Shown: positions 1-64,000 of the stretch, piece by piece
Position numbering within the stretch: the stretch's first letter is position 1
Layout: the number at the start of each line of letters is the position of its first letter
Source of the DNA: Candidatus Leucobacter sulfamidivorax
Lineage (GTDB): Bacteria > Actinomycetota > Actinomycetes > Actinomycetales > Microbacteriaceae
Direction: 5' to 3'
DNA: 64,000 nucleotides
Assembly: GCA_016771945.1 (NCBI GenBank)
Contig: QZLF01000001.1
Coordinates: forward strand, 124,001-188,000
The notes under the pieces: model-generated
What the model was told of the DNA's origin: nothing
The model's input: the letters and a program-made list of their open reading frames with translations, nothing else
Database searches by the model: none
Made by a program: the position numbers and the translations under genes

Positions 1-1101
1 GATGCGGCTGAGCACGTTCGCCTCGGCGAAGGAGCCCGCGCCGTTCGCGGTGAGCAGGGTGTTGATGCCCTCGTTGACCAGCTCGTGCACGACGCCCGTG
101 TCGTTGCGGATCTGCGCGCGAGTCTCGAGGTCGGGCAGACGCCCCAGGAAGGCGTAGTGGTCGATGAGGTCGGCCGCATGATTCGCGAGCAGTTCGGCCA
201 GGTGGAACGAGGTCGCCGCCCTCGCGACGCCGAGCTTGTGCGTCGGCGAGTTGCGGGCCGCGGTGTAGCTCGTGTAGGCGACCGGCTTGTTCGGCAGCTT
301 CTCGCGCACGATCTCGAGCGCATGACGGGCGAGACCGATGTGCGGCGAGACCAGCACGAGTGCCGCCACCGGGATGAACGCCATGCTCGGGTTGCGCTCC
401 TCGCCCTTGAACGGGGTCGTGTATTCGGCCTCGCACATCTTCTTGAACGACTGCACGCGGTAGTCGGGTACGAACTGGTCCTCGATGACGATGGTGTCGG
501 AACCCGAGCCCTTCATCCCCGTCACGAACCAGGTCGGCTCGATGCGCCACTGATCCTTGGAGAATAGTGCGAGTGCGCGCGGATCCTCGCCCTCCGGCAC
601 GTCGAGCCCGATGCCGAGCGTCGCCCAATCGGCGGCGAAGGAGCCGGAGGCGTACGGCCAGCGGCCCGAGACGATGTAGCCGCCGTCGACGCGCTCCATC
701 TTGCTGGGCGGCGTGAAGATGCCGCAGACCTTCGCGTTCGGGTTGCTGCCGAACACCTCCTCCTGCGCTTCAGCGGTGAAGGTCGTGGCGAACCAGGTGC
801 AGACGTTGAGCAGCGAGGCCGCCCAGCCGGTGCCGCCGTCGCCCCGAGAGATCTCACCGAGCACCTCCATCGCGGTGCGCATGGTCGCGCCGTGGCCGCC
901 GAAGCGCTCGGGCACGAAGAGGTTCATCAGCCCCGCTTCCTGCAGCGCGTCCATCACGACCGGCGAGACCCGGCGATTCTCAGCCCCCTCCGCCGCGTGC
1001 TCGCGGATCAGCGGCACGAGCGCGGTGGCCCGCGCGACGAGCTCCGTATCGTAATGGGGTTCGATGAAATCCCGATCGACGTATCCTGTGTGATGCGACA
1101 T
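1..1101 (-). CDS. acyl-CoA dehydrogenase-like flavoprotein (partial)
   Basis: The reading frame starts at an ATG (1101) and runs off the window start, so about 367 residues of the N-terminal part are seen. The protein opens with MSHHTGYVDRDF, has the N-terminal helical region of the acyl-CoA dehydrogenase fold, then a GGTGWAASL segment and a middle beta domain (WPYASGSFAADW, FVTGMKGSGSDT). This arrangement resembles the flavin-dependent hydroxylase branch (HsaA/HpaB-C-like) more than true acyl-CoA dehydrogenases, because the T-G-x-K-G-S-G-S-D-T stretch is typical of that branch. Such enzymes use FMNH2/FADH2 from a partner reductase. It is divergent from the AraC regulator at 1381, which may control it. 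The substrate is unknown. Confidence 0.8.
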   Translation of the reverse strand, partial: MSHHTGYVDRDFIEPHYDTELVARATALVPLIREHAAEGAENRRVSPVVMDALQEAGLMNLFVPERFGGHGATMRTAMEVLGEISRGDGGTGWAASLLNVCTWFATTFTAEAQEEVFGSNPNAKVCGIFTPPSKMERVDGGYIVSGRWPYASGSFAADWATLGIGLDVPEGEDPRALALFSKDQWRIEPTWFVTGMKGSGSDTIVIEDQFVPDYRVQSFKKMCEAEYTTPFKGEERNPSMAFIPVAALVLVSPHIGLARHALEIVREKLPNKPVAYTSYTAARNSPTHKLGVARAATSFHLAELLANHAADLIDHYAFLGRLPDLETRAQIRNDTGVVHELVNEGINTLLTANGAGSFAEANVLSRI

Positions 1102-1267
1102 CCGTCCGCTCCTTCTCCGTTGAATCTCTGGTGAATCGACACCCGCGGAGGCCGTCCTCCGTCGGATCGCTCCTCAATGTACGAACGGGGCAGGGGGCCG
1201 CGACAGCGCATCCGCGAAGCAGGGCGGGCCGATTCGCGAAACCCGGTGGATCCCGGCCGCCCTCCCC

Positions 1268-1334
1268 GCGCGCAACAGTGCGGTCGTTGTCGTTCCGGTA
1301 GCCTTCAGGCAGCAACACCTGCACTATTGCGCGA
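1268..1334. repeat. intergenic inverted-repeat element, copy 1
   Basis: An imperfect hairpin with outer arms GCGCAACAGTGC and GCACTATTGCGC, containing the core GTTGTCGTTCCG. The same arms and core recur at 4272-4335 in the same orientation, so the two copies flank the AraC-CocE gene pair. It lies between the divergent genes at 1101 and 1381, upstream of the AraC start. Confidence 0.7.
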
Positions 1335-1380
1335 CGAGCGAGGTGCGAGCATTCACTGCACACCGGGCGAGGAGGGTGCG

Positions 1381-2325
1381 TTGGGCCTGAATACGAGCTT
1401 CGCCGGCACGAGCGTCGGCGCGGACTCGCTGAAGCGGATCCTGGAGATCACGCACGGCCCGCTCGAAGCGCGGATGCCGGAGGACTTCGCCGCGGTCGCC
1501 CGCAATCAGCAGCACGGCGAGGTCACGATCGGCCGGGTCGCCGCGCCCGCAAACTCTGCGAAGGGCGGATCGCTCCACCGCGACGGCCTCCCAGGGGGCG
1601 GATTCCTCATCTGCATCCACCAGCTCTCGGGCGCAGTCGCGATCGCGCAGGAGGGCCGTGCCGTGCGCGTCGAAGCGGGGGACTTCGGGTTCTACGCGAC
1701 GGATCGGCCCTACGAGCTCCGCTTCGAGGAGGAGTACGAGCTCATCGCCGTCTGCTTCCCGATCGAGTGGGCCCGCGCCTACGGCCCCGCGGGCGCCTCG
1801 GCGCTCTCGGCCGCGCGGATCGGCCGGGAGGATCCGCTCGCGGCCTCCCTCGGTCCTGCCCTCGACGCCCTCGAGCAGCACCTGGAAGAGTTGAAGCCCG
1901 GCCTGCGGGGACGGGTGATCGGACAGATGCTGGACGCCGTCGAACTGCTCGCCACGCACGCCTCGGGGCCCGCGCGGCCGGAACCCGGAGACCGGGCGGA
2001 TCTGCTGCAGCGCGCGCACGGCGTCATCGAGGAGCGCCTGACCGACCCCGAACTCTCCCCCGCCGCAGTCGCGGCCGCCCTCTTCGTCTCGGAGCGCACG
2101 CTCTACGCCGCCTTCCGGCAGGCCGGCCTGAGCATCGCCGGGACGATCCGCACGAGACGGCTCGAGCAGGCCAGGCGCGAACTCATCGATCCGACGCGCG
2201 CCGGTGAATCGGTCAGCGGCATCGCCGCGCACTGGGGCTTCTCCTCGAGCACCCACTTCAGCGCGCTGTTCCGCGACGTCTTCGGCAGTTCGCCGAGCGC
2301 GTACCGCGCCACCCACGCGGGCTGA
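1381..2325 (+). CDS. AraC family transcriptional regulator
   Basis: A 314-residue regulator. The N-terminal half is an AraC-binding-like cupin region (GDFGFYATDRPYEL) and the C-terminal ~100 residues hold two helix-turn-helices (SPAAVAAALFVSERTLYAAF and SGIAAHWGFSSSTHFSALFR) with the usual family ending FGSSPSAYR. I chose the TTG at 1381 because GGAGG sits at 1371-1375 and the homologous part of the protein begins here. The frame stays open further upstream but there it crosses the repeat element. It is followed at 180 bp by a CocE-type hydrolase and faces a flavoprotein gene, so either may be its target. Confidence 0.85.
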   Translation: MGLNTSFAGTSVGADSLKRILEITHGPLEARMPEDFAAVARNQQHGEVTIGRVAAPANSAKGGSLHRDGLPGGGFLICIHQLSGAVAIAQEGRAVRVEAGDFGFYATDRPYELRFEEEYELIAVCFPIEWARAYGPAGASALSAARIGREDPLAASLGPALDALEQHLEELKPGLRGRVIGQMLDAVELLATHASGPARPEPGDRADLLQRAHGVIEERLTDPELSPAAVAAALFVSERTLYAAFRQAGLSIAGTIRTRRLEQARRELIDPTRAGESVSGIAAHWGFSSSTHFSALFRDVFGSSPSAYRATHAG

Positions 2326-2506
2326 AGGACGGGGCCGACGGCCCCGCGATCCGCAACCGGCGTCATCCTGCGCGCAATCGCAGGATCTGCCCTCCGCCGC
2401 TGTGCAGGAATCCGCATCCGCTCTGCAGCGATTCGAATGCCGGTCGCGCGCCGAGATGGTGGGCTGGGAACGATCACTCGCCCGCATTGCAAAGGAGCAC
2501 AGCACC

Positions 2507-4234
2507 ATGGCCGAAGCACCCGCCGAACCGCAGCCCACCCGAGACGGCACGATCCTCGGAGTCCCCGACAGCGTTCCCGTCGTCTTCCGCAAGCTGCTGG
2601 GGGTCGAGAACTCGCCGTACCCGGGCTTCTCGCAGGACACGACCGTGCTGCCGCGCGGCTCGGTGCACCGCGAGGGGGGCATGCCGCTGCCTGCCGACGT
2701 GCTGCGCGAGCGCGACGTGGCCGTCACCCTGCGCGACGGCACCGTCATCTACGCCGACGTGTTCCGCCCGACGGGCGACGAGCCGGTGCCCGCGATCCTC
2801 GTCTGGGGCCCGTACGGCAAGGGCGGCGGCTTCCTCGCGAACGACGCCTTCCCCGGGCGCATGGACGTCGATTCCTCCTGGGAGGACGGGCTCAACAAGT
2901 TCGAGGGCCCGAACCCCGGATACTGGGTGAGCCACGGCTACGCGGTCGTGCACACCGACTCGCGCGGTACCTGGGCCTCCGAGGGCGATCTGCAGTTCTT
3001 CGGGCAGCAGGACGCCCAGGACGAGTACGACGTGATCGAGTGGATCGCGGATCAGCCCTGGGCCGCCGGACCCGTCGGCCTGGCCGGCAACTCGTGGCTC
3101 GCCATCTCGCAGTGGCACGTCGCCGCCCTGAAGCCGCCGCACCTCGCGGCGATCGCCCCCTGGGAGGGACAGGCCGAGACCTATCGCGAGAGCTCGCTGC
3201 GCGGCGGCATCCCCGACACCGTCTTCAGCTCGCTGATCTCGGGCGGCTTCCGGGGCCCGGGCTGGGGCGAGGATATCGCCGCGATGGCGCAGCGCTACCC
3301 GCTCATCAACGAGTACTGGGAGTCGAAGGATCCGGATCTCGAGGCGATCGAGGTGCCGGCCTATCTCGTGGCCTCGTGGACCAACATCGTGCACACCCAG
3401 GGCACTTTCGCCGCGTGGCGCCGCATCGGCTCGAAGCAGAAGTGGCTGCGCGTGCACAACACCCACGAGTGGAACGACCTCTTCAACCCGGAGTACGTCG
3501 AAGACCTGCGCCGCTTCTTCGACCGCTTCATGAAGGGCGTCGACAACGGCTGGGAGGCGACGCCTCCAGTGCGGCTGAGCGTCCTCGACCCGGGCGGCAC
3601 CGACATCGTGAACCGGGCGGAGTCCGCATTCCCGCTCGAGCGGCAGCGCTTCGTGCCGTTCCACCTCGACGCGGCTTCCGGATCGCTCGCGGCCGCTCCC
3701 GTGCCGACCGCGGCCGAGCTGCGCTACGAGCCGGATGCCGAGGGCACGACCTTCGACTTCGCCTTCGACCGCGATGTCGAGTTCACCGGCTACGGCAAGG
3801 CTCGCCTATGGATGGCCGCGGAGGACGCCGACGACCTGGACGTCTACGTCACCGTCACCAAGGTCGGCGCCTCGGGCGAGGAGCTGCTGCCCTACGTCGT
3901 CACCGACCGCACCCACGCGGGCATGAACGGTCGTCTACGCGCCTCGCTGCGGCAGCTCGACGACGCGGCGTCGACCGAGATCGAGCCGCGGCAGACCTTC
4001 CGCACCGTCGAGAAGCTCGAACCCGGTCAGATCGTGCCGCTCGAGATCCCGCTGTGGCCGTACTCGATCCGCTTCCACGCGGGTGAGAAGCTGCGCCTGC
4101 GGGTGCACGGGGTGGATCGCCTCAAGCGGCCCGAGTTCCCGCAGCTGCCGCCGGATCCCACGCTGAACCGCGGCCGCCACGTCATCTATGCGGGCGGAGA
4201 GTACGACTCGCATCTGCTGCTCTCGGAGGTGTAG
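2507..4234 (+). CDS. CocE/NonD family hydrolase (X-Pro dipeptidyl-peptidase S15 fold)
   Basis: A 575-residue alpha/beta hydrolase. The S15 domain begins near residue 70 (VTLRDGTVIYADVFRP, WGPYGKGG), with the nucleophile elbow GLAGNSWLAISQW near residue 205 supplying the Ser. Conserved WEG and the catalytic-loop region follow, then a C-terminal jelly-roll PepX_C domain (DLDVYVTVTKV, IPLWPYSIRFHAGEKLRL). Relatives cleave esters or amides such as cocaine, glutaryl-7-ACA or X-Pro peptides. The substrate here cannot be told. ATG at 2507 has AAAGGAG ten bases upstream. It is probably controlled by the AraC protein encoded just before it. Confidence 0.9.
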   Translation: MAEAPAEPQPTRDGTILGVPDSVPVVFRKLLGVENSPYPGFSQDTTVLPRGSVHREGGMPLPADVLRERDVAVTLRDGTVIYADVFRPTGDEPVPAILVWGPYGKGGGFLANDAFPGRMDVDSSWEDGLNKFEGPNPGYWVSHGYAVVHTDSRGTWASEGDLQFFGQQDAQDEYDVIEWIADQPWAAGPVGLAGNSWLAISQWHVAALKPPHLAAIAPWEGQAETYRESSLRGGIPDTVFSSLISGGFRGPGWGEDIAAMAQRYPLINEYWESKDPDLEAIEVPAYLVASWTNIVHTQGTFAAWRRIGSKQKWLRVHNTHEWNDLFNPEYVEDLRRFFDRFMKGVDNGWEATPPVRLSVLDPGGTDIVNRAESAFPLERQRFVPFHLDAASGSLAAAPVPTAAELRYEPDAEGTTFDFAFDRDVEFTGYGKARLWMAAEDADDLDVYVTVTKVGASGEELLPYVVTDRTHAGMNGRLRASLRQLDDAASTEIEPRQTFRTVEKLEPGQIVPLEIPLWPYSIRFHAGEKLRLRVHGVDRLKRPEFPQLPPDPTLNRGRHVIYAGGEYDSHLLLSEV

Positions 4235-4271
4235 CCGGGCAGGCGAGTACCGATCCGCCGCTCCACCTCGT

Positions 4272-4335
4272 CGCGCAATAGTGCAGCCGTTGTCGTTCCG
4301 CCCGCTCTCGGACGGCAACGGCTGCACTATTCCTC
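4272..4335. repeat. intergenic inverted-repeat element, copy 2
   Basis: A strong hairpin with a perfect 16-bp stem: AATAGTGCAGCCGTTG (4277-4292) pairs with 4316-4331. The inner part (TCGTTCCG against CGGACGG) can extend the stem. It shares arms and core with the element at 1268-1334. Its position after the hydrolase stop also lets it act as a transcription terminator. Confidence 0.75.
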
Positions 4336-4388
4336 GGGTGTTTGCTTTATCTCTTTGTGAACTGCCTTATTCTCTGCTTTGCGTCGGA

Positions 4389-4613
4389 ATGGACTGGCAG
4401 ATCGTCAAAGTGCTCGACGGCCGCGTCCAGATCATGCCCCGCACCGGTCGGATCGAAGACCTCTTCGGCGTCCTCCACGATCCCGACCGCAAGCCCATGA
4501 TGATCGAGGAGATCAACAAGGCGGTCGCCCTCGGCGGGGCGAAGAGCGGTATGCGGGGCATGGAATCGTGGGACGAGCCCGTGCGGGAAGAGGAAGACTC
4601 GGAGCGCCGGTGA
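4389..4613 (+). pseudogene. truncated AbrB/VapB-type antitoxin
   Basis: A 74-residue frame beginning MDWQIVKVLDGRVQI. It matches the C-terminal half of VapB antitoxins of the SpoVT/AbrB type (the run GRIEDLFGVLHDPDRKPMMI is characteristic) but lacks the N-terminal DNA-binding swapped-hairpin half (T-x-K-G-Q-V-T-I-P). The sequence just upstream (4340-4388) is T-rich and does not restore that half in any frame. The stop overlaps the start of the PIN-toxin remnant by GTGA, the normal VapBC junction. It is read here as one member of a decayed toxin-antitoxin pair. A functional toxin-binding peptide without DNA binding is possible. Confidence 0.6.
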
Positions 4614-4804
4614 GCGCGCTGCCCGGCGTTTCGGGTCTGACCTGCCTCGACACCAATGTGCTGCTGCGCGCCTTCCTGAACGACGATCCGGAGCAGTCGC
4701 CGAGAGCCCAGCAATTCCAGAGCGACGGAGCGGTCACCTTCGATCGCCGGGCGGCACGGTGCCTCGGGTGGCGGCTGCTCGACGCCGAAGCAGCAGCCGT
4801 GTAG
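4610..4804 (+). pseudogene. VapC-type PIN toxin with internal deletion
   Basis: A 64-residue frame from GTG 4610. Its N-terminal part (GLTCLDTNVLLRAFLNDDP) is the start of a PIN domain with the first catalytic Asp (LDTNV). Near residue 38 it jumps directly to a PIN C-terminal tail (VTFDRRAARCLGWRLL). About 60-70 residues carrying the central acidic residues are missing, so nuclease activity is not expected. The join lies near 4718-4735. The frame is intact across it, so the loss was an in-frame deletion or recombination. It overlaps the antitoxin remnant. Confidence 0.65.
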
Positions 4805-4846
4805 AGGAAACCCGCGAGCAGCCGGATCGCCCGGGCGCCGCGGGGC

Positions 4847-6070
4847 TCAGCCGAGCAGCTCGCGGTAGGTCTCGAGCAGCGCCGCCGTCGACGCCTCCCA
4901 GTTGCGCGCGAGCGCCGACTCGCGACCGGCGCGCCCCATGCGCCCCGCGAGCTCGGCGTCGCCGAGCACCCCGGCGGCGGCCGCCGCCCACACGGCGGGG
5001 TCGTCCCCCTCGACGAGCAGCCCGGTGACCCCGTCGACCACCGCCTCGCGCAGACCGCCCGCGGCACGAGCGACGACCGGCACCCCCGAGGCCGCCGCCT
5101 CGAGTGCGACGAGCCCGAAGGTCTCGGAGTGCGAGGGGATGAGCACGAGCGATGCCTGGCGCACCCGCTCGGCGAGTTCCGTGCGCCGCAGCGCGCCGTC
5201 GAAGGAGACGCTGCGCAGCATGCCCGCATCGGCGACGGCCTCGTGCAGGGCGCGGGCGTAGTCGTCGCCGTCGGGCGGGGGTGCGCCGACGATCCGCAGC
5301 GCGGGTCGACGCTCGGCCGGGATCGCGGCCAGCGCCGCCACCGCGAGATCGAATCCCTTGAGCGGATGCAGCCGCCCGGCCACGAGCACCTCGGGCAGTC
5401 CCCCGTGCGCGATCCAGGCCTCGCGCTCGGCGCACTCCTCGTCGATGCAGGGGCGGAAGAGCTCCGTGTCCACCCCGGGCGGCACGACGCGCACCCGTTC
5501 GGGCGAGGCCCCCAGCCGTTCGAGCACGGTCGCGCGCTCCGCCTCGCTGACCGCGACCACCAGGTCGGCCTCGCGCGCCAGCAGCCGCTCGCCCTCCAGC
5601 CGTCCGGGCGCCTCGGGGCGCTCGCCGGCGCTGAGCGGGGTGTCGTCGGGGGCGGCGATGCTGTGGTAGCTCTGCACGAGGGGGACGCCGAGGTCGCGGG
5701 CCACCGGCAGCGCGGCCAGGCCCGAGTACCAGTGCTCGGCGTGCAGCACGTCGGCGGGGTGCCGGGCCAGGTGCGCGGCGAGGGCGCGGCCGAAGGGCTC
5801 GATCAGCCGCTCGTGCTCGCCCTTGGCCAGCAGCCGAGCGGGTCCGGCGTCGAGGTGGCGCACGGCGAGATTCGGGGCGAGCTCGGTGGACGCGGGCTGC
5901 TCGGGCGAACTGCGCCGGGTGATCAGCCGCACCCGATGCCCCTGGCGGGCCAGCTGCTCCGCGTGGGCCCGCACGACGACGTTCATGCCGCCAGCGTCCT
6001 TGGTGCCCGGCTCGTCGAGGGGCGAGGTGTGCAGCACCACGAACGCGATACTGAGCGGGGCTGGATCCAT
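4847..6070 (-). CDS. GT4 glycosyltransferase, MshA-like
   Basis: A 407-residue GT-B glycosyltransferase. The N-terminal domain carries HTSPLDEPGTKDAGGMNVVV, the signature of the MshA (D-inositol-3-phosphate GlcNAc transferase) group. The C-terminal group 1 domain has VLVAGRLHPLKGFDLAVAAL and the E-x7-E motif SHSETFGLVALEAAASG. MshA makes the first step of mycothiol synthesis. The GGMNV motif supports that assignment, but other sucrose-phosphate-synthase-like enzymes share it. ATG 6070 is preceded at 6 nt by TACGGT. It is divergent from the copper operon and has no obvious link to it. Confidence 0.75.
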   Translation of the reverse strand: MDPAPLSIAFVVLHTSPLDEPGTKDAGGMNVVVRAHAEQLARQGHRVRLITRRSSPEQPASTELAPNLAVRHLDAGPARLLAKGEHERLIEPFGRALAAHLARHPADVLHAEHWYSGLAALPVARDLGVPLVQSYHSIAAPDDTPLSAGERPEAPGRLEGERLLAREADLVVAVSEAERATVLERLGASPERVRVVPPGVDTELFRPCIDEECAEREAWIAHGGLPEVLVAGRLHPLKGFDLAVAALAAIPAERRPALRIVGAPPPDGDDYARALHEAVADAGMLRSVSFDGALRRTELAERVRQASLVLIPSHSETFGLVALEAAASGVPVVARAAGGLREAVVDGVTGLLVEGDDPAVWAAAAAGVLGDAELAGRMGRAGRESALARNWEASTAALLETYRELLG

Positions 6071-6076
6071 TCCTCG

Positions 6077-6082
6077 ACCGTA
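6077..6082 (-). promoter_or_regulatory. candidate leaderless -10 box for the MshA-like gene
   Basis: TACGGT, 6 nt before ATG 6070, no SD. It is the weakest member of the leaderless set in this window. Confidence 0.4.
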
Positions 6083-6111
6083 TCGCACCCGCAGCCGAGG
6101 GCCTTTCGGGA

Positions 6112-6128
6112 ATACCCGCCATGGGTAT
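6112..6128. promoter_or_regulatory. CsoR-like copper operator 1
   Basis: The 17-bp palindrome ATACCCGCCATGGGTAT matches the CsoR operator pattern (ATACCC-N5-GGGTAT). It lies 63 bp before copZ and is centred 34 bp from the second site. By family knowledge, apo-CsoR binds such sites and Cu(I) releases it. Confidence 0.8.
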
Positions 6129-6145
6129 AGGGTTGCATCGAGCGG

Positions 6146-6162
6146 ATACCCCTCCAGGGTAT
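6146..6162. promoter_or_regulatory. CsoR-like copper operator 2
   Basis: ATACCCCTCCAGGGTAT, a 17-bp palindrome with the same ATACCC/GGGTAT arms as the site at 6112, ending 29 bp before copZ. The two sites probably overlap the copZ-copA promoter. No csoR gene is in the window. Confidence 0.8.
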
Positions 6163-6191
6163 CTGCGCACCGATCGCGAGAAGGGATCATC

Positions 6192-6401
6192 ATGACCGGC
6201 ACCGAGTACCTCGTCACCGGGATGAGCTGCGCGCACTGCGAAGCGGCGATCCGAGCCGAGGTCGGAGCGATCGCGGGGGTCGCCGACGTCGAGGTGAGCG
6301 CCGAGACCGGACGCCTCGCGATCGAGAGCGACGCCCCGCTCGACGACGCGGCCGTGCTGGCCGCCGTCGAGGAGGCGGGGTACACGGCGGTGCCCGCATG
6401 A
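6192..6401 (+). CDS. copZ: CopZ-like copper chaperone (heavy-metal-associated domain)
   Basis: A 69-residue single HMA domain with the metal-binding loop [11 protein letters not shown] near residues 10-20. It passes Cu(I) to the ATPase encoded next. The ATG follows AAGGGATCATC. The stop overlaps the copA start by ATGA, so the two are translationally coupled. Two CsoR-like operators precede it. Confidence 0.9.
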
Positions 6402-8791
6402 GCGGCGTCGAGACCGAGACCGCCGATCCGGCCCGCGACACCTTCGAACTCGAGATCGGCGGCATGACCTGCGCGTCGTGCGCCGCGCGCATCGAGAAGA
6501 AGCTCGGCAGGCTCGACGGCGTCGACGCGGCCGTCAACTACGCCACCGAGAAGGCGCGCGTCACCGCGCCCGCGGGCTTCGATCCGCAGCTGCTCGTCGC
6601 CGAGGTCGAGAAGACCGGATACACGGCGACCCTTCCGGCCCCGGCCCGACCGGAGCCGGAAGAGGGACCGAAGCCGCGGCGAGCCGGCGATGAGCGTGAG
6701 GGGGCGGACCGCCGGCCCTCCGACGACCCCGAGCTGCGCTCCCTGCGCCAGCGCCTCATCGGCTCGATCTGGCTGAGCGTGCCGGTCATCGCGATGGCGA
6801 TGATCCCACCACTGCAGTTCGAGTACTGGCAGTGGGCCTCGCTCGTGCTCGCCGCGCCGGTGGTCGTGTGGGCGGGCTGGCCGTTCCACCGGGCGGCATG
6901 GGTCAACATGCGGCATGGCGCCGTGACCATGGACACGCTGATCTCGATCGGCACGGGCGCCGCCTTCCTGTGGTCGCTCTACGCGCTCTTCCTCGGGCAC
7001 GCCGGCATGCCCGGCATGACGCACGGCTTCGACTTCTCGATCCGGCCGAGCGACGGCGCGGGCAACATCTACCTCGAGGCAGCGGCGGGCGTCACCATGT
7101 TCGTGCTCGCGGGCCGCTACTTCGAGAAGCGCTCGAAGCGGGAGGCGGGCGCCGCGCTGCGCGCCCTGCTCAAGCTCGGGGCGAAGGACGTGGAGGTACT
7201 TCGACGGGGCACCGCCCCGACAGCTGCGGCCGAGACGGCCGCAGGACGAACCGCGGAAAGGCCAGAAATGGCCTTTCCGAATGCCGGGGTCCGCATTCCG
7301 ATCGAGGAGCTCGCCATCGGCGACTATTTCGCGGTTCGTCCCGGAGAGAAGGTGGCCACCGACGGCGTCATCGTGAGCGGCCACAGCGCCATCGACGCGT
7401 CGATGCTGACCGGTGAGTCGGTGCCGGTCGAGGCGGGCCCCGACGACACCGTCGCGGGCGGCACGGTCTCGACGAGCGGGCGCATCGTCGTGCGCGCGAC
7501 GCGCGTCGGCGCCGACACCCAGCTCGCCCAGATGGCGAGGATGGTTCAGGACGCGCAGTCGGGCAAGGCCGAGGTGCAGCGCCTCGCGGATCGCATCTCG
7601 GGCGTCTTCGTGCCGATCGTCATCGCCATCTCGGTCGTCACGCTCGTCGTCTGGCTCGTCCTCGGCAACCCTGCGGCGAGCGCCTTCACCGCCGCGGTCG
7701 CAGTGCTCATCATCGCGTGCCCCTGCGCGCTCGGGCTCGCGACGCCGATCGCCCTGCTCGTCGGCACGGGCCGTGGGGCGCAGCTCGGCATCCTCATCAA
7801 GGGGCCGGAGATCCTCGAGTCGACCCGCCGCGTCGACGCCATCGCGCTCGACAAGACCGGCACCGTGACGAGCGGCAGGATGACGCTCACCGACGCCCTC
7901 CCGGCCGAGGGGCAGTCGCGCGACGAGCTGCTGCGCCTCGTCGGCGCCGTCGAGGGCGCGAGCGAGCACCCGATCGCGCAGGCGATCGCCCATGGTGCGG
8001 CCGCCGAGCTCAGCATCGCGGCGGCGGATCTGCCCGCCGTGGAATCGTTCCGGAACGTCGCCGGCAAGGGGGTCACCGGCGTGGTCGACGGCCGCGCCGT
8101 GGTCGTCGGCCGGCAGAACCTGCAGGGCGACTGGTCGCTCACGGTCCCGCCCGAGCTGCTGCGCGAGAAGGAGCGCCTCGAGCACGAGGGCCGCACCGCG
8201 GTCGTCGCCGCCTGGGACGGCGAGGTCCGCGGCATCGTCGCGGTGGCCGACACCGTGAAGCCGACGAGCGCGGAGGCGATCCGCCAGCTCAGGGATCTCG
8301 GCCTCGAGCCGATCCTGCTCACGGGCGACAACCGCGCCGTGGCCGAGCGCATCGCGGCCGAGGTCGGCATCAGCCGCGTCGTCGCCGAGGTGCTGCCGGG
8401 CGACAAGGTCGACGTGATCAAGGGGCTGCAGGCCGAGGGGCGAGTCGTGGCCATGGTCGGCGACGGCGTGAACGACGCCGCGGCGCTCGCGCAGGCCGAC
8501 CTCGGCCTCGCGATGGGCACGGGCACCGACGCCGCGATCGAGGCGGCCGACATCACGCTCGTGCGGGGCGACCTGCGGAGCGCGAGCGACGCGATCCGCC
8601 TCTCCCGCCGCACGCTCACCGCCATCAAGGGCAATCTGTTCTGGGCCTTCGCCTACAACGTGGCGGCGCTGCCGCTCGCGGCGCTCGGGCTGCTGAGCCC
8701 GATGATCGCGGGCGCGGCGATGGCGTTCTCGAGCGTCTTCGTCGTCGGCAACAGCCTGCTGCTGCGCCGCTTCACGAGCCGCGCGGTCTGA
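6398..8791 (+). CDS. copA: Cu(+)-exporting P1B-type ATPase
   Basis: A 797-residue copper ATPase. Order of parts: N-terminal HMA domain with GMTCASC (Cys25, Cys28), acidic/basic linker, first membrane helices, actuator domain with TGES, the transport motif [10 protein letters not shown] in a later helix, phosphorylation site DKTGTVTSG (Asp near residue 485), SEHP of P1B ATPases in the nucleotide domain, and [16 protein letters not shown] in the hinge. It exports Cu(I) from the cytoplasm. Oddity: between the third membrane segment and the actuator domain an extra ~25-residue stretch rich in A, T and R is encoded by three consecutive hairpins (7205-7279), which most relatives lack. Confidence 0.95.
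7205..7279. repeat. three tandem palindromes inserted in frame in copA
   Basis: Three perfect hairpins in a row inside the coding sequence: 7205-7219 (6-bp stem, loop ACC), 7224-7244 (8-bp stem, loop GAGAC) and 7254-7279 (11-bp stem, GAAA tetraloop, arm CGGAAAGGCCA). Together they encode the extra residues between LRRG and GVRIPIEEL. They look like REP-type palindromes that inserted without breaking the frame. Confidence 0.7.
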
Positions 8792-8802
8792 GGGTCCGGG
8801 AG

Positions 8803-8808
8803 TAGGGT
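8803..8808 (+). promoter_or_regulatory. leaderless -10 box of the CDF gene
   Basis: TAGGGT, 7 nt before GTG 8816. There is no SD in the gap, so transcription likely begins at the start codon. Confidence 0.6.
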
Positions 8809-8815
8809 CGGTGTC

Positions 8816-9865
8816 GTGAGCGGAGCGCACGATTCCCCTGAGGAGCACGGCGGAGAGCCGGGCGGCCCGCACGATTGCGAGCCGCAGTTCAGCGCGGGGC
8901 ATCCCGCCGCTGGCGCGGGGGCAGGATCGGCCGGAGCCCACGGCCACTCCCACGATCACGGCCTGAGCGGCCACGCGACGGCCACCGCGAAGCACCGGAA
9001 GCGCCTGGCGCTGGTGCTCGTGATCACGCTGAGCGTCGTCGCGATCCAGTTCGTCGGCGCCCTGATCTCCCGCTCGCTGTCGCTGCTCGCCGACACCGGG
9101 CACATGCTCACCGACGCGACCGGCGTCGCGATCGCGCTCATCGCGAGCCTCGTGGCCACCCTGCCGGCGAGCTCGAAGCGCACCTATGGCTTCCTGCGCG
9201 TCGAGGTGCTGGCGGCGCTCATCAACGGCGTCGTGCTCGGGGTCATCGCCGTGTTCATCTTCGTGGAGGCGATCCGCCGCTTCGGCGCGGAGGTCGAGGT
9301 GGCCTCCACTCCGATGCTCATCGCGGCGGCCATCGGCGGGGCGGCGAACCTCGCCTCCCTGCTGATCCTGCGCTCGGGGCGGAAGGAGAGCCTGAACGTG
9401 CGCGGCGCCTACCTGGAGGTGCTGGGCGACCTGCTCGGATCCGCCGCCGTGATCGTCGCGGCCGTCGTCATCATGCTCACCGACTGGTTCTGGGTGGATC
9501 AGATCGCGTCGATCCTCATCGCGCTGCTGATCATCCCGCGGGCCTACAGCCTGCTGCGCGACGTGGTGAACGTGCTGCTCGAAGCCTCGCCCGAGGGCGT
9601 CGACGTGGACGAGGCGCGTGCGCACATGCTCGCGGTGCCGGGCGTGGTCGAGGTGCACGATGTGCACGCCTGGACCATCACCTCGGGGGTGCCGGCCTTC
9701 TCGGCGCACGTGATGATCGCCGACGAGGCGTGGAGCGAGGAGGCCTACCACGCGATCCTCGACGAGCTGAAGGCGTGCCTGCGCGAGCACTTCGGCACCG
9801 ACCACAGCACCCTGCAGCTGGAGCCATCGGGCCACCGCCGGGCGGGCGCGCACCGGCACGCGTGA
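8816..9865 (+). CDS. cation diffusion facilitator (CzcD/ZitB-like)
   Basis: A 349-residue CDF transporter. A disordered His-rich N-terminus (HGHSHDHGLSGH) binds metal. It is followed by six membrane segments with HMLTDATG in segment 2 and the matching LGDLLGSAAV in segment 5, the two-by-two zinc site of the CzcD group. The cytoplasmic C-terminal domain (VVEVHDVHAWTITSG) ends in HRRAGAHRHA. It exports Zn(II) or related divalent ions against protons. GTG 8816 is set by a -10 box 7 nt upstream. It has its own promoter, although it lies close behind copA. Confidence 0.92.
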   Translation: MSGAHDSPEEHGGEPGGPHDCEPQFSAGHPAAGAGAGSAGAHGHSHDHGLSGHATATAKHRKRLALVLVITLSVVAIQFVGALISRSLSLLADTGHMLTDATGVAIALIASLVATLPASSKRTYGFLRVEVLAALINGVVLGVIAVFIFVEAIRRFGAEVEVASTPMLIAAAIGGAANLASLLILRSGRKESLNVRGAYLEVLGDLLGSAAVIVAAVVIMLTDWFWVDQIASILIALLIIPRAYSLLRDVVNVLLEASPEGVDVDEARAHMLAVPGVVEVHDVHAWTITSGVPAFSAHVMIADEAWSEEAYHAILDELKACLREHFGTDHSTLQLEPSGHRRAGAHRHA

Positions 9866-9899
9866 TCCTCGCCGTGCATCGATGCGACGGGCGGACGGG

Positions 9900-9905
9900 T
9901 AGGCT
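9900..9905 (+). promoter_or_regulatory. leaderless -10 box of nucS
   Basis: TAGGCT, 6 nt before GTG 9912, no SD. Confidence 0.65.
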
Positions 9906-9911
9906 GGCACG

Positions 9912-10604
9912 GTGCGAATCGTGGTGGCCGACTGCTCCGTTGACTATGCGGGGCGCCTGAGCGCGCACCTGCCGCGCGCCACCCGCGTGCTCATGCTGAA
10001 GAGCGACGGCTCGATCCTCGTGCACAGCGACGGCGGATCGTACAAGCCCCTCAACTGGATGAGCCCGCCCTGCTCGCTCGCAGCCGGCGAGCCCGACGAC
10101 GAGCAGCGCGAGGCGGGGGTCGCCGAGGTGTGGCGGGTCACGCACGCGAAGACGGCGGATCAGCTCGTGGTGTCGCTCTTCGAGATCGTGCACGACTCCT
10201 CGCACGAGCTCGGGGTCGACCCGGGCCTCATCAAGGATGGCGTCGAGGCCCACCTGCAGGAGCTGCTCGCCGAGCAGATCGAGCTGCTGGGCGACGGGCA
10301 CACGCTCGTGCGCCGGGAGTACATGACGGCGATCGGCCCGGTGGACATCCTCGCGCGCGACTCCGGCGGGGCCTCGGTCGCGGTCGAGATCAAAAGAAGA
10401 GGCGATATCGATGGTGTTGAGCAACTGACAAGATACCTCGAGCTCATGAACCGGGATCCGGTGCTCGCGCCCGTCGCCGGGGTGTTCGCGGCGCAGGAGA
10501 TCAAGCCGCAGGCGCGCACCCTCGCCGAGGATCGCGGGATCCGCTGCGTCGTGCTCGACTACGACGCCATGCGCGGCATGCGCAATCTCAACACGCTGTT
10601 CTGA
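9912..10604 (+). CDS. nucS: endonuclease NucS/EndoMS (non-canonical mismatch repair)
   Basis: A 230-residue EndoMS of full length. The N-terminal dimerization domain begins [20 protein letters not shown]. The C-terminal RecB-like nuclease core has GPVDILARD and [11 protein letters not shown] with Glu159 and Lys161. It cuts both strands at mismatches and replaces MutS/MutL in actinobacteria. The sliding-clamp-binding tail (NLNTLF) is present. GTG start after a leaderless promoter. Oddity: codons over the catalytic core (10388-10440) are AT-rich with AAA, AGA, AGA, GAT, GGT, GTT, unlike the rest of the gene. Confidence 0.95.
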
Positions 10605-10678
10605 GCCACGGTCCCCTGCTGCCGCATCACACCGCCGAACCCTGTAGCTCCTCGGAGCAGCATGTTCGTGTTCACCAA

Positions 10679-11143
10679 TCATTCAGCTGAGGCCACTTTG
10701 TCTTCTGCCCGCAAAGACGTGAGCACCGCCTCGGCGAGTTCCCTTCCTTTCAGCTGCATATGTGCACCGAAGAACTCGAGGTGCGGTGCATGCTCCTGGA
10801 AATGATGAGGAGTGAGAACCGCTGAGAACATCGGCAGGTCTTCAGCCAGCTGAACCTGCATCAGCCCATTCACCACTGCGCTGGCTACGAAGTCATGCCG
10901 GTAGATTCCACCGTCAACCACCAGGGCACATCCAGCTATAGCAGCGTAGTCTCCTGACCGAGCAAGCCTCTGGGCCCGGAGAGGAATCTCGAAGGCTCCC
11001 GGAACTCGAAGCCGGTCGATTTTCAGATCAGGCACTTCCTCGTGAACTCTCTGGATGAAAGCCCCCGTAGCCTCGCTCACGAGTTCACCGTGCCATCCTG
11101 ACTCTACGACTGCAATTCGGATGGGCGTATGCGAATTCTTCAT
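10679..11143 (-). CDS. 6,7-dimethyl-8-ribityllumazine synthase, RibH2 type
   Basis: A 154-residue lumazine synthase. GGIYRHDFVASAVVNGLMQ with catalytic His83 and LTPHHFQEH match the type II (RibH2) proteins known from Brucella and rhizobia rather than the usual actinobacterial RibH. It condenses 5-amino-6-ribitylaminouracil with dihydroxybutanone phosphate to give the riboflavin precursor. ATG 11143 has GGAGG upstream; an upstream extension of the frame has no support. It is the last gene of the minus-strand catabolic operon, where no other riboflavin gene is found, so it may boost flavin supply or do a related condensation. Confidence 0.85.
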   Translation of the reverse strand: MKNSHTPIRIAVVESGWHGELVSEATGAFIQRVHEEVPDLKIDRLRVPGAFEIPLRAQRLARSGDYAAIAGCALVVDGGIYRHDFVASAVVNGLMQVQLAEDLPMFSAVLTPHHFQEHAPHLEFFGAHMQLKGRELAEAVLTSLRAEDKVASAE

Positions 11144-11287
11144 ACTCGTTCCTCCATCATCTTGACGATTGTTTGCTTCGGCCACCGCATGGGAACAAAG
11201 GCCTGACAGGGTCCGTTCCATCACTGAGAAGGTTGTCTCGGTCATCGTTGCTTCCGTCTCACATGTGGGACTCGCACGTTGGGGCGG

Positions 11288-11323
11288 GGTTGCCGGCTGG
11301 CAAACGCCCGTCAGCCGGCAACC
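11288..11323. terminator. hairpin between tautomerase and ribH genes
   Basis: A perfect 12-bp stem (GGTTGCCGGCTG, 11288-11299, pairing with 11312-11323) with a 12-nt loop. A second, mutually exclusive small hairpin TTGCC-GGCT-GGCAA lies at 11290-11303. No U-tract follows on either strand. It may attenuate transcription into the lumazine synthase gene or stabilise the mRNA end. Confidence 0.5.
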
Positions 11324-11382
11324 AGCTATCGGGCAGGCCGTCGGCGACAGCGCTGCCTCCGCTTTGCAGAGCGCGTCACGGT

Positions 11383-11571
11383 CTAGCCGAGCAGCTTGCC
11401 CCTGTAACCCCAGCGCGATGGTTCGACGCTGTGCAGAATGACGCTTGTGTCATTCCCGGCTTCTTCACCCAAGACCGAGGCGACCGCCTGTGTCAGCGCT
11501 TCGACCATCTTCTCGCTGAACTTCTCGTCGTCGAAACGTCTGTCGAAGAATGATGCTTCGATGTGTGCCAT
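11383..11571 (-). CDS. 4-oxalocrotonate tautomerase-like protein lacking Pro1
   Basis: A 62-residue protein, exactly the 4-OT subunit length, starting MAHIEASFFDRRFDDEKFSE and ending WGYRGKLLG, which matches the family's beta-alpha-beta fold and C-terminal GG/RG turn. The family's catalytic base is the N-terminal Pro after Met removal; here the codon is GCA (Ala). Tautomerase activity by the usual mechanism is therefore not expected. ATG 11571 has AAGGAAG upstream. It sits in the minus-strand operon between ribH2 and the amidohydrolase. Confidence 0.75.
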   Translation of the reverse strand: MAHIEASFFDRRFDDEKFSEKMVEALTQAVASVLGEEAGNDTSVILHSVEPSRWGYRGKLLG

Positions 11572-11690
11572 TGTTTCTTCCTTCTTTCTTTCTTCTCTCA
11601 TAGGTGTTCATGGGGAGGGGATCCCGGACAAGCAAAAGCAACCTCGACTTCGTCCGTTCAGATGCGCCCGGCTTGCGAACGGACGACGGA

Positions 11691-12989
11691 TCAGAGATCG
11701 AGCGTTTCCGACAGGCCACGCAGATACCGGGTAAGGTCGCGCCCGGATCGTACGACGTGTCTGATATTCGAGCGCTCGGTCAGACGGCTGATATCGGAAA
11801 GGACGTTCCCTTCTACGACTACTACGTCCCCGACGGCACCCGGCTGGAGAGAGCCGAGTTCCGGTCGGTTCAACAGCGACGCCGCATTCGTCGTGGCGGT
11901 GGTCAGAGCCTCGTCGACGGACATGCCGTGCTCCACATACAGCTCGAGTTCGCGAGCGTGCGCGCCGAACGGGCAAAGAGTTCCCGAAGAATCTGTACCC
12001 ATCGCTACTTTGACTCCTGCTGCACGCGCCAGCGTGAACGACTCGATTGTTCGGTCATGCGCTTCGCTGAGATCGGCCACGCCCTGAGCGCTCAGGCCCC
12101 GCTCGGTGCCTTCCCGCTGGCACCAGTCGTTGAAAGACATCGTGGGGACGAGGAACGTACCACGCTCGGCCATCTCAGCTGCCATGTCCTCGTCGAGGTA
12201 CGACCCGTGCTCGATCGAATCCACGCCCGCCGAGAGACTGCGCCTGATGCCTTCCGCGGAGAGCGCGTGTGCGGCGACCCGCAGATCCAACTCGTGAGCG
12301 GTCTCCACAATGATCGCGAGTTCGGGGGCCGTGTAGTTCGGCCAGTGCGGTTGCTCACCCTTCGACATCCCGCCGCTCGCCATCACCTTGATGAAGTCAG
12401 CACCCGCTCTGGCCTGCAGCCGCACGATCTTGCGGCATTCCTCGATGCCGTCCGCCGTATCCCACTTCATGCGCTGGGTATACGGTGGGAAGAAGAGATC
12501 GCCGTGGCCGTTCGTCATCGTGATCCACCACGGCGCGACCAGTAGCCGCGGCCCGACTGCCAACCCCTCATCGATGAAGTCGCGGAGTTCGACTTCACCG
12601 GCACCGCGATGCCCCATGACTCGCAGGGTCGTGAATCCGGCAGCAAGTGAGCGGTGGGCGTTCCTCAGCCCGTGCAGCAGTTTGCCGGGCTTGGTGACCT
12701 GGCCACGAAAGACATCACTTGCGACAACGCGCTGCTGGTCGGAGTTGGTCGTCAGGTGGACGTGCGCGTCGATGAGCCCGGGCAGAACCGTACAGCCTGT
12801 GGCGTCGAGGCGCGGGGTGCCTCGCGGCACCTCGACATCCAGAGGTGGACCGGCATAGACCACCGCGCCGGCGCGGACATGGACGAGCCCGTTCTCATAG
12901 TGCTCACCCCGGCCCGCCCAGATCGTGCCGCCTTCGATGACAATGTCGCCAGACGAACCCTGCGACCCGAAAACTTCTGGTTCTGGCAC
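11691..12989 (-). CDS. metal-dependent amidohydrolase (imidazolonepropionase-like)
   Basis: A 432-residue amidohydrolase. Metal-binding motifs in order: PGLIDAHVHL, the carboxylated-lysine segment GADFIKVMASGG, AAHALSAEG, GVDSIEHGSYL, and MGTDSSG with the catalytic Asp. This set fits a binuclear-zinc subtype I enzyme acting on a cyclic or linear amide. GTG 12989 is chosen because AAAGGGG precedes it and it lies 13 bp after the prs stop; an ATG at 13037 would overlap prs. In the operon it could hydrolyse an amide or formamide product after ring opening. Confidence 0.85.
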   Translation of the reverse strand: MPEPEVFGSQGSSGDIVIEGGTIWAGRGEHYENGLVHVRAGAVVYAGPPLDVEVPRGTPRLDATGCTVLPGLIDAHVHLTTNSDQQRVVASDVFRGQVTKPGKLLHGLRNAHRSLAAGFTTLRVMGHRGAGEVELRDFIDEGLAVGPRLLVAPWWITMTNGHGDLFFPPYTQRMKWDTADGIEECRKIVRLQARAGADFIKVMASGGMSKGEQPHWPNYTAPELAIIVETAHELDLRVAAHALSAEGIRRSLSAGVDSIEHGSYLDEDMAAEMAERGTFLVPTMSFNDWCQREGTERGLSAQGVADLSEAHDRTIESFTLARAAGVKVAMGTDSSGTLCPFGAHARELELYVEHGMSVDEALTTATTNAASLLNRPELGSLQPGAVGDVVVVEGNVLSDISRLTERSNIRHVVRSGRDLTRYLRGLSETLDL

Positions 12990-13002
12990 GGCTGCCCCTT
13001 TC

Positions 13003-13995
13003 TCAGAACGTATGGTTCTTCCCGCCGAAGACCTCACTCACGGAGTCATCGGTGAAGATCCGGTAGATCGTGTCCGCGAGCAGCGGGGCGCATGAGAGCA
13101 CCTCGATCTTGTCGGGGGCGCCTGGACGAAGCGGAATAGTGTCGGTGACGACGATCCGCTCGAAGGGCGATGCTGCAAGACGTTCGAACGCCGGCCCGCT
13201 GAAGACTCCATGAGTCGCTGCCGCAAACACCCGACGTGCCCCGGCACGCATGAGCGCATCTCCTGCGGCGCACAACGTACCAGCCGTGTCAATGATGTCG
13301 TCGATCACGATCGCGGTCTTCCCGTGCACGTCCCCGATCACAGTGTTGATCTCGGCGACCTGCTGCTGGGGCCTCTCCTTGTCGAGAATCGCCAGGCCGG
13401 CTCCGATCTGGGTAGCGAACTGCTTGTTGAGCTTCACACGACCGGCATCCGGAGCGACGACCACCAGGTCATCGTCCAAGTCGGCGAAGTACTCACCGAT
13501 GATTCCAGCGGCAGTCATGTGATCCAAGGGAATGCCGAAGAAGCCCTGGAGCTGGCCGGCATGCAGATCCATTGCAAGCACACGATCGACACCCGTGGCT
13601 TCGAGGGCACGCGCAACCATGCGTGCGGAGATCGGCTCACGTGGAGCCGACTTCTTGTCCTGCCTCGAGTACCCGTACCAAGGGGTCACCGCGATCACCC
13701 GATGCGCGCTCGAGCCGACGGCGGCGTCGACCATGACCATCAGTTCGAGGAGTGAGTCGTTGGCATTGACTCCGGTCTCGGGGTTTGCGCACATGGGTTG
13801 AACGATGAAGACATCGGCCCCGCGAATCGATTCGTCGAACCTGCTGTAGACCTCTCCGCTGGAGAAGGTCTTCAGCGTTACCTTGCCGAGTTCGATTCCG
13901 AGGAGCCCCACGATGTCTGCAGCCAGCGGTTCGTTGGACCGGCCCGAGAACACCATCAGCCGCTTGCCCGAAGCCGTCTGCAGGGAGGCGTTCAT
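13003..13995 (-). CDS. prs: ribose-phosphate pyrophosphokinase (PRPP synthetase)
   Basis: A 330-residue class I PRPP synthetase with all core motifs: FSSGEVYSRFDESIRG, YGYSRQDKK, DLHAGQLQGFF, and the PRPP-binding loop IVIDDIIDTAGTL. It turns ribose 5-phosphate and ATP into PRPP. A housekeeping prs normally sits with glmU, so this is likely a second copy dedicated to the operon, which also holds a ribokinase (supplying ribose 5-phosphate) and a nicotinamide phosphoribosyltransferase (using PRPP). Confidence 0.92.
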   Translation of the reverse strand: MNASLQTASGKRLMVFSGRSNEPLAADIVGLLGIELGKVTLKTFSSGEVYSRFDESIRGADVFIVQPMCANPETGVNANDSLLELMVMVDAAVGSSAHRVIAVTPWYGYSRQDKKSAPREPISARMVARALEATGVDRVLAMDLHAGQLQGFFGIPLDHMTAAGIIGEYFADLDDDLVVVAPDAGRVKLNKQFATQIGAGLAILDKERPQQQVAEINTVIGDVHGKTAIVIDDIIDTAGTLCAAGDALMRAGARRVFAAATHGVFSGPAFERLAASPFERIVVTDTIPLRPGAPDKIEVLSCAPLLADTIYRIFTDDSVSEVFGGKNHTF

Positions 13996-14121
13996 GAGTT
14001 CACCACTCCCGCCAAGTCGATCAGGATGCTCCCGTTCAACCTATCTGTGCTGCGCGTATCCGAATTCATGACTTGGAAACCTTTCGATTGTGACCAAACA
14101 CACCCCGCCGGCACGCCCGCA

Positions 14122-15066
14122 TCACACGCCAGCTCCGATGCTGGACAGCACGGCATCGATATCTGACGCGTCCGGCATGCTCGTGCGCGCCCCCGCCGAC
14201 TCCACGGACAACGCGGCGGCGGCAACGCCGCGACGCGCCGCCATGGTGAAATCGCATCCCCCTGCCAGGCTTGCGGCGAATACTCCGTTGAAGGTGTCGC
14301 CTGCGCCGGTGGTGTCGATCACCTGACGCGCCGACCCCGCCGGAATCCGGTTGCTGACTCCGGCAGCGCTGCAGAGCAGCACGCCTTCTGCGCCCAACGT
14401 AACGACCACCGGAGCCCGGCTGCGGGATGCTACCGCGGTCGCCATCGCCTCCACGGAAGCATCCCCGGTCCCGCCGAGTAGACGATAGAGATCCTGCAGC
14501 TCACCCCGATTCGGCGTGATGATCGGCGCGAACCGGAGGAGGTCGCAGGTGTCAGCAGTCACAGGAGCCGGATTGAGTACACAGAGCCACCCTTGCATCG
14601 CCGCGGCTTCGACACCCGCGGCAACCGCAGCCGCCGAAATCTCTGTGCTGATCAGGACGCAACTCGGCCACCCCTGAGCACGCTCCACCGCGACCGCCAC
14701 ATCCCGTGCCGTCACCTCCTCATTCGCCCCGGCTGCGACAGCTATCTGGTTTTCTCCAGCGGCGTCCACGACGATCAGGGCCGCCCCGGTAGCGCTTCCT
14801 TCTTTGACCACCACGTCAGTGACATCGACGCCTTCAGCATGCAATTCGGTCAGCGCAGTCGTCCCGAACTCATCGCTCCCTACGGCGCCGACGTAACGAA
14901 CCGCGGCTCCCGAGCGCGCTGCTGCCACAGCAGAATTGCCGCCTTTGCCTCCGCCATGGCGCTGCAGATGCGATCCCACAACGGTCTCACCCGGACCCGG
15001 CAGCCTCGGGGCAGCGACCACCATATCGACGTTCAGCGCACCGATGACCAGCAAGCGCCCGTTCAT
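14122..15066 (-). CDS. ribokinase-like PfkB sugar kinase
   Basis: A 314-residue PfkB kinase: GGKGGNSAVAAARSGA near residue 40, the ribokinase-type NPAPV, TPNRGEL, and the anion-hole/catalytic motif DTTGAGDTFNG. These fit ribokinase (RbsK). It would make ribose 5-phosphate for the PRPP synthetase encoded next. ATG 15066 gives the family's usual N-terminus (MNGRLLVIGALNVD). A GTG at 15087 with GAAGGA six bases upstream is an equally good start and would add seven residues. Confidence 0.85.
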   Translation of the reverse strand: MNGRLLVIGALNVDMVVAAPRLPGPGETVVGSHLQRHGGGKGGNSAVAAARSGAAVRYVGAVGSDEFGTTALTELHAEGVDVTDVVVKEGSATGAALIVVDAAGENQIAVAAGANEEVTARDVAVAVERAQGWPSCVLISTEISAAAVAAGVEAAAMQGWLCVLNPAPVTADTCDLLRFAPIITPNRGELQDLYRLLGGTGDASVEAMATAVASRSRAPVVVTLGAEGVLLCSAAGVSNRIPAGSARQVIDTTGAGDTFNGVFAASLAGGCDFTMAARRGVAAAALSVESAGARTSMPDASDIDAVLSSIGAGV

Positions 15067-15140
15067 ACCGATTCCATCCAAGGGCACACCATTTCCTTCA
15101 GTTGCATCTCCGCCCCGATCGACTACCTTCCAATGTGCTT

Positions 15141-15914
15141 CTACGCCTTCTCGGTGCGCGCAGTCCACGCGAGAAGGGACGTCCACATCCCGGCGTAGTG
15201 GGGCCAGTCAAGGAACTCCTGGGGCGCCCAGTGCGGGGCAAGATCCGAAGCGAATGCGGCTGTCCGCCCCTCGCCGAATTCACCGACGACCAGCATCGGA
15301 TCGTCACCCACCCGGGCTACGACAGTGGCATCCGGCTTCGCGATGAGCCTGTTGTAGCCGAGCAGTTCAGGCCAGTCCGAAGGCGTACCACCGAGGACCG
15401 CGTGATCAGGCGCACACACCTCGACCCCGACGCCCTCTGGCCGCTCGATGCGGTCGTCGTACGGCAGCATCATCACAGGAAGCGGCTCAGCAAGCGGGCT
15501 CATCGCATATCGGCCCTTGCCATCGATCCCGGTGAAGGACAGATACCCCCCGACCATGACCAGGCCACCGCCCCGCTGCACGAAGTCAGCCACCAGACCG
15601 AGCCGGTTCGGCGACTTCTCGGATCGCAGGAAGGTCTCGTCGGGCAATAGGAAGGAGTTGGACCCGATATCGGAGATCACGACCAGATCGAACTCGTCGA
15701 TCTCCTCCGCTGAGCGGGGGAACCGCGATGTGATCTCGTGAGCACGAACGTAGGTCACATCAAAGCCAGCCCTATCGAGGCATTCCAGAAAGACCCCGGC
15801 CCCTTCTTCGTACTCGGTCGAGTGAAACTGGTCGAAGCCCTTCATATGGATCGTGTGCTTCACCCACGACTCTCCGACGAACAAGACATTGATGGGTGAT
15901 TCGATTGTGGTCAT
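15141..15914 (-). CDS. glutamine amidotransferase-like (GATase1-like) protein
   Basis: A 257-residue protein of the putative GATase1-like family (PF07090-type): NVLFVGESWVKHTIHMKGFD at the start, FDLVVISDIGSNSFLL, FVQRGGGLVMVGGYLSFTG and HWAPQEFLDWPHYAGMW. The fold is that of class I glutamine amidotransferases and ThuA-like proteins, but no clear Cys nucleophile elbow is seen, so the reaction is unknown. It could bind a sugar or amide. It lies between the HAD phosphatase and ribokinase genes of the operon. Confidence 0.75.
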   Translation of the reverse strand: MTTIESPINVLFVGESWVKHTIHMKGFDQFHSTEYEEGAGVFLECLDRAGFDVTYVRAHEITSRFPRSAEEIDEFDLVVISDIGSNSFLLPDETFLRSEKSPNRLGLVADFVQRGGGLVMVGGYLSFTGIDGKGRYAMSPLAEPLPVMMLPYDDRIERPEGVGVEVCAPDHAVLGGTPSDWPELLGYNRLIAKPDATVVARVGDDPMLVVGEFGEGRTAAFASDLAPHWAPQEFLDWPHYAGMWTSLLAWTARTEKA

Positions 15915-15936
15915 CAGCTTGTATTTCCTTATTCGC

Positions 15937-16617
15937 TCAGTACTGTCCGGTTGATGTCTTCAGGAGTTGACGGCCCATCGCATACGCTTCACGGATGTCG
16001 GTACCCACATAACTCGTCGCTGCCAGCGGTGCCAGCACGGGCGCCGGATTCACCCCGACGGTGCGCGAGAACCTCGAGAAGAGCCCCACATCACTGGAGG
16101 AATCGCCGTAAACGACGCAGTTCTCCCCGCTCAAGTCCCGGGCGGCGAGAGCCGCCTCGGTAATCGAGACCTTCACCTCTGGCATGAGTGTGGCCGAGTT
16201 CCCCAACGGCATCCCAGGTTCCACTGCAGAGCCGTACGTCTCATGAGCTCCCCAGAGTTCGAGCCTGCGAACAAAGAAGGCCGGCGACTGGGAGATGACG
16301 ATCACCTCCTCGCCGCGGGAGCGGATGTCCGCGAAGGTTCCAATAACCCCTTCCATCCAAGGCGCGTTATGGAAAGCCTGGTCGAAATCGGCGGTGGTGG
16401 CGTCTTTGCAGATCTCGAGGAGCCGCAACCAGAAATCGGTGTCGGTGATCCGGTTCTCGAACCACAGGTTCTCGATCTCTCGGCCGGCATCGAGTTGGCC
16501 CACCTGGCGGGCCAACTCGATGCTGGCGGTGCTCCTCAACAAGGTGCCGTCCATGTCGAAGACATGGAGGCAGCCGGTCTTCTCGGAACTATGCACGTTC
16601 ATTCTCTCCGCTGTCAT
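15937..16617 (-). CDS. HAD family phosphatase (SerB-like)
   Basis: A 226-residue HAD-IB hydrolase: FDMDGTLLRSTAS (nucleophile and acid Asp), VIVISQSPAFFV (motif II), K149-region and VVYGDSSSDVGLFSRF (motif IV). It removes phosphate from a small substrate; in this context a nucleotide or ribose phosphate is possible (inference). The start overlaps the aldehyde dehydrogenase stop. ATG 16617 is used; ATG 16602, directly after GGAGAGA, is an alternative that removes five residues. Confidence 0.8.
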   Translation of the reverse strand: MTAERMNVHSSEKTGCLHVFDMDGTLLRSTASIELARQVGQLDAGREIENLWFENRITDTDFWLRLLEICKDATTADFDQAFHNAPWMEGVIGTFADIRSRGEEVIVISQSPAFFVRRLELWGAHETYGSAVEPGMPLGNSATLMPEVKVSITEAALAARDLSGENCVVYGDSSSDVGLFSRFSRTVGVNPAPVLAPLAATSYVGTDIREAYAMGRQLLKTSTGQY

Positions 16618-18091
16618 ACCGTGGCTTCTCGTCGAGCACGATCGTCTTATTCTCGAGGTACGGCAATAGCCCTGCTACGCCGCCCTCGCGCCCCACACCC
16701 GACTGCTTGAACCCACCGAAACCGATCCCGAAGTCCGCCCGGTTGCCGTTCTGCCCGACAGTCCCTGTGCGCAGACGCCTGGCGACCTCGCGCGCGCGGG
16801 TCGCGTCGTGGGTGAACACTGCAGCGTTTAGGCCGAACACCGAGTCATTCGCGATTCGGATTGCGTCGTCTTCGTCTGCCGCAGCGATGACCGAGGTCAC
16901 CGGCCCGAAGATTTCCTCTCGGGCCAGTCTCGAAGAATTGTCGACGTTGCCGAAGACCGTCGGCTCGATGAACCAGCCTCGGTCGAGACCCTTGGGCCGA
17001 CCGCCGCCGAACGCGAGAGTCGCGCCTTCCTCCTTACCGATCCGGACATAGCTCTCGACCACGTCGCGCTGCCTTCGCGAGGCCAGCGGCCCCATCCCGA
17101 CACTGGAATCGAATGGATCCCCTACCAGAACCCGAGAATACCGATCGGCGAGCGCCTCGACCAGTTCATCGTGTCGGTGACGAGGCACGATGATCCGGGT
17201 CATCGATGCGCAGATCTGACCGGTGAGGAAGCAGGTACCACCGGTGAGTCTGTCCGCGACCTCGGCGATCTCCATATCCCCGAGAATGACCGCAGCCGAC
17301 TTACCGCCGAGTTCGAGCGTGTACCGCCCAATACGTTCACCCATGATTCCGGCGATTCTCTTGCCCACCGCCGTTGAACCGGTGAAGGTGATCTTGTCGA
17401 CACGATGATCATTCACCAGCGCCTCAGACGCCCCCCGGTCGGCGGTGAGCACGTTCACCACCCCGGGAGGGAGCCCGATCGCTTCGGCGATCTCCGCGAT
17501 CAGGTATCCTGCGCTCGGGGCCTCGGGCGACACCTTGACGACCACGGTGCATCCGGCGAGCAGCGCGGGGGCGAGCTTGTAGGCGAGGAGATGAATCGGT
17601 GTGTTCCAAGGGATGATCGCTCCGACCACACCCACGGGTTCGCCTACCAACAGTCCGAAGCCTTCGCCCGAGCTGGTGGCAACCTCCTGTTCGAAGGGGT
17701 ATCCGTCGGCGAGATCCGCATAGTAGTCGAACGCCGCAGGCACCTCCTCCATTGCAGACGGCACAACACGAGCGAGGACGCCTGACTCGCGCGGCCAGAA
17801 CTGCACCACATCGTTGACTCGCTCCTCCATCGCCGCGGCGATGGCGCGAAGGTACTCTGCCCGTCGGCCCGGGGACATCCGCGGCCACGGGCCTTCGTCG
17901 AAAGCCCGACGAGCCGCCTCCACTGCTCGCGCAATATCTGCCTCTTCGGCTTCCGCGACGCTGAAATACAGTTCTTCTGTCGCGGCCTCGATCACCTCGA
18001 TCCTATGACTCGTCGACGGATCGACCCACTTTCCGTCGATGTAGAACTTCCCCGGGGTCACGAAGGGAGCCCCTGCTGTCTTGGTCTTCAT
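16589..18091 (-). CDS. aldehyde dehydrogenase
   Basis: A 500-residue NAD(P)-dependent aldehyde dehydrogenase: IPWNTPIHLLAYKLAPALLA, FTGSTAVGKRI (cofactor loop), LELGGKSA (general base Glu), GQICASMTRI (catalytic Cys), EEIFGPV and GGFKQSGVGRE. It oxidises an aldehyde to an acid. In pyridine and trigonelline pathways an enzyme of this family oxidises the semialdehyde left after ring opening. ATG 18091 has GGAG further upstream. The 156 bp before the next gene (18092-18247) hold only a weak 8-bp inverted repeat. Confidence 0.93.
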   Translation of the reverse strand: MKTKTAGAPFVTPGKFYIDGKWVDPSTSHRIEVIEAATEELYFSVAEAEEADIARAVEAARRAFDEGPWPRMSPGRRAEYLRAIAAAMEERVNDVVQFWPRESGVLARVVPSAMEEVPAAFDYYADLADGYPFEQEVATSSGEGFGLLVGEPVGVVGAIIPWNTPIHLLAYKLAPALLAGCTVVVKVSPEAPSAGYLIAEIAEAIGLPPGVVNVLTADRGASEALVNDHRVDKITFTGSTAVGKRIAGIMGERIGRYTLELGGKSAAVILGDMEIAEVADRLTGGTCFLTGQICASMTRIIVPRHRHDELVEALADRYSRVLVGDPFDSSVGMGPLASRRQRDVVESYVRIGKEEGATLAFGGGRPKGLDRGWFIEPTVFGNVDNSSRLAREEIFGPVTSVIAAADEDDAIRIANDSVFGLNAAVFTHDATRAREVARRLRTGTVGQNGNRADFGIGFGGFKQSGVGREGGVAGLLPYLENKTIVLDEKPRYDSGENERA

Positions 18092-18247
18092 ATGAATCGT
18101 GTATCTCCAAATCTCCGATTGCGGCGAAGCCCATGATCGCGAACCATCGCATACGAGGCCTTCATCGACTCGCCTGTCTGGCGATGGTCTCCCGTTCCGG
18201 CAGCCGCGCATCCGCATTCCCTGGGCTGAGTCCGTGCGATCTTGACG

Positions 18248-18589
18248 TCATGCCCGTGCCCCCAGCGCATCGTCGAACGGTCCCGAATCGACTGTCCGGC
18301 GGCGTATGGCCTGGTAGAGAGCGCCAGTTTGCTCGGCATTCGCGAGCGCCGAGTTCCAGTCGGGGTCCGTGATGAAGGCCCCCCATTTCCGCTCGAGTTC
18401 GGCCAGGTCAGAGAATCGCATCGTGTAGACGATCTCGTTGTACGAGTGGTCGCCAATGGTCGTGAGGCCGGCCTGCACGATCTCCATCCCATGCTTTCGG
18501 AAAAGCGGAATCACGACGGACGTGAACAGGTCGATGACGTCTCCCATTCGTCCCGGCATCGGAATGTACTCGCGTACCTCGTAGATCAT
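18248..18589 (-). CDS. NIPSNAP family protein
   Basis: A 113-residue ferredoxin-like alpha+beta barrel protein of the NIPSNAP family: MIYEVREYIPMPGRMGDVID at the start, YNEIVYTMRFSDLAELERKW, and FITDPDWNSALANAE. Members often sit next to flavin-dependent oxidoreductases and catabolic genes; their reaction is mostly unknown. ATG 18589 has GAGGAG nine bases upstream. It follows the monooxygenase gene by about 110 bp. Confidence 0.8.
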   Translation of the reverse strand: MIYEVREYIPMPGRMGDVIDLFTSVVIPLFRKHGMEIVQAGLTTIGDHSYNEIVYTMRFSDLAELERKWGAFITDPDWNSALANAEQTGALYQAIRRRTVDSGPFDDALGARA

Positions 18590-18697
18590 GTGATTGCTCT
18601 CCTCATGCTGTATTCGTGTTCTGCGCTGCGGTCGAGGGCTGGAATGCCGAACTCCTCCGCCGTTCAAGGAGATGCGGCGCCGACGGAATAGGCGACG

Positions 18698-19792
18698 TCA
18701 ATCGGCGAACGCCGGGAGCACCTCAGCGGCCATCATCTCCATGTTCTCGATGATCGCGTCGATGGGCTGCCCCACCGCGATGAGGCACGCGAGATGATCC
18801 ACTCCCAGCTTCTCGTAGCTCTTGAACCGCTCGATCATGCGGTCGGGCGTGGTGAGCACCGGATCGGCATACTTCTCAAGCAGATTGTCCTTGGAGAATG
18901 AGTGCTGCTCAGGGCGCATCTTTCCACCGTGCACGTAGTCGCGGCTCTCGCCCACATCGCGAGTAGCGAGGCGGCCCTCGCGCGTGTCGACAGTACCGGG
19001 GCCCTTGACGAGCGCCATGTAGTGGTTGTACTCGTTCAGGACGTCATCGAAGTACTCCAGCGCCTCCTCCTCGGTGCGTCCGAGCCAGGTGTGCCGGAGG
19101 ACCATGACCTCTCCGCGGGGCTTTCCGGTCTGGGCGATCTCGTCGTTGTAGCTCTCCAGCAGTTCCTCTAGGTCACCATATGGTTCGAAGTTGCCGTAGT
19201 TCGGTGCCGTGATGAGATTCAATCCCTGCTGCGCGACCCTGCGCACGCCATCATTGCTCTGGGATGCGACCCAGATATCAGGATGCGGCTTCGTAACCGG
19301 CTTCGGTACGAGGGTCGTCGGAGGGAAGGACCAGAACTCTCCGTCGTATGACACGTCATCCTCGGTGAAGAGACGGCGAAGGATCTCTAGCCCTTCCTCG
19401 TACTTCGCACGCTGCTCCTCCGGTTTCACGCCCAGTCGGTCGAGCTGGAGACGGCTCCCGCCGCGCGCTACGCCGATGCCGACCCGACCCGGAGCGAGAT
19501 GATCCAGGAGGCTCATCTCGGAGGCGACGAGGAGCGGGTTGTACGCCGGCAGGACGACGACACCGGGGACAATCCGTAGCCGTTTGGTTCGCATGGCCGC
19601 CACCGTCGAGAACATCATCGCAGAGGGGTTGCACACGTAGTTCTGGAATTGGTTCTCATTGATGGTGATTCCCTCGAAGCCGAGTCTCTCAGCGGCATCG
19701 ACGATCCTGATCATGTCGTCGAGCACCTCCGACCAGGGCTGCGTCATGTCTGCCCAGAAGAACGGCGTCGTTACCCAGATCTTCATTCCCAT
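18698..19792 (-). CDS. LLM class flavin-dependent monooxygenase
   Basis: A 364-residue luciferase-like TIM-barrel protein: GFEGITINENQFQNY, LRIVPGVVVLPAYNPLLVAS, GRVGIGVARGG and HPDIWVASQSNDGVRRVA. The family uses FMNH2 (or F420H2) and oxygen. Two-component members include pyridine (PyrA-type) and N-methylnicotinate (TgnB-type) ring-opening enzymes, a role that would suit this operon (inference). ATG 19792 has AAAGGAG six bases upstream. The likely flavin reductase partner is the oxidoreductase at 22983. Confidence 0.9.
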   Translation of the reverse strand: MGMKIWVTTPFFWADMTQPWSEVLDDMIRIVDAAERLGFEGITINENQFQNYVCNPSAMMFSTVAAMRTKRLRIVPGVVVLPAYNPLLVASEMSLLDHLAPGRVGIGVARGGSRLQLDRLGVKPEEQRAKYEEGLEILRRLFTEDDVSYDGEFWSFPPTTLVPKPVTKPHPDIWVASQSNDGVRRVAQQGLNLITAPNYGNFEPYGDLEELLESYNDEIAQTGKPRGEVMVLRHTWLGRTEEEALEYFDDVLNEYNHYMALVKGPGTVDTREGRLATRDVGESRDYVHGGKMRPEQHSFSKDNLLEKYADPVLTTPDRMIERFKSYEKLGVDHLACLIAVGQPIDAIIENMEMMAAEVLPAFAD

Positions 19793-19935
19793 TGTCTACT
19801 CCTTTAAGACTGTGTACGTGAACTCGGCCAGGGGCGAGGAGGATATCGGGCGCTCGCCTTCGATCAGTCGCCGATTGGAAGGTCAGGAGTCGTGACGCCC
19901 GAGGCGGCAGCGAGACCGCCTCGGGCATCACGAGT

Positions 19936-21402
19936 TCAAACGGCCAGTGGCTGGGCAGCTCGAGCGGGTTCCAGCATCGGCGCGATCCAGCTCTCGTACC
20001 ATTCCCGCGGCACCGGAGTCTCGCTGGCGGCGATCAGTTCCGAGAAGTCCCACTTCCTCAGAAGCTTGCCGTTGCGGAAGACGGGCTGGAGCAGGTTCCG
20101 ATCAGGTGCCACGGAATCACGCGGGACCGTCCGGTACTCGTCGTTCTCCTTGATCAGAGCCAGCCTGCCGGCCTTCGAGACCTTGAAGTCGGCACCCGTC
20201 GGGGATTTGGAGATGTCCTTCCATTCCCCGTCGACGCGGATCGCGTTCGCCTTCTGCCCGAAGTTCAACGTATCCCGGTTGATGTGCTGGAGGAGGCCCC
20301 CGCCCATGCCGAAGATCGCGTTGTCGGCGGCCAGCCCACGGCGCTCGAGTTCGATGTACACATCTCGGAGGCTCGTCGCCGTGACACCGTCTCCTTGAAC
20401 GACCCGGATGAACGGAGGCAGCAACTTGAAGCCCTTGCTGTTGACCTCATACCCGAAGGCTTCCATCAGCCACTCAGTCGTATCGGCAGTCACCTGCACG
20501 ACGTCTCCTGAGTCGGGGCGGGCTCCCACGAGACCGGGGAAGTTCTGGACCATCTCCTTCAACTCACCGCCGAGGATGTTCTTGATGCAGTTCTCGTGAT
20601 CGTAGGTGTCGGTGAGAACCAGTGCGACACCGGAGTCGCTGTGTACCTCGAGCATGTTCCGGATCGCATCGACCTCACGATCCCGGCCCCAGGCGGTGAA
20701 TCCTGCATGCTCCGAATTCGGGCCCGAGTTCGAAGGGGCGACGGCGTTGTACCAGCGCTTCGCAGCGAGAATGCCCGGGGTCGTATCGCTTTGGTTGAAG
20801 TTCACCAGGTGGGCCATGCCGCCCAGCGCGGCGGACTGCTGCGAACTCACCCCGCGTGCACCGTAATCGTGCAGCATGAAGCGCAGGAGATGCCCGTTAT
20901 CGGAGGTGCGTTCGAGGGCTGTCCGGATCACCTGCTTGGAGAGCCAGCTGATCGTACCGACGGAGGTCGGATACCAGACGGCGCGTAGCAGCGCCGTCTC
21001 GAAGAAGCTGGTCACCCAGTAGTACTTCGGGTCGGTGTTGATGAGTTGCACAAGAACGTTGCGAGTGGGGAGGACCGTGCCTTCAGGCACGGCCTCTATC
21101 TCGACCGGCAGGTAACCGTCGTGGTCGTTGAGGATGCCGATCCAGTTCTCGCGGTTGAAGTGCATGCCCTGCTCGCGCATGAGGTACTCGGCCGCATCGA
21201 TATCCTCCAGCGTCACGGGGCGCATGAGGTAGTCGCGGATGAAGGCCTGAAGACCGACGAACATTGTGACGGGGTAAGCCCCGCCGCGGGACTCGATGTA
21301 CGAAGAGATGTATTCGGTACCCGGCGGGTAGAGCGGGTAGTGGCAGTGCTTGTAGTTGTCGGTGTTGATGATGATGTTGTCGAACTGCTCACCCAAGGAC
21401 AT
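19936..21402 (-). CDS. nadV: nicotinamide phosphoribosyltransferase
   Basis: A 488-residue protein that aligns along the whole NAMPT/NadV family. Active-site residues correspond to human NAMPT: Tyr17 (Y18), Tyr180 (F193), Arg183 (R196), Asp206 (D219, selects the amide), His232 (H247, phosphorylated) and Arg295 (R311). Two changes stand out: the FGYRG loop is YGARG, so F193 is Tyr and Y195 is Ala, which widens the ring pocket. It makes NMN from nicotinamide and PRPP, or the ribotide of a related pyridine. It is the first gene of the minus-strand operon; GGGAG precedes ATG 21402. Confidence 0.9.
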   Translation of the reverse strand: MSLGEQFDNIIINTDNYKHCHYPLYPPGTEYISSYIESRGGAYPVTMFVGLQAFIRDYLMRPVTLEDIDAAEYLMREQGMHFNRENWIGILNDHDGYLPVEIEAVPEGTVLPTRNVLVQLINTDPKYYWVTSFFETALLRAVWYPTSVGTISWLSKQVIRTALERTSDNGHLLRFMLHDYGARGVSSQQSAALGGMAHLVNFNQSDTTPGILAAKRWYNAVAPSNSGPNSEHAGFTAWGRDREVDAIRNMLEVHSDSGVALVLTDTYDHENCIKNILGGELKEMVQNFPGLVGARPDSGDVVQVTADTTEWLMEAFGYEVNSKGFKLLPPFIRVVQGDGVTATSLRDVYIELERRGLAADNAIFGMGGGLLQHINRDTLNFGQKANAIRVDGEWKDISKSPTGADFKVSKAGRLALIKENDEYRTVPRDSVAPDRNLLQPVFRNGKLLRKWDFSELIAASETPVPREWYESWIAPMLEPARAAQPLAV

Positions 21403-21540
21403 CGCAGCTCCCTTCCTGTAGGTGACATTTGTTGAGAACCGAATCAGTCGCCAATCGACTATTAACGATTCGCTACAGAGGCGTCAACGGTCAGCCGTGA
21501 CTGCCGATTATTCCTGGTTTGGAGACATCAATTGACATAA

Positions 21541-21554
21541 TAGAAAGCTTTCTA
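21541..21554. promoter_or_regulatory. 14-bp palindrome, candidate operator
   Basis: TAGAAAGCTTTCTA, perfect and overlapping a TATTAT box of the nadV-side promoter. A repressor bound here would block RNA polymerase. Confidence 0.5.
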
Positions 21555-21706
21555 GTGACAGACCTTAACGACGGATCATTCGCCGTGTCAAGGGAAAAAT
21601 CTCGAAACTCGCTTGTAACTTGCTTGTAAACACTGGCGCATACCCGCAGTGCCGCGCCTGCTAGCGACCTGTGCCAAACCGCTCAATCCCCCGCTTCTCA
21701 GCAGAT

Positions 21707-21738
21707 CCATCTAGAATCATGGAAAGGATTCTAGATGG
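21707..21738. promoter_or_regulatory. 12-bp inverted repeat upstream of lacI
   Basis: Arms CCATCTAGAATC and GATTCTAGATGG with an 8-nt spacer, 126 bp before the lacI start. It is a candidate operator or an RNA hairpin in the lacI leader. Confidence 0.5.
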
Positions 21739-21863
21739 AGAGTAGCGCGGTCTGACTTCTCCCCGTCAGACGCGTTGATCAGTACTTGCGCCTAGAACCG
21801 ACTACTATTGGCGTGCAACGACCGTGAATCAACGCATGACGTGCGGACATCATAGGGGCGATC

Positions 21864-22907
21864 TTGGTAAAGGGTTCGGGGGCTACGCCGACGCGTAGGC
21901 CCACGATGAAGGACGTGGCCGAGCAAGCCGGTGTCTCGGTCAGCACCGTGAGCTACGTACTCAATGACAGTGGCCCTGTCGCAGCCGAACGACGGGCGCG
22001 AGTACTCGAGGCGGTCCGAGCACTGGGCTATCTCCCGAACGAGTCCGCCCGTAATCTCAAGCGTCGTAGCGTAGCCACCATCGGTCTCGTCATCCCAGAC
22101 CTTGTGAATCAGCACTTCGCCATGGTCGCGGAGGGGGTAGAGCAAGCCGCATCCGAGAAGGACGTTCTCGTGGTGCTATGCACGCCCGAGGCGGCCGGCG
22201 ACGGAGAATCCTGGAACAGTCGTCTGCTGCGCAGCCAGAGGCTTGACGGGCTCATTTACCTGTCCGGCGCCGAGACCCGGATGGAATCCTTGGTGGAGCT
22301 GACTCGCGTCGGTCCCGTTGTGCTGGTCGACGAGAAGCTTCCAGGCTTCGGGCTTCCGTGCGTTGTCTCTCAGAACCGCCGGGGAGCCCGGGAGATTGCA
22401 GCCCACGTGACTTCTCTGGGGCACAAACGCCTCGCGATCCTCAGCGGCCCGCTCGAGCTTTGGACGGCTGAGCAACGCCTCTCAGGCTACCGAGAAGCGG
22501 TCGCCGCGGCAGGATTGGATCCTGACTCCGTGCCCGTACTCGTCGGCGACTATCAGATGTCGTCGGGCGAGCGTCTAGCCTCGGAAGCCCTGGCGCTCCC
22601 CGCGGACCAGCAGCCGACGGCTCTGATCTGCGCAAACGACCTGATGGCGATCGGTGCCCTCTCCTACTGTCGCCGAGCGGGGCTCAGGGTGCCCGAGGAT
22701 ATCTCGGTCGTCGGATTCGACGACCTCCCATTCGCTTCTCTCCTCACACCGGGGCTCACCACCGTCCGACAGCACCCACGCGAGATGGGAGTGGAAGCAG
22801 CCCGGCTGCTCCTCGGCATCGTGGACGGTGCCGACCCGATTTCCCCTCCGCCCTTGCCGGTGTCGATCAAGATCCGAGAGTCGACGGGCCGGGTTCCTGC
22901 AGCCTGA
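21864..22907 (+). CDS. LacI family transcriptional regulator
   Basis: A 347-residue LacI/GalR regulator: N-terminal HTH (MKDVAEQAGVSVSTVSYVLN) with hinge helix, then a periplasmic-binding-protein-like effector domain (IGLVIPDLVNQHFAMVAEG, DGLIYLSGAETR, ALICANDLMAIGAL, VVGFDDLPFASLLTPGLTTV). The last blocks match ribose/purine-type repressors, so the effector may be a ribosylated compound (inference). TTG 21864 with GGGG upstream is used; ATG 21906 would remove part of the usual N-terminus. It faces the nadV operon and probably represses it. Confidence 0.9.
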   Translation: MVKGSGATPTRRPTMKDVAEQAGVSVSTVSYVLNDSGPVAAERRARVLEAVRALGYLPNESARNLKRRSVATIGLVIPDLVNQHFAMVAEGVEQAASEKDVLVVLCTPEAAGDGESWNSRLLRSQRLDGLIYLSGAETRMESLVELTRVGPVVLVDEKLPGFGLPCVVSQNRRGAREIAAHVTSLGHKRLAILSGPLELWTAEQRLSGYREAVAAAGLDPDSVPVLVGDYQMSSGERLASEALALPADQQPTALICANDLMAIGALSYCRRAGLRVPEDISVVGFDDLPFASLLTPGLTTVRQHPREMGVEAARLLLGIVDGADPISPPPLPVSIKIRESTGRVPAA

Positions 22908-22982
22908 ATGGACTCCCTGCGCCACTGGAGCCATCCGCCATCGCGACCGTCGAGATGCTCCACTCTGCAGATGCGAATTCGG

Positions 22983-23585
22983 CTAGAGCTCTTCGAAGAG
23001 CTGCCGCACAATGGTTCTCGCCTGACCGCGCAGTTCGCGGTAGTGCATCGGCAGATCTTCGACCTCATCAGCAAGGGTGTTGTACAGGAGGTCGAGCCGA
23101 CTGTTCTCTATCCCGCAGAACCCAGCGATCCCCACATCGAGCTGTCGTGACATCATGACGTCATAGTCTCGCTTCCGGAATGATGTCCTCGTCAATCCGG
23201 CGAGGCCGATCCACCGCACGGCTTTCAGGCGCGACTCATGAGACCCGCCGTAGAGCAAGCCGTAGTTCCACACCCGATCGATGTACCCCTTCATGATCCC
23301 CGGCAGGGAGAACCACCAGACCGGGAATACGAGGACGACTGCATCAGCAATCATTGTACGAACCGCGTGCTCCATCACCTCTTGCGTGTACTGCTTCGCG
23401 GGTTCGTCCCAGTCCGGTTCGTCCGCGGTGCCAAGGGTGCCGTCGAACCCCTCCCGGTACAAATCGATCAGATCCAGGCTCGCACCGAGGTCTTCGAGCT
23501 CATCGACGATATCCGAGACGATTGCGGCAGTCAGCGAGTCGGATCTCGGGTGAGCCCAGGTCACCTGAATGATCTTCTCGGACAC
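22983..23585 (-). CDS. flavodoxin-fold NAD(P)H oxidoreductase (NQO1/MdaB-like)
   Basis: A 200-residue flavodoxin-like protein: WAHPRSDSLTAAIVSD near the N-terminus binds the FMN/FAD phosphate, and FPVWWFSLPGIMKGYIDRVW is the family signature of NAD(P)H-quinone reductases. It could supply reduced flavin to the luciferase-like monooxygenase encoded on the other side of lacI (inference). It converges with lacI and is divergent from the nucleoside hydrolase gene. Confidence 0.88.
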   Translation of the reverse strand: MSEKIIQVTWAHPRSDSLTAAIVSDIVDELEDLGASLDLIDLYREGFDGTLGTADEPDWDEPAKQYTQEVMEHAVRTMIADAVVLVFPVWWFSLPGIMKGYIDRVWNYGLLYGGSHESRLKAVRWIGLAGLTRTSFRKRDYDVMMSRQLDVGIAGFCGIENSRLDLLYNTLADEVEDLPMHYRELRGQARTIVRQLFEEL

Positions 23586-23705
23586 GGCTGGTTCCCTCTT
23601 TCAATCGCTTCCAATTCGAGATCCGGCCCGAACCATGATGTGACTACGCCTTCTTCACCGGCGAACTCGAGTACGGCATCAGCATCGATATTCCCCACCA
23701 TAACA

Positions 23706-23715
23706 GAATCGATTC
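23706..23715. promoter_or_regulatory. GAATCGATTC palindrome in divergent promoter region
   Basis: A 10-bp palindrome with central CG, as in many LacI-type operators. It lies mid-way in the 272-bp gap between the oxidoreductase and nucleoside hydrolase genes. The half-site CGATTC recurs at 23755-23760 and in the nadV/lacI region at 21466-21471. Confidence 0.4.
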
Positions 23716-23857
23716 ACCTTCTGCCTTCATGCTATGTTCGCCTCAGAGAAGAAACGATTCTTTGTCATCGAGTCAAGGCCGCGATGACCGTGAAGCCCCG
23801 CCCGCCGATCACTTCGGCTCACCCGCAGCACCCTGATCAGTGAGGACATTCCACAAG

Positions 23858-24814
23858 ATGAGACACCGCGTACTTCTTGATGTCGATACCGGCCGCGACG
23901 ACGCCCTCGCCCTCATGTTCGCTGTGCTGCATCCCGACATCGAGATCCGGGCCATCACTTGCGTAGAAGGCAACACCGGTCTCGAGAATGTGGTCAGCAA
24001 CACTCTGAAGATTCTCGATCTGCTCGACGCGCCGCCTATCCCCGTCGCTCTCGGCGCGAGGCGTCCGCTCATCGAGCCGCCTCGGGATGCGTCTTGGATC
24101 CACGGCGTCACCGGGTTGGGAGACGTGGAGCTGCCCGTCAGTGCGCGTGAGCCGGAGCAAATCCATGCCGTCGAGCTGATGCGGCGGAGCATCCTTGATT
24201 CCGGAACGCCTCTGACCATCGTCGCACTGGGCCCGATGACCAATATCGCACTGCTGCTCCGAACTCATCCAGAAGTCTCCGACCGGATCGGACGAATCAT
24301 CTTCATGGGCGGATCAGCGACCATAGGCAACGCGACGCCGGTGGCCGAGTTCAACTTCTGGCATGATCCAGAATCGGCGCATATCGTGCTCACCAGCGGA
24401 ATCCCCCTGACGATGTATGGCTGGGATCTCCTCTGGAGCATCAAGACGAGCACCCCGCAGATCGCCGAACTTCAGGCCTCTTCGAACCCGATTCGCGAAG
24501 TGGCAGGTCGCCTGCTCGGGTTCGAAGCCTCCGATCCCTCGAACGGCGCGAAGGTGCTCTACAACTGCATCGGCGACGCCGGGACCCTGTGCGTCCTGGT
24601 CGCCCCCGAACTCTACGACATCGTGCGCTGGCCTGTGCAGCTCGTCCTCGCCGCCGGCCCTGCTCGGGGACAGACGCTCGTCGACCGGCGCGCTATACCC
24701 GGGGAGGATTCGGTGCACGACGTCGCCGGTGACGTACCCGTCATCGAAGTAGTCGGCGCGGCTCGCAACGCCCAGATCCTCGCCCTGTTCTTCGACACGC
24801 TCGGAGAGGCTTGA
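23858..24814 (+). CDS. inosine-uridine preferring type nucleoside hydrolase
   Basis: A 318-residue ribonucleoside hydrolase: LDVDTGRDDALALMFA holds the Ca-binding D-x-D-x-G-x-D-D cluster, ALGPMTNIALLL and FMGGSATIGNATPVAEFNFW are the other family motifs. It cleaves the N-glycosidic bond and frees ribose and base. In this island the ribose would feed ribokinase and PRPP synthetase. ATG 23858 follows GAGGA at 11 nt; a GTG at 23840 in frame lacks an SD. Confidence 0.9.
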   Translation: MRHRVLLDVDTGRDDALALMFAVLHPDIEIRAITCVEGNTGLENVVSNTLKILDLLDAPPIPVALGARRPLIEPPRDASWIHGVTGLGDVELPVSAREPEQIHAVELMRRSILDSGTPLTIVALGPMTNIALLLRTHPEVSDRIGRIIFMGGSATIGNATPVAEFNFWHDPESAHIVLTSGIPLTMYGWDLLWSIKTSTPQIAELQASSNPIREVAGRLLGFEASDPSNGAKVLYNCIGDAGTLCVLVAPELYDIVRWPVQLVLAAGPARGQTLVDRRAIPGEDSVHDVAGDVPVIEVVGAARNAQILALFFDTLGEA

Positions 24815-24899
24815 CACGGTACCTCCCACGAACGGAAGGACCGATGCGTCATCGATGGCGGGCCCGGCCGGTCCCGGCTCTTGGCGACGGCTGTTGGAG

Positions 24900-25370
24900 T
24901 CAGGATCCGGCTGCCGGAGCGAGATCGTAGGTAACCCAGGGCGTCTGCTTCGAGAGCCGGTCGTAGAGACTCCGCGCGACAGCATTGCCATCGGCGGTGA
25001 TCCAGCGCACCAGAGTAGCGCCCTCGTCACGGGCGATCTCTGCGAGACGCACCAGTACCGCCGACGCCACGCCTGATCCGCGTGCAGCCGGCTCGGTGAA
25101 CAGGTCATCGAGGTAGATTCCGTAAGCTCCCATAAGCGGGCGCGCGAAACGGCGGAAGTGGGCCAGCCCTGCGGTGCGTCCCTCGATCTCGACGACAAGA
25201 CCGCGTTCCTCATGCGTATGATCCATGAGCCAGCCCCACACCGTCTCGTATACAGCAGGATCGTGCGGCATCTCGTAGAAGTCCCGGTAACCTCTATAGA
25301 TTCGCTGCCAAGCATCCCTGTCCCCGGCAACCACCTCGCGCACGACAATTGCGCCACTTTCAACGTTCAC
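24900..25370 (-). CDS. GNAT family N-acetyltransferase
   Basis: A 156-residue GNAT protein: VVREVVAGDRDAWQRIYRGY at the start, IYLDDLFTEPAARGSGVASA with the acetyl-CoA loop (R-G-S-G-V-A), and ITADGNAVARSLYDRL at the end. It transfers an acetyl group to an amine; the acceptor is unknown. It converges on the nucleoside hydrolase gene and marks the right end of the lower-GC island. Confidence 0.88.
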   Translation of the reverse strand: MNVESGAIVVREVVAGDRDAWQRIYRGYRDFYEMPHDPAVYETVWGWLMDHTHEERGLVVEIEGRTAGLAHFRRFARPLMGAYGIYLDDLFTEPAARGSGVASAVLVRLAEIARDEGATLVRWITADGNAVARSLYDRLSKQTPWVTYDLAPAAGS

Positions 25371-25533
25371 GGCTGCCTCTCGACAATGAACAGGAGCACT
25401 CTACGCGTCTAGCTCCCCATCACTCCGGAGAGCCACACGACAACACACAGCGTACTGCAATCGCAGGGCAGGGCATCCACCCTACCCACTGCGCTTTCGT
25501 TGACGTTCACCAACGCACTTCTCACCATCTCGA

Positions 25534-26136
25534 CTATCTCAGTCCAGAGTCCTCCATGGTCCCGAGCGCGGACGATGCGCGGAGCCCCGCGAGGATGATG
25601 TCGAGGCCGCGCCCGTAGGAGGCGTCGAGTTCGGCCTCGGCATCGGCTGGAGAACCGGGCGAGACGGTCGCCCCGAGCGGGGTCGGAGAAGCGGAAGGCG
25701 CCGGATCCGCCAGCACCCCGAACGCCAGCGCCTGCAGCCGCGTCTGCGTCGACTGGGCGTGACCGAAGGTGTAGAGCAGCAGCGTGCGCGCACCGTCTGC
25801 ACCGACGAGCGCCGCGAGGCGATCCTCGATCTCGGAGGCTCCGAGCCGGAACGCCGCCGCGGTCGCCACCACGTCGGCGCCGTCGCGCACCGCGAGCAGC
25901 GCCCGGCGCAGATCGACGCAAAGGCGCCGCGGATCGCCGATCCCGATCCCCACGCCGCGCACGATCTCGTCGGCCATGAGCGCGAGCAGCGTCTGCTTGT
26001 CGGGCACGTGATGGTAGAGCGCGCTCGGCTGCACGCCGAGCTCGGCGGCCACCCGGCGCATCGAGCAGAACTCGAGCCCGTGCTCGCCCAGCACGCGCAG
26101 CGCCGCGGCGACGACATCGGCCAGGCTGTTGCGCAT
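25534..26136 (-). CDS. bioQ: BioQ-like TetR family repressor of biotin genes
   Basis: A 200-residue TetR regulator: HTH (MRRVAAELGVQPSALYHHVP) after a short N-terminus, then a TetR_C-type ligand domain. It is divergent from a CHY zinc finger-bioYMN operon, and the gap carries TGAACACCGTTCA, close to the known BioQ motif TGAAC-N3-GTTAC of corynebacteria and mycobacteria. Together these identify it as BioQ. It has a leaderless start (TAGGGT 6 nt upstream). No biotin synthesis genes are in the window. Confidence 0.82.
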   Translation of the reverse strand: MRNSLADVVAAALRVLGEHGLEFCSMRRVAAELGVQPSALYHHVPDKQTLLALMADEIVRGVGIGIGDPRRLCVDLRRALLAVRDGADVVATAAAFRLGASEIEDRLAALVGADGARTLLLYTFGHAQSTQTRLQALAFGVLADPAPSASPTPLGATVSPGSPADAEAELDASYGRGLDIILAGLRASSALGTMEDSGLR

Positions 26137-26142
26137 TCCCCC

Positions 26143-26148
26143 ACCCTA
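26143..26148 (-). promoter_or_regulatory. leaderless -10 box of bioQ
   Basis: TAGGGT on the minus strand, 6 nt before ATG 26136, no SD. Confidence 0.6.
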
Positions 26149-26157
26149 GCGCTAACC

Positions 26158-26185
26158 TGAACACCGTTCACCAGAACACTGTTCA
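26158..26185. promoter_or_regulatory. tandem BioQ operators
   Basis: TGAACACCGTTCA (26158-26170) and AGAACACTGTTCA (26173-26185) are 13-bp TGAAC-N3-GTTCA-type palindromes 15 bp apart. They lie between bioQ and the bioY operon; degenerate GTTCT/GTTCG half-sites follow. Both promoters would be covered. Confidence 0.8.
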
Positions 26186-26246
26186 GGAGAGCGCCGTTCT
26201 GGAGAGCGCAGTTCGGTTCGGGAGACGAGCAGCAGAGAGGCGAGGC

Positions 26247-26597
26247 ATGGGCGAGGATCGCGGCACGGCGCCCCGGGTGCTCGGCCGCGTCGTCGATGAC
26301 ATGACCCGCTGCGAGCACTACCGCGGCGAGACCGACATCGTCGCGCTGAAGTTCGCCTGCTGCGGCGAGTACTATCCCTGCTACCGCTGCCACGAAGAGG
26401 CGGCGGATCACCCGCTCGCGCGGTGGCGGGAGCAGGATCGGCAGCAGAGCGCCGTGCTCTGCGGCGCCTGCCGCTCCGAGCTGAGCATCGACGAGTACCT
26501 GCGGGCGGGGGCCTGCCCCCGCTGCGCTGCGCTCTTCAACCCGAACTGCCGGCTTCACCACGACATCTACTTCGACTTCCCAGCAGAGGCATCATGA
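26247..26597 (+). CDS. CHY zinc finger protein
   Basis: A 116-residue CHY-type zinc finger protein: CEHYRGETDIVALKFACC, YPCYRCHEEAADHPL, LCGACRSEL, CPRCAALFNPNC and LHHDIYF give the ordered Cys/His pairs for several Zn ions. Family role is unclear (yeast Hot13 is a mitochondrial relative). Its stop overlaps the bioY ATG, so it is the first gene of the BioQ-controlled operon. Confidence 0.88.
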   Translation: MGEDRGTAPRVLGRVVDDMTRCEHYRGETDIVALKFACCGEYYPCYRCHEEAADHPLARWREQDRQQSAVLCGACRSELSIDEYLRAGACPRCAALFNPNCRLHHDIYFDFPAEAS

Positions 26598-27313
26598 CCG
26601 AGAACGCACCGACCACCCCGCCCGCTCCGACCGCCGCAACCGCCGCAGAGACGACCGGCACCGCGCCGGCCGCAGGCGAAGACCGCATCCTGCGCCGCGC
26701 CCGCCGCAACCCCGGCACGGACATCGCGCTCATCGCCGTCTTCGCCGCGCTCATCGCGGTGTGCGCGATCCTCCCCGCGATCTACGTCGGCCCCGTGCCC
26801 TTCACGCTGCAGACCTTTGCCGTCGTGCTCACCGGCATGGTGCTCGGCACCCGCCGCGGCTTCCTCGCCGCGCTGCTCTACCTGGCGGTCGGCGCGATCG
26901 GCCTCCCCGTCTTCGCGGGCGGCGCCGCGGGCCTCGCCCCCTTCGCAGGCCCGACCGTCGGCTACCTGATCTCCTTCCCCTTCGCGGCCGCCGCCACCGG
27001 CTTCATCGTCGAGCGCATCCCCCGCCGGGGCGTCTTCGCGACCGGTCTGCTCATCTTCCTCGCCGGCCTCGTCGGAAGCCCGCTGATCAACCACGGGCTC
27101 GGCATCCTCGGCCTCGCCTGGCGCGGCGGCATGACCCTCGGCCAGGCCACGCTCGCCGATCTCGTCTTCGTCCCCGCCGACCTCGTGAAGGTGCTGCTCG
27201 CCGCGATCGTCGCCACCGCCGTGCACCGCGCGTTCCCGGGCCTCCTGCCGTACCGGGGCGGCCGAGCGGCGGCGCGCACCGAGGCTCCCGCAGCCGAGGC
27301 AGCGGGAGCGTAG
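26594..27313 (+). CDS. bioY: biotin transporter S component BioY
   Basis: A 239-residue ECF substrate-binding protein. A disordered Pro/Ala/Thr-rich cytoplasmic head (~45 residues) precedes six membrane segments with VGPVPFTLQTFAVVLTGMVL, GGAAGLAPFAGPTVGYLISF and PADLVKVLLAA, the BioY signatures. It binds biotin with high affinity and works with BioM and BioN encoded next. ATG 26594 overlaps the CHY gene. Confidence 0.95.
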   Translation: MTENAPTTPPAPTAATAAETTGTAPAAGEDRILRRARRNPGTDIALIAVFAALIAVCAILPAIYVGPVPFTLQTFAVVLTGMVLGTRRGFLAALLYLAVGAIGLPVFAGGAAGLAPFAGPTVGYLISFPFAAAATGFIVERIPRRGVFATGLLIFLAGLVGSPLINHGLGILGLAWRGGMTLGQATLADLVFVPADLVKVLLAAIVATAVHRAFPGLLPYRGGRAAARTEAPAAEAAGA

Positions 27314-27316
27314 GAT
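27311..27316 (+). promoter_or_regulatory. possible internal leaderless -10 box for bioM
   Basis: TAGGAT overlaps the bioY stop and lies 6 nt before GTG 27323, where no SD is seen. It may give bioMN their own transcript. Confidence 0.4.
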
Positions 27317-27322
27317 CGCCGA

Positions 27323-28051
27323 GTGATCGAACTGCGGGATGCCCAGGTCGTCGTCCCCTCCCCCGAGGGCGCCACGACGATCCTGCAGCCGACGAGCCTC
27401 ACCCTCGCCGAGCGCCGCATCTCGATCATCGGCGGCAACGGATCGGGCAAGTCGACCCTCGCGCGCCTCTGCAACGGGCTGATCGAGCCGAGCGCGGGCA
27501 CCGTCACGGTGCGGGCCGGCAGCGGGGACGCCGTCGAGGGCCCGGATCGCGGCCGTCCCTTCGACACCCGCCGCGACGGCGCCGCGGTGCGCCGCACCGT
27601 GGGGTTCGTCTTCACCGACGCGTCCGCGCAGCTCATCATGCCGACGGTCGCCGAGGACGTCGCGCTGTCGCTGCGCCGCGCGCACCGGAACAAGGCGGAT
27701 CGCCTCGCCGCCGCCACGGCCGTGCTCGAGCGCTTCGGCCTGGCCCCGCTCGCCGAGCGCAGCGTGCACACCCTTTCGGGGGGCCAGAAGCAGCTGCTCG
27801 CCATCGCGACCGTGCTCGCGACCGACCCCGCGATCCTCGTCGCCGACGAGCCGACCACCCTGCTCGACCTGCGCAACGCCCGCATGATCGGGGAGCTGCT
27901 GATGTCGCTGCCGCAGCAGGTGATCGTCGTCACCCACGATCTCGAGCTCGCCCTGCAGGCCGAGCGCACGCTGGTCGTCGAGTCGGGGAGGGTCGCGTTC
28001 GACGGCGACCCGGACGAGGCCGTCGCCCGCTATCGGGAGCTCGCCCGATGA
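27323..28051 (+). CDS. bioM: ECF transporter ATPase BioM
   Basis: A 242-residue ABC ATPase: Walker A GGNGSGKSTL, Q-loop region FVFTDASAQLIM, signature LSGGQKQLLAIA, Walker B ILVADEPTTLLD and switch His VTHDLELAL. Energises BioY through BioN. The stop overlaps the bioN start by ATGA. Confidence 0.92.
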   Translation: MIELRDAQVVVPSPEGATTILQPTSLTLAERRISIIGGNGSGKSTLARLCNGLIEPSAGTVTVRAGSGDAVEGPDRGRPFDTRRDGAAVRRTVGFVFTDASAQLIMPTVAEDVALSLRRAHRNKADRLAAATAVLERFGLAPLAERSVHTLSGGQKQLLAIATVLATDPAILVADEPTTLLDLRNARMIGELLMSLPQQVIVVTHDLELALQAERTLVVESGRVAFDGDPDEAVARYRELAR

Positions 28052-28659
28052 GCGCGTCGAACCCGCTCGGCGCCTACCGCCCCGGGACGGGGCCCCTGCA
28101 CCGCCTGCGCCCCGGCGCGAAGCTGCTCGGCCTCTTCCTCTTCGCCACCGCGGTGATCGCGGTGCCCGGCGTCATCGCGACCGGCGTCGCGCTGGCGCTC
28201 GCGCTCGCACTCGCCGTCGTCGCCGGCCTGCGCGGGCGCGATCTCTGGCGGGTGACCCGGGGCTTCGCCTTCATCGCGATCCCCCTCTTCGCCTTCCACT
28301 GGTGGCAGCACGGCTGGGAGCACGGCTTCGTCGTGGTCGGCGATCTGCTCGCGCTGATCCTCGCGGCGAGCGCGGTGACGGCCAGCACCGCGGCCTCGGA
28401 CATGCTCGACACGGTCGCGTGGGCGCTCGGCCCGCTCAGGCCGCTACGGGTCGATCCGGACCGCGTGGCGCTCGCCTTCTCGCTCATGATCCGCTCCATC
28501 CCGAGCCTGCTCGGCATCGCCCGCGAGACCCGCGACGCGGCTCGCGCCCGGGGCCTCGAACGGAGCCCGCGGGCGTGGGTGATCCCGTTCGTGCTGCGCG
28601 CGGTCGGCCACGCGCAGCTCACCGGCGAGGCGCTCACGGCTCGGGGCATCGGCGACTGA
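28048..28659 (+). CDS. bioN: ECF transporter T component BioN
   Basis: A 203-residue CbiQ/BioN-type membrane protein with about five membrane segments. ARGLERSPRAW carries the A-R-G coupling motif that contacts the ATPase. It completes the BioMNY biotin uptake system. Confidence 0.9.
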   Translation: MSASNPLGAYRPGTGPLHRLRPGAKLLGLFLFATAVIAVPGVIATGVALALALALAVVAGLRGRDLWRVTRGFAFIAIPLFAFHWWQHGWEHGFVVVGDLLALILAASAVTASTAASDMLDTVAWALGPLRPLRVDPDRVALAFSLMIRSIPSLLGIARETRDAARARGLERSPRAWVIPFVLRAVGHAQLTGEALTARGIGD

Positions 28660-28692
28660 GCCCCCGCGCCGCGGCCGCCCTGGCCGTCGCCC

Positions 28693-28698
28693 TAAGCT
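28693..28698 (+). promoter_or_regulatory. leaderless -10 box of the SseB-like gene
   Basis: TAAGCT, 7 nt before ATG 28706, no SD. Confidence 0.6.
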
Positions 28699-28705
28699 AG
28701 AGGCC

Positions 28706-29161
28706 ATGGCCGACGCGCAGATTCCCGAGGGGCTCACCGCCGACTACGCGAACACCGCGGTGCGCGAGGCGATCGAGGCGCTGCAGGCCCGGCCCGACTA
28801 CGAGCGGCTCGCCGCGTTCCTCGCCGCGCTGCGCGAGGGCTTCCTCGTCGCCGACGTCACCGGCACCGCGAAGAAGAAGGCGACGCACATCCGCACGATC
28901 CGCTCGACCGACGGGCGGCTCGTGCTGCCGCTGTTCACCTCGATGGCCGAGCTGCGTCTCGCCATGCCGAAGGGCCGTGGGGATCAGGCCAAGGGCGCCC
29001 TCATGCCGGCCCTCGAGGCGCTGCGGCTGATCCGCACCAAGCCCTTCGTCGCCGCCCAGTTCGACGTCGGATCCGCGGCGCTCGTCGTCGTGCGCAAGTA
29101 CGTGGACCTCGCGCTCGGCGACGAGCCGATCACCGCCGAGGCGCTGGAGGCCATGGCCTGA
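28706..29161 (+). CDS. SseB-like N-terminal domain protein
   Basis: A 151-residue protein with an SseB N-terminal-type domain: FLAALREGFLVADVTGTAKK, IRSTDGRLVLPLFTSMAELR and GGSAALVVV-like end. Function of free-standing members is unknown. A leaderless start and a strong terminator after the gene make it a single-gene unit. Confidence 0.75.
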   Translation: MADAQIPEGLTADYANTAVREAIEALQARPDYERLAAFLAALREGFLVADVTGTAKKKATHIRTIRSTDGRLVLPLFTSMAELRLAMPKGRGDQAKGALMPALEALRLIRTKPFVAAQFDVGSAALVVVRKYVDLALGDEPITAEALEAMA

Positions 29162-29184
29162 GGCCGCACCGCCCGCAGACGCGA

Positions 29185-29218
29185 GAGCGGGGGCGGATCA
29201 GCCGATCCGCCCCCGCTC
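29185..29218. terminator. bidirectional terminator
   Basis: A perfect 15-bp stem (GAGCGGGGGCGGATC, 29185-29199, with 29204-29218) and AGCC loop between convergent genes. It lacks U-tracts, as is common in actinobacteria. Confidence 0.85.
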
Positions 29219-29230
29219 CGTGCGCCGCGG

Positions 29231-29815
29231 TCAGACCGCCGGCTCGCCCTTGATCGTGAAGGCGCGGATCACCTGCACCACGCCGAGCACGACGAGCGAG
29301 ATGCCGATCATCCACACGAGCACGGCGATGCCGAGCGCGAAGGAGAAGATCAGCACGCCGCCGGCGATGATGCTGATGATGCCGTAGACGATCGAGAGCA
29401 CCGGGTGCCCGCTCGACTTCACGGTGGTGAAGGACATGATGCCCTCGACGATCCACATGATGCCGATGATGATGGCGATGAACACGAGCAGCACCGTGCT
29501 CGCGACGCCGAGGTTCGAGAAGAGGATGATTGCGGCGATGACGTAGAGCACGCCGAGCAGGATGTTACCCGTGCGCGCCCAGCCGCCGATCGTCTTCGAG
29601 AAGATCGCGGTGCCGAGGTAGACGACGCCCATGACGACCATGTAGACCGCGAGGATGACCGCGAGCACCGCGGCGAAGAACTCCGCCGACTTCAGCGGGT
29701 TCAGCATGATCAGGACGCCGATGATGATGGCGATGAGGCCGCCGACGCCGAACATGATGCGCACGCCGTCGACCGCCTTCTTCTCCTCGACGGCGAGGGT
29801 ATCGTTCTCAGACAT
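29231..29815 (-). CDS. HdeD/DUF308 family membrane protein
   Basis: A 194-residue protein with six predicted membrane segments in two similar halves (GGLIAIIIGVLIMLNPLKSA and TGNILLGVLYVIAAIILFSN), the DUF308/HdeD pattern. HdeD in E. coli is linked to acid resistance; the role here is unknown. ATG 29815 follows GGAGCAG. Confidence 0.85.
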   Translation of the reverse strand: MSENDTLAVEEKKAVDGVRIMFGVGGLIAIIIGVLIMLNPLKSAEFFAAVLAVILAVYMVVMGVVYLGTAIFSKTIGGWARTGNILLGVLYVIAAIILFSNLGVASTVLLVFIAIIIGIMWIVEGIMSFTTVKSSGHPVLSIVYGIISIIAGGVLIFSFALGIAVLVWMIGISLVVLGVVQVIRAFTIKGEPAV

Positions 29816-29963
29816 TTCTGCTCCTCCGCAGGGTTGTCGCAATGCGGGGATGATCATCGTGCTCCCATACACGCTCCCCGTTCACTCATCATGCACCGGC
29901 GCGGGCGAAATCGGGCGCACCGCGCCGCGAGGGCATCGTGGCCCCCAGTACTGGGGGTGGCCC

Positions 29964-29969
29964 TAGGCT
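29964..29969 (+). promoter_or_regulatory. leaderless -10 box of the small membrane protein gene
   Basis: TAGGCT, 6 nt before ATG 29976, no SD. Confidence 0.6.
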
Positions 29970-29975
29970 GTGGGG

Positions 29976-30191
29976 ATGACCGTCTTCGCCGGAACCATGC
30001 TGCTCGTGAACGCCGCCTACAACCTGATCGTCTGGCCGCGCTTCTGGAAGCGGGTGACCGCGGATCCACGCGCCCGCGACAAGGCCGGCCGCAAGACGCG
30101 CTTCTACACCGTGCACGCCGTGCTAATCGGGGCCGCGCTGCTCATCGCGCTCGTCTCGGCCGTCGCGGGGGTGCTGCTGCTCATCGCCTGA
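29976..30191 (+). CDS. SCO4848-type small membrane protein
   Basis: A 71-residue protein with two membrane helices (FAGTMLLVNAAYNLIVWPRF and AVLIGAALLIALVSAVAGVL) and a basic loop between them. It resembles the SCO4848 family of small actinobacterial membrane proteins of unknown role. An in-frame GTG at 29970 is less likely because it would follow the -10 box directly. Confidence 0.7.
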   Translation: MTVFAGTMLLVNAAYNLIVWPRFWKRVTADPRARDKAGRKTRFYTVHAVLIGAALLIALVSAVAGVLLLIA

Positions 30192-30203
30192 GGCGCGGGC
30201 CGC

Positions 30204-30371
30204 TCAGGCCTCCTCGACCTCGTTCTCCTCCTCGGCCGTGGGGTGGCCGGCGCTCAGATGGGTCGCGGGGCCCAGATGCGAGGCTCCGCCCTCCTCGCCC
30301 CAGCCGTCGTCCGGGGTGTGAGCCGGATCCGACTCATGGTCGTGCGCCGCGGGATCACCGGTGCGATTCAT
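30204..30371 (-). CDS. small acidic hypothetical protein
   Basis: A 55-residue protein rich in His, Asp, Glu and Gly (MNRTGDPAAHDHESDPAHTP). No domain recognised; probably disordered. GGGAGG lies seven bases before ATG 30371, which supports translation. Confidence 0.6.
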   Translation of the reverse strand: MNRTGDPAAHDHESDPAHTPDDGWGEEGGASHLGPATHLSAGHPTAEEENEVEEA

Positions 30372-30574
30372 GATGTGCCTCCCTCGTTCGGGTCGCGTAT
30401 ACGCGCGAACGATTCCTTGGGGCAAGCCTAACCCTCCGGCGTGCGCCGTTCCAGGCCCCGGACGGGCCGGGAAGGGTCCGGGGAACGGGCCGGGGGAACG
30501 GGTCCGCCGGGCCGTCCCGCAGCCGGGCTGTACTAGTGTCGTGCTATCGCCCGCCCACCGAATGGAGCCCGCAC

Positions 30575-30973
30575 ATGAAGCGCGTACTCACCTACGGCAC
30601 CTACGACCTGCTGCACTGGGGGCACATCCGCCTGCTGCAGCGGGCCCGCGCTCAGGGCGACTACCTCGTGGTCGCCCTCAGCACCGAGGAGTTCAACCAG
30701 GGCAAGGGCAAGAAGACCTACCACGACTACGAGACGCGCAAGAAGATGCTCGAGGCCGTGCGCTACGTCGACCTCGTGATCCCCGAGGACTCCTGGGACC
30801 AGAAGATCGAGGACGTGCGCAAGTACGAGATCGACGTCGTCGTGATGGGCGGGGACTGGGAGGGCGACCCCCGCTTCGAAGTGCTCACCGACTACTGCGA
30901 CGTCGTCTACCTCGACCGCACCGAGGGCATCTCGACCACCAAGATCAAACGGGATCTGGGGGTGAACGCCTGA
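30575..30973 (+). CDS. glycerol-3-phosphate cytidylyltransferase-like protein (TagD-type)
   Basis: A 132-residue nucleotidyltransferase: YGTYDLLHWGHIRLL with the HxGH motif and RTEGISTTKIK with the ISTT[KR] loop are those of TagD. It joins CTP to glycerol 3-phosphate for teichoic-acid-like polymers. Length equals the family's. Teichoic-acid genes are not adjacent, so the acceptor polymer is open. Confidence 0.88.
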   Translation: MKRVLTYGTYDLLHWGHIRLLQRARAQGDYLVVALSTEEFNQGKGKKTYHDYETRKKMLEAVRYVDLVIPEDSWDQKIEDVRKYEIDVVVMGGDWEGDPRFEVLTDYCDVVYLDRTEGISTTKIKRDLGVNA

Positions 30974-31001
30974 TCGCTCGCCGTTGCGAACGCATACCCG
31001 C

Positions 31002-31778
31002 CTACAGCACCTTCGAGAGGAACGCCCGCGTCCGGGCCTGCTGCGGGTTCGCGAGCACCTCGGCCGGGTCCCCGGACTCCACCACCACGCCCCCGTCCAT
31101 GAACACGAGCGTGTCGGCGACCTCCCGGGCGAAGCCCATCTCGTGCGTCACGACGATCATGGTCATGCCGCTCACGGCGAGCTCCTTCATGACGTCGAGC
31201 ACCTCGCCCACGAGCTCGGGATCGAGCGCCGAGGTCGGCTCGTCGAAGAGCATGAGCTTCGGATCCATCGCGAGCGCCCGCGCGATGGCGACGCGCTGCT
31301 GCTGGCCGCCGGAGAGGTGCGCCGGATAGTAGTCGTGGCGATCCGCGAGGCCCACGCGATCGAGCAGCTCCATCGCGCGCTGCTTCAGCGCGGCCCTGCC
31401 GCCCTTCTTCAGCAGGGTCGGCGCGAGCATCACGTTCTCGAGCGCGGTCTTGTGGGGGAACAGGTTGAAGCGCTGGAACACCATGCCGATGTCGCGCCGC
31501 TGCTTCGCCGCCTCCTTCGAGCGCATCTCGTAGATCTTGTCGCCGTGCTGCCGGTAGCCCACGAGCTCGCCGTCGACCGAGAGCCGGCCCGCGCTCACCG
31601 TCTCGAGGTGGTTGATGCAGCGCAGGAAGGTGCTCTTGCCCGATCCTGACGGGCCCACGAGGCACAGCACCTCGCCGCGCTTCACCTCGAGCGTGATCGA
31701 CTTCAGCACCTCGTTCGAGCCGAAGGACTTCGAGACGGCCTCGGCCTTCACCATGGGCGTTTCGGGTGCCGCGCTCAC
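31002..31778 (-). CDS. polar amino-acid ABC transporter ATPase
   Basis: A 258-residue GlnQ/HisP-type ATPase: Walker [21 protein letters not shown]-loop, [16 protein letters not shown], Walker [26 protein letters not shown] 31778 overlaps the permease stop. With the permease and binding protein upstream it makes a complete importer. Confidence 0.93.
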
Positions 31779-32857
31779 GATCTCGCCTCCCCGCCCGGAG
31801 CGCCCCGTCCGCCCGGAGCATCGCCCGGCGGCCCCGGCGCCTCGCCTCCGTCGCCGGCCCGGGCGGTCGCGGCATCGGCGGTCGCGATGTCGGCGATCGC
31901 GGCCTCATCGGCCGTCAACGTCGCGACGGCGCCGGTCGCGCCCGTCAGCCTCGGCTCGGGCCGTGCTCCGACGCCCCTGGCGAAGTGCCTCTCGAGGTAG
32001 TACTGGCCCACCATGAGGATCGAGGTGAGCACGAGATACCAGATCGACGCGACGATCAGCAGCGGCACCGGCTTGAAGGTGGTGGCCGCGATGTCGCGCG
32101 TGCGCGTGTAGAGCTCGAGCGTGAATGGCACCGCCGTCACGAGCGAGGTGGTCTTCAGCATCGAGATGATCTCGTTGCCCGTCGGCGGGATGATCACGCG
32201 CATCGCCTGGGGCAGGATCACCCGGCTCATCGTGTGCCACCAGCCGAGCCCGAGCGCGGTCGCCGCCTCCTCCTGGCCCTTGTCGACCGAGAGCAGCCCG
32301 GCGCGCACGATCTCAGCCATGTAGGCCGCCTCGTTGAGCGCCAGCCCGATGATGGCGAGGGCGAAGTAGCTGAAGAGGTCCTTCGTCGTCAGCGACAGCC
32401 AGGGGTCCAGACCCGGGACGCCGATGTCGATGCTCTTGTAGATGACCCCGATGAGACCCCAGAAGACGAGCTGCACGTAGACCGGTGTGCCGCGGAAGAT
32501 CCACAGGTAGGCCCAGGCGACCGACTTCACCACCGGGTTGGGCGAGAGCCGCATGACGGCGAGCAGCACGCCCAGCACGATCGCGATGAGCATCGAGTAG
32601 ATCGTCAGCTGCAGTGTGTAGCCGAGCGCCGAGAGCACCCGGACGTCGAAGAGGTAGGCGCCGACGATGTCCCACGCGTAGACCGGGCGGTTGACCGCCG
32701 CGTCGTAGACGAAGAGCCCGACCAGCACGACGAGCACCACGGCGAAGATCGTGCGCCACGGGTGGCGCCGGCGGATCGCCTGGATCGCCTCGGGCTCGGC
32801 GTGCTGCCGAGGCTGCGAAGACGATCCCTCGGCAGCCCCGGCGCGGGTGTCGGACAT
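31775..32857 (-). CDS. polar amino-acid ABC transporter permease
   Basis: A 360-residue HisM/GlnP-type permease ([56 protein letters not shown]-type EAA loop). Both termini are extended: ~45 residues before the first helix and a ~70-residue Ala/Asp/Gly-rich tail after the last, longer than usual for the family. Confidence 0.9.
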
Positions 32858-32874
32858 GACTCCGGTCTATCCGG

Positions 32875-33795
32875 TCACTCTTCGTCGCCGGGTGAGGTGC
32901 CGGCGTTGATGGTCGCCTCGGTGATGGCGCCGCTCTCAGCGCTCCAGTGCTCGAGGATCTCGAGGTAGGTGCCGTCGTCCATGAGCGACTGCAGCGCCGC
33001 CTGCACGGCCTGCGCCAGCGGGCTGCCCTTCTGCACCGCGAAGCCGTAGGGCTCGGAGGCGAAGACGGCGCCCTGCGGCTCGAGCACGCCGCCGAGCTCG
33101 ACGACCGCGCCGAGCGTCACCGGCGAGTCGGCCGAGAAGGCGTCGGCCTGATCGTTTACGACCGCGTTGGTGGCGGCGGCCTGCCCGTCGAAGGGCAGGA
33201 TCTCGATCGCCTTCTCACCGTCGTCGACGCACTTCTTGCTGCGCGCGGGCAGTTCCGTGCGCTCCTGCACGGTGCCCTGCTGCACGGCGACCTTCAGGCC
33301 GCAGGCGTTGTCGGGGTCGATGTTCGCGCCCGCCTTCGCCGCCCACAGCGTGCCGGCGTTGTAGTAGTTGACGAAGTCGACCGTCTCCTGGCGCTTCAGG
33401 TTGTCCGTGAAGGACGAGGCGCCCACGTTGACGACCCCCTCCTCGATGCGGGGGATGATCGAGTCGAAGTCGAGCACCTCCCACTCGGGCTCGAGGCCGA
33501 GCTTCGCGGCCACCGCCTCGGCCAGCTCGATGCCCCAGCCGGTGAGCGTGGTGCCGTCCTCCGCCTTGAACTCGTTGGGGAAGTAGTCGCCGTCGGAACC
33601 CATGACGAGCTTGCCCGCATCGGCGATATCGGCCGGCACCAGCGCCGCCGCCGCGTCGTCGACCTCCACGGTCTCGACGAGCCCCGAGGGACCGATCGAG
33701 TTCGCGCCGCCTTCGGCTCCGTCGGTATTGGTGCAGCCGGCGAGCGCCAGCGCGGCGACGGCCGCGAGCGCCGGGAGCGCGAAACGAATCTTCAT
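32875..33795 (-). CDS. amino-acid ABC transporter substrate-binding lipoprotein
   Basis: A 306-residue type 3 solute-binding protein with signal peptide and lipobox LALAGC (Cys21). LVMGSDGDYFPNEF and LTGWGIELAEAVAAKLGLEP are the family motifs. It is the first gene of the three-gene transporter operon. The ligand is probably a polar amino acid. Confidence 0.9.
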   Translation of the reverse strand: MKIRFALPALAAVAALALAGCTNTDGAEGGANSIGPSGLVETVEVDDAAAALVPADIADAGKLVMGSDGDYFPNEFKAEDGTTLTGWGIELAEAVAAKLGLEPEWEVLDFDSIIPRIEEGVVNVGASSFTDNLKRQETVDFVNYYNAGTLWAAKAGANIDPDNACGLKVAVQQGTVQERTELPARSKKCVDDGEKAIEILPFDGQAAATNAVVNDQADAFSADSPVTLGAVVELGGVLEPQGAVFASEPYGFAVQKGSPLAQAVQAALQSLMDDGTYLEILEHWSAESGAITEATINAGTSPGDEE

Positions 33796-34046
33796 CGGTC
33801 CGAGTCCTCACTTCTCATGATTGAACAGCCATTCACGCGGACGCGGGCCCGCAGCATAGGCCGAGCCTACCGCGCCCGCGGACCGCGCCATAACTCACGG
33901 CTCCATTGCGATCATTCCGAGACCTGGGTCGCGGACGCGCTTCTACGGCGAGCATAGCGGCGGTCGGGACGGCAGGCAGCGCGGCGGATGCCCGCGCCGC
34001 GGCCGGGGTCCGAGCCGCGCCCCTGGCCGGGCGGGGCCGGAGTCGC

Positions 34047-34052
34047 TACCCT
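34047..34052 (+). promoter_or_regulatory. leaderless -10 box of the second AraC gene
   Basis: TACCCT, 6 nt before ATG 34059, no SD. Confidence 0.55.
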
Positions 34053-34058
34053 GTTGCC

Positions 34059-34979
34059 ATGACCGTGCTGTCGACGACGGTTTCCACCGCCGAGATCTCC
34101 CCCGGCGAGCGGATCGAGTTCTGGGAGCACTGGAACAGCAGCTCCCTCGTCGGTCTGCGCTGCTCGACCCTGCTCGCGGACGGCCTGCGCGTGAGCGCCC
34201 GGCAGCGGGCCTGGGGCGACGTCACCTTCACCGAGATCCAGGGCGACCAGCACACCGTGGAGCGCTCGCCGCAGGCGCTCCGGCAGCGACCGGGCGACGC
34301 GCTCTTCGTCTCGATCCTCACCTCGGGCAGCGCGTTCTTCGCCTCTCCCGGCGGCATGATCGTCGCGCACGCCGGTGAGAGCATCCTCTACTCGACCGAC
34401 CAGCCCTACCTCTTCGGCTTCGACCGGGCGATGAGCCAGCTGATCCTCACCGTGCCCATGGACGTCGCCTACGGGGACTGGGGGCTCGCCCCCGCCGACA
34501 GGCCGCGCCTCCTCACCGCCGAGCAGTCGCGGGGGCTGCGCGCCGCGGCCACCGCGGCGCTGGCGGGCGAAGACGAGCCCGGGCCGCGGGCCGGGTCCGC
34601 GGGCGGCGCCGCGGCTGACGCGATCTCCGCGCTGCTGCTCGATCTGGGCGGGACCTCGTCTCCGCTGGCCGCGCTGCGGGCGCGTGCGCTCGCGGCGGTG
34701 CGCCGCCGGCTGGGGGATCCCCGGCTCGCGCCGGCCTCGCTCGCCGAGGAGCTCGGCGTCTCGGAGCGGCAGCTGCGCCGCGCCTTCGCCGACGGGGGGC
34801 AGAGCCCCGCGGCCGCGATCCAGCGCGAACGGCTCGAGGCCGCGCGGCGGCGGCTGCGCGGGGATCCGCGGCTCGCCGTCTCGGACGTCGCAGCCGAGTT
34901 CTGCTTCGCCTCGCCCGCGCACTTCTCGCGCGCCTTCCGCGCCCACCACGGTGCGACGCCGAGCGCGCTGCGCGGATAG
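34059..34979 (+). CDS. AraC family regulator (AraC-binding-like N-domain)
   Basis: A 306-residue AraC protein with an AraC-binding-like N-domain (YSTDQPYLFGFDRAMSQLIL) and C-terminal double HTH (SLAEELGVSERQLRRAFADG, SDVAAEFCFASPAHFSRAFR). It converges with the MoaF-like gene. In monoamine regulons a MoaF protein and an AraC-type regulator occur together, so a functional link is possible. Confidence 0.88.
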   Translation: MTVLSTTVSTAEISPGERIEFWEHWNSSSLVGLRCSTLLADGLRVSARQRAWGDVTFTEIQGDQHTVERSPQALRQRPGDALFVSILTSGSAFFASPGGMIVAHAGESILYSTDQPYLFGFDRAMSQLILTVPMDVAYGDWGLAPADRPRLLTAEQSRGLRAAATAALAGEDEPGPRAGSAGGAAADAISALLLDLGGTSSPLAALRARALAAVRRRLGDPRLAPASLAEELGVSERQLRRAFADGGQSPAAAIQRERLEAARRRLRGDPRLAVSDVAAEFCFASPAHFSRAFRAHHGATPSALRG

Positions 34980-35006
34980 ACCGCCCGATCGCCCCGGGAC
35001 GCAGAA

Positions 35007-35038
35007 GGGCGGATCGCTGCAGCTGCAGCGATCCGCCC
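35007..35038. terminator. bidirectional terminator, 32-bp perfect palindrome
   Basis: A perfect 16-bp stem beginning GGGCGGATCGCTGCAG, with no separate loop, between the convergent AraC and MoaF genes. The GGGCGGATC arm is shared with the terminator at 29185. Confidence 0.85.
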
Positions 35039-35056
35039 CCCAGCGTGCCCGAGACG

Positions 35057-35881
35057 CTACACGGGCTGCGCGTCGGGGTACTTCACCGTGCCGAGGGGGT
35101 AGATGTGGCCGCCCGCGCGCTGGTGCTCGCTCTTGCCCTCGCCGTTCAGGCCCAGGAAGATGCCCGTGGTCATGAGGTTGTAGCCGAGGTCGTGCAGCCA
35201 CACGCTCGCGCAGGCGATGCGGAACTCGCGGAAGCAGAAGAGGTAGAGACCCTCGTCGAGCTTCCACACCGTCGAGAGGTCCATGTCGCCGTGGCCGCGC
35301 TGCACGCCCTGCAGGTTCTGCCAGGCGTAGCGCTCGGACGAGATGTAGACGTGCTCGTAGAGGTGGTTCGGGCTGTAGCGGTAGAGGTTGCGCATGCCGA
35401 TGAGGTCGCGCGAGGGTGCGGGCACCTCGCCGGACGCCGCACCGCCGCCGAGCGTCGCCGCGTGGAAGGCCTGCTTCACCTGGGTCTCGCCCTCGACCGC
35501 CTCGGGGGAGATCGTCGAGTAGGTGACGATCGCGCGGTTCGTCCTCGTGCTCCAGACGAGGGTCACCGCCTCGGCCTCGCGGCTCTCGAGCGGCAGGTTC
35601 ACGAAGAGGACGTCGTCGCGGATGGCGACCGCGTCGTAGGGGTCCTGCGTTCCCGCCGGCGCGCTGATGGCGCCCGAGGCCCGCCAGGTCACCGTGTCGG
35701 CGCCGAAGCTCAGCGCGATCGTCGAGCCGTCGTCGAGGGTCAGCTCGACGTTCTGGCCGTCGAGCGAGACGTTCGGCAGGCGGTAGGTGTCGATGCCGGC
35801 GGCGAACTCGTCATAGGTGCGCCATTCGTCCACGCCGGGACGGTCCTCGTTCCCGGTGCTGCCGTCGATCTCTGCGCTCAT
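35057..35881 (-). CDS. MoaF-like protein
   Basis: A 274-residue two-domain MoaF-type protein. The N-terminal lipocalin-like domain (LTLDDGSTIALSFG, VTWRASG) is followed by a C-terminal copy (YLFCFREFRIACASVWLHDL). MoaF belongs to the monoamine (tyramine) regulon of Klebsiella and is of unknown biochemical role despite its molybdenum-related name. ATG 35881. Confidence 0.82.
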   Translation of the reverse strand: MSAEIDGSTGNEDRPGVDEWRTYDEFAAGIDTYRLPNVSLDGQNVELTLDDGSTIALSFGADTVTWRASGAISAPAGTQDPYDAVAIRDDVLFVNLPLESREAEAVTLVWSTRTNRAIVTYSTISPEAVEGETQVKQAFHAATLGGGAASGEVPAPSRDLIGMRNLYRYSPNHLYEHVYISSERYAWQNLQGVQRGHGDMDLSTVWKLDEGLYLFCFREFRIACASVWLHDLGYNLMTTGIFLGLNGEGKSEHQRAGGHIYPLGTVKYPDAQPV

Positions 35882-36064
35882 TGCTCTGGCTCCTTCGCTC
35901 GTGGCTTCCTGCCCGCGATCTCCGCAGGTGGGGGCGGATCGGCCGCCGCGCGCGGGTGCGATGCCCCGCCCGGGGCCTCCCCGGTGCCCTCATGATGCCC
36001 CAAGACGGGCGGGGCCGCATCCCTCTCGCGGACACGGCGCTTGCCTGATCCGGCCAGCGCGCCG

Positions 36065-36553
36065 TCAGCCGCGGCCGATCGGCGCGAGCGTCGCGCCCGT
36101 CGCCCGCGCGAGGTCCGCCGGGGCGAGCTCGATGTCGAGGCCGCGGCGGCCGCCCGAGACCAGCACGGTCTCGTGCGACTCGGCCGAGTCGTCGAGCACC
36201 GTGCGCAGGCGGCTGCGCTGCCCGATCGGGCTGATGCCGCCCACCACGTAGCCCGTGCGGCGTTCGGCGACCGCCGGGTCCGCCAGCTGGGCGCGCTTGC
36301 CGCCGGCGGCCGCGGCGAGCGCCTTCAGATCGAGCCTGCCCGCGACCGGCACGATGCCCACGACGAGCTCGCCGTCGACGTCGGCGAGCAGCGTCTTGAA
36401 CACGCGCTCGGGCGCCACCCCCAGTGCCTCGGCGGCCTCGCGCCCGAAGTCGGTCGCGGCCGGGTCGTGGTCGTAGGAGCGGATCGCGAAGGGCACGCCC
36501 AGTCTCGTCAGCTCCGCCGTCGCCGGCGTCGATGCGCGCCCCTTCTTCGCCAT
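36065..36553 (-). CDS. ybaK: Cys-tRNA(Pro) deacylase YbaK
   Basis: A 162-residue YbaK/EbsC protein: KTLLADVDGELVVGIVP, the conserved Lys of the deacylase site (AAAAGGKRAQLADP) and TGYVVGGISPIGQR. It hydrolyses mischarged Cys-tRNA(Pro). Leaderless start at ATG 36553. Confidence 0.92.
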   Translation of the reverse strand: MAKKGRASTPATAELTRLGVPFAIRSYDHDPAATDFGREAAEALGVAPERVFKTLLADVDGELVVGIVPVAGRLDLKALAAAAGGKRAQLADPAVAERRTGYVVGGISPIGQRSRLRTVLDDSAESHETVLVSGGRRGLDIELAPADLARATGATLAPIGRG

Positions 36554-36559
36554 GCCCCC

Positions 36560-36565
36560 AGCTTA
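36560..36565 (-). promoter_or_regulatory. leaderless -10 box of ybaK
   Basis: TAAGCT on the minus strand, 6 nt before ATG 36553, no SD. Confidence 0.6.
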
Positions 36566-36645
36566 GGGCGGCGCAACCGCGAGGCCTGCCCAGGGGATTC
36601 GCACGATCCGCTCCTACCATTGAAGGCGGAGCCCGCGCCGGGCTC

Positions 36646-36696
36646 GCGGACGAGGGAGCAGTACCCGCATCGGACAAGACTGACTCGCAAGGAGTC
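36646..36696 (+). promoter_or_regulatory. guanidine-III riboswitch (ykkC-III)
   Basis: The conserved blocks GGACGAGG, GUACCCGC and GGACAAGAC occur in order and spacing as in known guanidine-III aptamers. P1 pairs GCGG (36646-36649) with CCGC (36665-36668). The loop GAGCAG (36656-36661) can pair with CUG-A-CUC (36680-36686) as the pseudoknot. The same GACUC (36682-36686) can instead pair with GAGUC (36692-36696), which covers the SD AAGGAG of the next gene. Guanidine binding would therefore free the SD and turn on the exporter. A GC hairpin (36629-36645) abuts the 5' side. Confidence 0.85.
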
Positions 36697-36699
36697 GTC

Positions 36700-37014
36700 A
36701 TGGCGTGGATCGTCCTGATCGCATCGGGCATGCTCGAGGCCGTGTGGGCCTCGGCGCTCGCCGCATCGAAGGGGTTCAGACGGTGGCGCCCGGCGGCGCT
36801 CTTCGTGGTCTCGCTCTCGCTCAGCATGATCGGCCTCGCATGGGCGATGCAGGCGCTGCCCGTGGGCACCGCCTACGCGGTGTGGGTCGGCATCGGGGCG
36901 GCGCTCACGCTGTGCTGGGCCTTCGTCACGAAGCAGGAGCGGCCGAGCGTCGTGCGCGTGCTGCTGCTCGTGCTGCTCATCGGCAGCGTCGTCGGGCTGA
37001 AGGCGGTGAGCTGA
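36700..37014 (+). CDS. SMR family guanidinium exporter subunit 1
   Basis: A 104-residue small multidrug resistance protein with four helices, Glu13 in IASGMLEAVWASAL (the coupling carboxylate) and the Gdx-type motif ASKGFRRWRPA; PVGTAYAVWVGIGA forms the helix 3 core. The guanidine riboswitch just upstream supports guanidinium/proton exchange rather than quaternary-amine export. It stands before a second SMR gene and likely forms a heterodimer with its product. Confidence 0.92.
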   Translation: MAWIVLIASGMLEAVWASALAASKGFRRWRPAALFVVSLSLSMIGLAWAMQALPVGTAYAVWVGIGAALTLCWAFVTKQERPSVVRVLLLVLLIGSVVGLKAVS

Positions 37015-37015
37015 G

Positions 37016-37414
37016 ATGCACTGGATCGTGCTGCTGGCGAGCGCCGTGCTCGAGGCCGTGTGGGCGACCGCGCTGGGGCAGTCGGAGGGGTTCAGGCACC
37101 CCGAGCCGACGATCGTCTTCCTCGTGACCGCGGCGCTCAGCATGCTGGGGCTCGGCTGGGCGGTGAAGCGCACCCCCATCGGCACCGCCTACGCGGTGTG
37201 GACCGGGGTGGGCGCCGCCCTCACCGTGGGCTACGCCATGGTCACCGGCACCGAAGCGGTGTCGCTCTGGAAGGTCGTGTTCATCGGCGGCATCATCGCC
37301 GCCGTGATCGGGCTGAAGCTGGTGCCGGCCGCGGTGCCCGGTCCGGCGCCTGATGCGTCATCCGACCCGGCCTCCGGTCCCGCATCCGAGGGCGGTGCCT
37401 CCGGTCGAGGCTGA
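37016..37414 (+). CDS. SMR family guanidinium exporter subunit 2
   Basis: A 132-residue SMR protein with the same Glu13 (LASAVLEAVWATAL) and PIGTAYAVWTGVGAAL. A Pro/Ser/Ala-rich ~25-residue tail is added after helix 4. It follows the first subunit by one base, so the pair is co-translated under the riboswitch. Confidence 0.92.
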   Translation: MHWIVLLASAVLEAVWATALGQSEGFRHPEPTIVFLVTAALSMLGLGWAVKRTPIGTAYAVWTGVGAALTVGYAMVTGTEAVSLWKVVFIGGIIAAVIGLKLVPAAVPGPAPDASSDPASGPASEGGASGRG

Positions 37415-37525
37415 GCACCTGGCGCCGGCCCCGGCCCCGGCTCGGGCCGGTCTCGGGTTTTGCAGTCGCCGAACGTGTTGGTAGGCTGATCTGGTTGTCG
37501 GCGCCTCGGCGCCAGGCGGCGACTC

Positions 37526-37609
37526 GCGCGAGTGGCGGAATTGGCAGACGCGCTGGCTTCAGGTGCCAGTGCCCGCAAGGGCGTGGGGGTTCAAGTCCCC
37601 CCTCGCGCA
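37526..37609 (+). tRNA. tRNA-Leu (CAG)
   Basis: An 84-nt class II tRNA. Acceptor stem GCGCGAG (37526-37532) pairs with CTCGCGC (37602-37608). Anticodon loop TTCAGGT gives CAG. The long variable arm (TGCCCGCAAGGGCGT) is typical of Leu. The T loop is GGTTCAAGT. CCA is not encoded. Confidence 0.95.
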
Positions 37610-37613
37610 CAGA

Positions 37614-37653
37614 GACGGGGTGATCCCCACCGGAGGGTGGGGATCACCCCGTC
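37614..37653 (+). terminator. terminator after tRNA-Leu
   Basis: A perfect 18-bp stem from GACGGGGTGATCCCCACC with GGAG loop, starting five bases after the tRNA. Confidence 0.85.
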
Positions 37654-37671
37654 GCCGTTCGCGAAGGAGGA

Positions 37672-37692
37672 GTGAACCCCTTCGGGGTTCAC
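37672..37692. terminator. second hairpin before the MarR gene
   Basis: GTGAACCCC pairs with GGGGTTCAC around TTC (or TTCG tetraloop with 8 bp). It lies 43 bp past the MarR stop on the minus strand and may terminate it. Confidence 0.6.
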
Positions 37693-37734
37693 CGCGGCAG
37701 TGGCCGCGCCGGGGCGTCCAAGATCCCGGATCCC

Positions 37735-38322
37735 CTACGCTTCCCCGGATCCTCCGGCCCAGTCCGCGTTGGTGAGCGAGATCTCCTGAGTCATGTCATC
37801 GAGAAACCGGATCACGACCTCGCGTTCGTCGCTGGTCAGGCGGGCGGCGGCATGGAAGCGCCTGGCCTGCTGCTTTCCGACGCTCTGCATGGCTGAGGCC
37901 TCGGTCTCGGGCGTCACCTCGATGGCGAACGCGCGGCGATCCACCGGGTGCACGTGGCGCACGATATGGCCGCCCTTCTCGAGCCGGTTGAGCAGCTTGG
38001 TGGTGGAGGCGGCGGATATCTTCAGGTGAGCCGCGAGCATGCCGGGAGTCGCTACCTCGTTCCGGTTCTTGGCCACGATCAGATAATGCAGGGCCCGCAT
38101 GTCCTGCGTGCTGAGCCTCATGTACTTCTCGGACGCGTCGGACACCGACTGCTCCGCCTGGCGCAGTGCGGAGAGCGCCTTCATCAGCCGCCCGATCTGG
38201 GCGACGTGCTCCGGCGGCAGACCCGATCGATCGATGAGCTCGCTCCGAGGGTCGCTGGAGTCGACCTCGTACAGATTTTCAGAGATCGAGTCTCGGCTCC
38301 CGAGAGCACCGGAATCCGCCAT
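37735..38322 (-). CDS. CrtR-like MarR regulator of carotenoid genes
   Basis: A 195-residue MarR protein with an extended N-terminus, winged helix (YLIVAKNRNEVATPGMLAAH, ISAASTTKLLNRLEKGG) and wing HVHPVDRRAFAIEVT. It is divergent from the carotenoid operon, as CrtR is from crtE in Corynebacterium glutamicum, where geranylgeranyl diphosphate is the inducer. Leaderless start 38322. The same role is inferred here. Confidence 0.82.
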   Translation of the reverse strand: MADSGALGSRDSISENLYEVDSSDPRSELIDRSGLPPEHVAQIGRLMKALSALRQAEQSVSDASEKYMRLSTQDMRALHYLIVAKNRNEVATPGMLAAHLKISAASTTKLLNRLEKGGHIVRHVHPVDRRAFAIEVTPETEASAMQSVGKQQARRFHAAARLTSDEREVVIRFLDDMTQEISLTNADWAGGSGEA

Positions 38323-38328
38323 GCCGCA

Positions 38329-38334
38329 ATCCTA
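38329..38334 (-). promoter_or_regulatory. leaderless -10 box of the MarR gene
   Basis: TAGGAT on the minus strand, 6 nt before ATG 38322, no SD. Confidence 0.6.
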
Positions 38335-38352
38335 CGTTCGGAGGAATGATAA

Positions 38353-38367
38353 GTGAAAATATTTCAC
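38353..38367. promoter_or_regulatory. candidate CrtR operator
   Basis: GTGAAAATATTTCAC, a perfect 15-bp palindrome in an AT-rich 116-bp gap between the MarR gene and idi. It lies upstream of TATAGT (38392-38397), the likely -10 box of the carotenoid operon, and covers its -35 region. An imperfect outer repeat (AAGAGTATCTAA and TTAGATATTAACTCTT) surrounds the start point. Confidence 0.6.
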
Positions 38368-38438
38368 CTTCGGAAAGAGTATCTAATCATCTATAGTAAT
38401 CTCATTTAGATATTAACTCTTGAAATAGAGGTGATTCG

Positions 38439-38984
38439 ATGCTCAGGCCCGAGCAGGTCGTGCTGATGAACGAGAACGGGGACGCGGTGGGAACGGCGGA
38501 GAAGTCGGAAGTCCACGGTACGGACACTCCTCTGCACCTCGCGTTCTCCTGCCATGTCCTGCGGTCCACCGGCGAGGTGCTCGTCACCCGCAGGGCTTTG
38601 CAGAAGAAGACCTGGCCCGGCGTATGGACCAACGCGTTCTGCGGTCATCCGGCTCCGGGCGAGGCCCTCGACGCCGCAGTGCGCAGGCGTGCGGAGCAGG
38701 AGCTCGGGACACGGATCACCTCGCTCCGATCCGTGCTTCCCGGCTTCCGCTACCGCGCCGTCGATGCGGGCGGGGTCGTGGAGAACGAGATCTGCCCGGT
38801 CTTCGTCGCGCGGCTGGACGGAGACCTCCATCCGAACCCCGCCGAGGTGGCGGAGTGGGCCTGGGTCGCCCCGGCCGACCTCGCCGAATCGGCGGCCCGC
38901 ACCCCGTTCGCCTTCAGCCCGTGGGTGCGCGAGCAGCTCCCTCGCATGCTCGACCTCGGCGCCTTCGCGGAGGAGCGCGAATGA
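38439..38984 (+). CDS. idi: isopentenyl-diphosphate delta-isomerase, type 1
   Basis: A 181-residue Nudix-fold IDI with catalytic Cys68 (NAFCGHP) and Glu117 (ENEICP) plus metal ligands His26 and His33. It interconverts IPP and DMAPP, feeding GGPP synthesis. First gene of the carotenoid operon; ATG preceded by AGAGGTG. Its stop overlaps the crtE start. Confidence 0.93.
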   Translation: MLRPEQVVLMNENGDAVGTAEKSEVHGTDTPLHLAFSCHVLRSTGEVLVTRRALQKKTWPGVWTNAFCGHPAPGEALDAAVRRRAEQELGTRITSLRSVLPGFRYRAVDAGGVVENEICPVFVARLDGDLHPNPAEVAEWAWVAPADLAESAARTPFAFSPWVREQLPRMLDLGAFAEERE

Positions 38985-40108
38985 TGAGCGGCATCGTCAC
39001 CACGGGGTTCCTGGACACGGTCCGACAGGATGAGATCGAGCGCGAGATCGGCGGCCTGCTCGAGGCGCGCGCCCTGCGGGCGGCGGCGTACGGCGACCGG
39101 TTCGCCGAGCTCTGGAGCATCGCGCTCGGATGCGTGCTGGGCGGAAAACTGCTGCGGCCGAGGCTGCTGCTCGGAGCGTTCGACGCGCTCGCACCGACGA
39201 CCGGCCAGGACGCGGTCGCGCGCGAGGCGGCCCTGCGCATCGCGGCAGGCGTCGAGCTGCTGCACTACTCGTTCCTGCTCCATGACGATGTCATCGACGG
39301 CGACCTGCTGCGGCGTGGACGCCCCAACCTCATCGGCACGGTCCTGCGCGAGCGCGATCCCGCCGCCTTCGAGTCGCAGGCGCGCCGGGACGGCGACGCG
39401 TCCCCGGCGGATCTGCACTGGGCGAGCACTAGCGGCATCCTCATGGGCGACCTGCTGCTCTCCGCCGCGCACCAGGTGTTCGCACGGGAGGCGCTCCCCG
39501 AACCGATCCGTCTGCGCCTGCTCCAGCTGCTCGACCACACGATCACCGAGTCGGTGGCCGGAGAGCATCTGGACGTGGCGCTCAGCGACGGCGTCGTCTC
39601 TTCCGACCTGGACACGGTGCTCAGGATGAGCCGGTTCAAGACCGCCACCTACACGTTCGAGCTGCCGCTGCAGGCCGCCGCGATCCTCGCCGGAGCCGCG
39701 CCCTCGACCGAGGACGCGATCGGAGCGATCGGCAGGCACCTGGGCGTGGCCTTCCAGCTGCAGGACGACCTGCTCTCGACCTTCGGCTGCGCCGCCGAGC
39801 ACGGCAAGGATGCGTTCTCCGATCTGAGAGAGGGGAAGGAGACCGCGATCATCGCCTATGCGCGCATGACGAGCGCCTGGGCGGGCATCGAGCCCGTCTT
39901 CGGCGATCCCCGTCTCAGCGAGGAGAGCGGAGCATCGGTACGGGCGCTCCTCGTCGAATGCGGCGCCGAGGGATTCATCCGATCGCTGATCGAGGAGCAA
40001 CTGCGCGCGAGTTCCGAACTCATCTCGTCGCCCGGATCGGGCGTCCCCGGGGCTCTGGCGGGGTTCTTCGCGGATGTCGCGGAGGCCATCGAGGAGCGTC
40101 GACTGTGA
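38981..40108 (+). CDS. crtE: geranylgeranyl diphosphate synthase
   Basis: A 375-residue trans-prenyltransferase. First Asp-rich motif LLHDDVIDGD near residue 95, second LQDDLLSTFG near residue 260; GKLLRPRLLL is the conserved G-K-x-x-R-P. Makes C20 GGPP. ATGATG start, GAGGAG upstream; overlaps idi. Confidence 0.92.
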   Translation: MMSGIVTTGFLDTVRQDEIEREIGGLLEARALRAAAYGDRFAELWSIALGCVLGGKLLRPRLLLGAFDALAPTTGQDAVAREAALRIAAGVELLHYSFLLHDDVIDGDLLRRGRPNLIGTVLRERDPAAFESQARRDGDASPADLHWASTSGILMGDLLLSAAHQVFAREALPEPIRLRLLQLLDHTITESVAGEHLDVALSDGVVSSDLDTVLRMSRFKTATYTFELPLQAAAILAGAAPSTEDAIGAIGRHLGVAFQLQDDLLSTFGCAAEHGKDAFSDLREGKETAIIAYARMTSAWAGIEPVFGDPRLSEESGASVRALLVECGAEGFIRSLIEEQLRASSELISSPGSGVPGALAGFFADVAEAIEERRL

Positions 40109-41034
40109 AGCGCTCGCTGGATCGGATGGACCCCCTGGCGCGCTACACGGCCGCTTCCGAGCTGGCCGCCGGCCGGATCATCGAGGCCTACTCGACCTCG
40201 TTCGGCACGGCGACCCGCCTGCTCGGCGCGCGGCATCGCGACCACGTGCGCAGCATCTACGCGCTCGTGCGCGTCGCCGACGAGCTGGTCGACGGGGCCA
40301 CCGCCGGCGCGGGCATCCCGCCCGAGTCCCAGCACAGCGCGCTCTCGCGTCTCGAGGAGGAGACCCACACCGCGCTGGAGTCGGGGTACAGCAGCAACCC
40401 GATCGTCCACGCCTTCGCGCACACCGCGCGCTCGGCCGGGATCGGACACGAGCTGACCCGCCCCTTCTTCTCCTCCATGCGCACCGACCTTCCAGCGCCC
40501 ACCTCCGCAGTTCCGCCCGACGAGTGCGGCACGGTGCGGCTGCGCTTCGGCGATGAGGCCCACGCCGACTACGTGTACGGCTCCGCCGAGGTGGTGGGTC
40601 TCATGTGCCTGCGGGTGTTCGTGAGGGACGAGTCGCGCACGGACGAGCAGCTGCAGGCACTGGAGCACGGCGCGCGCAGGCTCGGCGCCGCCTTCCAGAA
40701 CGTGAACTTCCTCCGCGACCTCGCCGACGACACCGGGCGTCTCGGCCGCAGCTATCTCAGCGACCGCGGGCGCATCGACTCCGCGTCGCAGGAGCGCTGG
40801 ATCGCCGTGATCCGCGAGCAGCTGGCCGATGCCGCGGCGACGCTGCCGCTCCTGCCGCGTGATGCGCGCCTGGCGGTGGGGTGCGCCCTTCGGCTGTTCG
40901 GAAGGCTCGCGGACAGGATCTCGAGGACGCCGACGGCGCAGCTCTACGAACGGCGCATCCGCGTCCCGGCGGCCGAGAAGGCCTGGCTGATCGCGCGATC
41001 GGCGCTCGACCTGAGGAAGGAGCCCGTCGGATGA
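40105..41034 (+). CDS. crtB: phytoene synthase
   Basis: A 309-residue squalene/phytoene synthase: YSTSFGTATRLL, YALVRVADELVDG (first Asp-rich site), YVYGSAEVVGLMCLRVF and QNVNFLRDLADD (second site). Condenses two GGPP to phytoene. GTG 40105 overlaps the crtE stop. Confidence 0.93.
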   Translation: MKRSLDRMDPLARYTAASELAAGRIIEAYSTSFGTATRLLGARHRDHVRSIYALVRVADELVDGATAGAGIPPESQHSALSRLEEETHTALESGYSSNPIVHAFAHTARSAGIGHELTRPFFSSMRTDLPAPTSAVPPDECGTVRLRFGDEAHADYVYGSAEVVGLMCLRVFVRDESRTDEQLQALEHGARRLGAAFQNVNFLRDLADDTGRLGRSYLSDRGRIDSASQERWIAVIREQLADAAATLPLLPRDARLAVGCALRLFGRLADRISRTPTAQLYERRIRVPAAEKAWLIARSALDLRKEPVG

Positions 41035-42629
41035 CCCGCACGATAGTGATCGGCGGCGGGATCGCGGGCCTCGCGACCGCGGCGCTCCTGGCGCGGGAGG
41101 GTCACCGCGTCCGGCTGCTCGAGCGGGGCGATCGGATCGGCGGACGGGCCGGGGTGCTCGAGCGGGACGGGTTCCGATTCGACACGGGTCCCTCCTGGTA
41201 CCTCATGCCGCGCGTGTTCGACCATTTCTTCGCGCTGCTCGGCACCTCGACGGAGGAGCAACTCGCCCTGCGCACCCTCGATCCCGGCTACCGGGTCTTC
41301 AGCGAGCCGGCGGGCGACGGAGCGGCCCGGATGCTCGAGATCCCGTTCGGCGCCGACCGCGTCGTCGAGACCTTCGAGCGCGTCGAGCCCGGCAGCGCTC
41401 GAGCGCTGCGCCGCTATCTCGCATCGGCCGCGCACGCCGCGGATCTGGCGGAGCGCCGCTTCCTGTACAACCCGTTCACGAGGCTGGGCTCCCTCGCGGA
41501 CGGCGAGGTGCTGCGCGCCCTGCCCCGGCTGACGACGCTGCTGGGGACCACGCTGGAGCGCTTCGTCGCGAAGCGCTTCTCGGACCCGGTGCTCCGGCAG
41601 GTGCTCGGGTACCCGGCCGTCTTCCTCGGCACGGACCCGAGCCGCGCCCCGGCGATGTACCACCTCATGAGCGCGCTCGATCTCGACGAGGGGGTGCAGT
41701 ACCCGATGGGCGGCTTCTGGGGCCTCGTCGAACGGCTGGAGGCCCTCGCGGTCGACGCGGGCGCCGACATCGTGACCGGCGCCGAGGCCACCGCCATCCT
41801 CACGCGGCGGGAGCGCGGGCGCCTCGCGGTGAGCGGCGTCCGCTGCCGCGACGCGCGCGGCTCGGAGCGCATCGAGCACGCGAATCTCGTCGTATCGGCG
41901 GCGGACCTGCATCACACGGAGACGGCGCTGCTCGAACCCGAGGCCCGCAGCTACCCGGAGTCCTGGTGGCGGAAGCGCGAGAGCGGGCCCGGTGCGGTGA
42001 TCGCCCTGCTCGGCGTGGAGGGATCGCTGCCGCAGCTCGCCCACCACTCCCTGTTCTTCACCCGGGACTGGGCGGCGAACTTCGACGCCATCTTCGGAGA
42101 GGCCCGCAGCGTCCCCGATCCCGCGTCCCTCTACGTGTGCAGGCCGAGTGCGACCGAGCCCGGGGTCGCCCCCGACGGCCATGAGAACCTCTTCGTGCTG
42201 ATCCCCGTGCCCGCGGATCCCGCCCTGGGGTCGGGAGGGGCCGACGGAACGGGCGATGCGGCGATCGAGCAGGCGGTGGATGCGGCGATCGACCGGATCT
42301 CCCTCTGGGCGGGCATCGGCGACCTCCGCGAACGGATCGTGGCGCGCGAGACGATCGGCCCCGCCGATTTCGCGCGCGACTACCACTCGTGGAGCGGCGG
42401 CATGCTCGGACCCTCGCACATCCTCCGCCAGAGCGCGCTCCTCCGCGCGCAGAACCAGTCGAAGCGGGTCGACCGCCTCTACTACGCGGGGGCGACCACC
42501 GCTCCCGGCGTGGGCGTCCCGATGTGCCTCATCAGCGCGGAGCTGGTGCTGAAGCGGATTCGCGGCGACCGCTCCGCGGGCCCGACGGCGCCGCTCGCCC
42601 GCGCCCTCGACCGCTCGGCGACCCGATGA
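41031..42629 (+). CDS. crtI: phytoene desaturase
   Basis: A 532-residue flavoprotein: Rossmann motif IVIGGGIAGLATAALLAREG, GDRIGGRAGVLERDGFRFDTG, and the C-terminal FAD block YYAGATTAPGVGVPMCLISA. Introduces four double bases to give lycopene. Overlaps crtB and crtYe by ATGA. Confidence 0.93.
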   Translation: MTRTIVIGGGIAGLATAALLAREGHRVRLLERGDRIGGRAGVLERDGFRFDTGPSWYLMPRVFDHFFALLGTSTEEQLALRTLDPGYRVFSEPAGDGAARMLEIPFGADRVVETFERVEPGSARALRRYLASAAHAADLAERRFLYNPFTRLGSLADGEVLRALPRLTTLLGTTLERFVAKRFSDPVLRQVLGYPAVFLGTDPSRAPAMYHLMSALDLDEGVQYPMGGFWGLVERLEALAVDAGADIVTGAEATAILTRRERGRLAVSGVRCRDARGSERIEHANLVVSAADLHHTETALLEPEARSYPESWWRKRESGPGAVIALLGVEGSLPQLAHHSLFFTRDWAANFDAIFGEARSVPDPASLYVCRPSATEPGVAPDGHENLFVLIPVPADPALGSGGADGTGDAAIEQAVDAAIDRISLWAGIGDLRERIVARETIGPADFARDYHSWSGGMLGPSHILRQSALLRAQNQSKRVDRLYYAGATTAPGVGVPMCLISAELVLKRIRGDRSAGPTAPLARALDRSATR

Positions 42630-42961
42630 ACTCGTTCTGGTACCTCGGCTGCCTGCTGGCGGGCATCGCGTGCATGCTGCTGATCGACCGCAGGTTCCGG
42701 CTGTTCTTCTGGCGGAACCCCCCTGCCGCGACGCTCGTCGCCCTTGCCGGCACGGCGTTCCTCCTGCTCTGGGATGCCGCGGGCATCGCGAGCGGCATCT
42801 TCCTCCGCGGCTCCGCCGAGATCGCATCGGGCATCGTCCTGGCGCCGGAGCTGCCGCTCGAGGAACCCGTGTTCCTGGTATTCCTGGTGCTCTGCACGAT
42901 GGTGCTCACCACCGGTTCGGCGCGGATCCTGGACGCCCGGCGAAAGCGGGACCGGGGATGA
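42626..42961 (+). CDS. crtYe: C50 carotenoid cyclase subunit CrtYe
   Basis: A 111-residue lycopene cyclase domain protein with three membrane helices (FWYLGCLLAGIACMLLIDR, LVALAGTAFLLLWDAAGI, VFLVFLVLCTMVLTTG); W-D in helix 2 and EEPVF are family marks. Acts with CrtYf as heterodimer. Confidence 0.88.
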   Translation: MNSFWYLGCLLAGIACMLLIDRRFRLFFWRNPPAATLVALAGTAFLLLWDAAGIASGIFLRGSAEIASGIVLAPELPLEEPVFLVFLVLCTMVLTTGSARILDARRKRDRG

Positions 42962-44136
42962 GCTATCCGCTGCTCTCGGCGGGCTTCCTCGCCGTCGCGA
43001 TCGTCGCCGGTCTGCTGCTGGCCCGCGCGGCAGGGCGGCGAGCCGTGAACTGGGTCGCGGTGGCGATCGCGGGCTGCGGGCTGCTCGTGCTCACCGCCGT
43101 GTTCGACAGCATCATGATCGGATTCGATCTCTTCGCCTACGCGCCGGAACTGGTCTCCGGCGCCCGGATCGGCCTCGCACCCGTCGAGGACTTCGCCTAT
43201 CCGCTCGCCGTCGTGATCGCCCTCCCCGCTCTCTGGGCGCTCCTCACCCGCCCGGGGGGAGTGCCGATCGGCGAGCTCCTGCGACAGGCGTTCGTCGTGT
43301 CGCGTCCCGTGAGCTGGGTCAACACCGCCTTCCCGTTCGCCGCCGCGATGCTCCTCACCACGCGCGAGATCGACTGGCTGCTCGTGATCGGCGCGGTCTA
43401 CTACCTGATCCCCTACAACCTCGCGATGTACGGCATCAACGACGTCTTCGACTACGAGTCCGATGCGAAGAACCCCCGCAAGGGGGGCATCGAGGGCGCG
43501 CTGCTGCCGCCCCGGCTCCATCGCCCGCTGCTCTGGCTCGCGCTCGCGTCGAACGCGCCCTTCCTGATCCTGCTGCCGGCGGCCGGCGGTCCGCTCGCCT
43601 GGGCGGCGATCGCCGTCAGCACCTTCGCGGTCATCGCCTACTCCGCTCCGGGTCTGCGCTTCAAGGAGCGCCCGGTCCTGGACTCGATCACCTCGAGCAC
43701 GCACTTCGTCAGTCCGGCCGTGGTGGGCCTCGCCCTCTCGGGCGCGACGTTCGACGCCGGCCTGATCATCTCGCTGGCGGCCTTCTCCCTCTGGGGCATG
43801 GCGGCCCACGCCTTCGGCGCCGTGCAGGACATCGTGCCCGACCGCGCCGCGGGCATCGGATCCATCGCGACGGTCTTCGGCGCACGGCGCACGGTGCGCA
43901 TCGCGCTGGGGCTCTGGTTCGTCGCCGGAGCGCTCATGCTGCTGACTCCCTGGCCCGGGCCCCTGGCCGCCGCCGTGGCCCTGCCCTATCTCGTCAACTG
44001 CGCCCCGTTCGTGAACCTCTCGGACGCGGATTCGGCCCGCACGAATCGTGCCTGGCGCAGATTCATCTGGCTGAACTACTTCTCCGGTTTCCTGATCACC
44101 CTTATCCTGATTCTGCTCTGGAGCATCACCTCATGA
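42958..44136 (+). CDS. fused CrtYf cyclase subunit and CrtEb lycopene elongase
   Basis: A single 392-residue frame with two parts. Residues 1 to ~97 match CrtYf (AVNWVAVAIAGCGLLVLTAVFD, LAPVEDFAYPLAV). Residues ~105-392 are a UbiA-type prenyltransferase, the lycopene elongase CrtEb (YLIPYNLAMYGINDVFDYES with the first Asp motif, AFGAVQDIVPDRAAGIGS with the second). In C. glutamicum these are separate genes; a fused form (lbtBC) is known from Dietzia. It adds two C5 units to lycopene and takes part in cyclisation to a C50 pigment such as decaprenoxanthin or sarcinaxanthin. Confidence 0.9.
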   Translation: MSYPLLSAGFLAVAIVAGLLLARAAGRRAVNWVAVAIAGCGLLVLTAVFDSIMIGFDLFAYAPELVSGARIGLAPVEDFAYPLAVVIALPALWALLTRPGGVPIGELLRQAFVVSRPVSWVNTAFPFAAAMLLTTREIDWLLVIGAVYYLIPYNLAMYGINDVFDYESDAKNPRKGGIEGALLPPRLHRPLLWLALASNAPFLILLPAAGGPLAWAAIAVSTFAVIAYSAPGLRFKERPVLDSITSSTHFVSPAVVGLALSGATFDAGLIISLAAFSLWGMAAHAFGAVQDIVPDRAAGIGSIATVFGARRTVRIALGLWFVAGALMLLTPWPGPLAAAVALPYLVNCAPFVNLSDADSARTNRAWRRFIWLNYFSGFLITLILILLWSITS

Positions 44137-46340
44137 CCGAGTCACATCGTCGCAGCGTCCCCGTCTCCGCGTCCGAGTCCCATCGGCCCCGGCGGGTTCC
44201 GCGATGGCTGAGGATCCTGCTGCCCGCGGTACTCATCCTCGTCTGGTTCGCCGGGGCCGGAATCGGCGGCCCGTACTTCGGCAAGGTGAGCGAGGTCTCC
44301 TCGAACGATCAGACCTCCTATCTGCCCGAGTCGGCGGATGCGACCCGCGTGCAGGAGCGGCTGGCCGACTTCAGCGAAGACGACTCCCTCCCCGCGGTCG
44401 TCGTGTTCACCTCCGAACAGGCGCTGACCGATGCCCAGATCGAGCAGGTGCAGACGGCGGTGGACGAACTCGCGGGCATCCCCGGAGTCTCCTCGGGCAC
44501 CTCGCCCCTGATCCCGTCGGACGACGGGCTCGCGCTCGAGGTCTTCGTCCCCGTCGACACCTCGGCCGGGATCGGGGATGTCGTCGCCGAGATCTCGGAG
44601 CGGTTGGACGCGGGCGTGCCCTCCGGCGTGGAGTCGTTCGTCACCGGACCGGCCGGGTTCACGGCGGATCTCGTCGAGGCGTTCTCCGGCATCGACGGCA
44701 TCCTGCTGCTCGTCGCCCTCATCGCCGTGCTCATCATCCTCATCATCGTCTACCGCTCGTTCCTGCTGCCGATCGCGGTGCTCGCGACGAGCCTGTTCGC
44801 GCTGACGGTGGCGCTGCTCACGGTGTGGTGGCTCGCGAAGGCGGGGGTGCTGCTGCTGAGCGGGCAGACGCAGGGCATCCTCTTCATCCTCGTCATCGGC
44901 GCGGCGACCGACTACTCGCTGCTCTACGTCGCTCGATACCGCGAACAGCTCCGGGTCCAGCAGGACAAATGGACGGCGACCATGCGCGCGATCCGGGGCT
45001 CCTTCGAGCCCATCCTGGCCTCCGGCGGAACCGTCATCGCGGGCCTGCTCTGCCTGCTGTTCAGCGATCTGAAGTCCAACAGCTCGCTCGGTCCGGTCGC
45101 CTCGATCGGCATCGTCTTCGCGATGCTGTCGGCGCTGACACTGCTGCCCTCGATCCTGTTCGTCTTCGGCCGCGCCGGCTTCTGGCCGAGGCGGCCGGCG
45201 TACGAGCCGGAGGTCGTCGCGGCCGAGGGCGGCGTACCGGCCAAGGGCCTGTGGCCCCGGGTGGGGCGGCTCATCCGCAAGCGGCCCCGCCTCATCTGGA
45301 TGGTCACGGCGATCGTGCTGCTCGCCGGCGCGGCAGGGGTCACCCAGCTGCAGGCGCAGGGCGTGCCGCAGTCGGATCTCGTGCTCAGCGCCTCCGCGGC
45401 GCGGGACGGGCAGGCCGCGCTCGGGGAGCACTTCCCCGGGGGCTCCGGCAGCCCGGTGACGGTGCTCGTCCCCAAGGACCGTCTGCAGGCCGCGGCCGAC
45501 GTGCTGCTCGACAGCGACGGCATCGACGGGGTCTCGGTGCTGAGCGCCGATTCGCCCGCGGGCACCGCGCCGGTGACGGCCGACGGAATCGCCGCGTTCG
45601 GGCCCCCGGGTACACCGGCTCCGCAGCCGACCGTGTCCGACGGGGACGTCCTGCTGCAGGGCACCCTGACCGATGCCGCCGACTCCGACGCGGCGGAGCA
45701 GACGGTGCGGAAGCTGCGCGCGGCCTTCGCGGAGGACGGCGTCGACGCGCTCGTGGGCGGCGTCACGGCGACGGCCATCGACACCAAGGACGCCTCGATC
45801 CACGACCGCGCCCTCATCATTCCGATCGTGCTGCTCGTGATCCTCGTCATCCTCATGCTGCTGCTCCGATCGGTCGTCGCGCCGGTGCTGCTGGTGCTCA
45901 CCACCGTGGTCTCCTTCGGAACCGCGCTCGGCGTCTCGGCGCTCGTGTTCGATCACGTCTTCGGGTTCCCCGGCGCCGATCCCGCGGTGCCGCTCTACGC
46001 CTTCGTCTTCCTGGTCGCCCTCGGCATCGACTACAACATCTTCCTCGCCACGCGGGTCAGGGAGGAGTCGCTGACGCACGGGACGAGAGAGGGCATCATC
46101 CGCGGGCTGTCCGTCACCGGCGGGGTGATCACCTCGGCGGGGCTCGTGCTCGCGGCGACCTTCGCGGCGCTCTCCGTCATCCCCATCCTGTTCCTCGTGC
46201 AGATCGCGTTCATCGTCGCGTTCGGCGTGCTGCTCGACACCTTCCTCGTGCGCGCCCTGCTCGTGCCCGCCCTCATGTACGACATCGGGCCCGCGGTGTG
46301 GTGGCCTTCGCGGCTGAGCCGGAAGCGGGAAGCGCGATGA
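44133..46340 (+). CDS. MMPL/RND family transporter of the carotenoid operon
   Basis: A 735-residue RND protein in two similar halves, each with one helix, an outside domain and a five-helix bundle (RSFLLPIAVLATSLFALTVA, GAATDYSLLYVARYREQL; RSVVAPVLLVLTTVVSFGTA, GIDYNIFLATRVREE). In C. glutamicum an MmpL gene also lies in the carotenoid operon between crtE and crtB. It may place the pigment or a lipid in the membrane. The start overlaps crtEb. Confidence 0.88.
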   Translation: MTESHRRSVPVSASESHRPRRVPRWLRILLPAVLILVWFAGAGIGGPYFGKVSEVSSNDQTSYLPESADATRVQERLADFSEDDSLPAVVVFTSEQALTDAQIEQVQTAVDELAGIPGVSSGTSPLIPSDDGLALEVFVPVDTSAGIGDVVAEISERLDAGVPSGVESFVTGPAGFTADLVEAFSGIDGILLLVALIAVLIILIIVYRSFLLPIAVLATSLFALTVALLTVWWLAKAGVLLLSGQTQGILFILVIGAATDYSLLYVARYREQLRVQQDKWTATMRAIRGSFEPILASGGTVIAGLLCLLFSDLKSNSSLGPVASIGIVFAMLSALTLLPSILFVFGRAGFWPRRPAYEPEVVAAEGGVPAKGLWPRVGRLIRKRPRLIWMVTAIVLLAGAAGVTQLQAQGVPQSDLVLSASAARDGQAALGEHFPGGSGSPVTVLVPKDRLQAAADVLLDSDGIDGVSVLSADSPAGTAPVTADGIAAFGPPGTPAPQPTVSDGDVLLQGTLTDAADSDAAEQTVRKLRAAFAEDGVDALVGGVTATAIDTKDASIHDRALIIPIVLLVILVILMLLLRSVVAPVLLVLTTVVSFGTALGVSALVFDHVFGFPGADPAVPLYAFVFLVALGIDYNIFLATRVREESLTHGTREGIIRGLSVTGGVITSAGLVLAATFAALSVIPILFLVQIAFIVAFGVLLDTFLVRALLVPALMYDIGPAVWWPSRLSRKREAR

Positions 46341-47248
46341 GCGCCGGGAGGATCGTCGTCTCGGGCTCGTCCGGGCTCATCGGGAGCGCCCTCGTCGCCT
46401 CCCTCCTCGCCGATGGCACGGAGGTGACCCGGCTGGTGCGCCGCGGCGCAGCGCCCGCCGCCGACGGCTCCGGCGAGGTCGAGTGGCATCCCGGCGAGCG
46501 CGAGCTCGACCCGGAGGTGCTCGCCGGGGCGGACGCGGTGGTGAATCTGAACGGGGCCAGCATCGGCAGGCTGCCGTGGACGCGGCGCTACCGGCAGGTG
46601 CTGCGCGCATCGCGGATCCGGCCCACCCGCACGCTCGCCACCGCGATCCGCCGGCTCGGCGCGGACGCCCCGCACTTCGTCTCCGCCTCGGCCGTCGGCT
46701 TCTACGGGGATCGGCCCGGGGAGCGGCTGACGGAGGGCAGCGGCGGCGGCGGGACCTTCCTGGCACGGCTCTGCGCGGAATGGGAGCACGAGGCCCTGCG
46801 GGCGGGCCCCGCGGCGCGCATCTCCCTGCTCCGGACGGCATCCCTGCTCGACCCAGGCGCAGCGCTGAAGCCGCTGATCGCGCTGACCCGCCTCGGCCTG
46901 AGCGGGCCGCTCGGGACCGGCCGGCAGGTCTGGCCGTGGATATCGCTCACCGACGAGGTGCGCGCGATCCGCCGGGTGATCGATCACGAGATGCTCGGAC
47001 CCGTCAATCTCACGGGGCCCTCACCCGCCAGCGCGAACGAGATCGGCCGCGAGCTCGCACAGCGGCTGAGACGCCCCTACCTGCTCCCCGCGCCCCGCTG
47101 GGCGCTGCGCCTCGGACTGGGCCGCGATGCCGCGGACTCGCTGCTCCTCTCCGATGCGCGGGTCGAACCCGAGGCGCTGATCGGCTCCGGGTTCGTCTTC
47201 GCACACCCCACGGCGCGATCCGCGATCGCCGCGGCGATCGCCGCCTGA
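46337..47248 (+). CDS. TIGR01777/SDR39U1-type epimerase
   Basis: A 303-residue extended SDR: VSGSSGLIGSALVASLLADG (NADP loop), NLNGASIG, FVSASAVGFYG (Ser and Tyr), WEHEAL and a C-terminal DUF1731-type block (LPAPRWALRLGLGRDAADSL). Reaction unknown. Last gene of the carotenoid operon by overlap of start and stop. Confidence 0.88.
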   Translation: MSAGRIVVSGSSGLIGSALVASLLADGTEVTRLVRRGAAPAADGSGEVEWHPGERELDPEVLAGADAVVNLNGASIGRLPWTRRYRQVLRASRIRPTRTLATAIRRLGADAPHFVSASAVGFYGDRPGERLTEGSGGGGTFLARLCAEWEHEALRAGPAARISLLRTASLLDPGAALKPLIALTRLGLSGPLGTGRQVWPWISLTDEVRAIRRVIDHEMLGPVNLTGPSPASANEIGRELAQRLRRPYLLPAPRWALRLGLGRDAADSLLLSDARVEPEALIGSGFVFAHPTARSAIAAAIAA

Positions 47249-47259
47249 CGCCGCGGCCG

Positions 47260-48633
47260 TCACGTCTCGCTCGGGCCCTGCGCGGGCGCGGGCGCCTCCG
47301 CCCCATACCGCACCGAGTCGTAGGCGGCCAGGGCCCGCGCCCGGCTGATCCGCAGGTCGACGATCTCCGGGCGCAGCAGACTGTCGGGCGCCCAGCGATC
47401 GACGTACTCGCCCTCGGGGTCGAACCTCCGCTGCTGGGTCAGCGGGTTGAAGATGCGGAAGTAGGGAGCGGCATCCGCCCCGCACCCCGCGACCCACTGC
47501 CAGTTGAAGGGGTTGCTCGCGGCGTCCGCGTCGACGAGCGTGTCCCAGAACCACGCCTCGCCGACCCGCCAGTCGATCAGCAGGTTCTTGGTGAGGAACG
47601 ATGCGGCGACCATGCGCACCCGGTTGTGCATGAAGCCGGTGCGCCACAGCTCCCGCATTCCCGCGTCGACCAGTGGGAAGCCGGTCTCGCCGCGGCGCCA
47701 GGCCGAGAGGTCGTCGGCCCCGGGCTCTCGCCAGGGGAACGCGTCGAAGCGGGCGTCGATCCCGCGCAGGTGGAGGTCCGGCCGGTGGAAGGCCGTGTGC
47801 CAGGCGAACTCCCGCCAGCCGAGCTCGGAGAGGAACTCCCCGACGTCGCCCCCCGACTCCAGCGAGCGGTGCCAGACCGTGCGCGGGCTGATCTCGCCCC
47901 AGCGGAGGTGCGGCGAGAGGTCCGATCCTGCGCGGGAGGCGGGGAGATCGCGGCCCAGCGGGTACGCCGACGGGTCCCGGGCCAGAAAGCGCCGCAGGCG
48001 GGCCGAGGCCTCGGCCTCCCCGGGCGACCAGCGCTCCGCGATCCCGGCCGCCCAGTCCGGGGCCGTCGGTCGCAACCCCCACTCCTCGAGATCGTCGCTC
48101 GCCGGCCGCCGCGGACCCGCCCGCAGGCTCTCCGGTTCGGGCAGGGGGAGAGCGGGCGGATCGGGCGCCGAGAGGCAGGCCCGCCAGAACGCCGAGTACA
48201 CGCGGTACGGCTCACCCGCACGGGTCGCGATCCGCCACGGTTCGAAGAGCAGGCCGCCGGGGAAGGAGCGCACGTCGATCCGGGAGTCGCGCAGCGCCTG
48301 CTTCAGACGCGCATCCCCGTGGCGTTCCGCTCCGTACCGGCGGTTCCAGGTGACCTGCTCGGCCCCGCACTCCGAGACCACGGCGGGCACGACCGTCTCT
48401 GCGGAGCCCCGCCTGAGGATGAGCGGGATCCCGCGTTCTGCGAGCGCGGCGCGCAGCCGGCTCAGCGACGCGTGCAGCCACCAGCGCGCCGCGCCGCCGA
48501 GCGGCCGCACGCCCGGCGACACCTCGTCGAGCACGTAGAGCGCGACGATGCCGTCGCGAGCGCGGGAGGCGGCGGCGAGCGCCGGATGGTCCGCGAGCCG
48601 CAGGTCGTCGCGGAACCACACCAGCGTCGACAT
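47260..48633 (-). CDS. phr: deoxyribodipyrimidine photolyase
   Basis: A 457-residue CPD photolyase: N-terminal antenna domain VWFRDDLRLADHPAL, C-terminal FAD domain with LGWREFAWHTAFH, WRRGETGFPLVDAGMREL, FMHNRVRMVAASFLTKNL and the Trp triad end SNPFNWQW. Repairs UV dimers with blue light. It converges with the carotenoid operon, so both photoprotection functions lie together. Leaderless start. Confidence 0.93.
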   Translation of the reverse strand: MSTLVWFRDDLRLADHPALAAASRARDGIVALYVLDEVSPGVRPLGGAARWWLHASLSRLRAALAERGIPLILRRGSAETVVPAVVSECGAEQVTWNRRYGAERHGDARLKQALRDSRIDVRSFPGGLLFEPWRIATRAGEPYRVYSAFWRACLSAPDPPALPLPEPESLRAGPRRPASDDLEEWGLRPTAPDWAAGIAERWSPGEAEASARLRRFLARDPSAYPLGRDLPASRAGSDLSPHLRWGEISPRTVWHRSLESGGDVGEFLSELGWREFAWHTAFHRPDLHLRGIDARFDAFPWREPGADDLSAWRRGETGFPLVDAGMRELWRTGFMHNRVRMVAASFLTKNLLIDWRVGEAWFWDTLVDADAASNPFNWQWVAGCGADAAPYFRIFNPLTQQRRFDPEGEYVDRWAPDSLLRPEIVDLRISRARALAAYDSVRYGAEAPAPAQGPSET

Positions 48634-48639
48634 GAGCTC

Positions 48640-48645
48640 AGCCTA
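48640..48645 (-). promoter_or_regulatory. leaderless -10 box of phr
   Basis: TAGGCT on the minus strand, 6 nt before ATG 48633, no SD. Confidence 0.65.
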
Positions 48646-48741
48646 GTTGCGATGTGCACGCGCCGCTCGCCGACCGGGCGCGCGCAGCCGAGAGCCGCAA
48701 TGCCGCGTAGCATTCCTCTGTACCCGATCGAAAGGACTCCC

Positions 48742-48813
48742 GTGACGCGACTCCGTATCGCCGCGACGATGCCGCCGACGCCGCCTGCGACCCCCGCCGC
48801 GGATGTCGAGTAG
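48742..48813 (+). CDS. candidate 23-residue leader peptide
   Basis: GTG 48742 follows AAAGGA at five nt and opens a 23-codon frame with a Pro-rich middle (MPPTPPATP). Its stop lies 8 nt inside the transporter gene, whose ATG (48803) is in another frame. The SD and the overlap point to a translated short ORF that couples to or regulates the transporter gene. The PPTPP run could slow ribosomes. Confidence 0.4.
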   Translation: MTRLRIAATMPPTPPATPAADVE

Positions 48814-49717
48814 GGTCGCGGTGACGCCGCACACCGGTTTCACCCGCAAGGGATGGATCCTGTTCGCCGTCATGTCCGTGGTCTGGGGCATCACCTATCT
48901 GTTCATCAAAGAGGCCGTCGAGTCGTACTCGCCCGCCGCGGTCGTGGCCGGACGCACCCTGATCGGCGGACTGCTGCTGCTGCCGTTCGCCATCCGCGCG
49001 GGCGTGCTGAAGGAAGCCCTCCGGCTCTGGCCCTGGCTGCTGGTATTCGGCGTGATCGAGATGGCCGGTCCCTTCCTGCTCCTCAGCCACGCCGAGACGC
49101 AGCTCCCCTCCGGCCTGACCGGTCTGCTGGTCGCGACCGTCCCCCTGTTCGCCACCCTCATCGGACTGCTCCGCGGCGACCGATCGACCCTCGCGCCGCT
49201 GCGGCTGGGCGGCCTGCTGATCGGATTCGTCGGGGTCGCGATCGTCGTCGCCGGCCCGGGGCTCTTCCCGAACGAACCCGGCAGCATCCTCGCGATCGGC
49301 GAGGTGCTCCTCACCGCACTGCTCTACGCGATCGCCCCGTTCGTCATCGCCGCGAAGCTCTCGCACGTGCCGTCGCTCGGCACGATCACCCTGTCGCTGC
49401 TCGTCATCGGCCTGGCCTACCTGCCCGCCGCGCTGCTCACGCAGCACGAGGTGCCGACCGTGCGCTCGACGATATCGCTGCTCCTGCTCGCAGTGGTCTG
49501 CACGGCCGTGGCATTCGTGGCGTTCTTCGCCCTGATCCGCGAGGTCGGGCCCGTGCGCGCCCCGCTGTTCACCTACGTGAACCCGGTCGTGGCCATCGTC
49601 CTCGGCGCCGCACTGCTCGCCGAGCCCATCACCCCGGGCCTGCTCATCGGGCTCCCGGTCGTACTCGTCGGATGCTGGCTCGCGGCCAGCGGGGGACGCC
49701 TGCGCCCCGCGGCGTGA
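48803..49717 (+). CDS. EamA/DMT family transporter
   Basis: A 304-residue drug/metabolite transporter with ten helices in two EamA repeats (VVWGITYLFIKEAVESYSPA; AFFALIREVGPVRAPLFTYV). Substrate unknown. ATG 48803 is used; GTG 48821 after TAGGGT is an alternative start. Confidence 0.85.
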   Translation: MSSRVAVTPHTGFTRKGWILFAVMSVVWGITYLFIKEAVESYSPAAVVAGRTLIGGLLLLPFAIRAGVLKEALRLWPWLLVFGVIEMAGPFLLLSHAETQLPSGLTGLLVATVPLFATLIGLLRGDRSTLAPLRLGGLLIGFVGVAIVVAGPGLFPNEPGSILAIGEVLLTALLYAIAPFVIAAKLSHVPSLGTITLSLLVIGLAYLPAALLTQHEVPTVRSTISLLLLAVVCTAVAFVAFFALIREVGPVRAPLFTYVNPVVAIVLGAALLAEPITPGLLIGLPVVLVGCWLAASGGRLRPAA

Positions 49718-49725
49718 ACGGCCCG

Positions 49726-50601
49726 TCAGACCCTCGTGAGACGACGGCCGCGCCTTCGGCGCGCGGCGAGGCGGGCGCCGAGGAGACCGTGGCGGGGGCT
49801 GAGAACGTACACCAGCGCGAACGCCGCGCCCTGGACGAGCACGACCATGCCGCCGGAGGCGGTGTCGAGGTAGTAGCTCAGATAGAGGCCGATGATCGCG
49901 CAGACGGCCGAGATCGCCGGGGCGATGACGAGCATCCGGCTGAAGCGGTCGGTCAGCAGATACGCCGTCGCGCCGGGGATGATGAGCATCGCGACCACGA
50001 GCACCACGCCCACGGCCTGCAGCGCGACGACCGCGGTCAGCGCGAGAAGCCCGAGCAGGGCGGCCCCGAGGAGTCGCGGGTTGAGGCCGATGGCGTGCGC
50101 GTGCGTCGGGTCGAAGGCGTAGAGGGTGAAGTCGCGGCGCTTCACGAGCAGGGCCGCGAACACGATCGCCCCGAGGATCGTCACCTGGACGAGGTCGGCC
50201 CACGAGACGCCGAGCAGGTTGCCGAAGATGATGTGGTTCAGGTCGGTCTGCGAGGGCGTCACCGAGATCAGCACGAGGCCGAGCGCGAACAGGGTGGTGA
50301 ACACGATGCCGATCGCGGCGTCCTCCTTCACCCGGCTGGTGCCCCTGACCGCTCCGATGAGCGCGACCGCGAGGAAGCCGAAGACGACCGCGCCGAGCGC
50401 GAAGGGAGCGCCGACGATGTAGGCGAGCACCACCCCGGGAAGCACCGCGTGGGAGACCGCGTCCCCCATGAGCGACCAGCCGATGAGCACGAGCCAGCAG
50501 GAGAGCACCGCGCAGACGACCGAGGAGATGAGCACGGTCGCGAGCGCCCGCACCATGAAGTCGTAGCCGAGCGGCTCGACGATGAAGTCGATCGGGTTCA
50601 T
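49726..50601 (-). CDS. metal ABC transporter permease (Mn/Zn type)
   Basis: A 291-residue ABC-3 permease: CWLVLIGWSLMGDAVSHAVL, FTTLFALGLVLIS, AVGVVLVVAMLIIPGATAYL. Eight or nine helices. Overlaps the ATPase gene. The basic C-terminus (ARRRRGRRLTRV) is unusual but short. Confidence 0.92.
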   Translation of the reverse strand: MNPIDFIVEPLGYDFMVRALATVLISSVVCAVLSCWLVLIGWSLMGDAVSHAVLPGVVLAYIVGAPFALGAVVFGFLAVALIGAVRGTSRVKEDAAIGIVFTTLFALGLVLISVTPSQTDLNHIIFGNLLGVSWADLVQVTILGAIVFAALLVKRRDFTLYAFDPTHAHAIGLNPRLLGAALLGLLALTAVVALQAVGVVLVVAMLIIPGATAYLLTDRFSRMLVIAPAISAVCAIIGLYLSYYLDTASGGMVVLVQGAAFALVYVLSPRHGLLGARLAARRRRGRRLTRV

Positions 50602-51341
50602 GCCCCGTCCTCCCTCCCCGAGTCGTCGAGGCCGAACGCCTTCGCGAGGTTCTCGGGCTGCAGCACCGCGGCCGGATCGCCGTGCATGAGCACGCGGCGC
50701 ATGAGCAGGATCGCCTCGTCGGCGAGCGCGGGGAGGGCGTGCAGGTCGTGGGTGGATACGAGCACCGTCGTCCCCTCCCCCGCGAGCTCCTTCAGCAGGC
50801 GGGTGATCGTGGCCTCGGAGCGCCGGTCGACGCCGGCGAAGGGCTCGTCGAGCAGCAGCGTCGTCGCCCCCTGCGCGATGCCGCGGGCGACGAAGGCGCG
50901 CTTCCTCTGCCCGCCCGAGAGCTGCCCGATCTGCCGGTTCCCGTACTCCGCGAGCTCCACCCGGTCCAGCGCCGTCTCGACGGCGGCCCGATCCGCCGGC
51001 CTCGCCCGACGGGTGAACCCCATCCCCCCGTAGCGGCCCGTCATCACCACGTCCCGGACGGAGAGCGGGAACGCCCAGTCGACGTCCTCGCTCTGGGGGA
51101 CGTACGCGACCGCCCCGGTCTTCCGCGCGCGCGTCGGGGTCTCGCCGTCGATGCGCACGCTGCCGCCGTCCGGGCGCACGAGGCCCATGATGGTCTTGAA
51201 CAGGGTCGACTTGCCGGAGCCGTTCACGCCGATGACGCCGCAGATGCGACCGCGGTCGACCGAGAGCGAGGCGCGGTCGAGGGCGAGGACCTCTCCGTAG
51301 TGCACGGTGACTTCGTCGACGCGGATCGCGGGGACGGTCAC
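50598..51341 (-). CDS. metal ABC transporter ATPase
   Basis: A 247-residue ATPase: GVNGSGKSTLFKTIMGL, YVPQSEDVDWAFPLSV (the metal-family Q loop), LSGGQRKRAFVARGIA, LLLDEPFAGVD, STHDLHALP. GTG 51341 overlaps the binding-protein stop. Confidence 0.93.
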   Translation of the reverse strand: MTVPAIRVDEVTVHYGEVLALDRASLSVDRGRICGVIGVNGSGKSTLFKTIMGLVRPDGGSVRIDGETPTRARKTGAVAYVPQSEDVDWAFPLSVRDVVMTGRYGGMGFTRRARPADRAAVETALDRVELAEYGNRQIGQLSGGQRKRAFVARGIAQGATTLLLDEPFAGVDRRSEATITRLLKELAGEGTTVLVSTHDLHALPALADEAILLMRRVLMHGDPAAVLQPENLAKAFGLDDSGREDGA

Positions 51342-52282
51342 GGCCGGCCGCCGGTCAGCGCGTCGATGATGACCTCCGCATCATGGCGGATGAGATCGAG
51401 GTAGCTCGGCACCGGTCCGTCGGGCTCCGACAGGGAGTCGACGTAGAGCACGCCACCGAACTCGGCGTCCGTGGCCTCGACCACCTGCTGCATCGGCGCG
51501 TCGGAGACCGTCGACTCGCAGAAGACCGCCCGCACCCCGTTCTCCCTCACGAACTCGATCACCGAGGCGATCTGCTTCGGGGTGGCCTGCTGCTCGGCGT
51601 TCACCGGCCAGATGTACTTCTCGGTCAGATCCGCGTCGCGGGCGAGGTACGAGAAGGCGCCCTCGCAGGTCACGAGCGCGCGCTCGCCCCGCGACAGCAC
51701 CGAGAGCTCCCGCACCAGCTCGTCCTGCACGGCCTGCAGCTCGGCCTGGTACGCCTCGCCGTTCGCGCGGTAGTCGGCCGCGTTCGCGGGGTCGAGATCG
51801 CTGAACGCGTCGACCATGTTGTCGACGTAGATCTGCACGTTGACCGGGCTCATCCAAGCGTGCGGGTTCGGCATCCCGGCGTAGGCGTCCTCGGCGATGT
51901 CGATCGCCTCGACCCCGTCGCTGACGACGACGTGCGGCACGTCGAGCCCCTCGACGAACTGCGCGAACCACGCCTCGAGGTTCATCCCGTTGTCGAGGAT
52001 GAGGTCGGCCTCGGACGCCTTGCGGACGTCCCCCGGCGTGGGCTCGTAGCCGTGGATCTCGGCGCCGACCTTCGTGATCGACTCGACGCGCAGATGCTCT
52101 CCGGCGACGTTCTCCGCGATGTCCGCGAGCACCGTGAAGGTGGTCAGGACGACCGGGCGGGTGTCCTCCGAGTCGGAGCCGGCGCCCTCCGAGGAGGCGC
52201 AGCCGGAGAGACCGAGACCCAGGGCCGCGAACGCGACCAGCGCGAACGCACGACGGACGATTGCGATGCTCTTCCCGGACAT
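51338..52282 (-). CDS. metal ABC transporter substrate-binding lipoprotein
   Basis: A 314-residue cluster A-I protein: lipobox GLGLSGC (Cys28), HGYEPTPGDVRKASEADLIL with a metal His, NPHAWMSPVNVQIYVDN, EFVRENGVRAVFCESTVSD and YVDSLSE. The His/His/Glu/Asp pattern and the absence of a His-rich loop suit Mn(II) (or Fe) rather than Zn(II) transport. First gene of the operon. Confidence 0.9.
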   Translation of the reverse strand: MSGKSIAIVRRAFALVAFAALGLGLSGCASSEGAGSDSEDTRPVVLTTFTVLADIAENVAGEHLRVESITKVGAEIHGYEPTPGDVRKASEADLILDNGMNLEAWFAQFVEGLDVPHVVVSDGVEAIDIAEDAYAGMPNPHAWMSPVNVQIYVDNMVDAFSDLDPANAADYRANGEAYQAELQAVQDELVRELSVLSRGERALVTCEGAFSYLARDADLTEKYIWPVNAEQQATPKQIASVIEFVRENGVRAVFCESTVSDAPMQQVVEATDAEFGGVLYVDSLSEPDGPVPSYLDLIRHDAEVIIDALTGGRP

Positions 52283-52343
52283 GCTGCGGAACTCCTCGTC
52301 TCGGCCGCCCGAAGGGGCGGGATCGAATTTTCAGCGTTCCCTA

Positions 52344-52373
52344 ACTTTAATGTTCGGTGACCCGAAGTTGCAA
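52344..52373 (-). promoter_or_regulatory. metal transporter promoter with operator in the spacer
   Basis: On the minus strand TTGCAA (52373-52368) and TAAAGT (52349-52344) stand 18 bp apart. The spacer contains TTCGG-GTCA-CCGAA (52366-52353), a perfect inverted repeat. A repressor of MntR/DtxR type is a likely ligand; the sequence does not match the DtxR iron box well. Confidence 0.6.
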
Positions 52374-52437
52374 GCACCGCCGAGATCCGAGCATCGTCAC
52401 CAGCGCTCTCGCGGGCGATGCGGGAGAGAGGGATCCC

Positions 52438-53508
52438 TCAGCGCGTCGCGGGCTCGACCGCGTCGTCCCCCGAGAGCCAGCGCAGCCAGCGGTGCTTCGG
52501 ATCGCCCTCGAGCACGAGGGCGCGCAGCAGCAGGGTCAGCGGGATCGCGAGGATCGCGCCGAGCGGGCCGATGATGAACGTCCAGAACAGCACCGAGAGG
52601 AAGGTCAGCGTGAGCGAGAGGTTCACCGCATCGCTCACGAACTTCGGCTGCACCAGCACCTGCAGCACCACGTTCACCACGGCGTAGATCGCGATGACGG
52701 CGAGCAGCAGCGGCCAGCCGCCGACGACGAACGCGAGGATCGCGGGCGGGACGAGGCCGAGCACGAAGCCGATGTTCGGCACGAAGTTGGTGACGAAGGC
52801 GAGGATCGCCCACACCGTGGGGGCAGGGACCCCCAGCCACCACAGCGCGAGGCCGTCGATGACCGCCACGATCAAGCCGAAGGTCGCGTTCACCACGTAG
52901 TACCGGCGCACGCTGTCGTTGAAGCTCGCGAAGCGTCCGACCGAGCGCCTCACCGAGGGGCCGAAGCGCTTCTCGGCCCGGCCGAAGCGGCTGGCGTCGG
53001 CCGCCATGAAGATCGCGTAGGCGAAGATGAAGAAGAGCGCCGTGAGCACCTCGAGCGCGCCCATGCCGAGCTGCGTGGCGAACCGCGCGATCGCGGTCGG
53101 CGAGAGCACCCCGGCCGCGACCTCGGCGATCTGGGCGTCGAGGCCCAACCCCGAGAACAGCGCGACCGTCTCCCGGGCGCTCGCGTACAGCATCGCGTAG
53201 TGCTCGAAGACCATGTCGGTGAAGCGGGCCGCGGCGTAGGCGAGCATCAGCGCCAGCACGAGCAGCACCGACCACGAGAGCGCGATCACCGCCGTCGTCG
53301 CGAGCCAGCTGGGCCACCCCCACCGCTCGAGCGGCCTACGCACCGGGTTGCAGATGATCACGATCACCGCCGCGACGGCCAGCGGCCCGACGATGTCGCG
53401 CGCGAGGGAGAGCCCGACGAGCACCACGACCACGGCTGCGAGCCCGACCAGGGTCCTGAGCGAGGGCGTCAACCCGCCGGGGGGATGCGCGGTCGCCTCG
53501 TTCGTCAT
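52438..53508 (-). CDS. AI-2E family transporter
   Basis: A 356-residue membrane protein of the AI-2 exporter-like family with eight helices: LGVPAPTVWAILAFVTNFVP and FVSDAVNLSLTLTFLSVLFW, PLGAILAIPLTLLL. Members have been linked to signal, Na+ or ion export; substrate unknown. The gene overlaps the end of the MFS gene and has its own leaderless promoter. Confidence 0.88.
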   Translation of the reverse strand: MTNEATAHPPGGLTPSLRTLVGLAAVVVVLVGLSLARDIVGPLAVAAVIVIICNPVRRPLERWGWPSWLATTAVIALSWSVLLVLALMLAYAAARFTDMVFEHYAMLYASARETVALFSGLGLDAQIAEVAAGVLSPTAIARFATQLGMGALEVLTALFFIFAYAIFMAADASRFGRAEKRFGPSVRRSVGRFASFNDSVRRYYVVNATFGLIVAVIDGLALWWLGVPAPTVWAILAFVTNFVPNIGFVLGLVPPAILAFVVGGWPLLLAVIAIYAVVNVVLQVLVQPKFVSDAVNLSLTLTFLSVLFWTFIIGPLGAILAIPLTLLLRALVLEGDPKHRWLRWLSGDDAVEPATR

Positions 53509-55076
53509 CGCAACATCATAGAACGCCGCTCCCGCTCATGGCTCGGCAGGCCGACGCGGACCGCGATCGCGCCGGCGAGGATCACGGCGGTGCCGACGAA
53601 GAACGCGACCAGCGACCCGTCGAGCAGGCTCTCCCGGGCCCCGGCGAGGATCTCGTCGGAGTACTGCGGATACCGGCTCGCGAACTGCGCAGCGGACTCG
53701 TACGACGCCTGCAGCGCACGGGTCGCCTCGGCGCCGATGCCCGCGGCCTCGGGACTCGCCGCGATCCGCCTGCCGAAGGCCACCGCGAAGCCGCTCGCGA
53801 GCACGGCCCCCAGCAGCGCCTGCATGACCGCACCGCCGAGGTCGCTCTGCAGGTCGGAGGTGGCCGAGGCCATGCCCGCCCGCCGCACCGGGGTGCTGCT
53901 GGTCAGCGCGCGGCGAGAAGCCGTCAGCACGAAGGTCACGCCGATGCCGATCACGAAGAAGCTCGCCCCGATCAGCGCGTAGGGCGAGTGCTCGCGCCAG
54001 AGCAGCATGCCGAGCATCGCGATCAGCAGGAAGGCGTAGCCGATCAGCATCGTGCTCCGGGTGCCGAGCCGGCCCACGGCCCGCGCCGACAGCGGCGCGG
54101 CGAGCAGCAGGCTCAGCACGGCGGGCACCACCGCGACGCCCGCCTGCAGCGGGCTGTAGCCCATGACGCTCTGCATGAACTGCTCGCCGACGAACATCGA
54201 TCCGCCCAGCGTGCCGACCGCGATCAGGCCGCCGAGCGCCGGCAGCCAGAAGAGCCGCTGCCGCGCCACGCGCAGCTCGAACAGGGGGAAGCGCGCCCGG
54301 GCCTGGCGCCACCCGAAGAGCGCCAGCAGCACGAGGGCGAGGATCAGCAGCGCGCCGCCCGCGACCGCTCCCCCGGGGGCGAACACCAGGCTCACCCCCA
54401 GCACCAGGCTGCCGAGCGCGGCCGCCGAGAGCACGCCGCCGAGGTGGTCGACCGGATCGCTCGACTCGCCCACGCGCGCCGGCACGAAGAGCAGCACCAG
54501 CACGAAGGCGACGACGGCGAACGGGACGCTGAGCAGGAACACCCACGGCCAGGAGGCGAGCACGAGCACCGCGCCCGCGAGGATCGAGCCGGCGATGGTC
54601 GCCATGCTCGACACGCTCGACCACAGCGCGATCACCCCGGTGCGGCCCGGACCCTCCGCCCAGAGCGCGGTGATGAGGGAGAGCGTGGTCGGGAAGGCCA
54701 TGCCGCCCGCGAGGCCGACGAGCACCTGCGCGGCGATGAGCGTCTCGACCGACCAGGAGAGGCTGGAGAGGGCGCCCGCGACCACCGTGAACGCGACGCC
54801 CAGCAGCAGCATCTGCTTGCGGCCGTAGCGATCGGCGAGGGCGCCGAGGTAGAGCACCGAGACCGAGAGGCCGAGGCCTGTGGCGAGCGCGACGAGGTTG
54901 AGCGCGGTCTGCGAGGCGTCGAAGCGCTCCCCGATCGCGGGGACGGCGATACCCGCGACCACGGTGTTGATGTTGCACACGACCGCGGCGAGGAGCAGGG
55001 CGGCGAGCACCCACCCGGCGCGGCGCGGGGCACCGCCGCGGACCGTGGACTCGGCGGACGCGGGATCGGAGGGCAC
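53505..55076 (-). CDS. MFS transporter, DHA2 (14-helix) drug exporter type
   Basis: A 523-residue MFS protein with about 14 helices: LGALADRYGRKQMLLLG (motif A), SILAGAVLVLASWPWVFLLS, RRALTSSTPVRRAGMASATS. The DHA2 group exports drugs and dyes. GTG 55076 is fixed by a -10 box 6 nt upstream. Confidence 0.9.
   Translation of the reverse strand: MPSDPASAESTVRGGAPRRAGWVLAALLLAAVVCNINTVVAGIAVPAIGERFDASQTALNLVALATGLGLSVSVLYLGALADRYGRKQMLLLGVAFTVVAGALSSLSWSVETLIAAQVLVGLAGGMAFPTTLSLITALWAEGPGRTGVIALWSSVSSMATIAGSILAGAVLVLASWPWVFLLSVPFAVVAFVLVLLFVPARVGESSDPVDHLGGVLSAAALGSLVLGVSLVFAPGGAVAGGALLILALVLLALFGWRQARARFPLFELRVARQRLFWLPALGGLIAVGTLGGSMFVGEQFMQSVMGYSPLQAGVAVVPAVLSLLLAAPLSARAVGRLGTRSTMLIGYAFLLIAMLGMLLWREHSPYALIGASFFVIGIGVTFVLTASRRALTSSTPVRRAGMASATSDLQSDLGGAVMQALLGAVLASGFAVAFGRRIAASPEAAGIGAEATRALQASYESAAQFASRYPQYSDEILAGARESLLDGSLVAFFVGTAVILAGAIAVRVGLPSHERERRSMMLR
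53515..53520 (-). promoter_or_regulatory. leaderless -10 box of the AI-2E gene
   Basis: TATGAT on the minus strand, 6 nt before ATG 53508, inside the MFS gene end. Confidence 0.55.
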
Positions 55077-55082
55077 GGAATC

Positions 55083-55088
55083 ATCCTA
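55083..55088 (-). promoter_or_regulatory. leaderless -10 box of the MFS gene
   Basis: TAGGAT on the minus strand, 6 nt before GTG 55076, no SD. Confidence 0.6.
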
Positions 55089-55147
55089 GAAGCCGCCGTC
55101 GGAACCGCGGCCCAGGCCCCCTGGCGCGGGCTGACCCGCCGTCCGCC

Positions 55148-55828
55148 CTACGAGAGCCGCAGGGTCGTCAGACAGGTCGCGTCGTCCGAGCCCGCGGTGC
55201 TGACCTGCGCCGTGCCGGTCAGGCCGTCGTGCTCGATCGTGACGGTGGCCTCGATGCCGCGGGGCAGCCACACGCCGACGAATCCGTTGTCGAAGGTGCT
55301 GCGGGTCTCGTCGACGAGCGCCTCGCCCGTCGCATCGTCGACCACCCGCACCGCGACGCTCTCGTTCTGCAGCTCGCCGAGGCAGGTCGTGAGGCTGTGG
55401 AAGTGGCAATCGTGGGTGCTCTGCTCGTACGGCGCGATGGAGAGGTAGAACTCGCCCTCGGGCATCGGCAGCTCGGCCTCGCGGCCGCGGTCGTCGCTGA
55501 CGACCAGCTGCCCCGGCTGCACCGAGGCGAAGAGGGCGGCGGGGCGCTCGGCCACCGGCATGGCGTCGAGCCGATCGACGATGCCGCGCGCGTCGAGTCC
55601 CTCGAGGCCGTAGTCGGCGAGCAGTTCGGCGTCGTCGGCCTCTGCGTTCTCCGACACGGCGCCGTCGGGCTCCTCGGCCAGGCGCAGCTCGATCGGGGCC
55701 GCCGACGACGACCCGCCCGCCGCGCACCCGGCGAGGACGAGCAGCGAGCCGAGCGCGGCGACGAACGCGGTGCCCGCAAGGGCGGTCCGCTTCGAGGCCT
55801 CGCTGCGCGCCGTGCTTCGGATGCTCAT
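55148..55828 (-). CDS. CueP-like copper-binding lipoprotein
   Basis: A 226-residue exported protein with signal peptide and lipobox VLAGC (Cys35). YGLEGLDARGIVDRLDAMPV and YEQSTHDCHFHSLTTCLGEL are hallmarks of the CueP family; the Cys/His pairs bind copper in Salmonella CueP, a periplasmic copper store. In a Gram-positive cell it would stand on the outer face of the membrane. GGGAGG precedes ATG 55828. It lies far from the copper operon at 6.2 kb. Confidence 0.85.
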   Translation of the reverse strand: MSIRSTARSEASKRTALAGTAFVAALGSLLVLAGCAAGGSSSAAPIELRLAEEPDGAVSENAEADDAELLADYGLEGLDARGIVDRLDAMPVAERPAALFASVQPGQLVVSDDRGREAELPMPEGEFYLSIAPYEQSTHDCHFHSLTTCLGELQNESVAVRVVDDATGEALVDETRSTFDNGFVGVWLPRGIEATVTIEHDGLTGTAQVSTAGSDDATCLTTLRLS

Positions 55829-56065
55829 CCTGGCGACCTCCCGGTTCTGCGGCACGGGCCGGCGGCGCACGGCCCCGGTCCTGTTCGGCCCTCAGTCTAA
55901 GGAGCCGCGGCGCCGCGGAGCTGGGAGGACGGGCGGCACCGCCCCTCGCAATCCCCCATTCCCGGCGGGGAGCGGCCATAATCGACACGGAGCGTTCGAA
56001 CCACGAAGGCGTGACGACGGCGACCGAGACGAGGCGGCAGTGAGCGGATCACAGGCGGCGGTCGC

Positions 56066-56968
56066 TTGACCGCGCGAGTGGCGGTGCTCGTCAACCCCGT
56101 CGCCGGGAGGGGCCGCGGAGCGGCGGCGGGCCGGGCCGCGATCGCACGCCTGCGGGAGCTGGGCGCGGAGGTGCGCGAGCTCGAGGGGGCATCGGCCGCG
56201 GAGGCCCGCGAGCTCGTCGGAGCGGCGCTCGCCGAGCGGCCCGACGCGCTCGTCGTGGTCGGCGGCGACGGCACCCTCGCCTCGATCCTGGACGTGCTCG
56301 TCGGCGCCGACGTGCCGGTCGCCCTCGTGCCCGCGGGCACGGGCAACGACCTGGCCCGCTCGCTGGGCCTGCCGCCGGCTGGCGCCGAATCGGCCGCGCG
56401 TGCGGCCGAGCTCGCACTGAGCGGGCGGATCCGCGACATCGACATCGGCGAGATCGGCATCGGCGACCGGCGCACGAGGTTCCTCACCATCGCCGCCCTG
56501 GGCTTCGACGCCCACGTGGCCGATCGCACCAACCGGCTGCGCCGCCCTCGCGGGCGCGCCCGCTACTACCTCGCCCTCGTCATCGAGCTCGTGCGGCTGC
56601 GACCGATGCGGTTCTCGCTGCGGGTCGACGGCGGCCCGCCCGAGCATCGGCCCGGCATCCTCGTCGCGATCGGCAACACCCGGAGCTACGGCGGCGGCAT
56701 GCCGATGTGCCCGGAGGCCGATCCCGGCGACGGCCGCTTCGACGTCACGCACGTCGCGCCGATCGGGCGCCTGAAGCTGCTGCGCCTCTTCCCCTTGCTG
56801 CTCAGCGGGCGGCACCTCTCCCGGCCCGAGGTCTCGACGCTGCGCACCGCGCTCATCGAGGTCTCGGCTCCCAGCCTCGTCGTCTACGCGGACGGCGAGC
56901 GGATCGGCGCCGGCCCCGCGCGCTTCGCCGTGCTGCCGAGGGCGCTGCGTCTGCGCGTTCCGGGCTGA
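56066..56968 (+). CDS. diacylglycerol/lipid kinase family protein
   Basis: A 300-residue DAGK-catalytic domain protein: LVNPVAGRGRG, VVGGDGTLASILDVL (the GGDGT site), VPAGTGNDLARSLGLP and YADGERIG. Phosphorylates diacylglycerol or a related lipid. TTG 56066 has AGGCGG upstream; GTG 56078 is a shorter alternative. Confidence 0.9.
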   Translation: MTARVAVLVNPVAGRGRGAAAGRAAIARLRELGAEVRELEGASAAEARELVGAALAERPDALVVVGGDGTLASILDVLVGADVPVALVPAGTGNDLARSLGLPPAGAESAARAAELALSGRIRDIDIGEIGIGDRRTRFLTIAALGFDAHVADRTNRLRRPRGRARYYLALVIELVRLRPMRFSLRVDGGPPEHRPGILVAIGNTRSYGGGMPMCPEADPGDGRFDVTHVAPIGRLKLLRLFPLLLSGRHLSRPEVSTLRTALIEVSAPSLVVYADGERIGAGPARFAVLPRALRLRVPG

Positions 56969-56994
56969 GGTCGGCATCCGCCGGGCAGGCCGAT

Positions 56995-57028
56995 GCGGGG
57001 CGGGCCCGAATCCGGGAACCCGCCCCGC
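56995..57028. terminator. bidirectional terminator
   Basis: GCGGGGCGGG (56995-57004) pairs with CCCGCCCCGC (57019-57028) around a 14-nt loop, between convergent genes. Confidence 0.75.
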
Positions 57029-57054
57029 CCGGCCTCACCGGTGGGCGCTCGCCG

Positions 57055-58062
57055 TCAGGCGATCGCGCGACGGCGCATGAGGCCCGCGCCGAGCACGAGC
57101 AGCAGCGCGGCTCCCGCCAACAGCGGCAGCGGCCCGGGGCCGCCCGTGACGGCCAGTGCCCCGCCGCCCGCCGCCGCGGACAGCGTCGCCGCCGCGGCCG
57201 GCACCCGGTCGGTGCCGGAGCCGCCGCCCGGGTTCGTCCCCGGGTTCGTCCCGGGATCGGTGCCGGGGTTGGTGCCCGGATTCGTCCCGGGGTCCGTGCC
57301 CGGACCCGCGGCCGGGGTCGTCCCCGGGGTGCTCACCGTGCTCTCGCCGAGGATCCCGATGGCGTTGCCGCCGACCGTGATCGGCACGGAGACCGGCAGT
57401 GCGAGCTGCGTGCCGCCGAGCAGCGAGTCGAGCCCGCTCGTGATCGGCAGCGACAGCCCGGCTCCCGGCCCGGACGCGGGCGCAGCCGCGTCGCCGCCGC
57501 TCGCACCGGTCACGCTGCTCTCGCCGAGCACCGAGACGGCGTTGCCCGAGACGGTGACGGGGACCTCGGCTCCGAGCAGCGCCTGAGTGCCCGAGAGCAC
57601 CCCGTCCGCGCCCGAAGTCGTCGCACCGGAGTCGGCGGGAGCCGCCGGCGCCGGGGCCGCGGCCTCGCCCGTCGTCCCCTCGGAGGCCTCGCCCCCCGAG
57701 ACCTCGGAGCCGCCGAGCACCGCGATGGCGTTGTCCGACACCGTGATCGGCAGCGACACCTCGACGATGGCCTGCGAGCCCGAGCCGACGCCGGAGGAGC
57801 CGTCGGTGCTCGCCTCGGCGGGAGCCGGCGCCGGGGCCGGCGCGGGAGCCGGCGCGGGGGCCTCGACGCTCGAGCTGCCGAGCAGCGAGATCGCGTTGCC
57901 GACGACGCTCACCGGCACCTCGACGGGCGCGAGCAGCTGCGTGCCCGAGAGGAGCCCGTCCTCGCCCCCGGTCTCGGCGGCCCCGGCCGCCGTGGAGCCG
58001 ATGAGCGTGATGCCCCCGGCGATGACCGCGCCCCAGAGGGCGCGCTTGATGTACCTGTGCAT
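57055..58062 (-). CDS. cell-wall protein with four chaplin-like repeats
   Basis: A 335-residue exported protein. After a signal peptide (~28 residues) there are four ~30-residue repeats: LLSGTQLLAPVEVPVSVVGN, SGSQAIVEVSLPITVSDN, LSGTQALLGAEVPVTVSGN and LGGTQLALPVSVPITVGGN, each followed by A-[IV]-x-[IV]-L-G-x-S. This is the chaplin pattern (SGN-x-VPV-x-VCGN-x-VSVIG) but without its Cys. Linkers are (PA)n and a G-T-[DN]-P repeat. The end LAVTGG, hydrophobic helix, RRRAIA is a sortase-type anchor with LAVTG in place of LPxTG. Likely surface amyloid or adhesin-like; role inferred. Confidence 0.75.
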   Translation of the reverse strand: MHRYIKRALWGAVIAGGITLIGSTAAGAAETGGEDGLLSGTQLLAPVEVPVSVVGNAISLLGSSSVEAPAPAPAPAPAPAPAEASTDGSSGVGSGSQAIVEVSLPITVSDNAIAVLGGSEVSGGEASEGTTGEAAAPAPAAPADSGATTSGADGVLSGTQALLGAEVPVTVSGNAVSVLGESSVTGASGGDAAAPASGPGAGLSLPITSGLDSLLGGTQLALPVSVPITVGGNAIGILGESTVSTPGTTPAAGPGTDPGTNPGTNPGTDPGTNPGTNPGGGSGTDRVPAAAATLSAAAGGGALAVTGGPGPLPLLAGAALLLVLGAGLMRRRAIA

Positions 58063-58146
58063 GATCTTTCTCCTGACTGAATCGCATCGAATGATGGGTG
58101 CGCGAAGCGCGTCATCTGCCGTCCGAGAGGGACGGCCCGAGGCGGG

Positions 58147-59157
58147 TCAGTCGGGAGAGACGTCGGTGTCGAACACCGGGGAGGCGGGCAGCCGGTCGTC
58201 TCCGGCTCCGGCCGCGCGCGTCGCCGCGCCGGCCGCGGGAGCGGCGGTCTCCGAAGTCAGTGCGAGCGGGGCTCCGGCCCCTCCGCCGGATGCGGAGGAG
58301 ATGGGCGCGGAGGCCGTGCCCGGCGGCGCGCCGGGATGCGGGATCGGTCCCGGCGGTGCGCCTGCGGCGGGATCCACCGCCCCCGGGGGCCCGGAGGCCG
58401 CTGCCGAACCGGCCGCAAGGCCGGCTTGGCCTCCGGCACGCGCGCTCGCCTGAGCGGCGGCGGGCGTCGACGGGTCGCGCGGATCCGAGGTCGCCCGATC
58501 GTCGCCCCGGACAGGTGTCGCCGGCGTCTCGGACTCGCCCGGAGAGCCGGGCTGCCCGGGCTCGCCGGAGCCGCCGGGCGCACCGGGAACGATCGAGACG
58601 ACCGGCTCGAGAGCGGGGATCGCGGCGGAGCCGAGCGATCCCACGACCGCGTCGACTCCCGAGAGGCCGGCGCCCAGCACCGGTTCCAGCTCTCCCACGA
58701 CGCCGCCCAGCACGGGCAGGGTGCCGAGGCCGTCGAGCACGGGATCCGCGATCCCGGTGACCGGCAACCCGCTCAGCAGGCGATCCGCGGCGTCGCCCGC
58801 GCCGCCCGCAGCCGCGCCTGCGTCGCCGACGACCTCCGCGGCGACCGGGCCCACGACCGGCACGGCGGCCACGGCCTCGAGCGCCGGCGGCGCCGCGGCC
58901 GCAGCACCCCCGCCCACGGCCACGAGCACCGGGGCGACGACATCGTCGACCACCGGGGCCACCACTCCGTCGACCGCTCCGGCGGCCGCTGACGTCGCCG
59001 AATCGACGACCTCGCCCAGATCATCGAGGAGCCCGGCGGGGCGCTCGGCCGCGTGCGCGGCGGAACCGCCGAGGCAGAGGCTCAGCGCGAACCAGATGAT
59101 GGCCGCGCCGATGCAGGCGATCAGCCCGCCGAGCAGCCTCAGCGCAGTAGCGGTCAT
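58147..59157 (-). CDS. secreted Ala/Pro/Gly-rich protein
   Basis: A 336-residue exported protein. Signal peptide (LRLLGGLIACIGAAIIWFAL, cleavage near AHA) is followed by a Val/Ala-rich region with repeated PVV-D-x-V and LPVLGG/LPVTGI blocks, and a long Pro/Gly/Ser-rich tail without a sortase motif. No known domain. It lies 84 bp upstream of the chaplin-like gene in the same direction and has a similar amino-acid make-up. GTG 59163 is an alternative start. Confidence 0.65.
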   Translation of the reverse strand: MTATALRLLGGLIACIGAAIIWFALSLCLGGSAAHAAERPAGLLDDLGEVVDSATSAAAGAVDGVVAPVVDDVVAPVLVAVGGGAAAAAPPALEAVAAVPVVGPVAAEVVGDAGAAAGGAGDAADRLLSGLPVTGIADPVLDGLGTLPVLGGVVGELEPVLGAGLSGVDAVVGSLGSAAIPALEPVVSIVPGAPGGSGEPGQPGSPGESETPATPVRGDDRATSDPRDPSTPAAAQASARAGGQAGLAAGSAAASGPPGAVDPAAGAPPGPIPHPGAPPGTASAPISSASGGGAGAPLALTSETAAPAAGAATRAAGAGDDRLPASPVFDTDVSPD

Positions 59158-59381
59158 CTCCACGGGTACATCACCCCCCAGCACCGTCGCAGGAACCGAA
59201 CATGCCGTATTACCGGGCAATCTACCCCAAGGCGCCGCGCAAGGCTACCCCTCCCCGTCTTGACCCAGCTAACAAGTCCGGGAACGGCACGTGCCTCCAC
59301 GAAACGGTGACTGGAAACTTGACGACGATTTGCGCCAGTTGCCGCCCCTTCATACAAAGGCCCCGGCAAACCCAGTTCGCC

Positions 59382-59924
59382 TTAATAGCTCGGAGGTGTA
59401 ACCGAGATGAGAAACTCGACACGCTGGTCGCTCTTGTTCACGAACCTATGCGGGAGCCGGGAGTCATAGTGACAGCTATCACCAGGAGCAAGCGCATATA
59501 CCCCCGCACTCGTCTCAACCACGAGGTCGCCCGACATGACCACAATGCACTCTTCGGCTTCATGGCTCCACAATGCATCACGGGATTCCGAACGGGGCAG
59601 CATCGTGACGGCAAGCACCTCGAGATCTGCCACAGTATGAGATTTCCGTTTGTAGACCAGTGAGCCGTCGGGAGATCTGATCGTCGTCTCCTGGCCGCTG
59701 CGAATCACGCTTACCGTATGCTCGTCCTTCGCCTCAGCGAAGAGGCTGAAGAGCGGTACATCGAGTGCCCGTGAGATTCGACGAAGGGTCTCCAGACTCG
59801 GGTCCACGAGCCCTCTCTCCAGCTGGCTCAAGAATGGTGCCGAAATCTCAGCCGCTTCTGCCAATTCCACGGCTTTGAGGCGTTTTGCTTGCCGGACTTC
59901 ACGAATGCGGAGTGTGTCGCTCAT
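59382..59924 (-). CDS. XRE-cupin transcriptional regulator
   Basis: A 180-residue PuuR/SutR-type regulator: N-terminal HTH (LAEAAEISAPFLSQLERGLV, PSLETLRRISRALDVPL) and a C-terminal cupin (EECIVVMSGDLVVE, GDSCHYDSRLPHRFVNKS). The cupin binds a small ligand. ATG 59924 has GAGGG upstream. It is divergent from the aminotransferase gene at 60097 across 172 AT-rich bp. Confidence 0.88.
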   Translation of the reverse strand: MSDTLRIREVRQAKRLKAVELAEAAEISAPFLSQLERGLVDPSLETLRRISRALDVPLFSLFAEAKDEHTVSVIRSGQETTIRSPDGSLVYKRKSHTVADLEVLAVTMLPRSESRDALWSHEAEECIVVMSGDLVVETSAGVYALAPGDSCHYDSRLPHRFVNKSDQRVEFLISVTPPSY

Positions 59925-60096
59925 ACAACCCTCAATCACTCGTCCTGTTCAACCATCGCTAAAAAACATTGGCCACAGTAAATTTATTTGATTACACTTA
60001 ATTTTCAGTTTGTGCTCTCCCCTGAGACTAGAGGGTCTTCCCCGCTGACAATTTTTCCCAGAACAGGAGCACGCAGGTTATTCCAGGAGGTATCAC

Positions 60097-61239
60097 ATGC
60101 CCGATTCGGTCGTAAAGCTCTCGCCCGCTCAGTTCCGTCAGCACTTTCCGGCCCTTGACGCCGCTCCGCATTTTGCGAGTTGCAGCCAGGGGGCGCTATC
60201 CGATCATCTGGCCCACACGATGCAGCAACTCACCGCTAGCCTGATGAAGGAACAAGCCCCCTGGGGCACCTGGATGGACAAGGTTGAAGAATACCGCGCA
60301 AGATCGGCATTCTATTTCGGCGCCGAGGCTGACCAGATCGCCGTGCTGAACTGCGCGTCAGAAGCAGCGTTCCAAGTAGTAACCTCCCTCGATTGGGCCG
60401 GCGAGAGAAATCAACTGGTCACCAGTGACCTTGAGTTTCCATCGATAGGCAATGTGTGGCGGGCCCAAGCTCAGGCCATTGAAGTAGTGAACGTTCGAGG
60501 CCTCTCGGAAGCCCTCTTCGCCGAGAACTGGATTCCCCTCATCACAGAACGCACGAAATTGGTCTCGGTTCCCTGGGTGAGCTACGTCAACGGTACACGA
60601 CCTGATGTCGAGACCATCATTGCTCATGCGCACAGCGTGGGAGCCAGAGTCATTGTCGACGCCTACCAGGGCGCCGGTGTGGTGCCTCTCGATGTCGCTC
60701 AGATTGACTGCGATTTCATGATGACCGGCAACCTGAAGTACATGCTTGGCCTACCTGGTATTGCCTCCCTCTATGTTCACGATCCACGGTCCACTGAGAT
60801 TCCCGCGATACTCACGGGATGGTTTGGACGCGTGAACCCCTTCGCTTTCAACGCCGACAGAATCGACTTTCCCGACAACGCACGGCGCTTCGAAGTCGGC
60901 GCCCACGCGATCCCGTCGGCATACGCGGGCGTAGCCGGCCTGGACATGCTCGACAGAGTGAATCCTCACGAGATCTGGAATCATGTCATCGAACTCCGCG
61001 AGACGCTCGCCGAAGAACTCACCGGGCTCGGGTATTCACTCGACCAACCGAGTGATCCATCTCATCGCGGCCCTCAGGTGGCGATCATCTCCGACGACCC
61101 CGAGCGGCTTGCCACCGAACTGGCGAGATCCGGTATCGGCACTTCACCCCGCGGTTCTCGACTTCGCCTATCGCTTCACGGGTACTCATCTGAACAGGAT
61201 GTCAAAACGCTCGTCGCGGCTCTAGCGGGTCTTCGCTAG
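60097..61239 (+). CDS. class V aminotransferase-fold PLP enzyme
   Basis: A 380-residue fold type I enzyme: CASEAAFQVVTSLDW, DLEFPSIGNVWRAQ, VDAYQGAGVVPLDV (Asp of the PLP site) and MMTGNLKYMLGLPG with the PLP Lys. Relatives are cysteine desulfurase-, kynureninase- and isopenicillin epimerase-like; which reaction is open. AGGAGG precedes ATG 60097. Lower GC than the flanks. Confidence 0.85.
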   Translation: MPDSVVKLSPAQFRQHFPALDAAPHFASCSQGALSDHLAHTMQQLTASLMKEQAPWGTWMDKVEEYRARSAFYFGAEADQIAVLNCASEAAFQVVTSLDWAGERNQLVTSDLEFPSIGNVWRAQAQAIEVVNVRGLSEALFAENWIPLITERTKLVSVPWVSYVNGTRPDVETIIAHAHSVGARVIVDAYQGAGVVPLDVAQIDCDFMMTGNLKYMLGLPGIASLYVHDPRSTEIPAILTGWFGRVNPFAFNADRIDFPDNARRFEVGAHAIPSAYAGVAGLDMLDRVNPHEIWNHVIELRETLAEELTGLGYSLDQPSDPSHRGPQVAIISDDPERLATELARSGIGTSPRGSRLRLSLHGYSSEQDVKTLVAALAGLR

Positions 61240-61266
61240 ACCACATGGCCGGCTCTGAGCGTGCGT

Positions 61267-61284
61267 GCATGCACTGATGCATGC
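61267..61284 (+). terminator. small hairpin after the aminotransferase gene
   Basis: GCATGCA-CTGA-TGCATGC, a 7-bp stem 28 bp past the stop. Weak. Confidence 0.4.
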
Positions 61285-61612
61285 GATGCCACCACTCAAC
61301 CCATGAACGTGCTCACCGACGTCCCCCGACCAATTAAGGTAGGCGCAGGCCTTGAGGCACCAAGCGGGTCCGTGCCGGCGCACTCTATCTCCGAAGTCAT
61401 ACCGGTTCCCGAAGGATGCGTGCGCGAGCGCGAGCGAGGGTATCGCGAGGCGCGCCTTCTGACCGCAGCATGTGCACCGTAGGATCGCTACTCTGCAGCT
61501 CTCGTCGACCCTCTTGCGCATCTTCTCGAGTTGCTCCGCCACGCCGTCGCTCCGCCTCGATAAACCGCCAACCATACGATGCGGCACCAGCACAAGCACG
61601 GCCGCAAATGCG

Positions 61613-61644
61613 TTGCCGGGCCCCCGCAAGCGAAGGCCCGGCAA
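61613..61644 (-). terminator. terminator of the ABC transporter genes
   Basis: TTGCCGGGCC (61613-61622) pairs with GGCCCGGCAA (61635-61644), loop of 12 nt, just past the binding-protein stop. Confidence 0.75.
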
Positions 61645-61660
61645 TCGAATCAGCCCGAAA

Positions 61661-62779
61661 TCAAGAAGTCAGACTCGCCCACCACGCATCGACGGCGTCC
61701 CTGTTCGACAAGTACCACGCGTCATTCTCGACCGCGAGGTTGTCACGCGGCGGAACACCCGGAGCCCACTTCACAGCGTCCTCGTCAAGGAATTCCAGCG
61801 CATTGGTGTTCGAGGGGATTCCACCATTCTCGAACTGCAGCTGCTCGAAGATGACGGCCGGGTTCTGGTTGAGCCAGATGAGGAAGTCCCAGGCGGCGGC
61901 CTCCCCGTTGGGTCCCTCTTTGAAGACGGCGTTGTAGGTGTAGAACTCGACCGCGTTCTCCCACGATGCTTCATAGCCATCACCGGAGTCGACGAGCGGA
62001 CCCACATACGAGTTCCAGTAGAGGGCCATCCCAATCTCACCGTTTGCGAGAAGGGTATTGGCCTCGTCGCTCGAAGAGTAGAAGGTGCGAATGCTCGGCT
62101 TCAATTTATCGAGCGCGCCCGAAGCAGCATCGAAGTCCATATTCGACCAGTCGTCTTCCAATTCTGTGCCGAGAGACTCCTGAGCAAATGCAAGGGCCGT
62201 CAATGGCTGGAACGATGAGAAGGTCCTGTGGCCCGGGAACGCCTCCACATCGAAGAACTCTTTCGCGTTCGTCGGGCACTTGTCGACGACGTTCATATTG
62301 CAGACGATCATCGAAGCACCGACTCTCTCAGGGACTGCGGCTCCGACGAATGAGCCGCCGGCTGCTTCTATAGCCTCTTTCACGTCCTTCGGCGGATCCA
62401 CCACGTACCCGAGCGAATAGAGTGTCGCCACCTCGCCGCCGGTCAGGGCGAAGCCCATATCCCACTGCGGATTGCCGGACTCCTGCTGGGCACTAACCCC
62501 GGCCGCGATTCCGCCGGGGGCCACGACCCACGTCGTGTCAGCACCGGTATCCTCAGCGTACGCCGGGAACACGATATCCTTCATTGCGGTTTCCGTCAGC
62601 CCGCCATAGCCGACGACGATCAGGGAGTCGGAACCTCCTTCGCCGCCTTCGCTGCCCGACCCGCCCGAGCAGCCGGCCAGCAACGAGAGCGTTACCACGC
62701 CCACGGCGGCGAGGGCCGCGCGAGGCATGGAGCGCCCGAAGCTTCCGACTCCGGCATCGTTTTTCCTCTGAAATAGCAT
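61661..62779 (-). CDS. ABC transporter substrate-binding lipoprotein (spermidine/Fe type)
   Basis: A 372-residue PotD/AfuA-like solute-binding protein: lipobox LSLLAGC (Cys37), LIVVGYGGLTETAMKDIVFP, YAEDTGADTTWVVAPGG and WDFLIWLNQNPAVIFEQLQF. The ligand may be a polyamine or organic anion. ATG 62779 is placed seven nt after AAAGGAG; ATG 62785 would be too close to it. It follows its ATPase gene. Confidence 0.88.
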   Translation of the reverse strand: MLFQRKNDAGVGSFGRSMPRAALAAVGVVTLSLLAGCSGGSGSEGGEGGSDSLIVVGYGGLTETAMKDIVFPAYAEDTGADTTWVVAPGGIAAGVSAQQESGNPQWDMGFALTGGEVATLYSLGYVVDPPKDVKEAIEAAGGSFVGAAVPERVGASMIVCNMNVVDKCPTNAKEFFDVEAFPGHRTFSSFQPLTALAFAQESLGTELEDDWSNMDFDAASGALDKLKPSIRTFYSSSDEANTLLANGEIGMALYWNSYVGPLVDSGDGYEASWENAVEFYTYNAVFKEGPNGEAAAWDFLIWLNQNPAVIFEQLQFENGGIPSNTNALEFLDEDAVKWAPGVPPRDNLAVENDAWYLSNRDAVDAWWASLTS

Positions 62780-62855
62780 CTTCATACTCCTTTGTATTGT
62801 TTCGATATTTCTTGTGGTGGTGAGCACGAGCAGCTGCGCCCAGTGCGCTTTCGGA

Positions 62856-63956
62856 TCACGCTCGATTGATGGTCTTGATAGTGGACGTGTCCGTCGATTC
62901 CCTGGCGGGCAGCAGCAGTGCGCGGTCGAAGTCGATCCCGACTTCAAGGTCGGAATCCAAGACGAATCTCTTCCTCTCGAACCAGGGCACCTCAGCCGCT
63001 ATGGTCAACCCACTGCTATGCAGGCGAAGCGAAATGTGCGCGACAGCCCCCATCGGGACGATGTCTATCACACGCGCAGGCGCCCACCCGTCGCCGACCA
63101 GGAATGCATGGGGCGGAACAGCCATCAGCATGCCTTCGTCGAGGTCGCCGCCCGCGGAGACCAGACCTGACTTGCCCTCCCAGGAAATGCGATACACATC
63201 GCCCTCGCGCTGGGCACCTGACACGTTCAGCACCTGGAATCCGCAGAAGAACCTCGCCACGAACGCATCCTGAGGGGACTCGTAGAGCTCGCTCGGGCTC
63301 CCGACGTGGCAGAGCAGCCCTTCTCGCATGATGCCGACGCCGTCGGAAAGCGCGAAGGCCTCGTCACGGTCGTGGGTGACATAGATCACGGTCGGAGACA
63401 CTTCCTGATGAATGCGGCGAATCTCCGAGCGCATCTGGACACGAATCTCCCGATCCAATGCGGCAAGCGGCTCGTCCATCAGAAGCAGGCCGGGCTCGAA
63501 TGCAAGGGCTCGCGCCAACGCCACACGCTGCTGCTGTCCACCCGAGAGTTCGGTCGGCATGCGGTTGCCCAAGCCTGCGAGCCCCACGAGGTCCAGCATC
63601 TCCTCAACCCTTGAGGAGATGCGGGCCCGTTTCCATTTCCGCCGTTTCAAGCCGTACGCGATGTTTCCGGCCACCGACATGTGCGGGAACAGGGCGTAGT
63701 TCTGAAACACCACACCGATATTGCGGTCTGCTGGGGCGATCCTGCTGACGTCTTGACCGTCGATGAGCACTTGCCCCTCATCGCTGTTGTAGAGGCCGGA
63801 GACCAGGTTCAGGATCGTGCTCTTCCCAGAACCGCTCGGGCCGAGGAGGGAGAAAAACGACCCCGGATTCACCACCAGGTTGAGGTCTTCGAGAACGCGC
63901 GTAGAGCCGAATGCCTTGCCCACCCCTCTGAACTCAACGTTCGCTGCTTCTGTCAA
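62856..63956 (-). CDS. ABC transporter ATPase (PotA/FbpC-like)
   Basis: A 366-residue ATPase: Walker [62 protein letters not shown], then a TOBE-type C-terminal domain. TTG 63956 has AAGGAGGAG eight nt upstream. Permease genes are not found downstream, so they probably lie beyond the window end. Confidence 0.9.
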   Translation of the reverse strand: MTEAANVEFRGVGKAFGSTRVLEDLNLVVNPGSFFSLLGPSGSGKSTILNLVSGLYNSDEGQVLIDGQDVSRIAPADRNIGVVFQNYALFPHMSVAGNIAYGLKRRKWKRARISSRVEEMLDLVGLAGLGNRMPTELSGGQQQRVALARALAFEPGLLLMDEPLAALDREIRVQMRSEIRRIHQEVSPTVIYVTHDRDEAFALSDGVGIMREGLLCHVGSPSELYESPQDAFVARFFCGFQVLNVSGAQREGDVYRISWEGKSGLVSAGGDLDEGMLMAVPPHAFLVGDGWAPARVIDIVPMGAVAHISLRLHSSGLTIAAEVPWFERKRFVLDSDLEVGIDFDRALLLPARESTDTSTIKTINRA

Positions 63957-64000
63957 CGTGGAGACTCCTTCTTGCTTGTACTGCCCCGTGAGATCCGACG

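Follow-up and report, generated by a model that had tools for sequence, protein, structure and literature searches.

A putative regulon for pyridine-type catabolism with phosphoribosyl activation and PRPP recycling in Candidatus Leucobacter sulfamidivorax

The window analysed here, the whole stretch of 64,000 nucleotides from Candidatus Leucobacter sulfamidivorax, carries a gene set that is likely to be a regulon for the breakdown of a heteroaromatic compound of the pyridine type, which would be activated by phosphoribosylation, with the ribose recycled to PRPP. This reading is built on the gene content, its conservation in other genomes, a common operator motif, the separate clade and changed pocket of the NadV-like phosphoribosyltransferase, and the lack of a NadM match. 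The activation-and-recycling logic of the initial annotation is supported, as the NadV, Prs and ribokinase genes are linked to those for the putative ring-opening enzymes and operator sites precede the NadV, LLM, ALDH and Prs units.

Gene content and conservation of the island

Profile searches and translations recovered every gene that the initial annotation had listed on the minus-strand operon and beside it. The minus strand encodes the NadV-like phosphoribosyltransferase (19936-21402; NAMPT_N 80 bits, NAPRTase 119 bits), a luciferase-like (LLM) flavin monooxygenase (18698-19792; Bac_luciferase), a NIPSNAP-domain protein (18248-18589), an aldehyde dehydrogenase (ALDH; 16589-18091), a HAD-IB phosphatase with a DxDGT motif (15937-16617), a PF07090 'GATase1_like' protein (15141-15914), a PfkB-type ribokinase (14122-15186, with the likely start inside), a PRPP synthetase (Prs; 13003-13995), an amidohydrolase (11691-12989), a 4-OT-like protein of 62 aa (11383-11571) and a RibH2-type lumazine synthase (10679-11245). 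A LacI-family protein (21864-22907), whose best match among solved structures is RbsR, and a nucleoside hydrolase (23840-24814; IU_nuc_hydro) lie on the plus strand, and a Flavodoxin_2 NAD(P)H oxidoreductase of doubtful membership in the set (22983-23585) lies on the minus strand. The GC content of the island is 61.7%, compared with 70.3% in the remaining window. The island copies of Prs and RibH2 are second copies in the genome, the host having a separate Prs and a separate RibH.

Prs contains Pribosyltran_N and Pribosyl_synth domains and matches TIGR01251 at 349 bits (cut-off 113); its K206 and R208, which we take to be the K/R loop of PRPP synthetase, are invariant in 19 sequences. RibH2 matches PRK12419 at 192 bits (cut-off 160). 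The predicted fold of the LLM protein (mean pLDDT 75) is nearest to luciferase-type enzymes, which is expected and not decisive, and the matches of the ALDH, amidohydrolase, succinate-semialdehyde dehydrogenase (SSADH) and CoA-transferase proteins fall under the curated cut-offs of their best-fitting models. Two of the earlier labels have to be narrowed. The 4-OT-like gene is present, but its product lacks the Pro that follows Met in 4-oxalocrotonate tautomerase and has Ala instead, as in 10 of 13 sequences, Pro being found in L008, L009 and L015. The 'GATase1-like' protein does match PF07090 and is a homologue of PDB 2gk3 and STM1381 (3soz), but 16 PF07090 sequences contain no invariant Cys that could be the catalytic one of class I amidotransferases, so it is probably not a glutamine amidotransferase.

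The search of other genomes for the same gene set yielded 14 further loci in Actinomycetes and Alphaproteobacteria, which are not independent samples and include the near-duplicates L008/L009 and L015/L025. The genes for the LLM monooxygenase, NIPSNAP protein, ALDH, HAD phosphatase, PF07090 protein, ribokinase, Prs and 4-OT-like protein occur together in all 14, and this joint recurrence of eight genes is beyond chance. NadV and LacI are each found in 13 of the 14; the exception is the truncated L004, whose contig stops 48 bp before the LLM gene. The amidohydrolase is present in 11 loci and absent from L003, L004 and L006, where genes for a SnoaL-flavin reductase fusion and an alpha/beta hydrolase occur. 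An ABC transporter was read from translations near L003. Of the other genes in the initial annotation, RibH2 recurs in 3 of 14 loci (47-50% identity) and the nucleoside hydrolase in 5 of 14 (three at 74-75% identity and two at 41-44%). The flavodoxin-fold reductase, which the initial annotation had placed nearby, was rejected as the LLM partner, as it occurs in none of the 14 other loci, several of which have a Flavin_Reduct-type reductase in its place. The cluster in the window has neither a conserved flavin reductase nor an SSADH; host homologues of both lie elsewhere, those of the Flavin_Reduct type (29-32% identity) on another contig. RibBA is encoded in L001 and a homologue of it in L002. 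L011, with a distant LLM gene alone and without the neighbour genes, was rejected as a member.

The clusters are also borne on Rhodococcus and Arthrobacter plasmids, and the gene set looks horizontally spread or mobile. At the borders of the island, none of the right-flank genes GNAT, TetR and BioY was found within about 1.5 kb to the left or right of nucS across 30 loci (the window's own included); the genome G677, of the same genus, aligns at nucS alone, so that no clean empty insertion site came to light. Repeats of at least 12 identical bases, direct or inverted, are not shared between 9900-10899 and 24500-25699.

Redox variants and the operator motif

In seven further loci, here called F420-type in distinction from the O-type loci with the flavin monooxygenase, a PNPOx-type reductase and a cupin replace this enzyme. 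They keep NadV and Prs (7/7 each), the phosphatase (6/7), ribokinase (4/7), LacI (3/7) and the PF07090 protein (3/7), and nucleoside hydrolase homologues are found in six of them. F420 biosynthesis genes adjoin four (L022, L023, L024 and L034), and the best model for the PNPOx-type proteins is TIGR03618, at 38.4 bits against the F420 model cut-off of 79.05. The DK176 variant has two adjoining CoA-transferases, whose best match, succinate-glutarate CoA-transferase, is below its cut-off; the glutarate genes were seen in one plasmid lineage. This arrangement supports a constant phosphoribosyl handle and an exchangeable redox module across both cluster types. The F420-type variant does not appear in the initial annotation.

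The palindrome TAGAAAGCTTTCTA (21541-21554) lies 139 bp before NadV, and a TTGACA hexamer picked out by eye on the minus strand (from 21591) stands about 37 nt upstream of it; a second operator-like site with one mismatch (21720-21733) lies 144 bp before LacI. The motif TAGAA-N4-TTCTA is exact in 11 of 14 O-type sequences (window included), with 18 exact occurrences in the 14 and a shuffle mean of 0.0. At up to one mismatch it occurs 34 times in these sequences (1.4 expected), 14 times in six F420-type loci (0.3 expected; one exact, some matches inside genes) and not at all in seven control loci (0.9 expected), the expectations being taken from first-order Markov shuffles, ten per locus, with near-duplicate loci included. 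Exact sites stand ahead of NadV, LLM, ALDH or Prs units. In the two Williamsia loci, where the genes are split into units, one exact site each precedes NadV, ALDH and LLM. L003, L004 and L010 contain no exact site; L010 has two-mismatch sites only and L004 one, within LLM. No match at up to one mismatch was found in the F420-type L028 and L072. The degenerate motif recurs in other loci, but the operator 10-mer in its exact form is confined to the window. We infer a LacI-type operator, of which the LacI-family protein would be the binder and the regulator of the regulon.

NadV, its substrate and competing explanations

The NadV of the window matches NCBIfam PRK09198 at 513 bits (cut-off 405), with both NAMPT_N and NAPRTase domains above the curated cut-off. 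In human numbering, D16, R196, E246, H247, D279, R311 and D313, presumably the catalytic residues of NAMPT, are retained in all 17 cluster NadVs. These 17 also carry Q217, G242 and L277 and lack I/V309, a combination found in 0 of 6 reference NadV/NAMPT proteins (human, Xanthomonas and other NadVs), all of which keep G217, V/I242, V277 and I/V309; in 14 of the 17, S/A275 is replaced by L. D219, which together with R311 we take to bind the amide group of nicotinamide in NAMPT, is kept in 15 cluster NadVs and is E in the other two. The 17 proteins form one clade (support 100/100), within which two F420-type proteins cluster with two O-type ones (95/93). A tblastn search confined to NMN adenylyltransferases of the NadM type gave no match in 24 cluster sequences, whereas all three salvage-type NadV controls adjoin NadM.

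The substrate is probably not nicotinamide, because the NadV clade has a remodelled pocket, NadM is not a neighbour, and neighbours in other loci suit a C5 ring. Four Rhodococcus plasmid clusters (L015-L017 and L025) contain LLM, flavin reductase, ALDH, amidohydrolase and SSADH genes together with an FdhF/YdeP-type oxidoreductase, a model match from which formate dehydrogenase activity does not follow. The SSADH, FdhF-type and glutarate-type CoA-transferase neighbours would fit a C5 ring, best pyridine. We consider unsubstituted pyridine to be the most likely substrate, with a nearly even prospect, another pyridine or N-heteroaromatic to be a tentative possibility, and nicotinamide or a close amide to be rather unlikely. 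Catabolism of nicotinamide (or NMN/NR) through NMN, as the initial annotation had it, would follow the same handle logic with a vitamin as the substrate, and the membership in the NadV family, R311 and H247 kept in all 17 proteins and the nearby nucleoside hydrolase speak for it; nicotinamide is still a possible substrate because D219 and R311 are kept in most cluster NadVs. However, positions 217, 242, 277 and 309 are altered in every cluster NadV, S/A275 in most, and none of the genes conserved in the 14 loci would remove a carboxamide carbon, which together with the C5-ring neighbours makes this pathway unlikely.

It was also considered that NadV and Prs could serve plain NAD salvage, or be a phage-type NAD-restoring pair, beside a catabolic operon whose LLM enzyme acts on a free substrate. 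Pairs of Prs-like and NadV-like genes are known in other settings (L033, L082 and L083, the NadV-like proteins of the latter two being 29-30% identical to that of the window), and NadV is the sole NAPRTase-family match of the host at E<=0.001, with relatives' scores near that limit; therefore, some role in NAD salvage is possible. Nevertheless, plain salvage, which the initial annotation had named as the refuting case, is disfavoured because of the linkage (13 of 14 loci, two phyla), the common operator, the lack of NadM in the 24 sequences and the separate host Prs and RibH; the NadV clade has its own pocket, and its linkage to Prs persists where the redox module differs, so that we regard this explanation as quite improbable. 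Even less probable, to the point of being very doubtful, is a role in biosynthesis or detoxification, in which the cluster would produce or alter an analogue of a pyridine nucleotide and would not be a pathway for the use of a carbon and nitrogen source. The nearby genes for F420 biosynthesis, RibH2 and RibBA could suggest such cofactor chemistry, but the SSADH, FdhF-type and glutarate-type CoA-transferase genes in several loci look like end-stage catabolic enzymes, and the LacI-type regulator and the carriage on plasmids also argue against it.

Proposed pathway, known systems and significance

For the catabolic regulon, we infer every chemical step. NadV, by its family and pocket, would couple the ring nitrogen with PRPP to give an N-(5-phosphoribosyl)pyridinium, and the ring would become attackable because this product is positively charged. 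If the Pyr and trigonelline pathways are a guide, the C2-C3 bond may then be cut by the LLM monooxygenase, with the use of FMNH2 and O2, to an N-formyl, N-ribosyl enamine aldehyde, which ALDH would oxidise. The amidohydrolase, as a putative deformylase or amide hydrolase, would take off the formyl group as formate, a role perhaps filled by the alpha/beta hydrolase in the three alphaproteobacterial loci, and hydrolysis after deformylation would give succinic semialdehyde and ribosylamine. The HAD phosphatase, at a stage that is not fixed, would strip the 5'-phosphate from the ribotide, and hydrolysis, partly by the nucleoside hydrolase, would release free ribose, which ribokinase could convert to ribose 5-phosphate and Prs to PRPP. 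Flavin may be supplied with the help of RibH2 in this cluster and of RibBA in two relatives. In the F420-type variant, the PNPOx-type reductase and the cupin would act in a reduction of the ring instead, leading to a C5 dialdehyde and then glutarate. We further suggest, as a tentative idea that we hold with less than even confidence, that PRPP is a reusable handle by which unsubstituted pyridine or a close relative becomes an N-phosphoribosyl pyridinium through an NAMPT-like enzyme, and that an FMN/O2 module (to formate and succinic semialdehyde) and an F420H2 module (to glutarate) are interchangeable behind it.

The Pyr pathway of Arthrobacter sp. 68b (pyrABCDE) reportedly attacks free pyridine and has no phosphoribosyltransferase, phosphatase, ribokinase or Prs. 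Its LLM monooxygenase with flavin reductase, ALDH, amidohydrolase and SSADH have counterparts in the four Rhodococcus clusters and, except for a conserved flavin reductase and an SSADH, in the window's cluster, and its C1 and C4 end products are like those proposed here, but NadV and Prs argue here against a direct attack on free pyridine, a distinction drawn from the pathway descriptions. The trigonelline (Tgn) pathway of Acinetobacter is likewise comparable by description, as an N-substituted pyridinium is opened oxygenolytically and an aldehyde dehydrogenase and a hydrolase follow; its methyl group is said to be already on the substrate, with none added or recycled, whereas here the substituent would be attached and recovered. 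NAMPT/NadV salvage, including the NadM-NadV plasmid pairs L030-L032, shares the enzyme family and the catalytic residues, while the cluster NadVs differ in the lack of a NadM match, the remodelled base pocket, the separate clade and the catabolic neighbours. Roseovarius pelagicus (L039) has a pyridine-like LLM-flavin reductase-amidohydrolase-ALDH cluster whose amidohydrolases are 49-50% identical to that of the window, but its LLM proteins are only 24-25% identical, and no NadV, Prs, ribokinase or HAD is among the annotated genes shown. A riboflavin catabolism cluster, rca, is described in Microbacterium (PMC12746152). Like the present set, rca is a catabolic gene cluster of actinobacteria with an LLM enzyme and a part in the handling of sugar. 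The rca cluster is said to remove an existing sugar chain and to have no phosphoribosyltransferase or Prs. A literature search found no description of the phosphoribosyl-activation logic, with most subscription papers out of reach and the absence thus unproven, and the gene set looks like an undescribed pathway.

If this reading is true, it would add a new activation of an inert aromatic ring beside CoA thioesters and oxygenases, in which the ring nitrogen receives a phosphoribosyl group that is later regained, and the NAMPT fold would have been recruited to catabolism. Pyridine catabolism has two classical end-product patterns, and its first step is hard to see in extracts. The handle with its two interchangeable redox modules would account for both patterns and for the elusive first step in extracts without PRPP, and it predicts a PRPP requirement, which ordinary assays would miss. 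One handle for two redox chemistries is a strong and directly testable prediction, and for pollutants of the pyridine type the clusters would offer genes and strains ready for testing and could explain how some bacteria degrade such compounds.

Gene order and operator sites in the island

All genes named in the initial annotation, which had proposed nicotinamide catabolism through a ribotide with PRPP recycling, are present in the window. From NadV (19936-21402) to RibH2 (10679-11245), the minus strand carries eleven genes; some overlap, and no gap exceeds about 160 bp. LacI (21864-22907, plus strand) is divergent from NadV, and beyond it lie a minus-strand flavodoxin-type reductase (22983-23585) and a plus-strand nucleoside hydrolase (23840-24814). 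The cluster stretch is a low-GC island (61.7% vs 70.3% in the remainder of the window). At E ≤ 0.001, the host genome has one NadV, a second Prs (45% identity to the island Prs) and a second RibH (34% identity to RibH2); thus, the island Prs and RibH2 are extra copies. Translations at a second low-GC stretch (60001-64000, about 60%) suggest an XRE-cupin-like regulator at 59382-59939 and a class V aminotransferase-like gene at 60097-61239. An ABC ATPase and a substrate-binding lipoprotein, read in the same way on the minus strand, resemble an uptake system of the polyamine type.

In 14 sequences with the O-type (LLM flavin monooxygenase) cluster (window, L001-L010, L014, L015 and L025; 288,821 bp), we counted 18 exact copies of the palindrome TAGAA-N4-TTCTA, compared with a shuffle mean of 0.0, although these loci are related and the counts are not independent. 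Eleven of the 14, with the window counted among them, have at least one exact copy. At up to one mismatch, there were 34 sites against 1.4 expected; six F420-type loci, where a PNPOx-type reductase and a cupin replace the LLM, gave 14 against 0.3 (one exact, a few intragenic), and seven control loci gave none against 0.9. Counting against a single regulon, L003 has sites with one mismatch only, L010 sites with two mismatches only, L004 a single mismatched site within the LLM gene, and the F420-type L028 and L072 none at up to one mismatch. Exact sites precede NadV, LLM, ALDH or Prs, and weaker ones additionally precede LacI, nucleoside hydrolase and HAD genes. The exact operator-like site of the window (21541-21554) lies 139 bp upstream of NadV; TTGACA can be read by eye about 37 nt before this site, and a consensus promoter scan gave no such promoter. 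A second operator-like site near LacI (21720-21733) suggests that LacI may be autoregulated. The strongest argument that PRPP supply would belong to the pathway is that Prs and NadV have this site in common with the monooxygenase.

Distribution of the monooxygenase cluster

The gene set is rare. Scanning a collection of 84,980 species by peptide patterns, which distant relatives may escape, found the LLM at 11 loci. Identity is 71-88% at ten of these, which occur in Prauserella, Amycolatopsis, Marmoricola, Nocardioides, Williamsia (two) and Pseudarthrobacter, and in three alphaproteobacteria (Pseudodonghicola, a Rhodobacteraceae MAG and an Alphaproteobacteria MAG). Six of 72,556 plasmid records carry it, namely pLDW-10 of Arthrobacter crystallopoietes, which was typed conjugative, and five from Rhodococcus. 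The only LLM-positive genome among 396 of the order was the host's own; NadV was found in 4 of 296 genomes of the class (E ≤ 1e-40) and 2 of 396 of the phylum (E ≤ 1e-100), own genome included.

All 14 loci counted besides the window (L001-L010 and L014-L017) have LLM, NIPSNAP, ALDH, HAD phosphatase, PF07090, ribokinase, Prs and the 4-OT-like gene. NadV and LacI were each found in 13 (the L004 contig stops 48 bp ahead of LLM), the amidohydrolase in 11, the nucleoside hydrolase in five, RibH2 in three, and the flavodoxin reductase of the window in none. The genes are reshuffled into several units in Williamsia and Rhodococcus, and two 4-OT-like genes stand in tandem in the Arthrobacter cluster (L014, 23396-23846).

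NadV, accessory proteins and substrate

In an alignment of 17 cluster NadVs with six references (NAMPT from human and from Xanthomonas, plus four further NadVs), the cluster proteins retain D16, R196, E246, H247, D279, R311 and D313. At four positions, every cluster protein departs from the references: Q217 replaces G, G242 replaces V/I, L277 replaces V, and position 309 holds G, A or C in place of I/V. Y193 replaces F and N244 replaces A in 15 each, L275 replaces S/A in 14, and D219 is retained in 15, with E in two. A single clade (support 100/100) unites the 17, and within it the F420-type NadVs of JS3073 and genome G658 cluster with two Williamsia O-type NadVs (95/93), in a tree that carried a program warning on long branches meeting, DK176 and its sister included. 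Three NadVs outside the clade adjoin an NMN adenylyltransferase-Nudix gene or its close homologue; tblastn with these three neighboring proteins gave no match in 24 cluster sequences (L072 outside the 24). In our reading, the cluster NadVs represent a NAMPT with a base pocket that changed once and was then retained. Phage-type NAD-restoring enzyme pairs exist, and Prs-like and NadV-like pairs on an Arthrobacter plasmid (L033) and in two same-genus genomes (L082, L083), with the NadV-like protein 29-31% identical to that of the window, may be of this type.

The presence of both a HAD phosphatase and a ribokinase implies that ribose, not ribose 5-phosphate, would be the form in which the sugar leaves. 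RibH2 in the window and three alphaproteobacterial loci, and RibBA in Prauserella with a homologue in Amycolatopsis, fit a high flavin demand. The family names 4-OT and PF07090 appear misleading here, because Pro1 is missing from the 4-OT-like protein in 10 of 13 sequences and 16 PF07090 proteins have no invariant Cys; neither of them, nor NIPSNAP, has a place in the proposed steps.

In the Pyr pathway of pyridine, the C5 ring yields formate and a C4 semialdehyde. Four Rhodococcus plasmid clusters have an added SSADH (L015 copy: TIGR01780, 560 bits, cut-off 646) and adjoin an FdhF/YdeP-family oxidoreductase with FdhD; four further loci have a second ALDH 51-54% identical to the Rhodococcus SSADH, and the host has a homologue outside the cluster (54% identity). 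The carriers include Rhodococcus pyridinivorans and a coking-plant isolate, which is suggestive only. We tentatively favor pyridine itself and regard other N-heteroaromatics as a lesser possibility. Genes conserved across the 14 O-type loci include none for carboxamide removal, and the nicotinamide-type substrate first proposed appears unlikely. Those conserved genes likewise include no recognizable transporter, the flanking genes being annotated in part; in Rhodococcus, an MFS gene lies about 12 kb from LLM. Upstream of LacI in the Pseudodonghicola cluster (L003, 3049-5703), translations read as the permease, ATPase and substrate-binding protein of an ABC transporter, which could be a substrate uptake system. 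A Roseovarius pelagicus plasmid (L039, 4718-18064) has, without NadV, an ALDH together with three LLM monooxygenases, a pair of flavin reductases and two amidohydrolases that share 49-50% identity with that of the window; this set looks like a cluster for Pyr/Tgn-type pyridinium or pyridine ring opening.

The F420-type variant and novelty

NadV occurs with PNPOx-type reductase and cupin genes on plasmids of Rhodococcus DK176, WAY2 and ZPP (L022, L023, L034), in JS3073 (L024) and in genomes G658, G586 and G1059 (L028, L029, L072), and no LLM match was found within the stretch of these seven loci (L034 judged from annotation). Prs is present in all seven, HAD and nucleoside hydrolase in six each, F420 biosynthesis genes and ribokinase in four each (the L034 ribokinase is cut at the end), and PF07090 and LacI in three each, with an additional LacI piece at the L029 end. 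FbiB-, CofC- and CofGH-like sets adjoin NadV on the Rhodococcus plasmids L022, L023, L024 and L034, accompanied by pgl (6-phosphogluconolactonase). G586 has an intact NadV and fragments of a second (L029, 9028-13457), as well as a protein with 33% identity to the flavodoxin reductase of the window, the sole such neighbor among eight loci compared; G428 combines an LLM-type cluster with a second NadV. Reduction of a C5 ring would yield glutarate; DK176 has an acyl-CoA dehydrogenase pair and two CoA-transferases with succinate-glutarate CoA-transferase as best model (338 and 329 bits, under the cut-off of 750).

A full-text literature search, with subscription journals mostly outside its reach, returned no description of such a pathway, and an earlier description elsewhere is possible. 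The parts of the cluster are of known kinds; we know of no precedent for the proposed combination, in which a phosphoribosyl handle is reused in ring catabolism and the redox modules can be exchanged. Its core of NadV and Prs, mostly with a phosphatase, is constant, and the redox step is variable.
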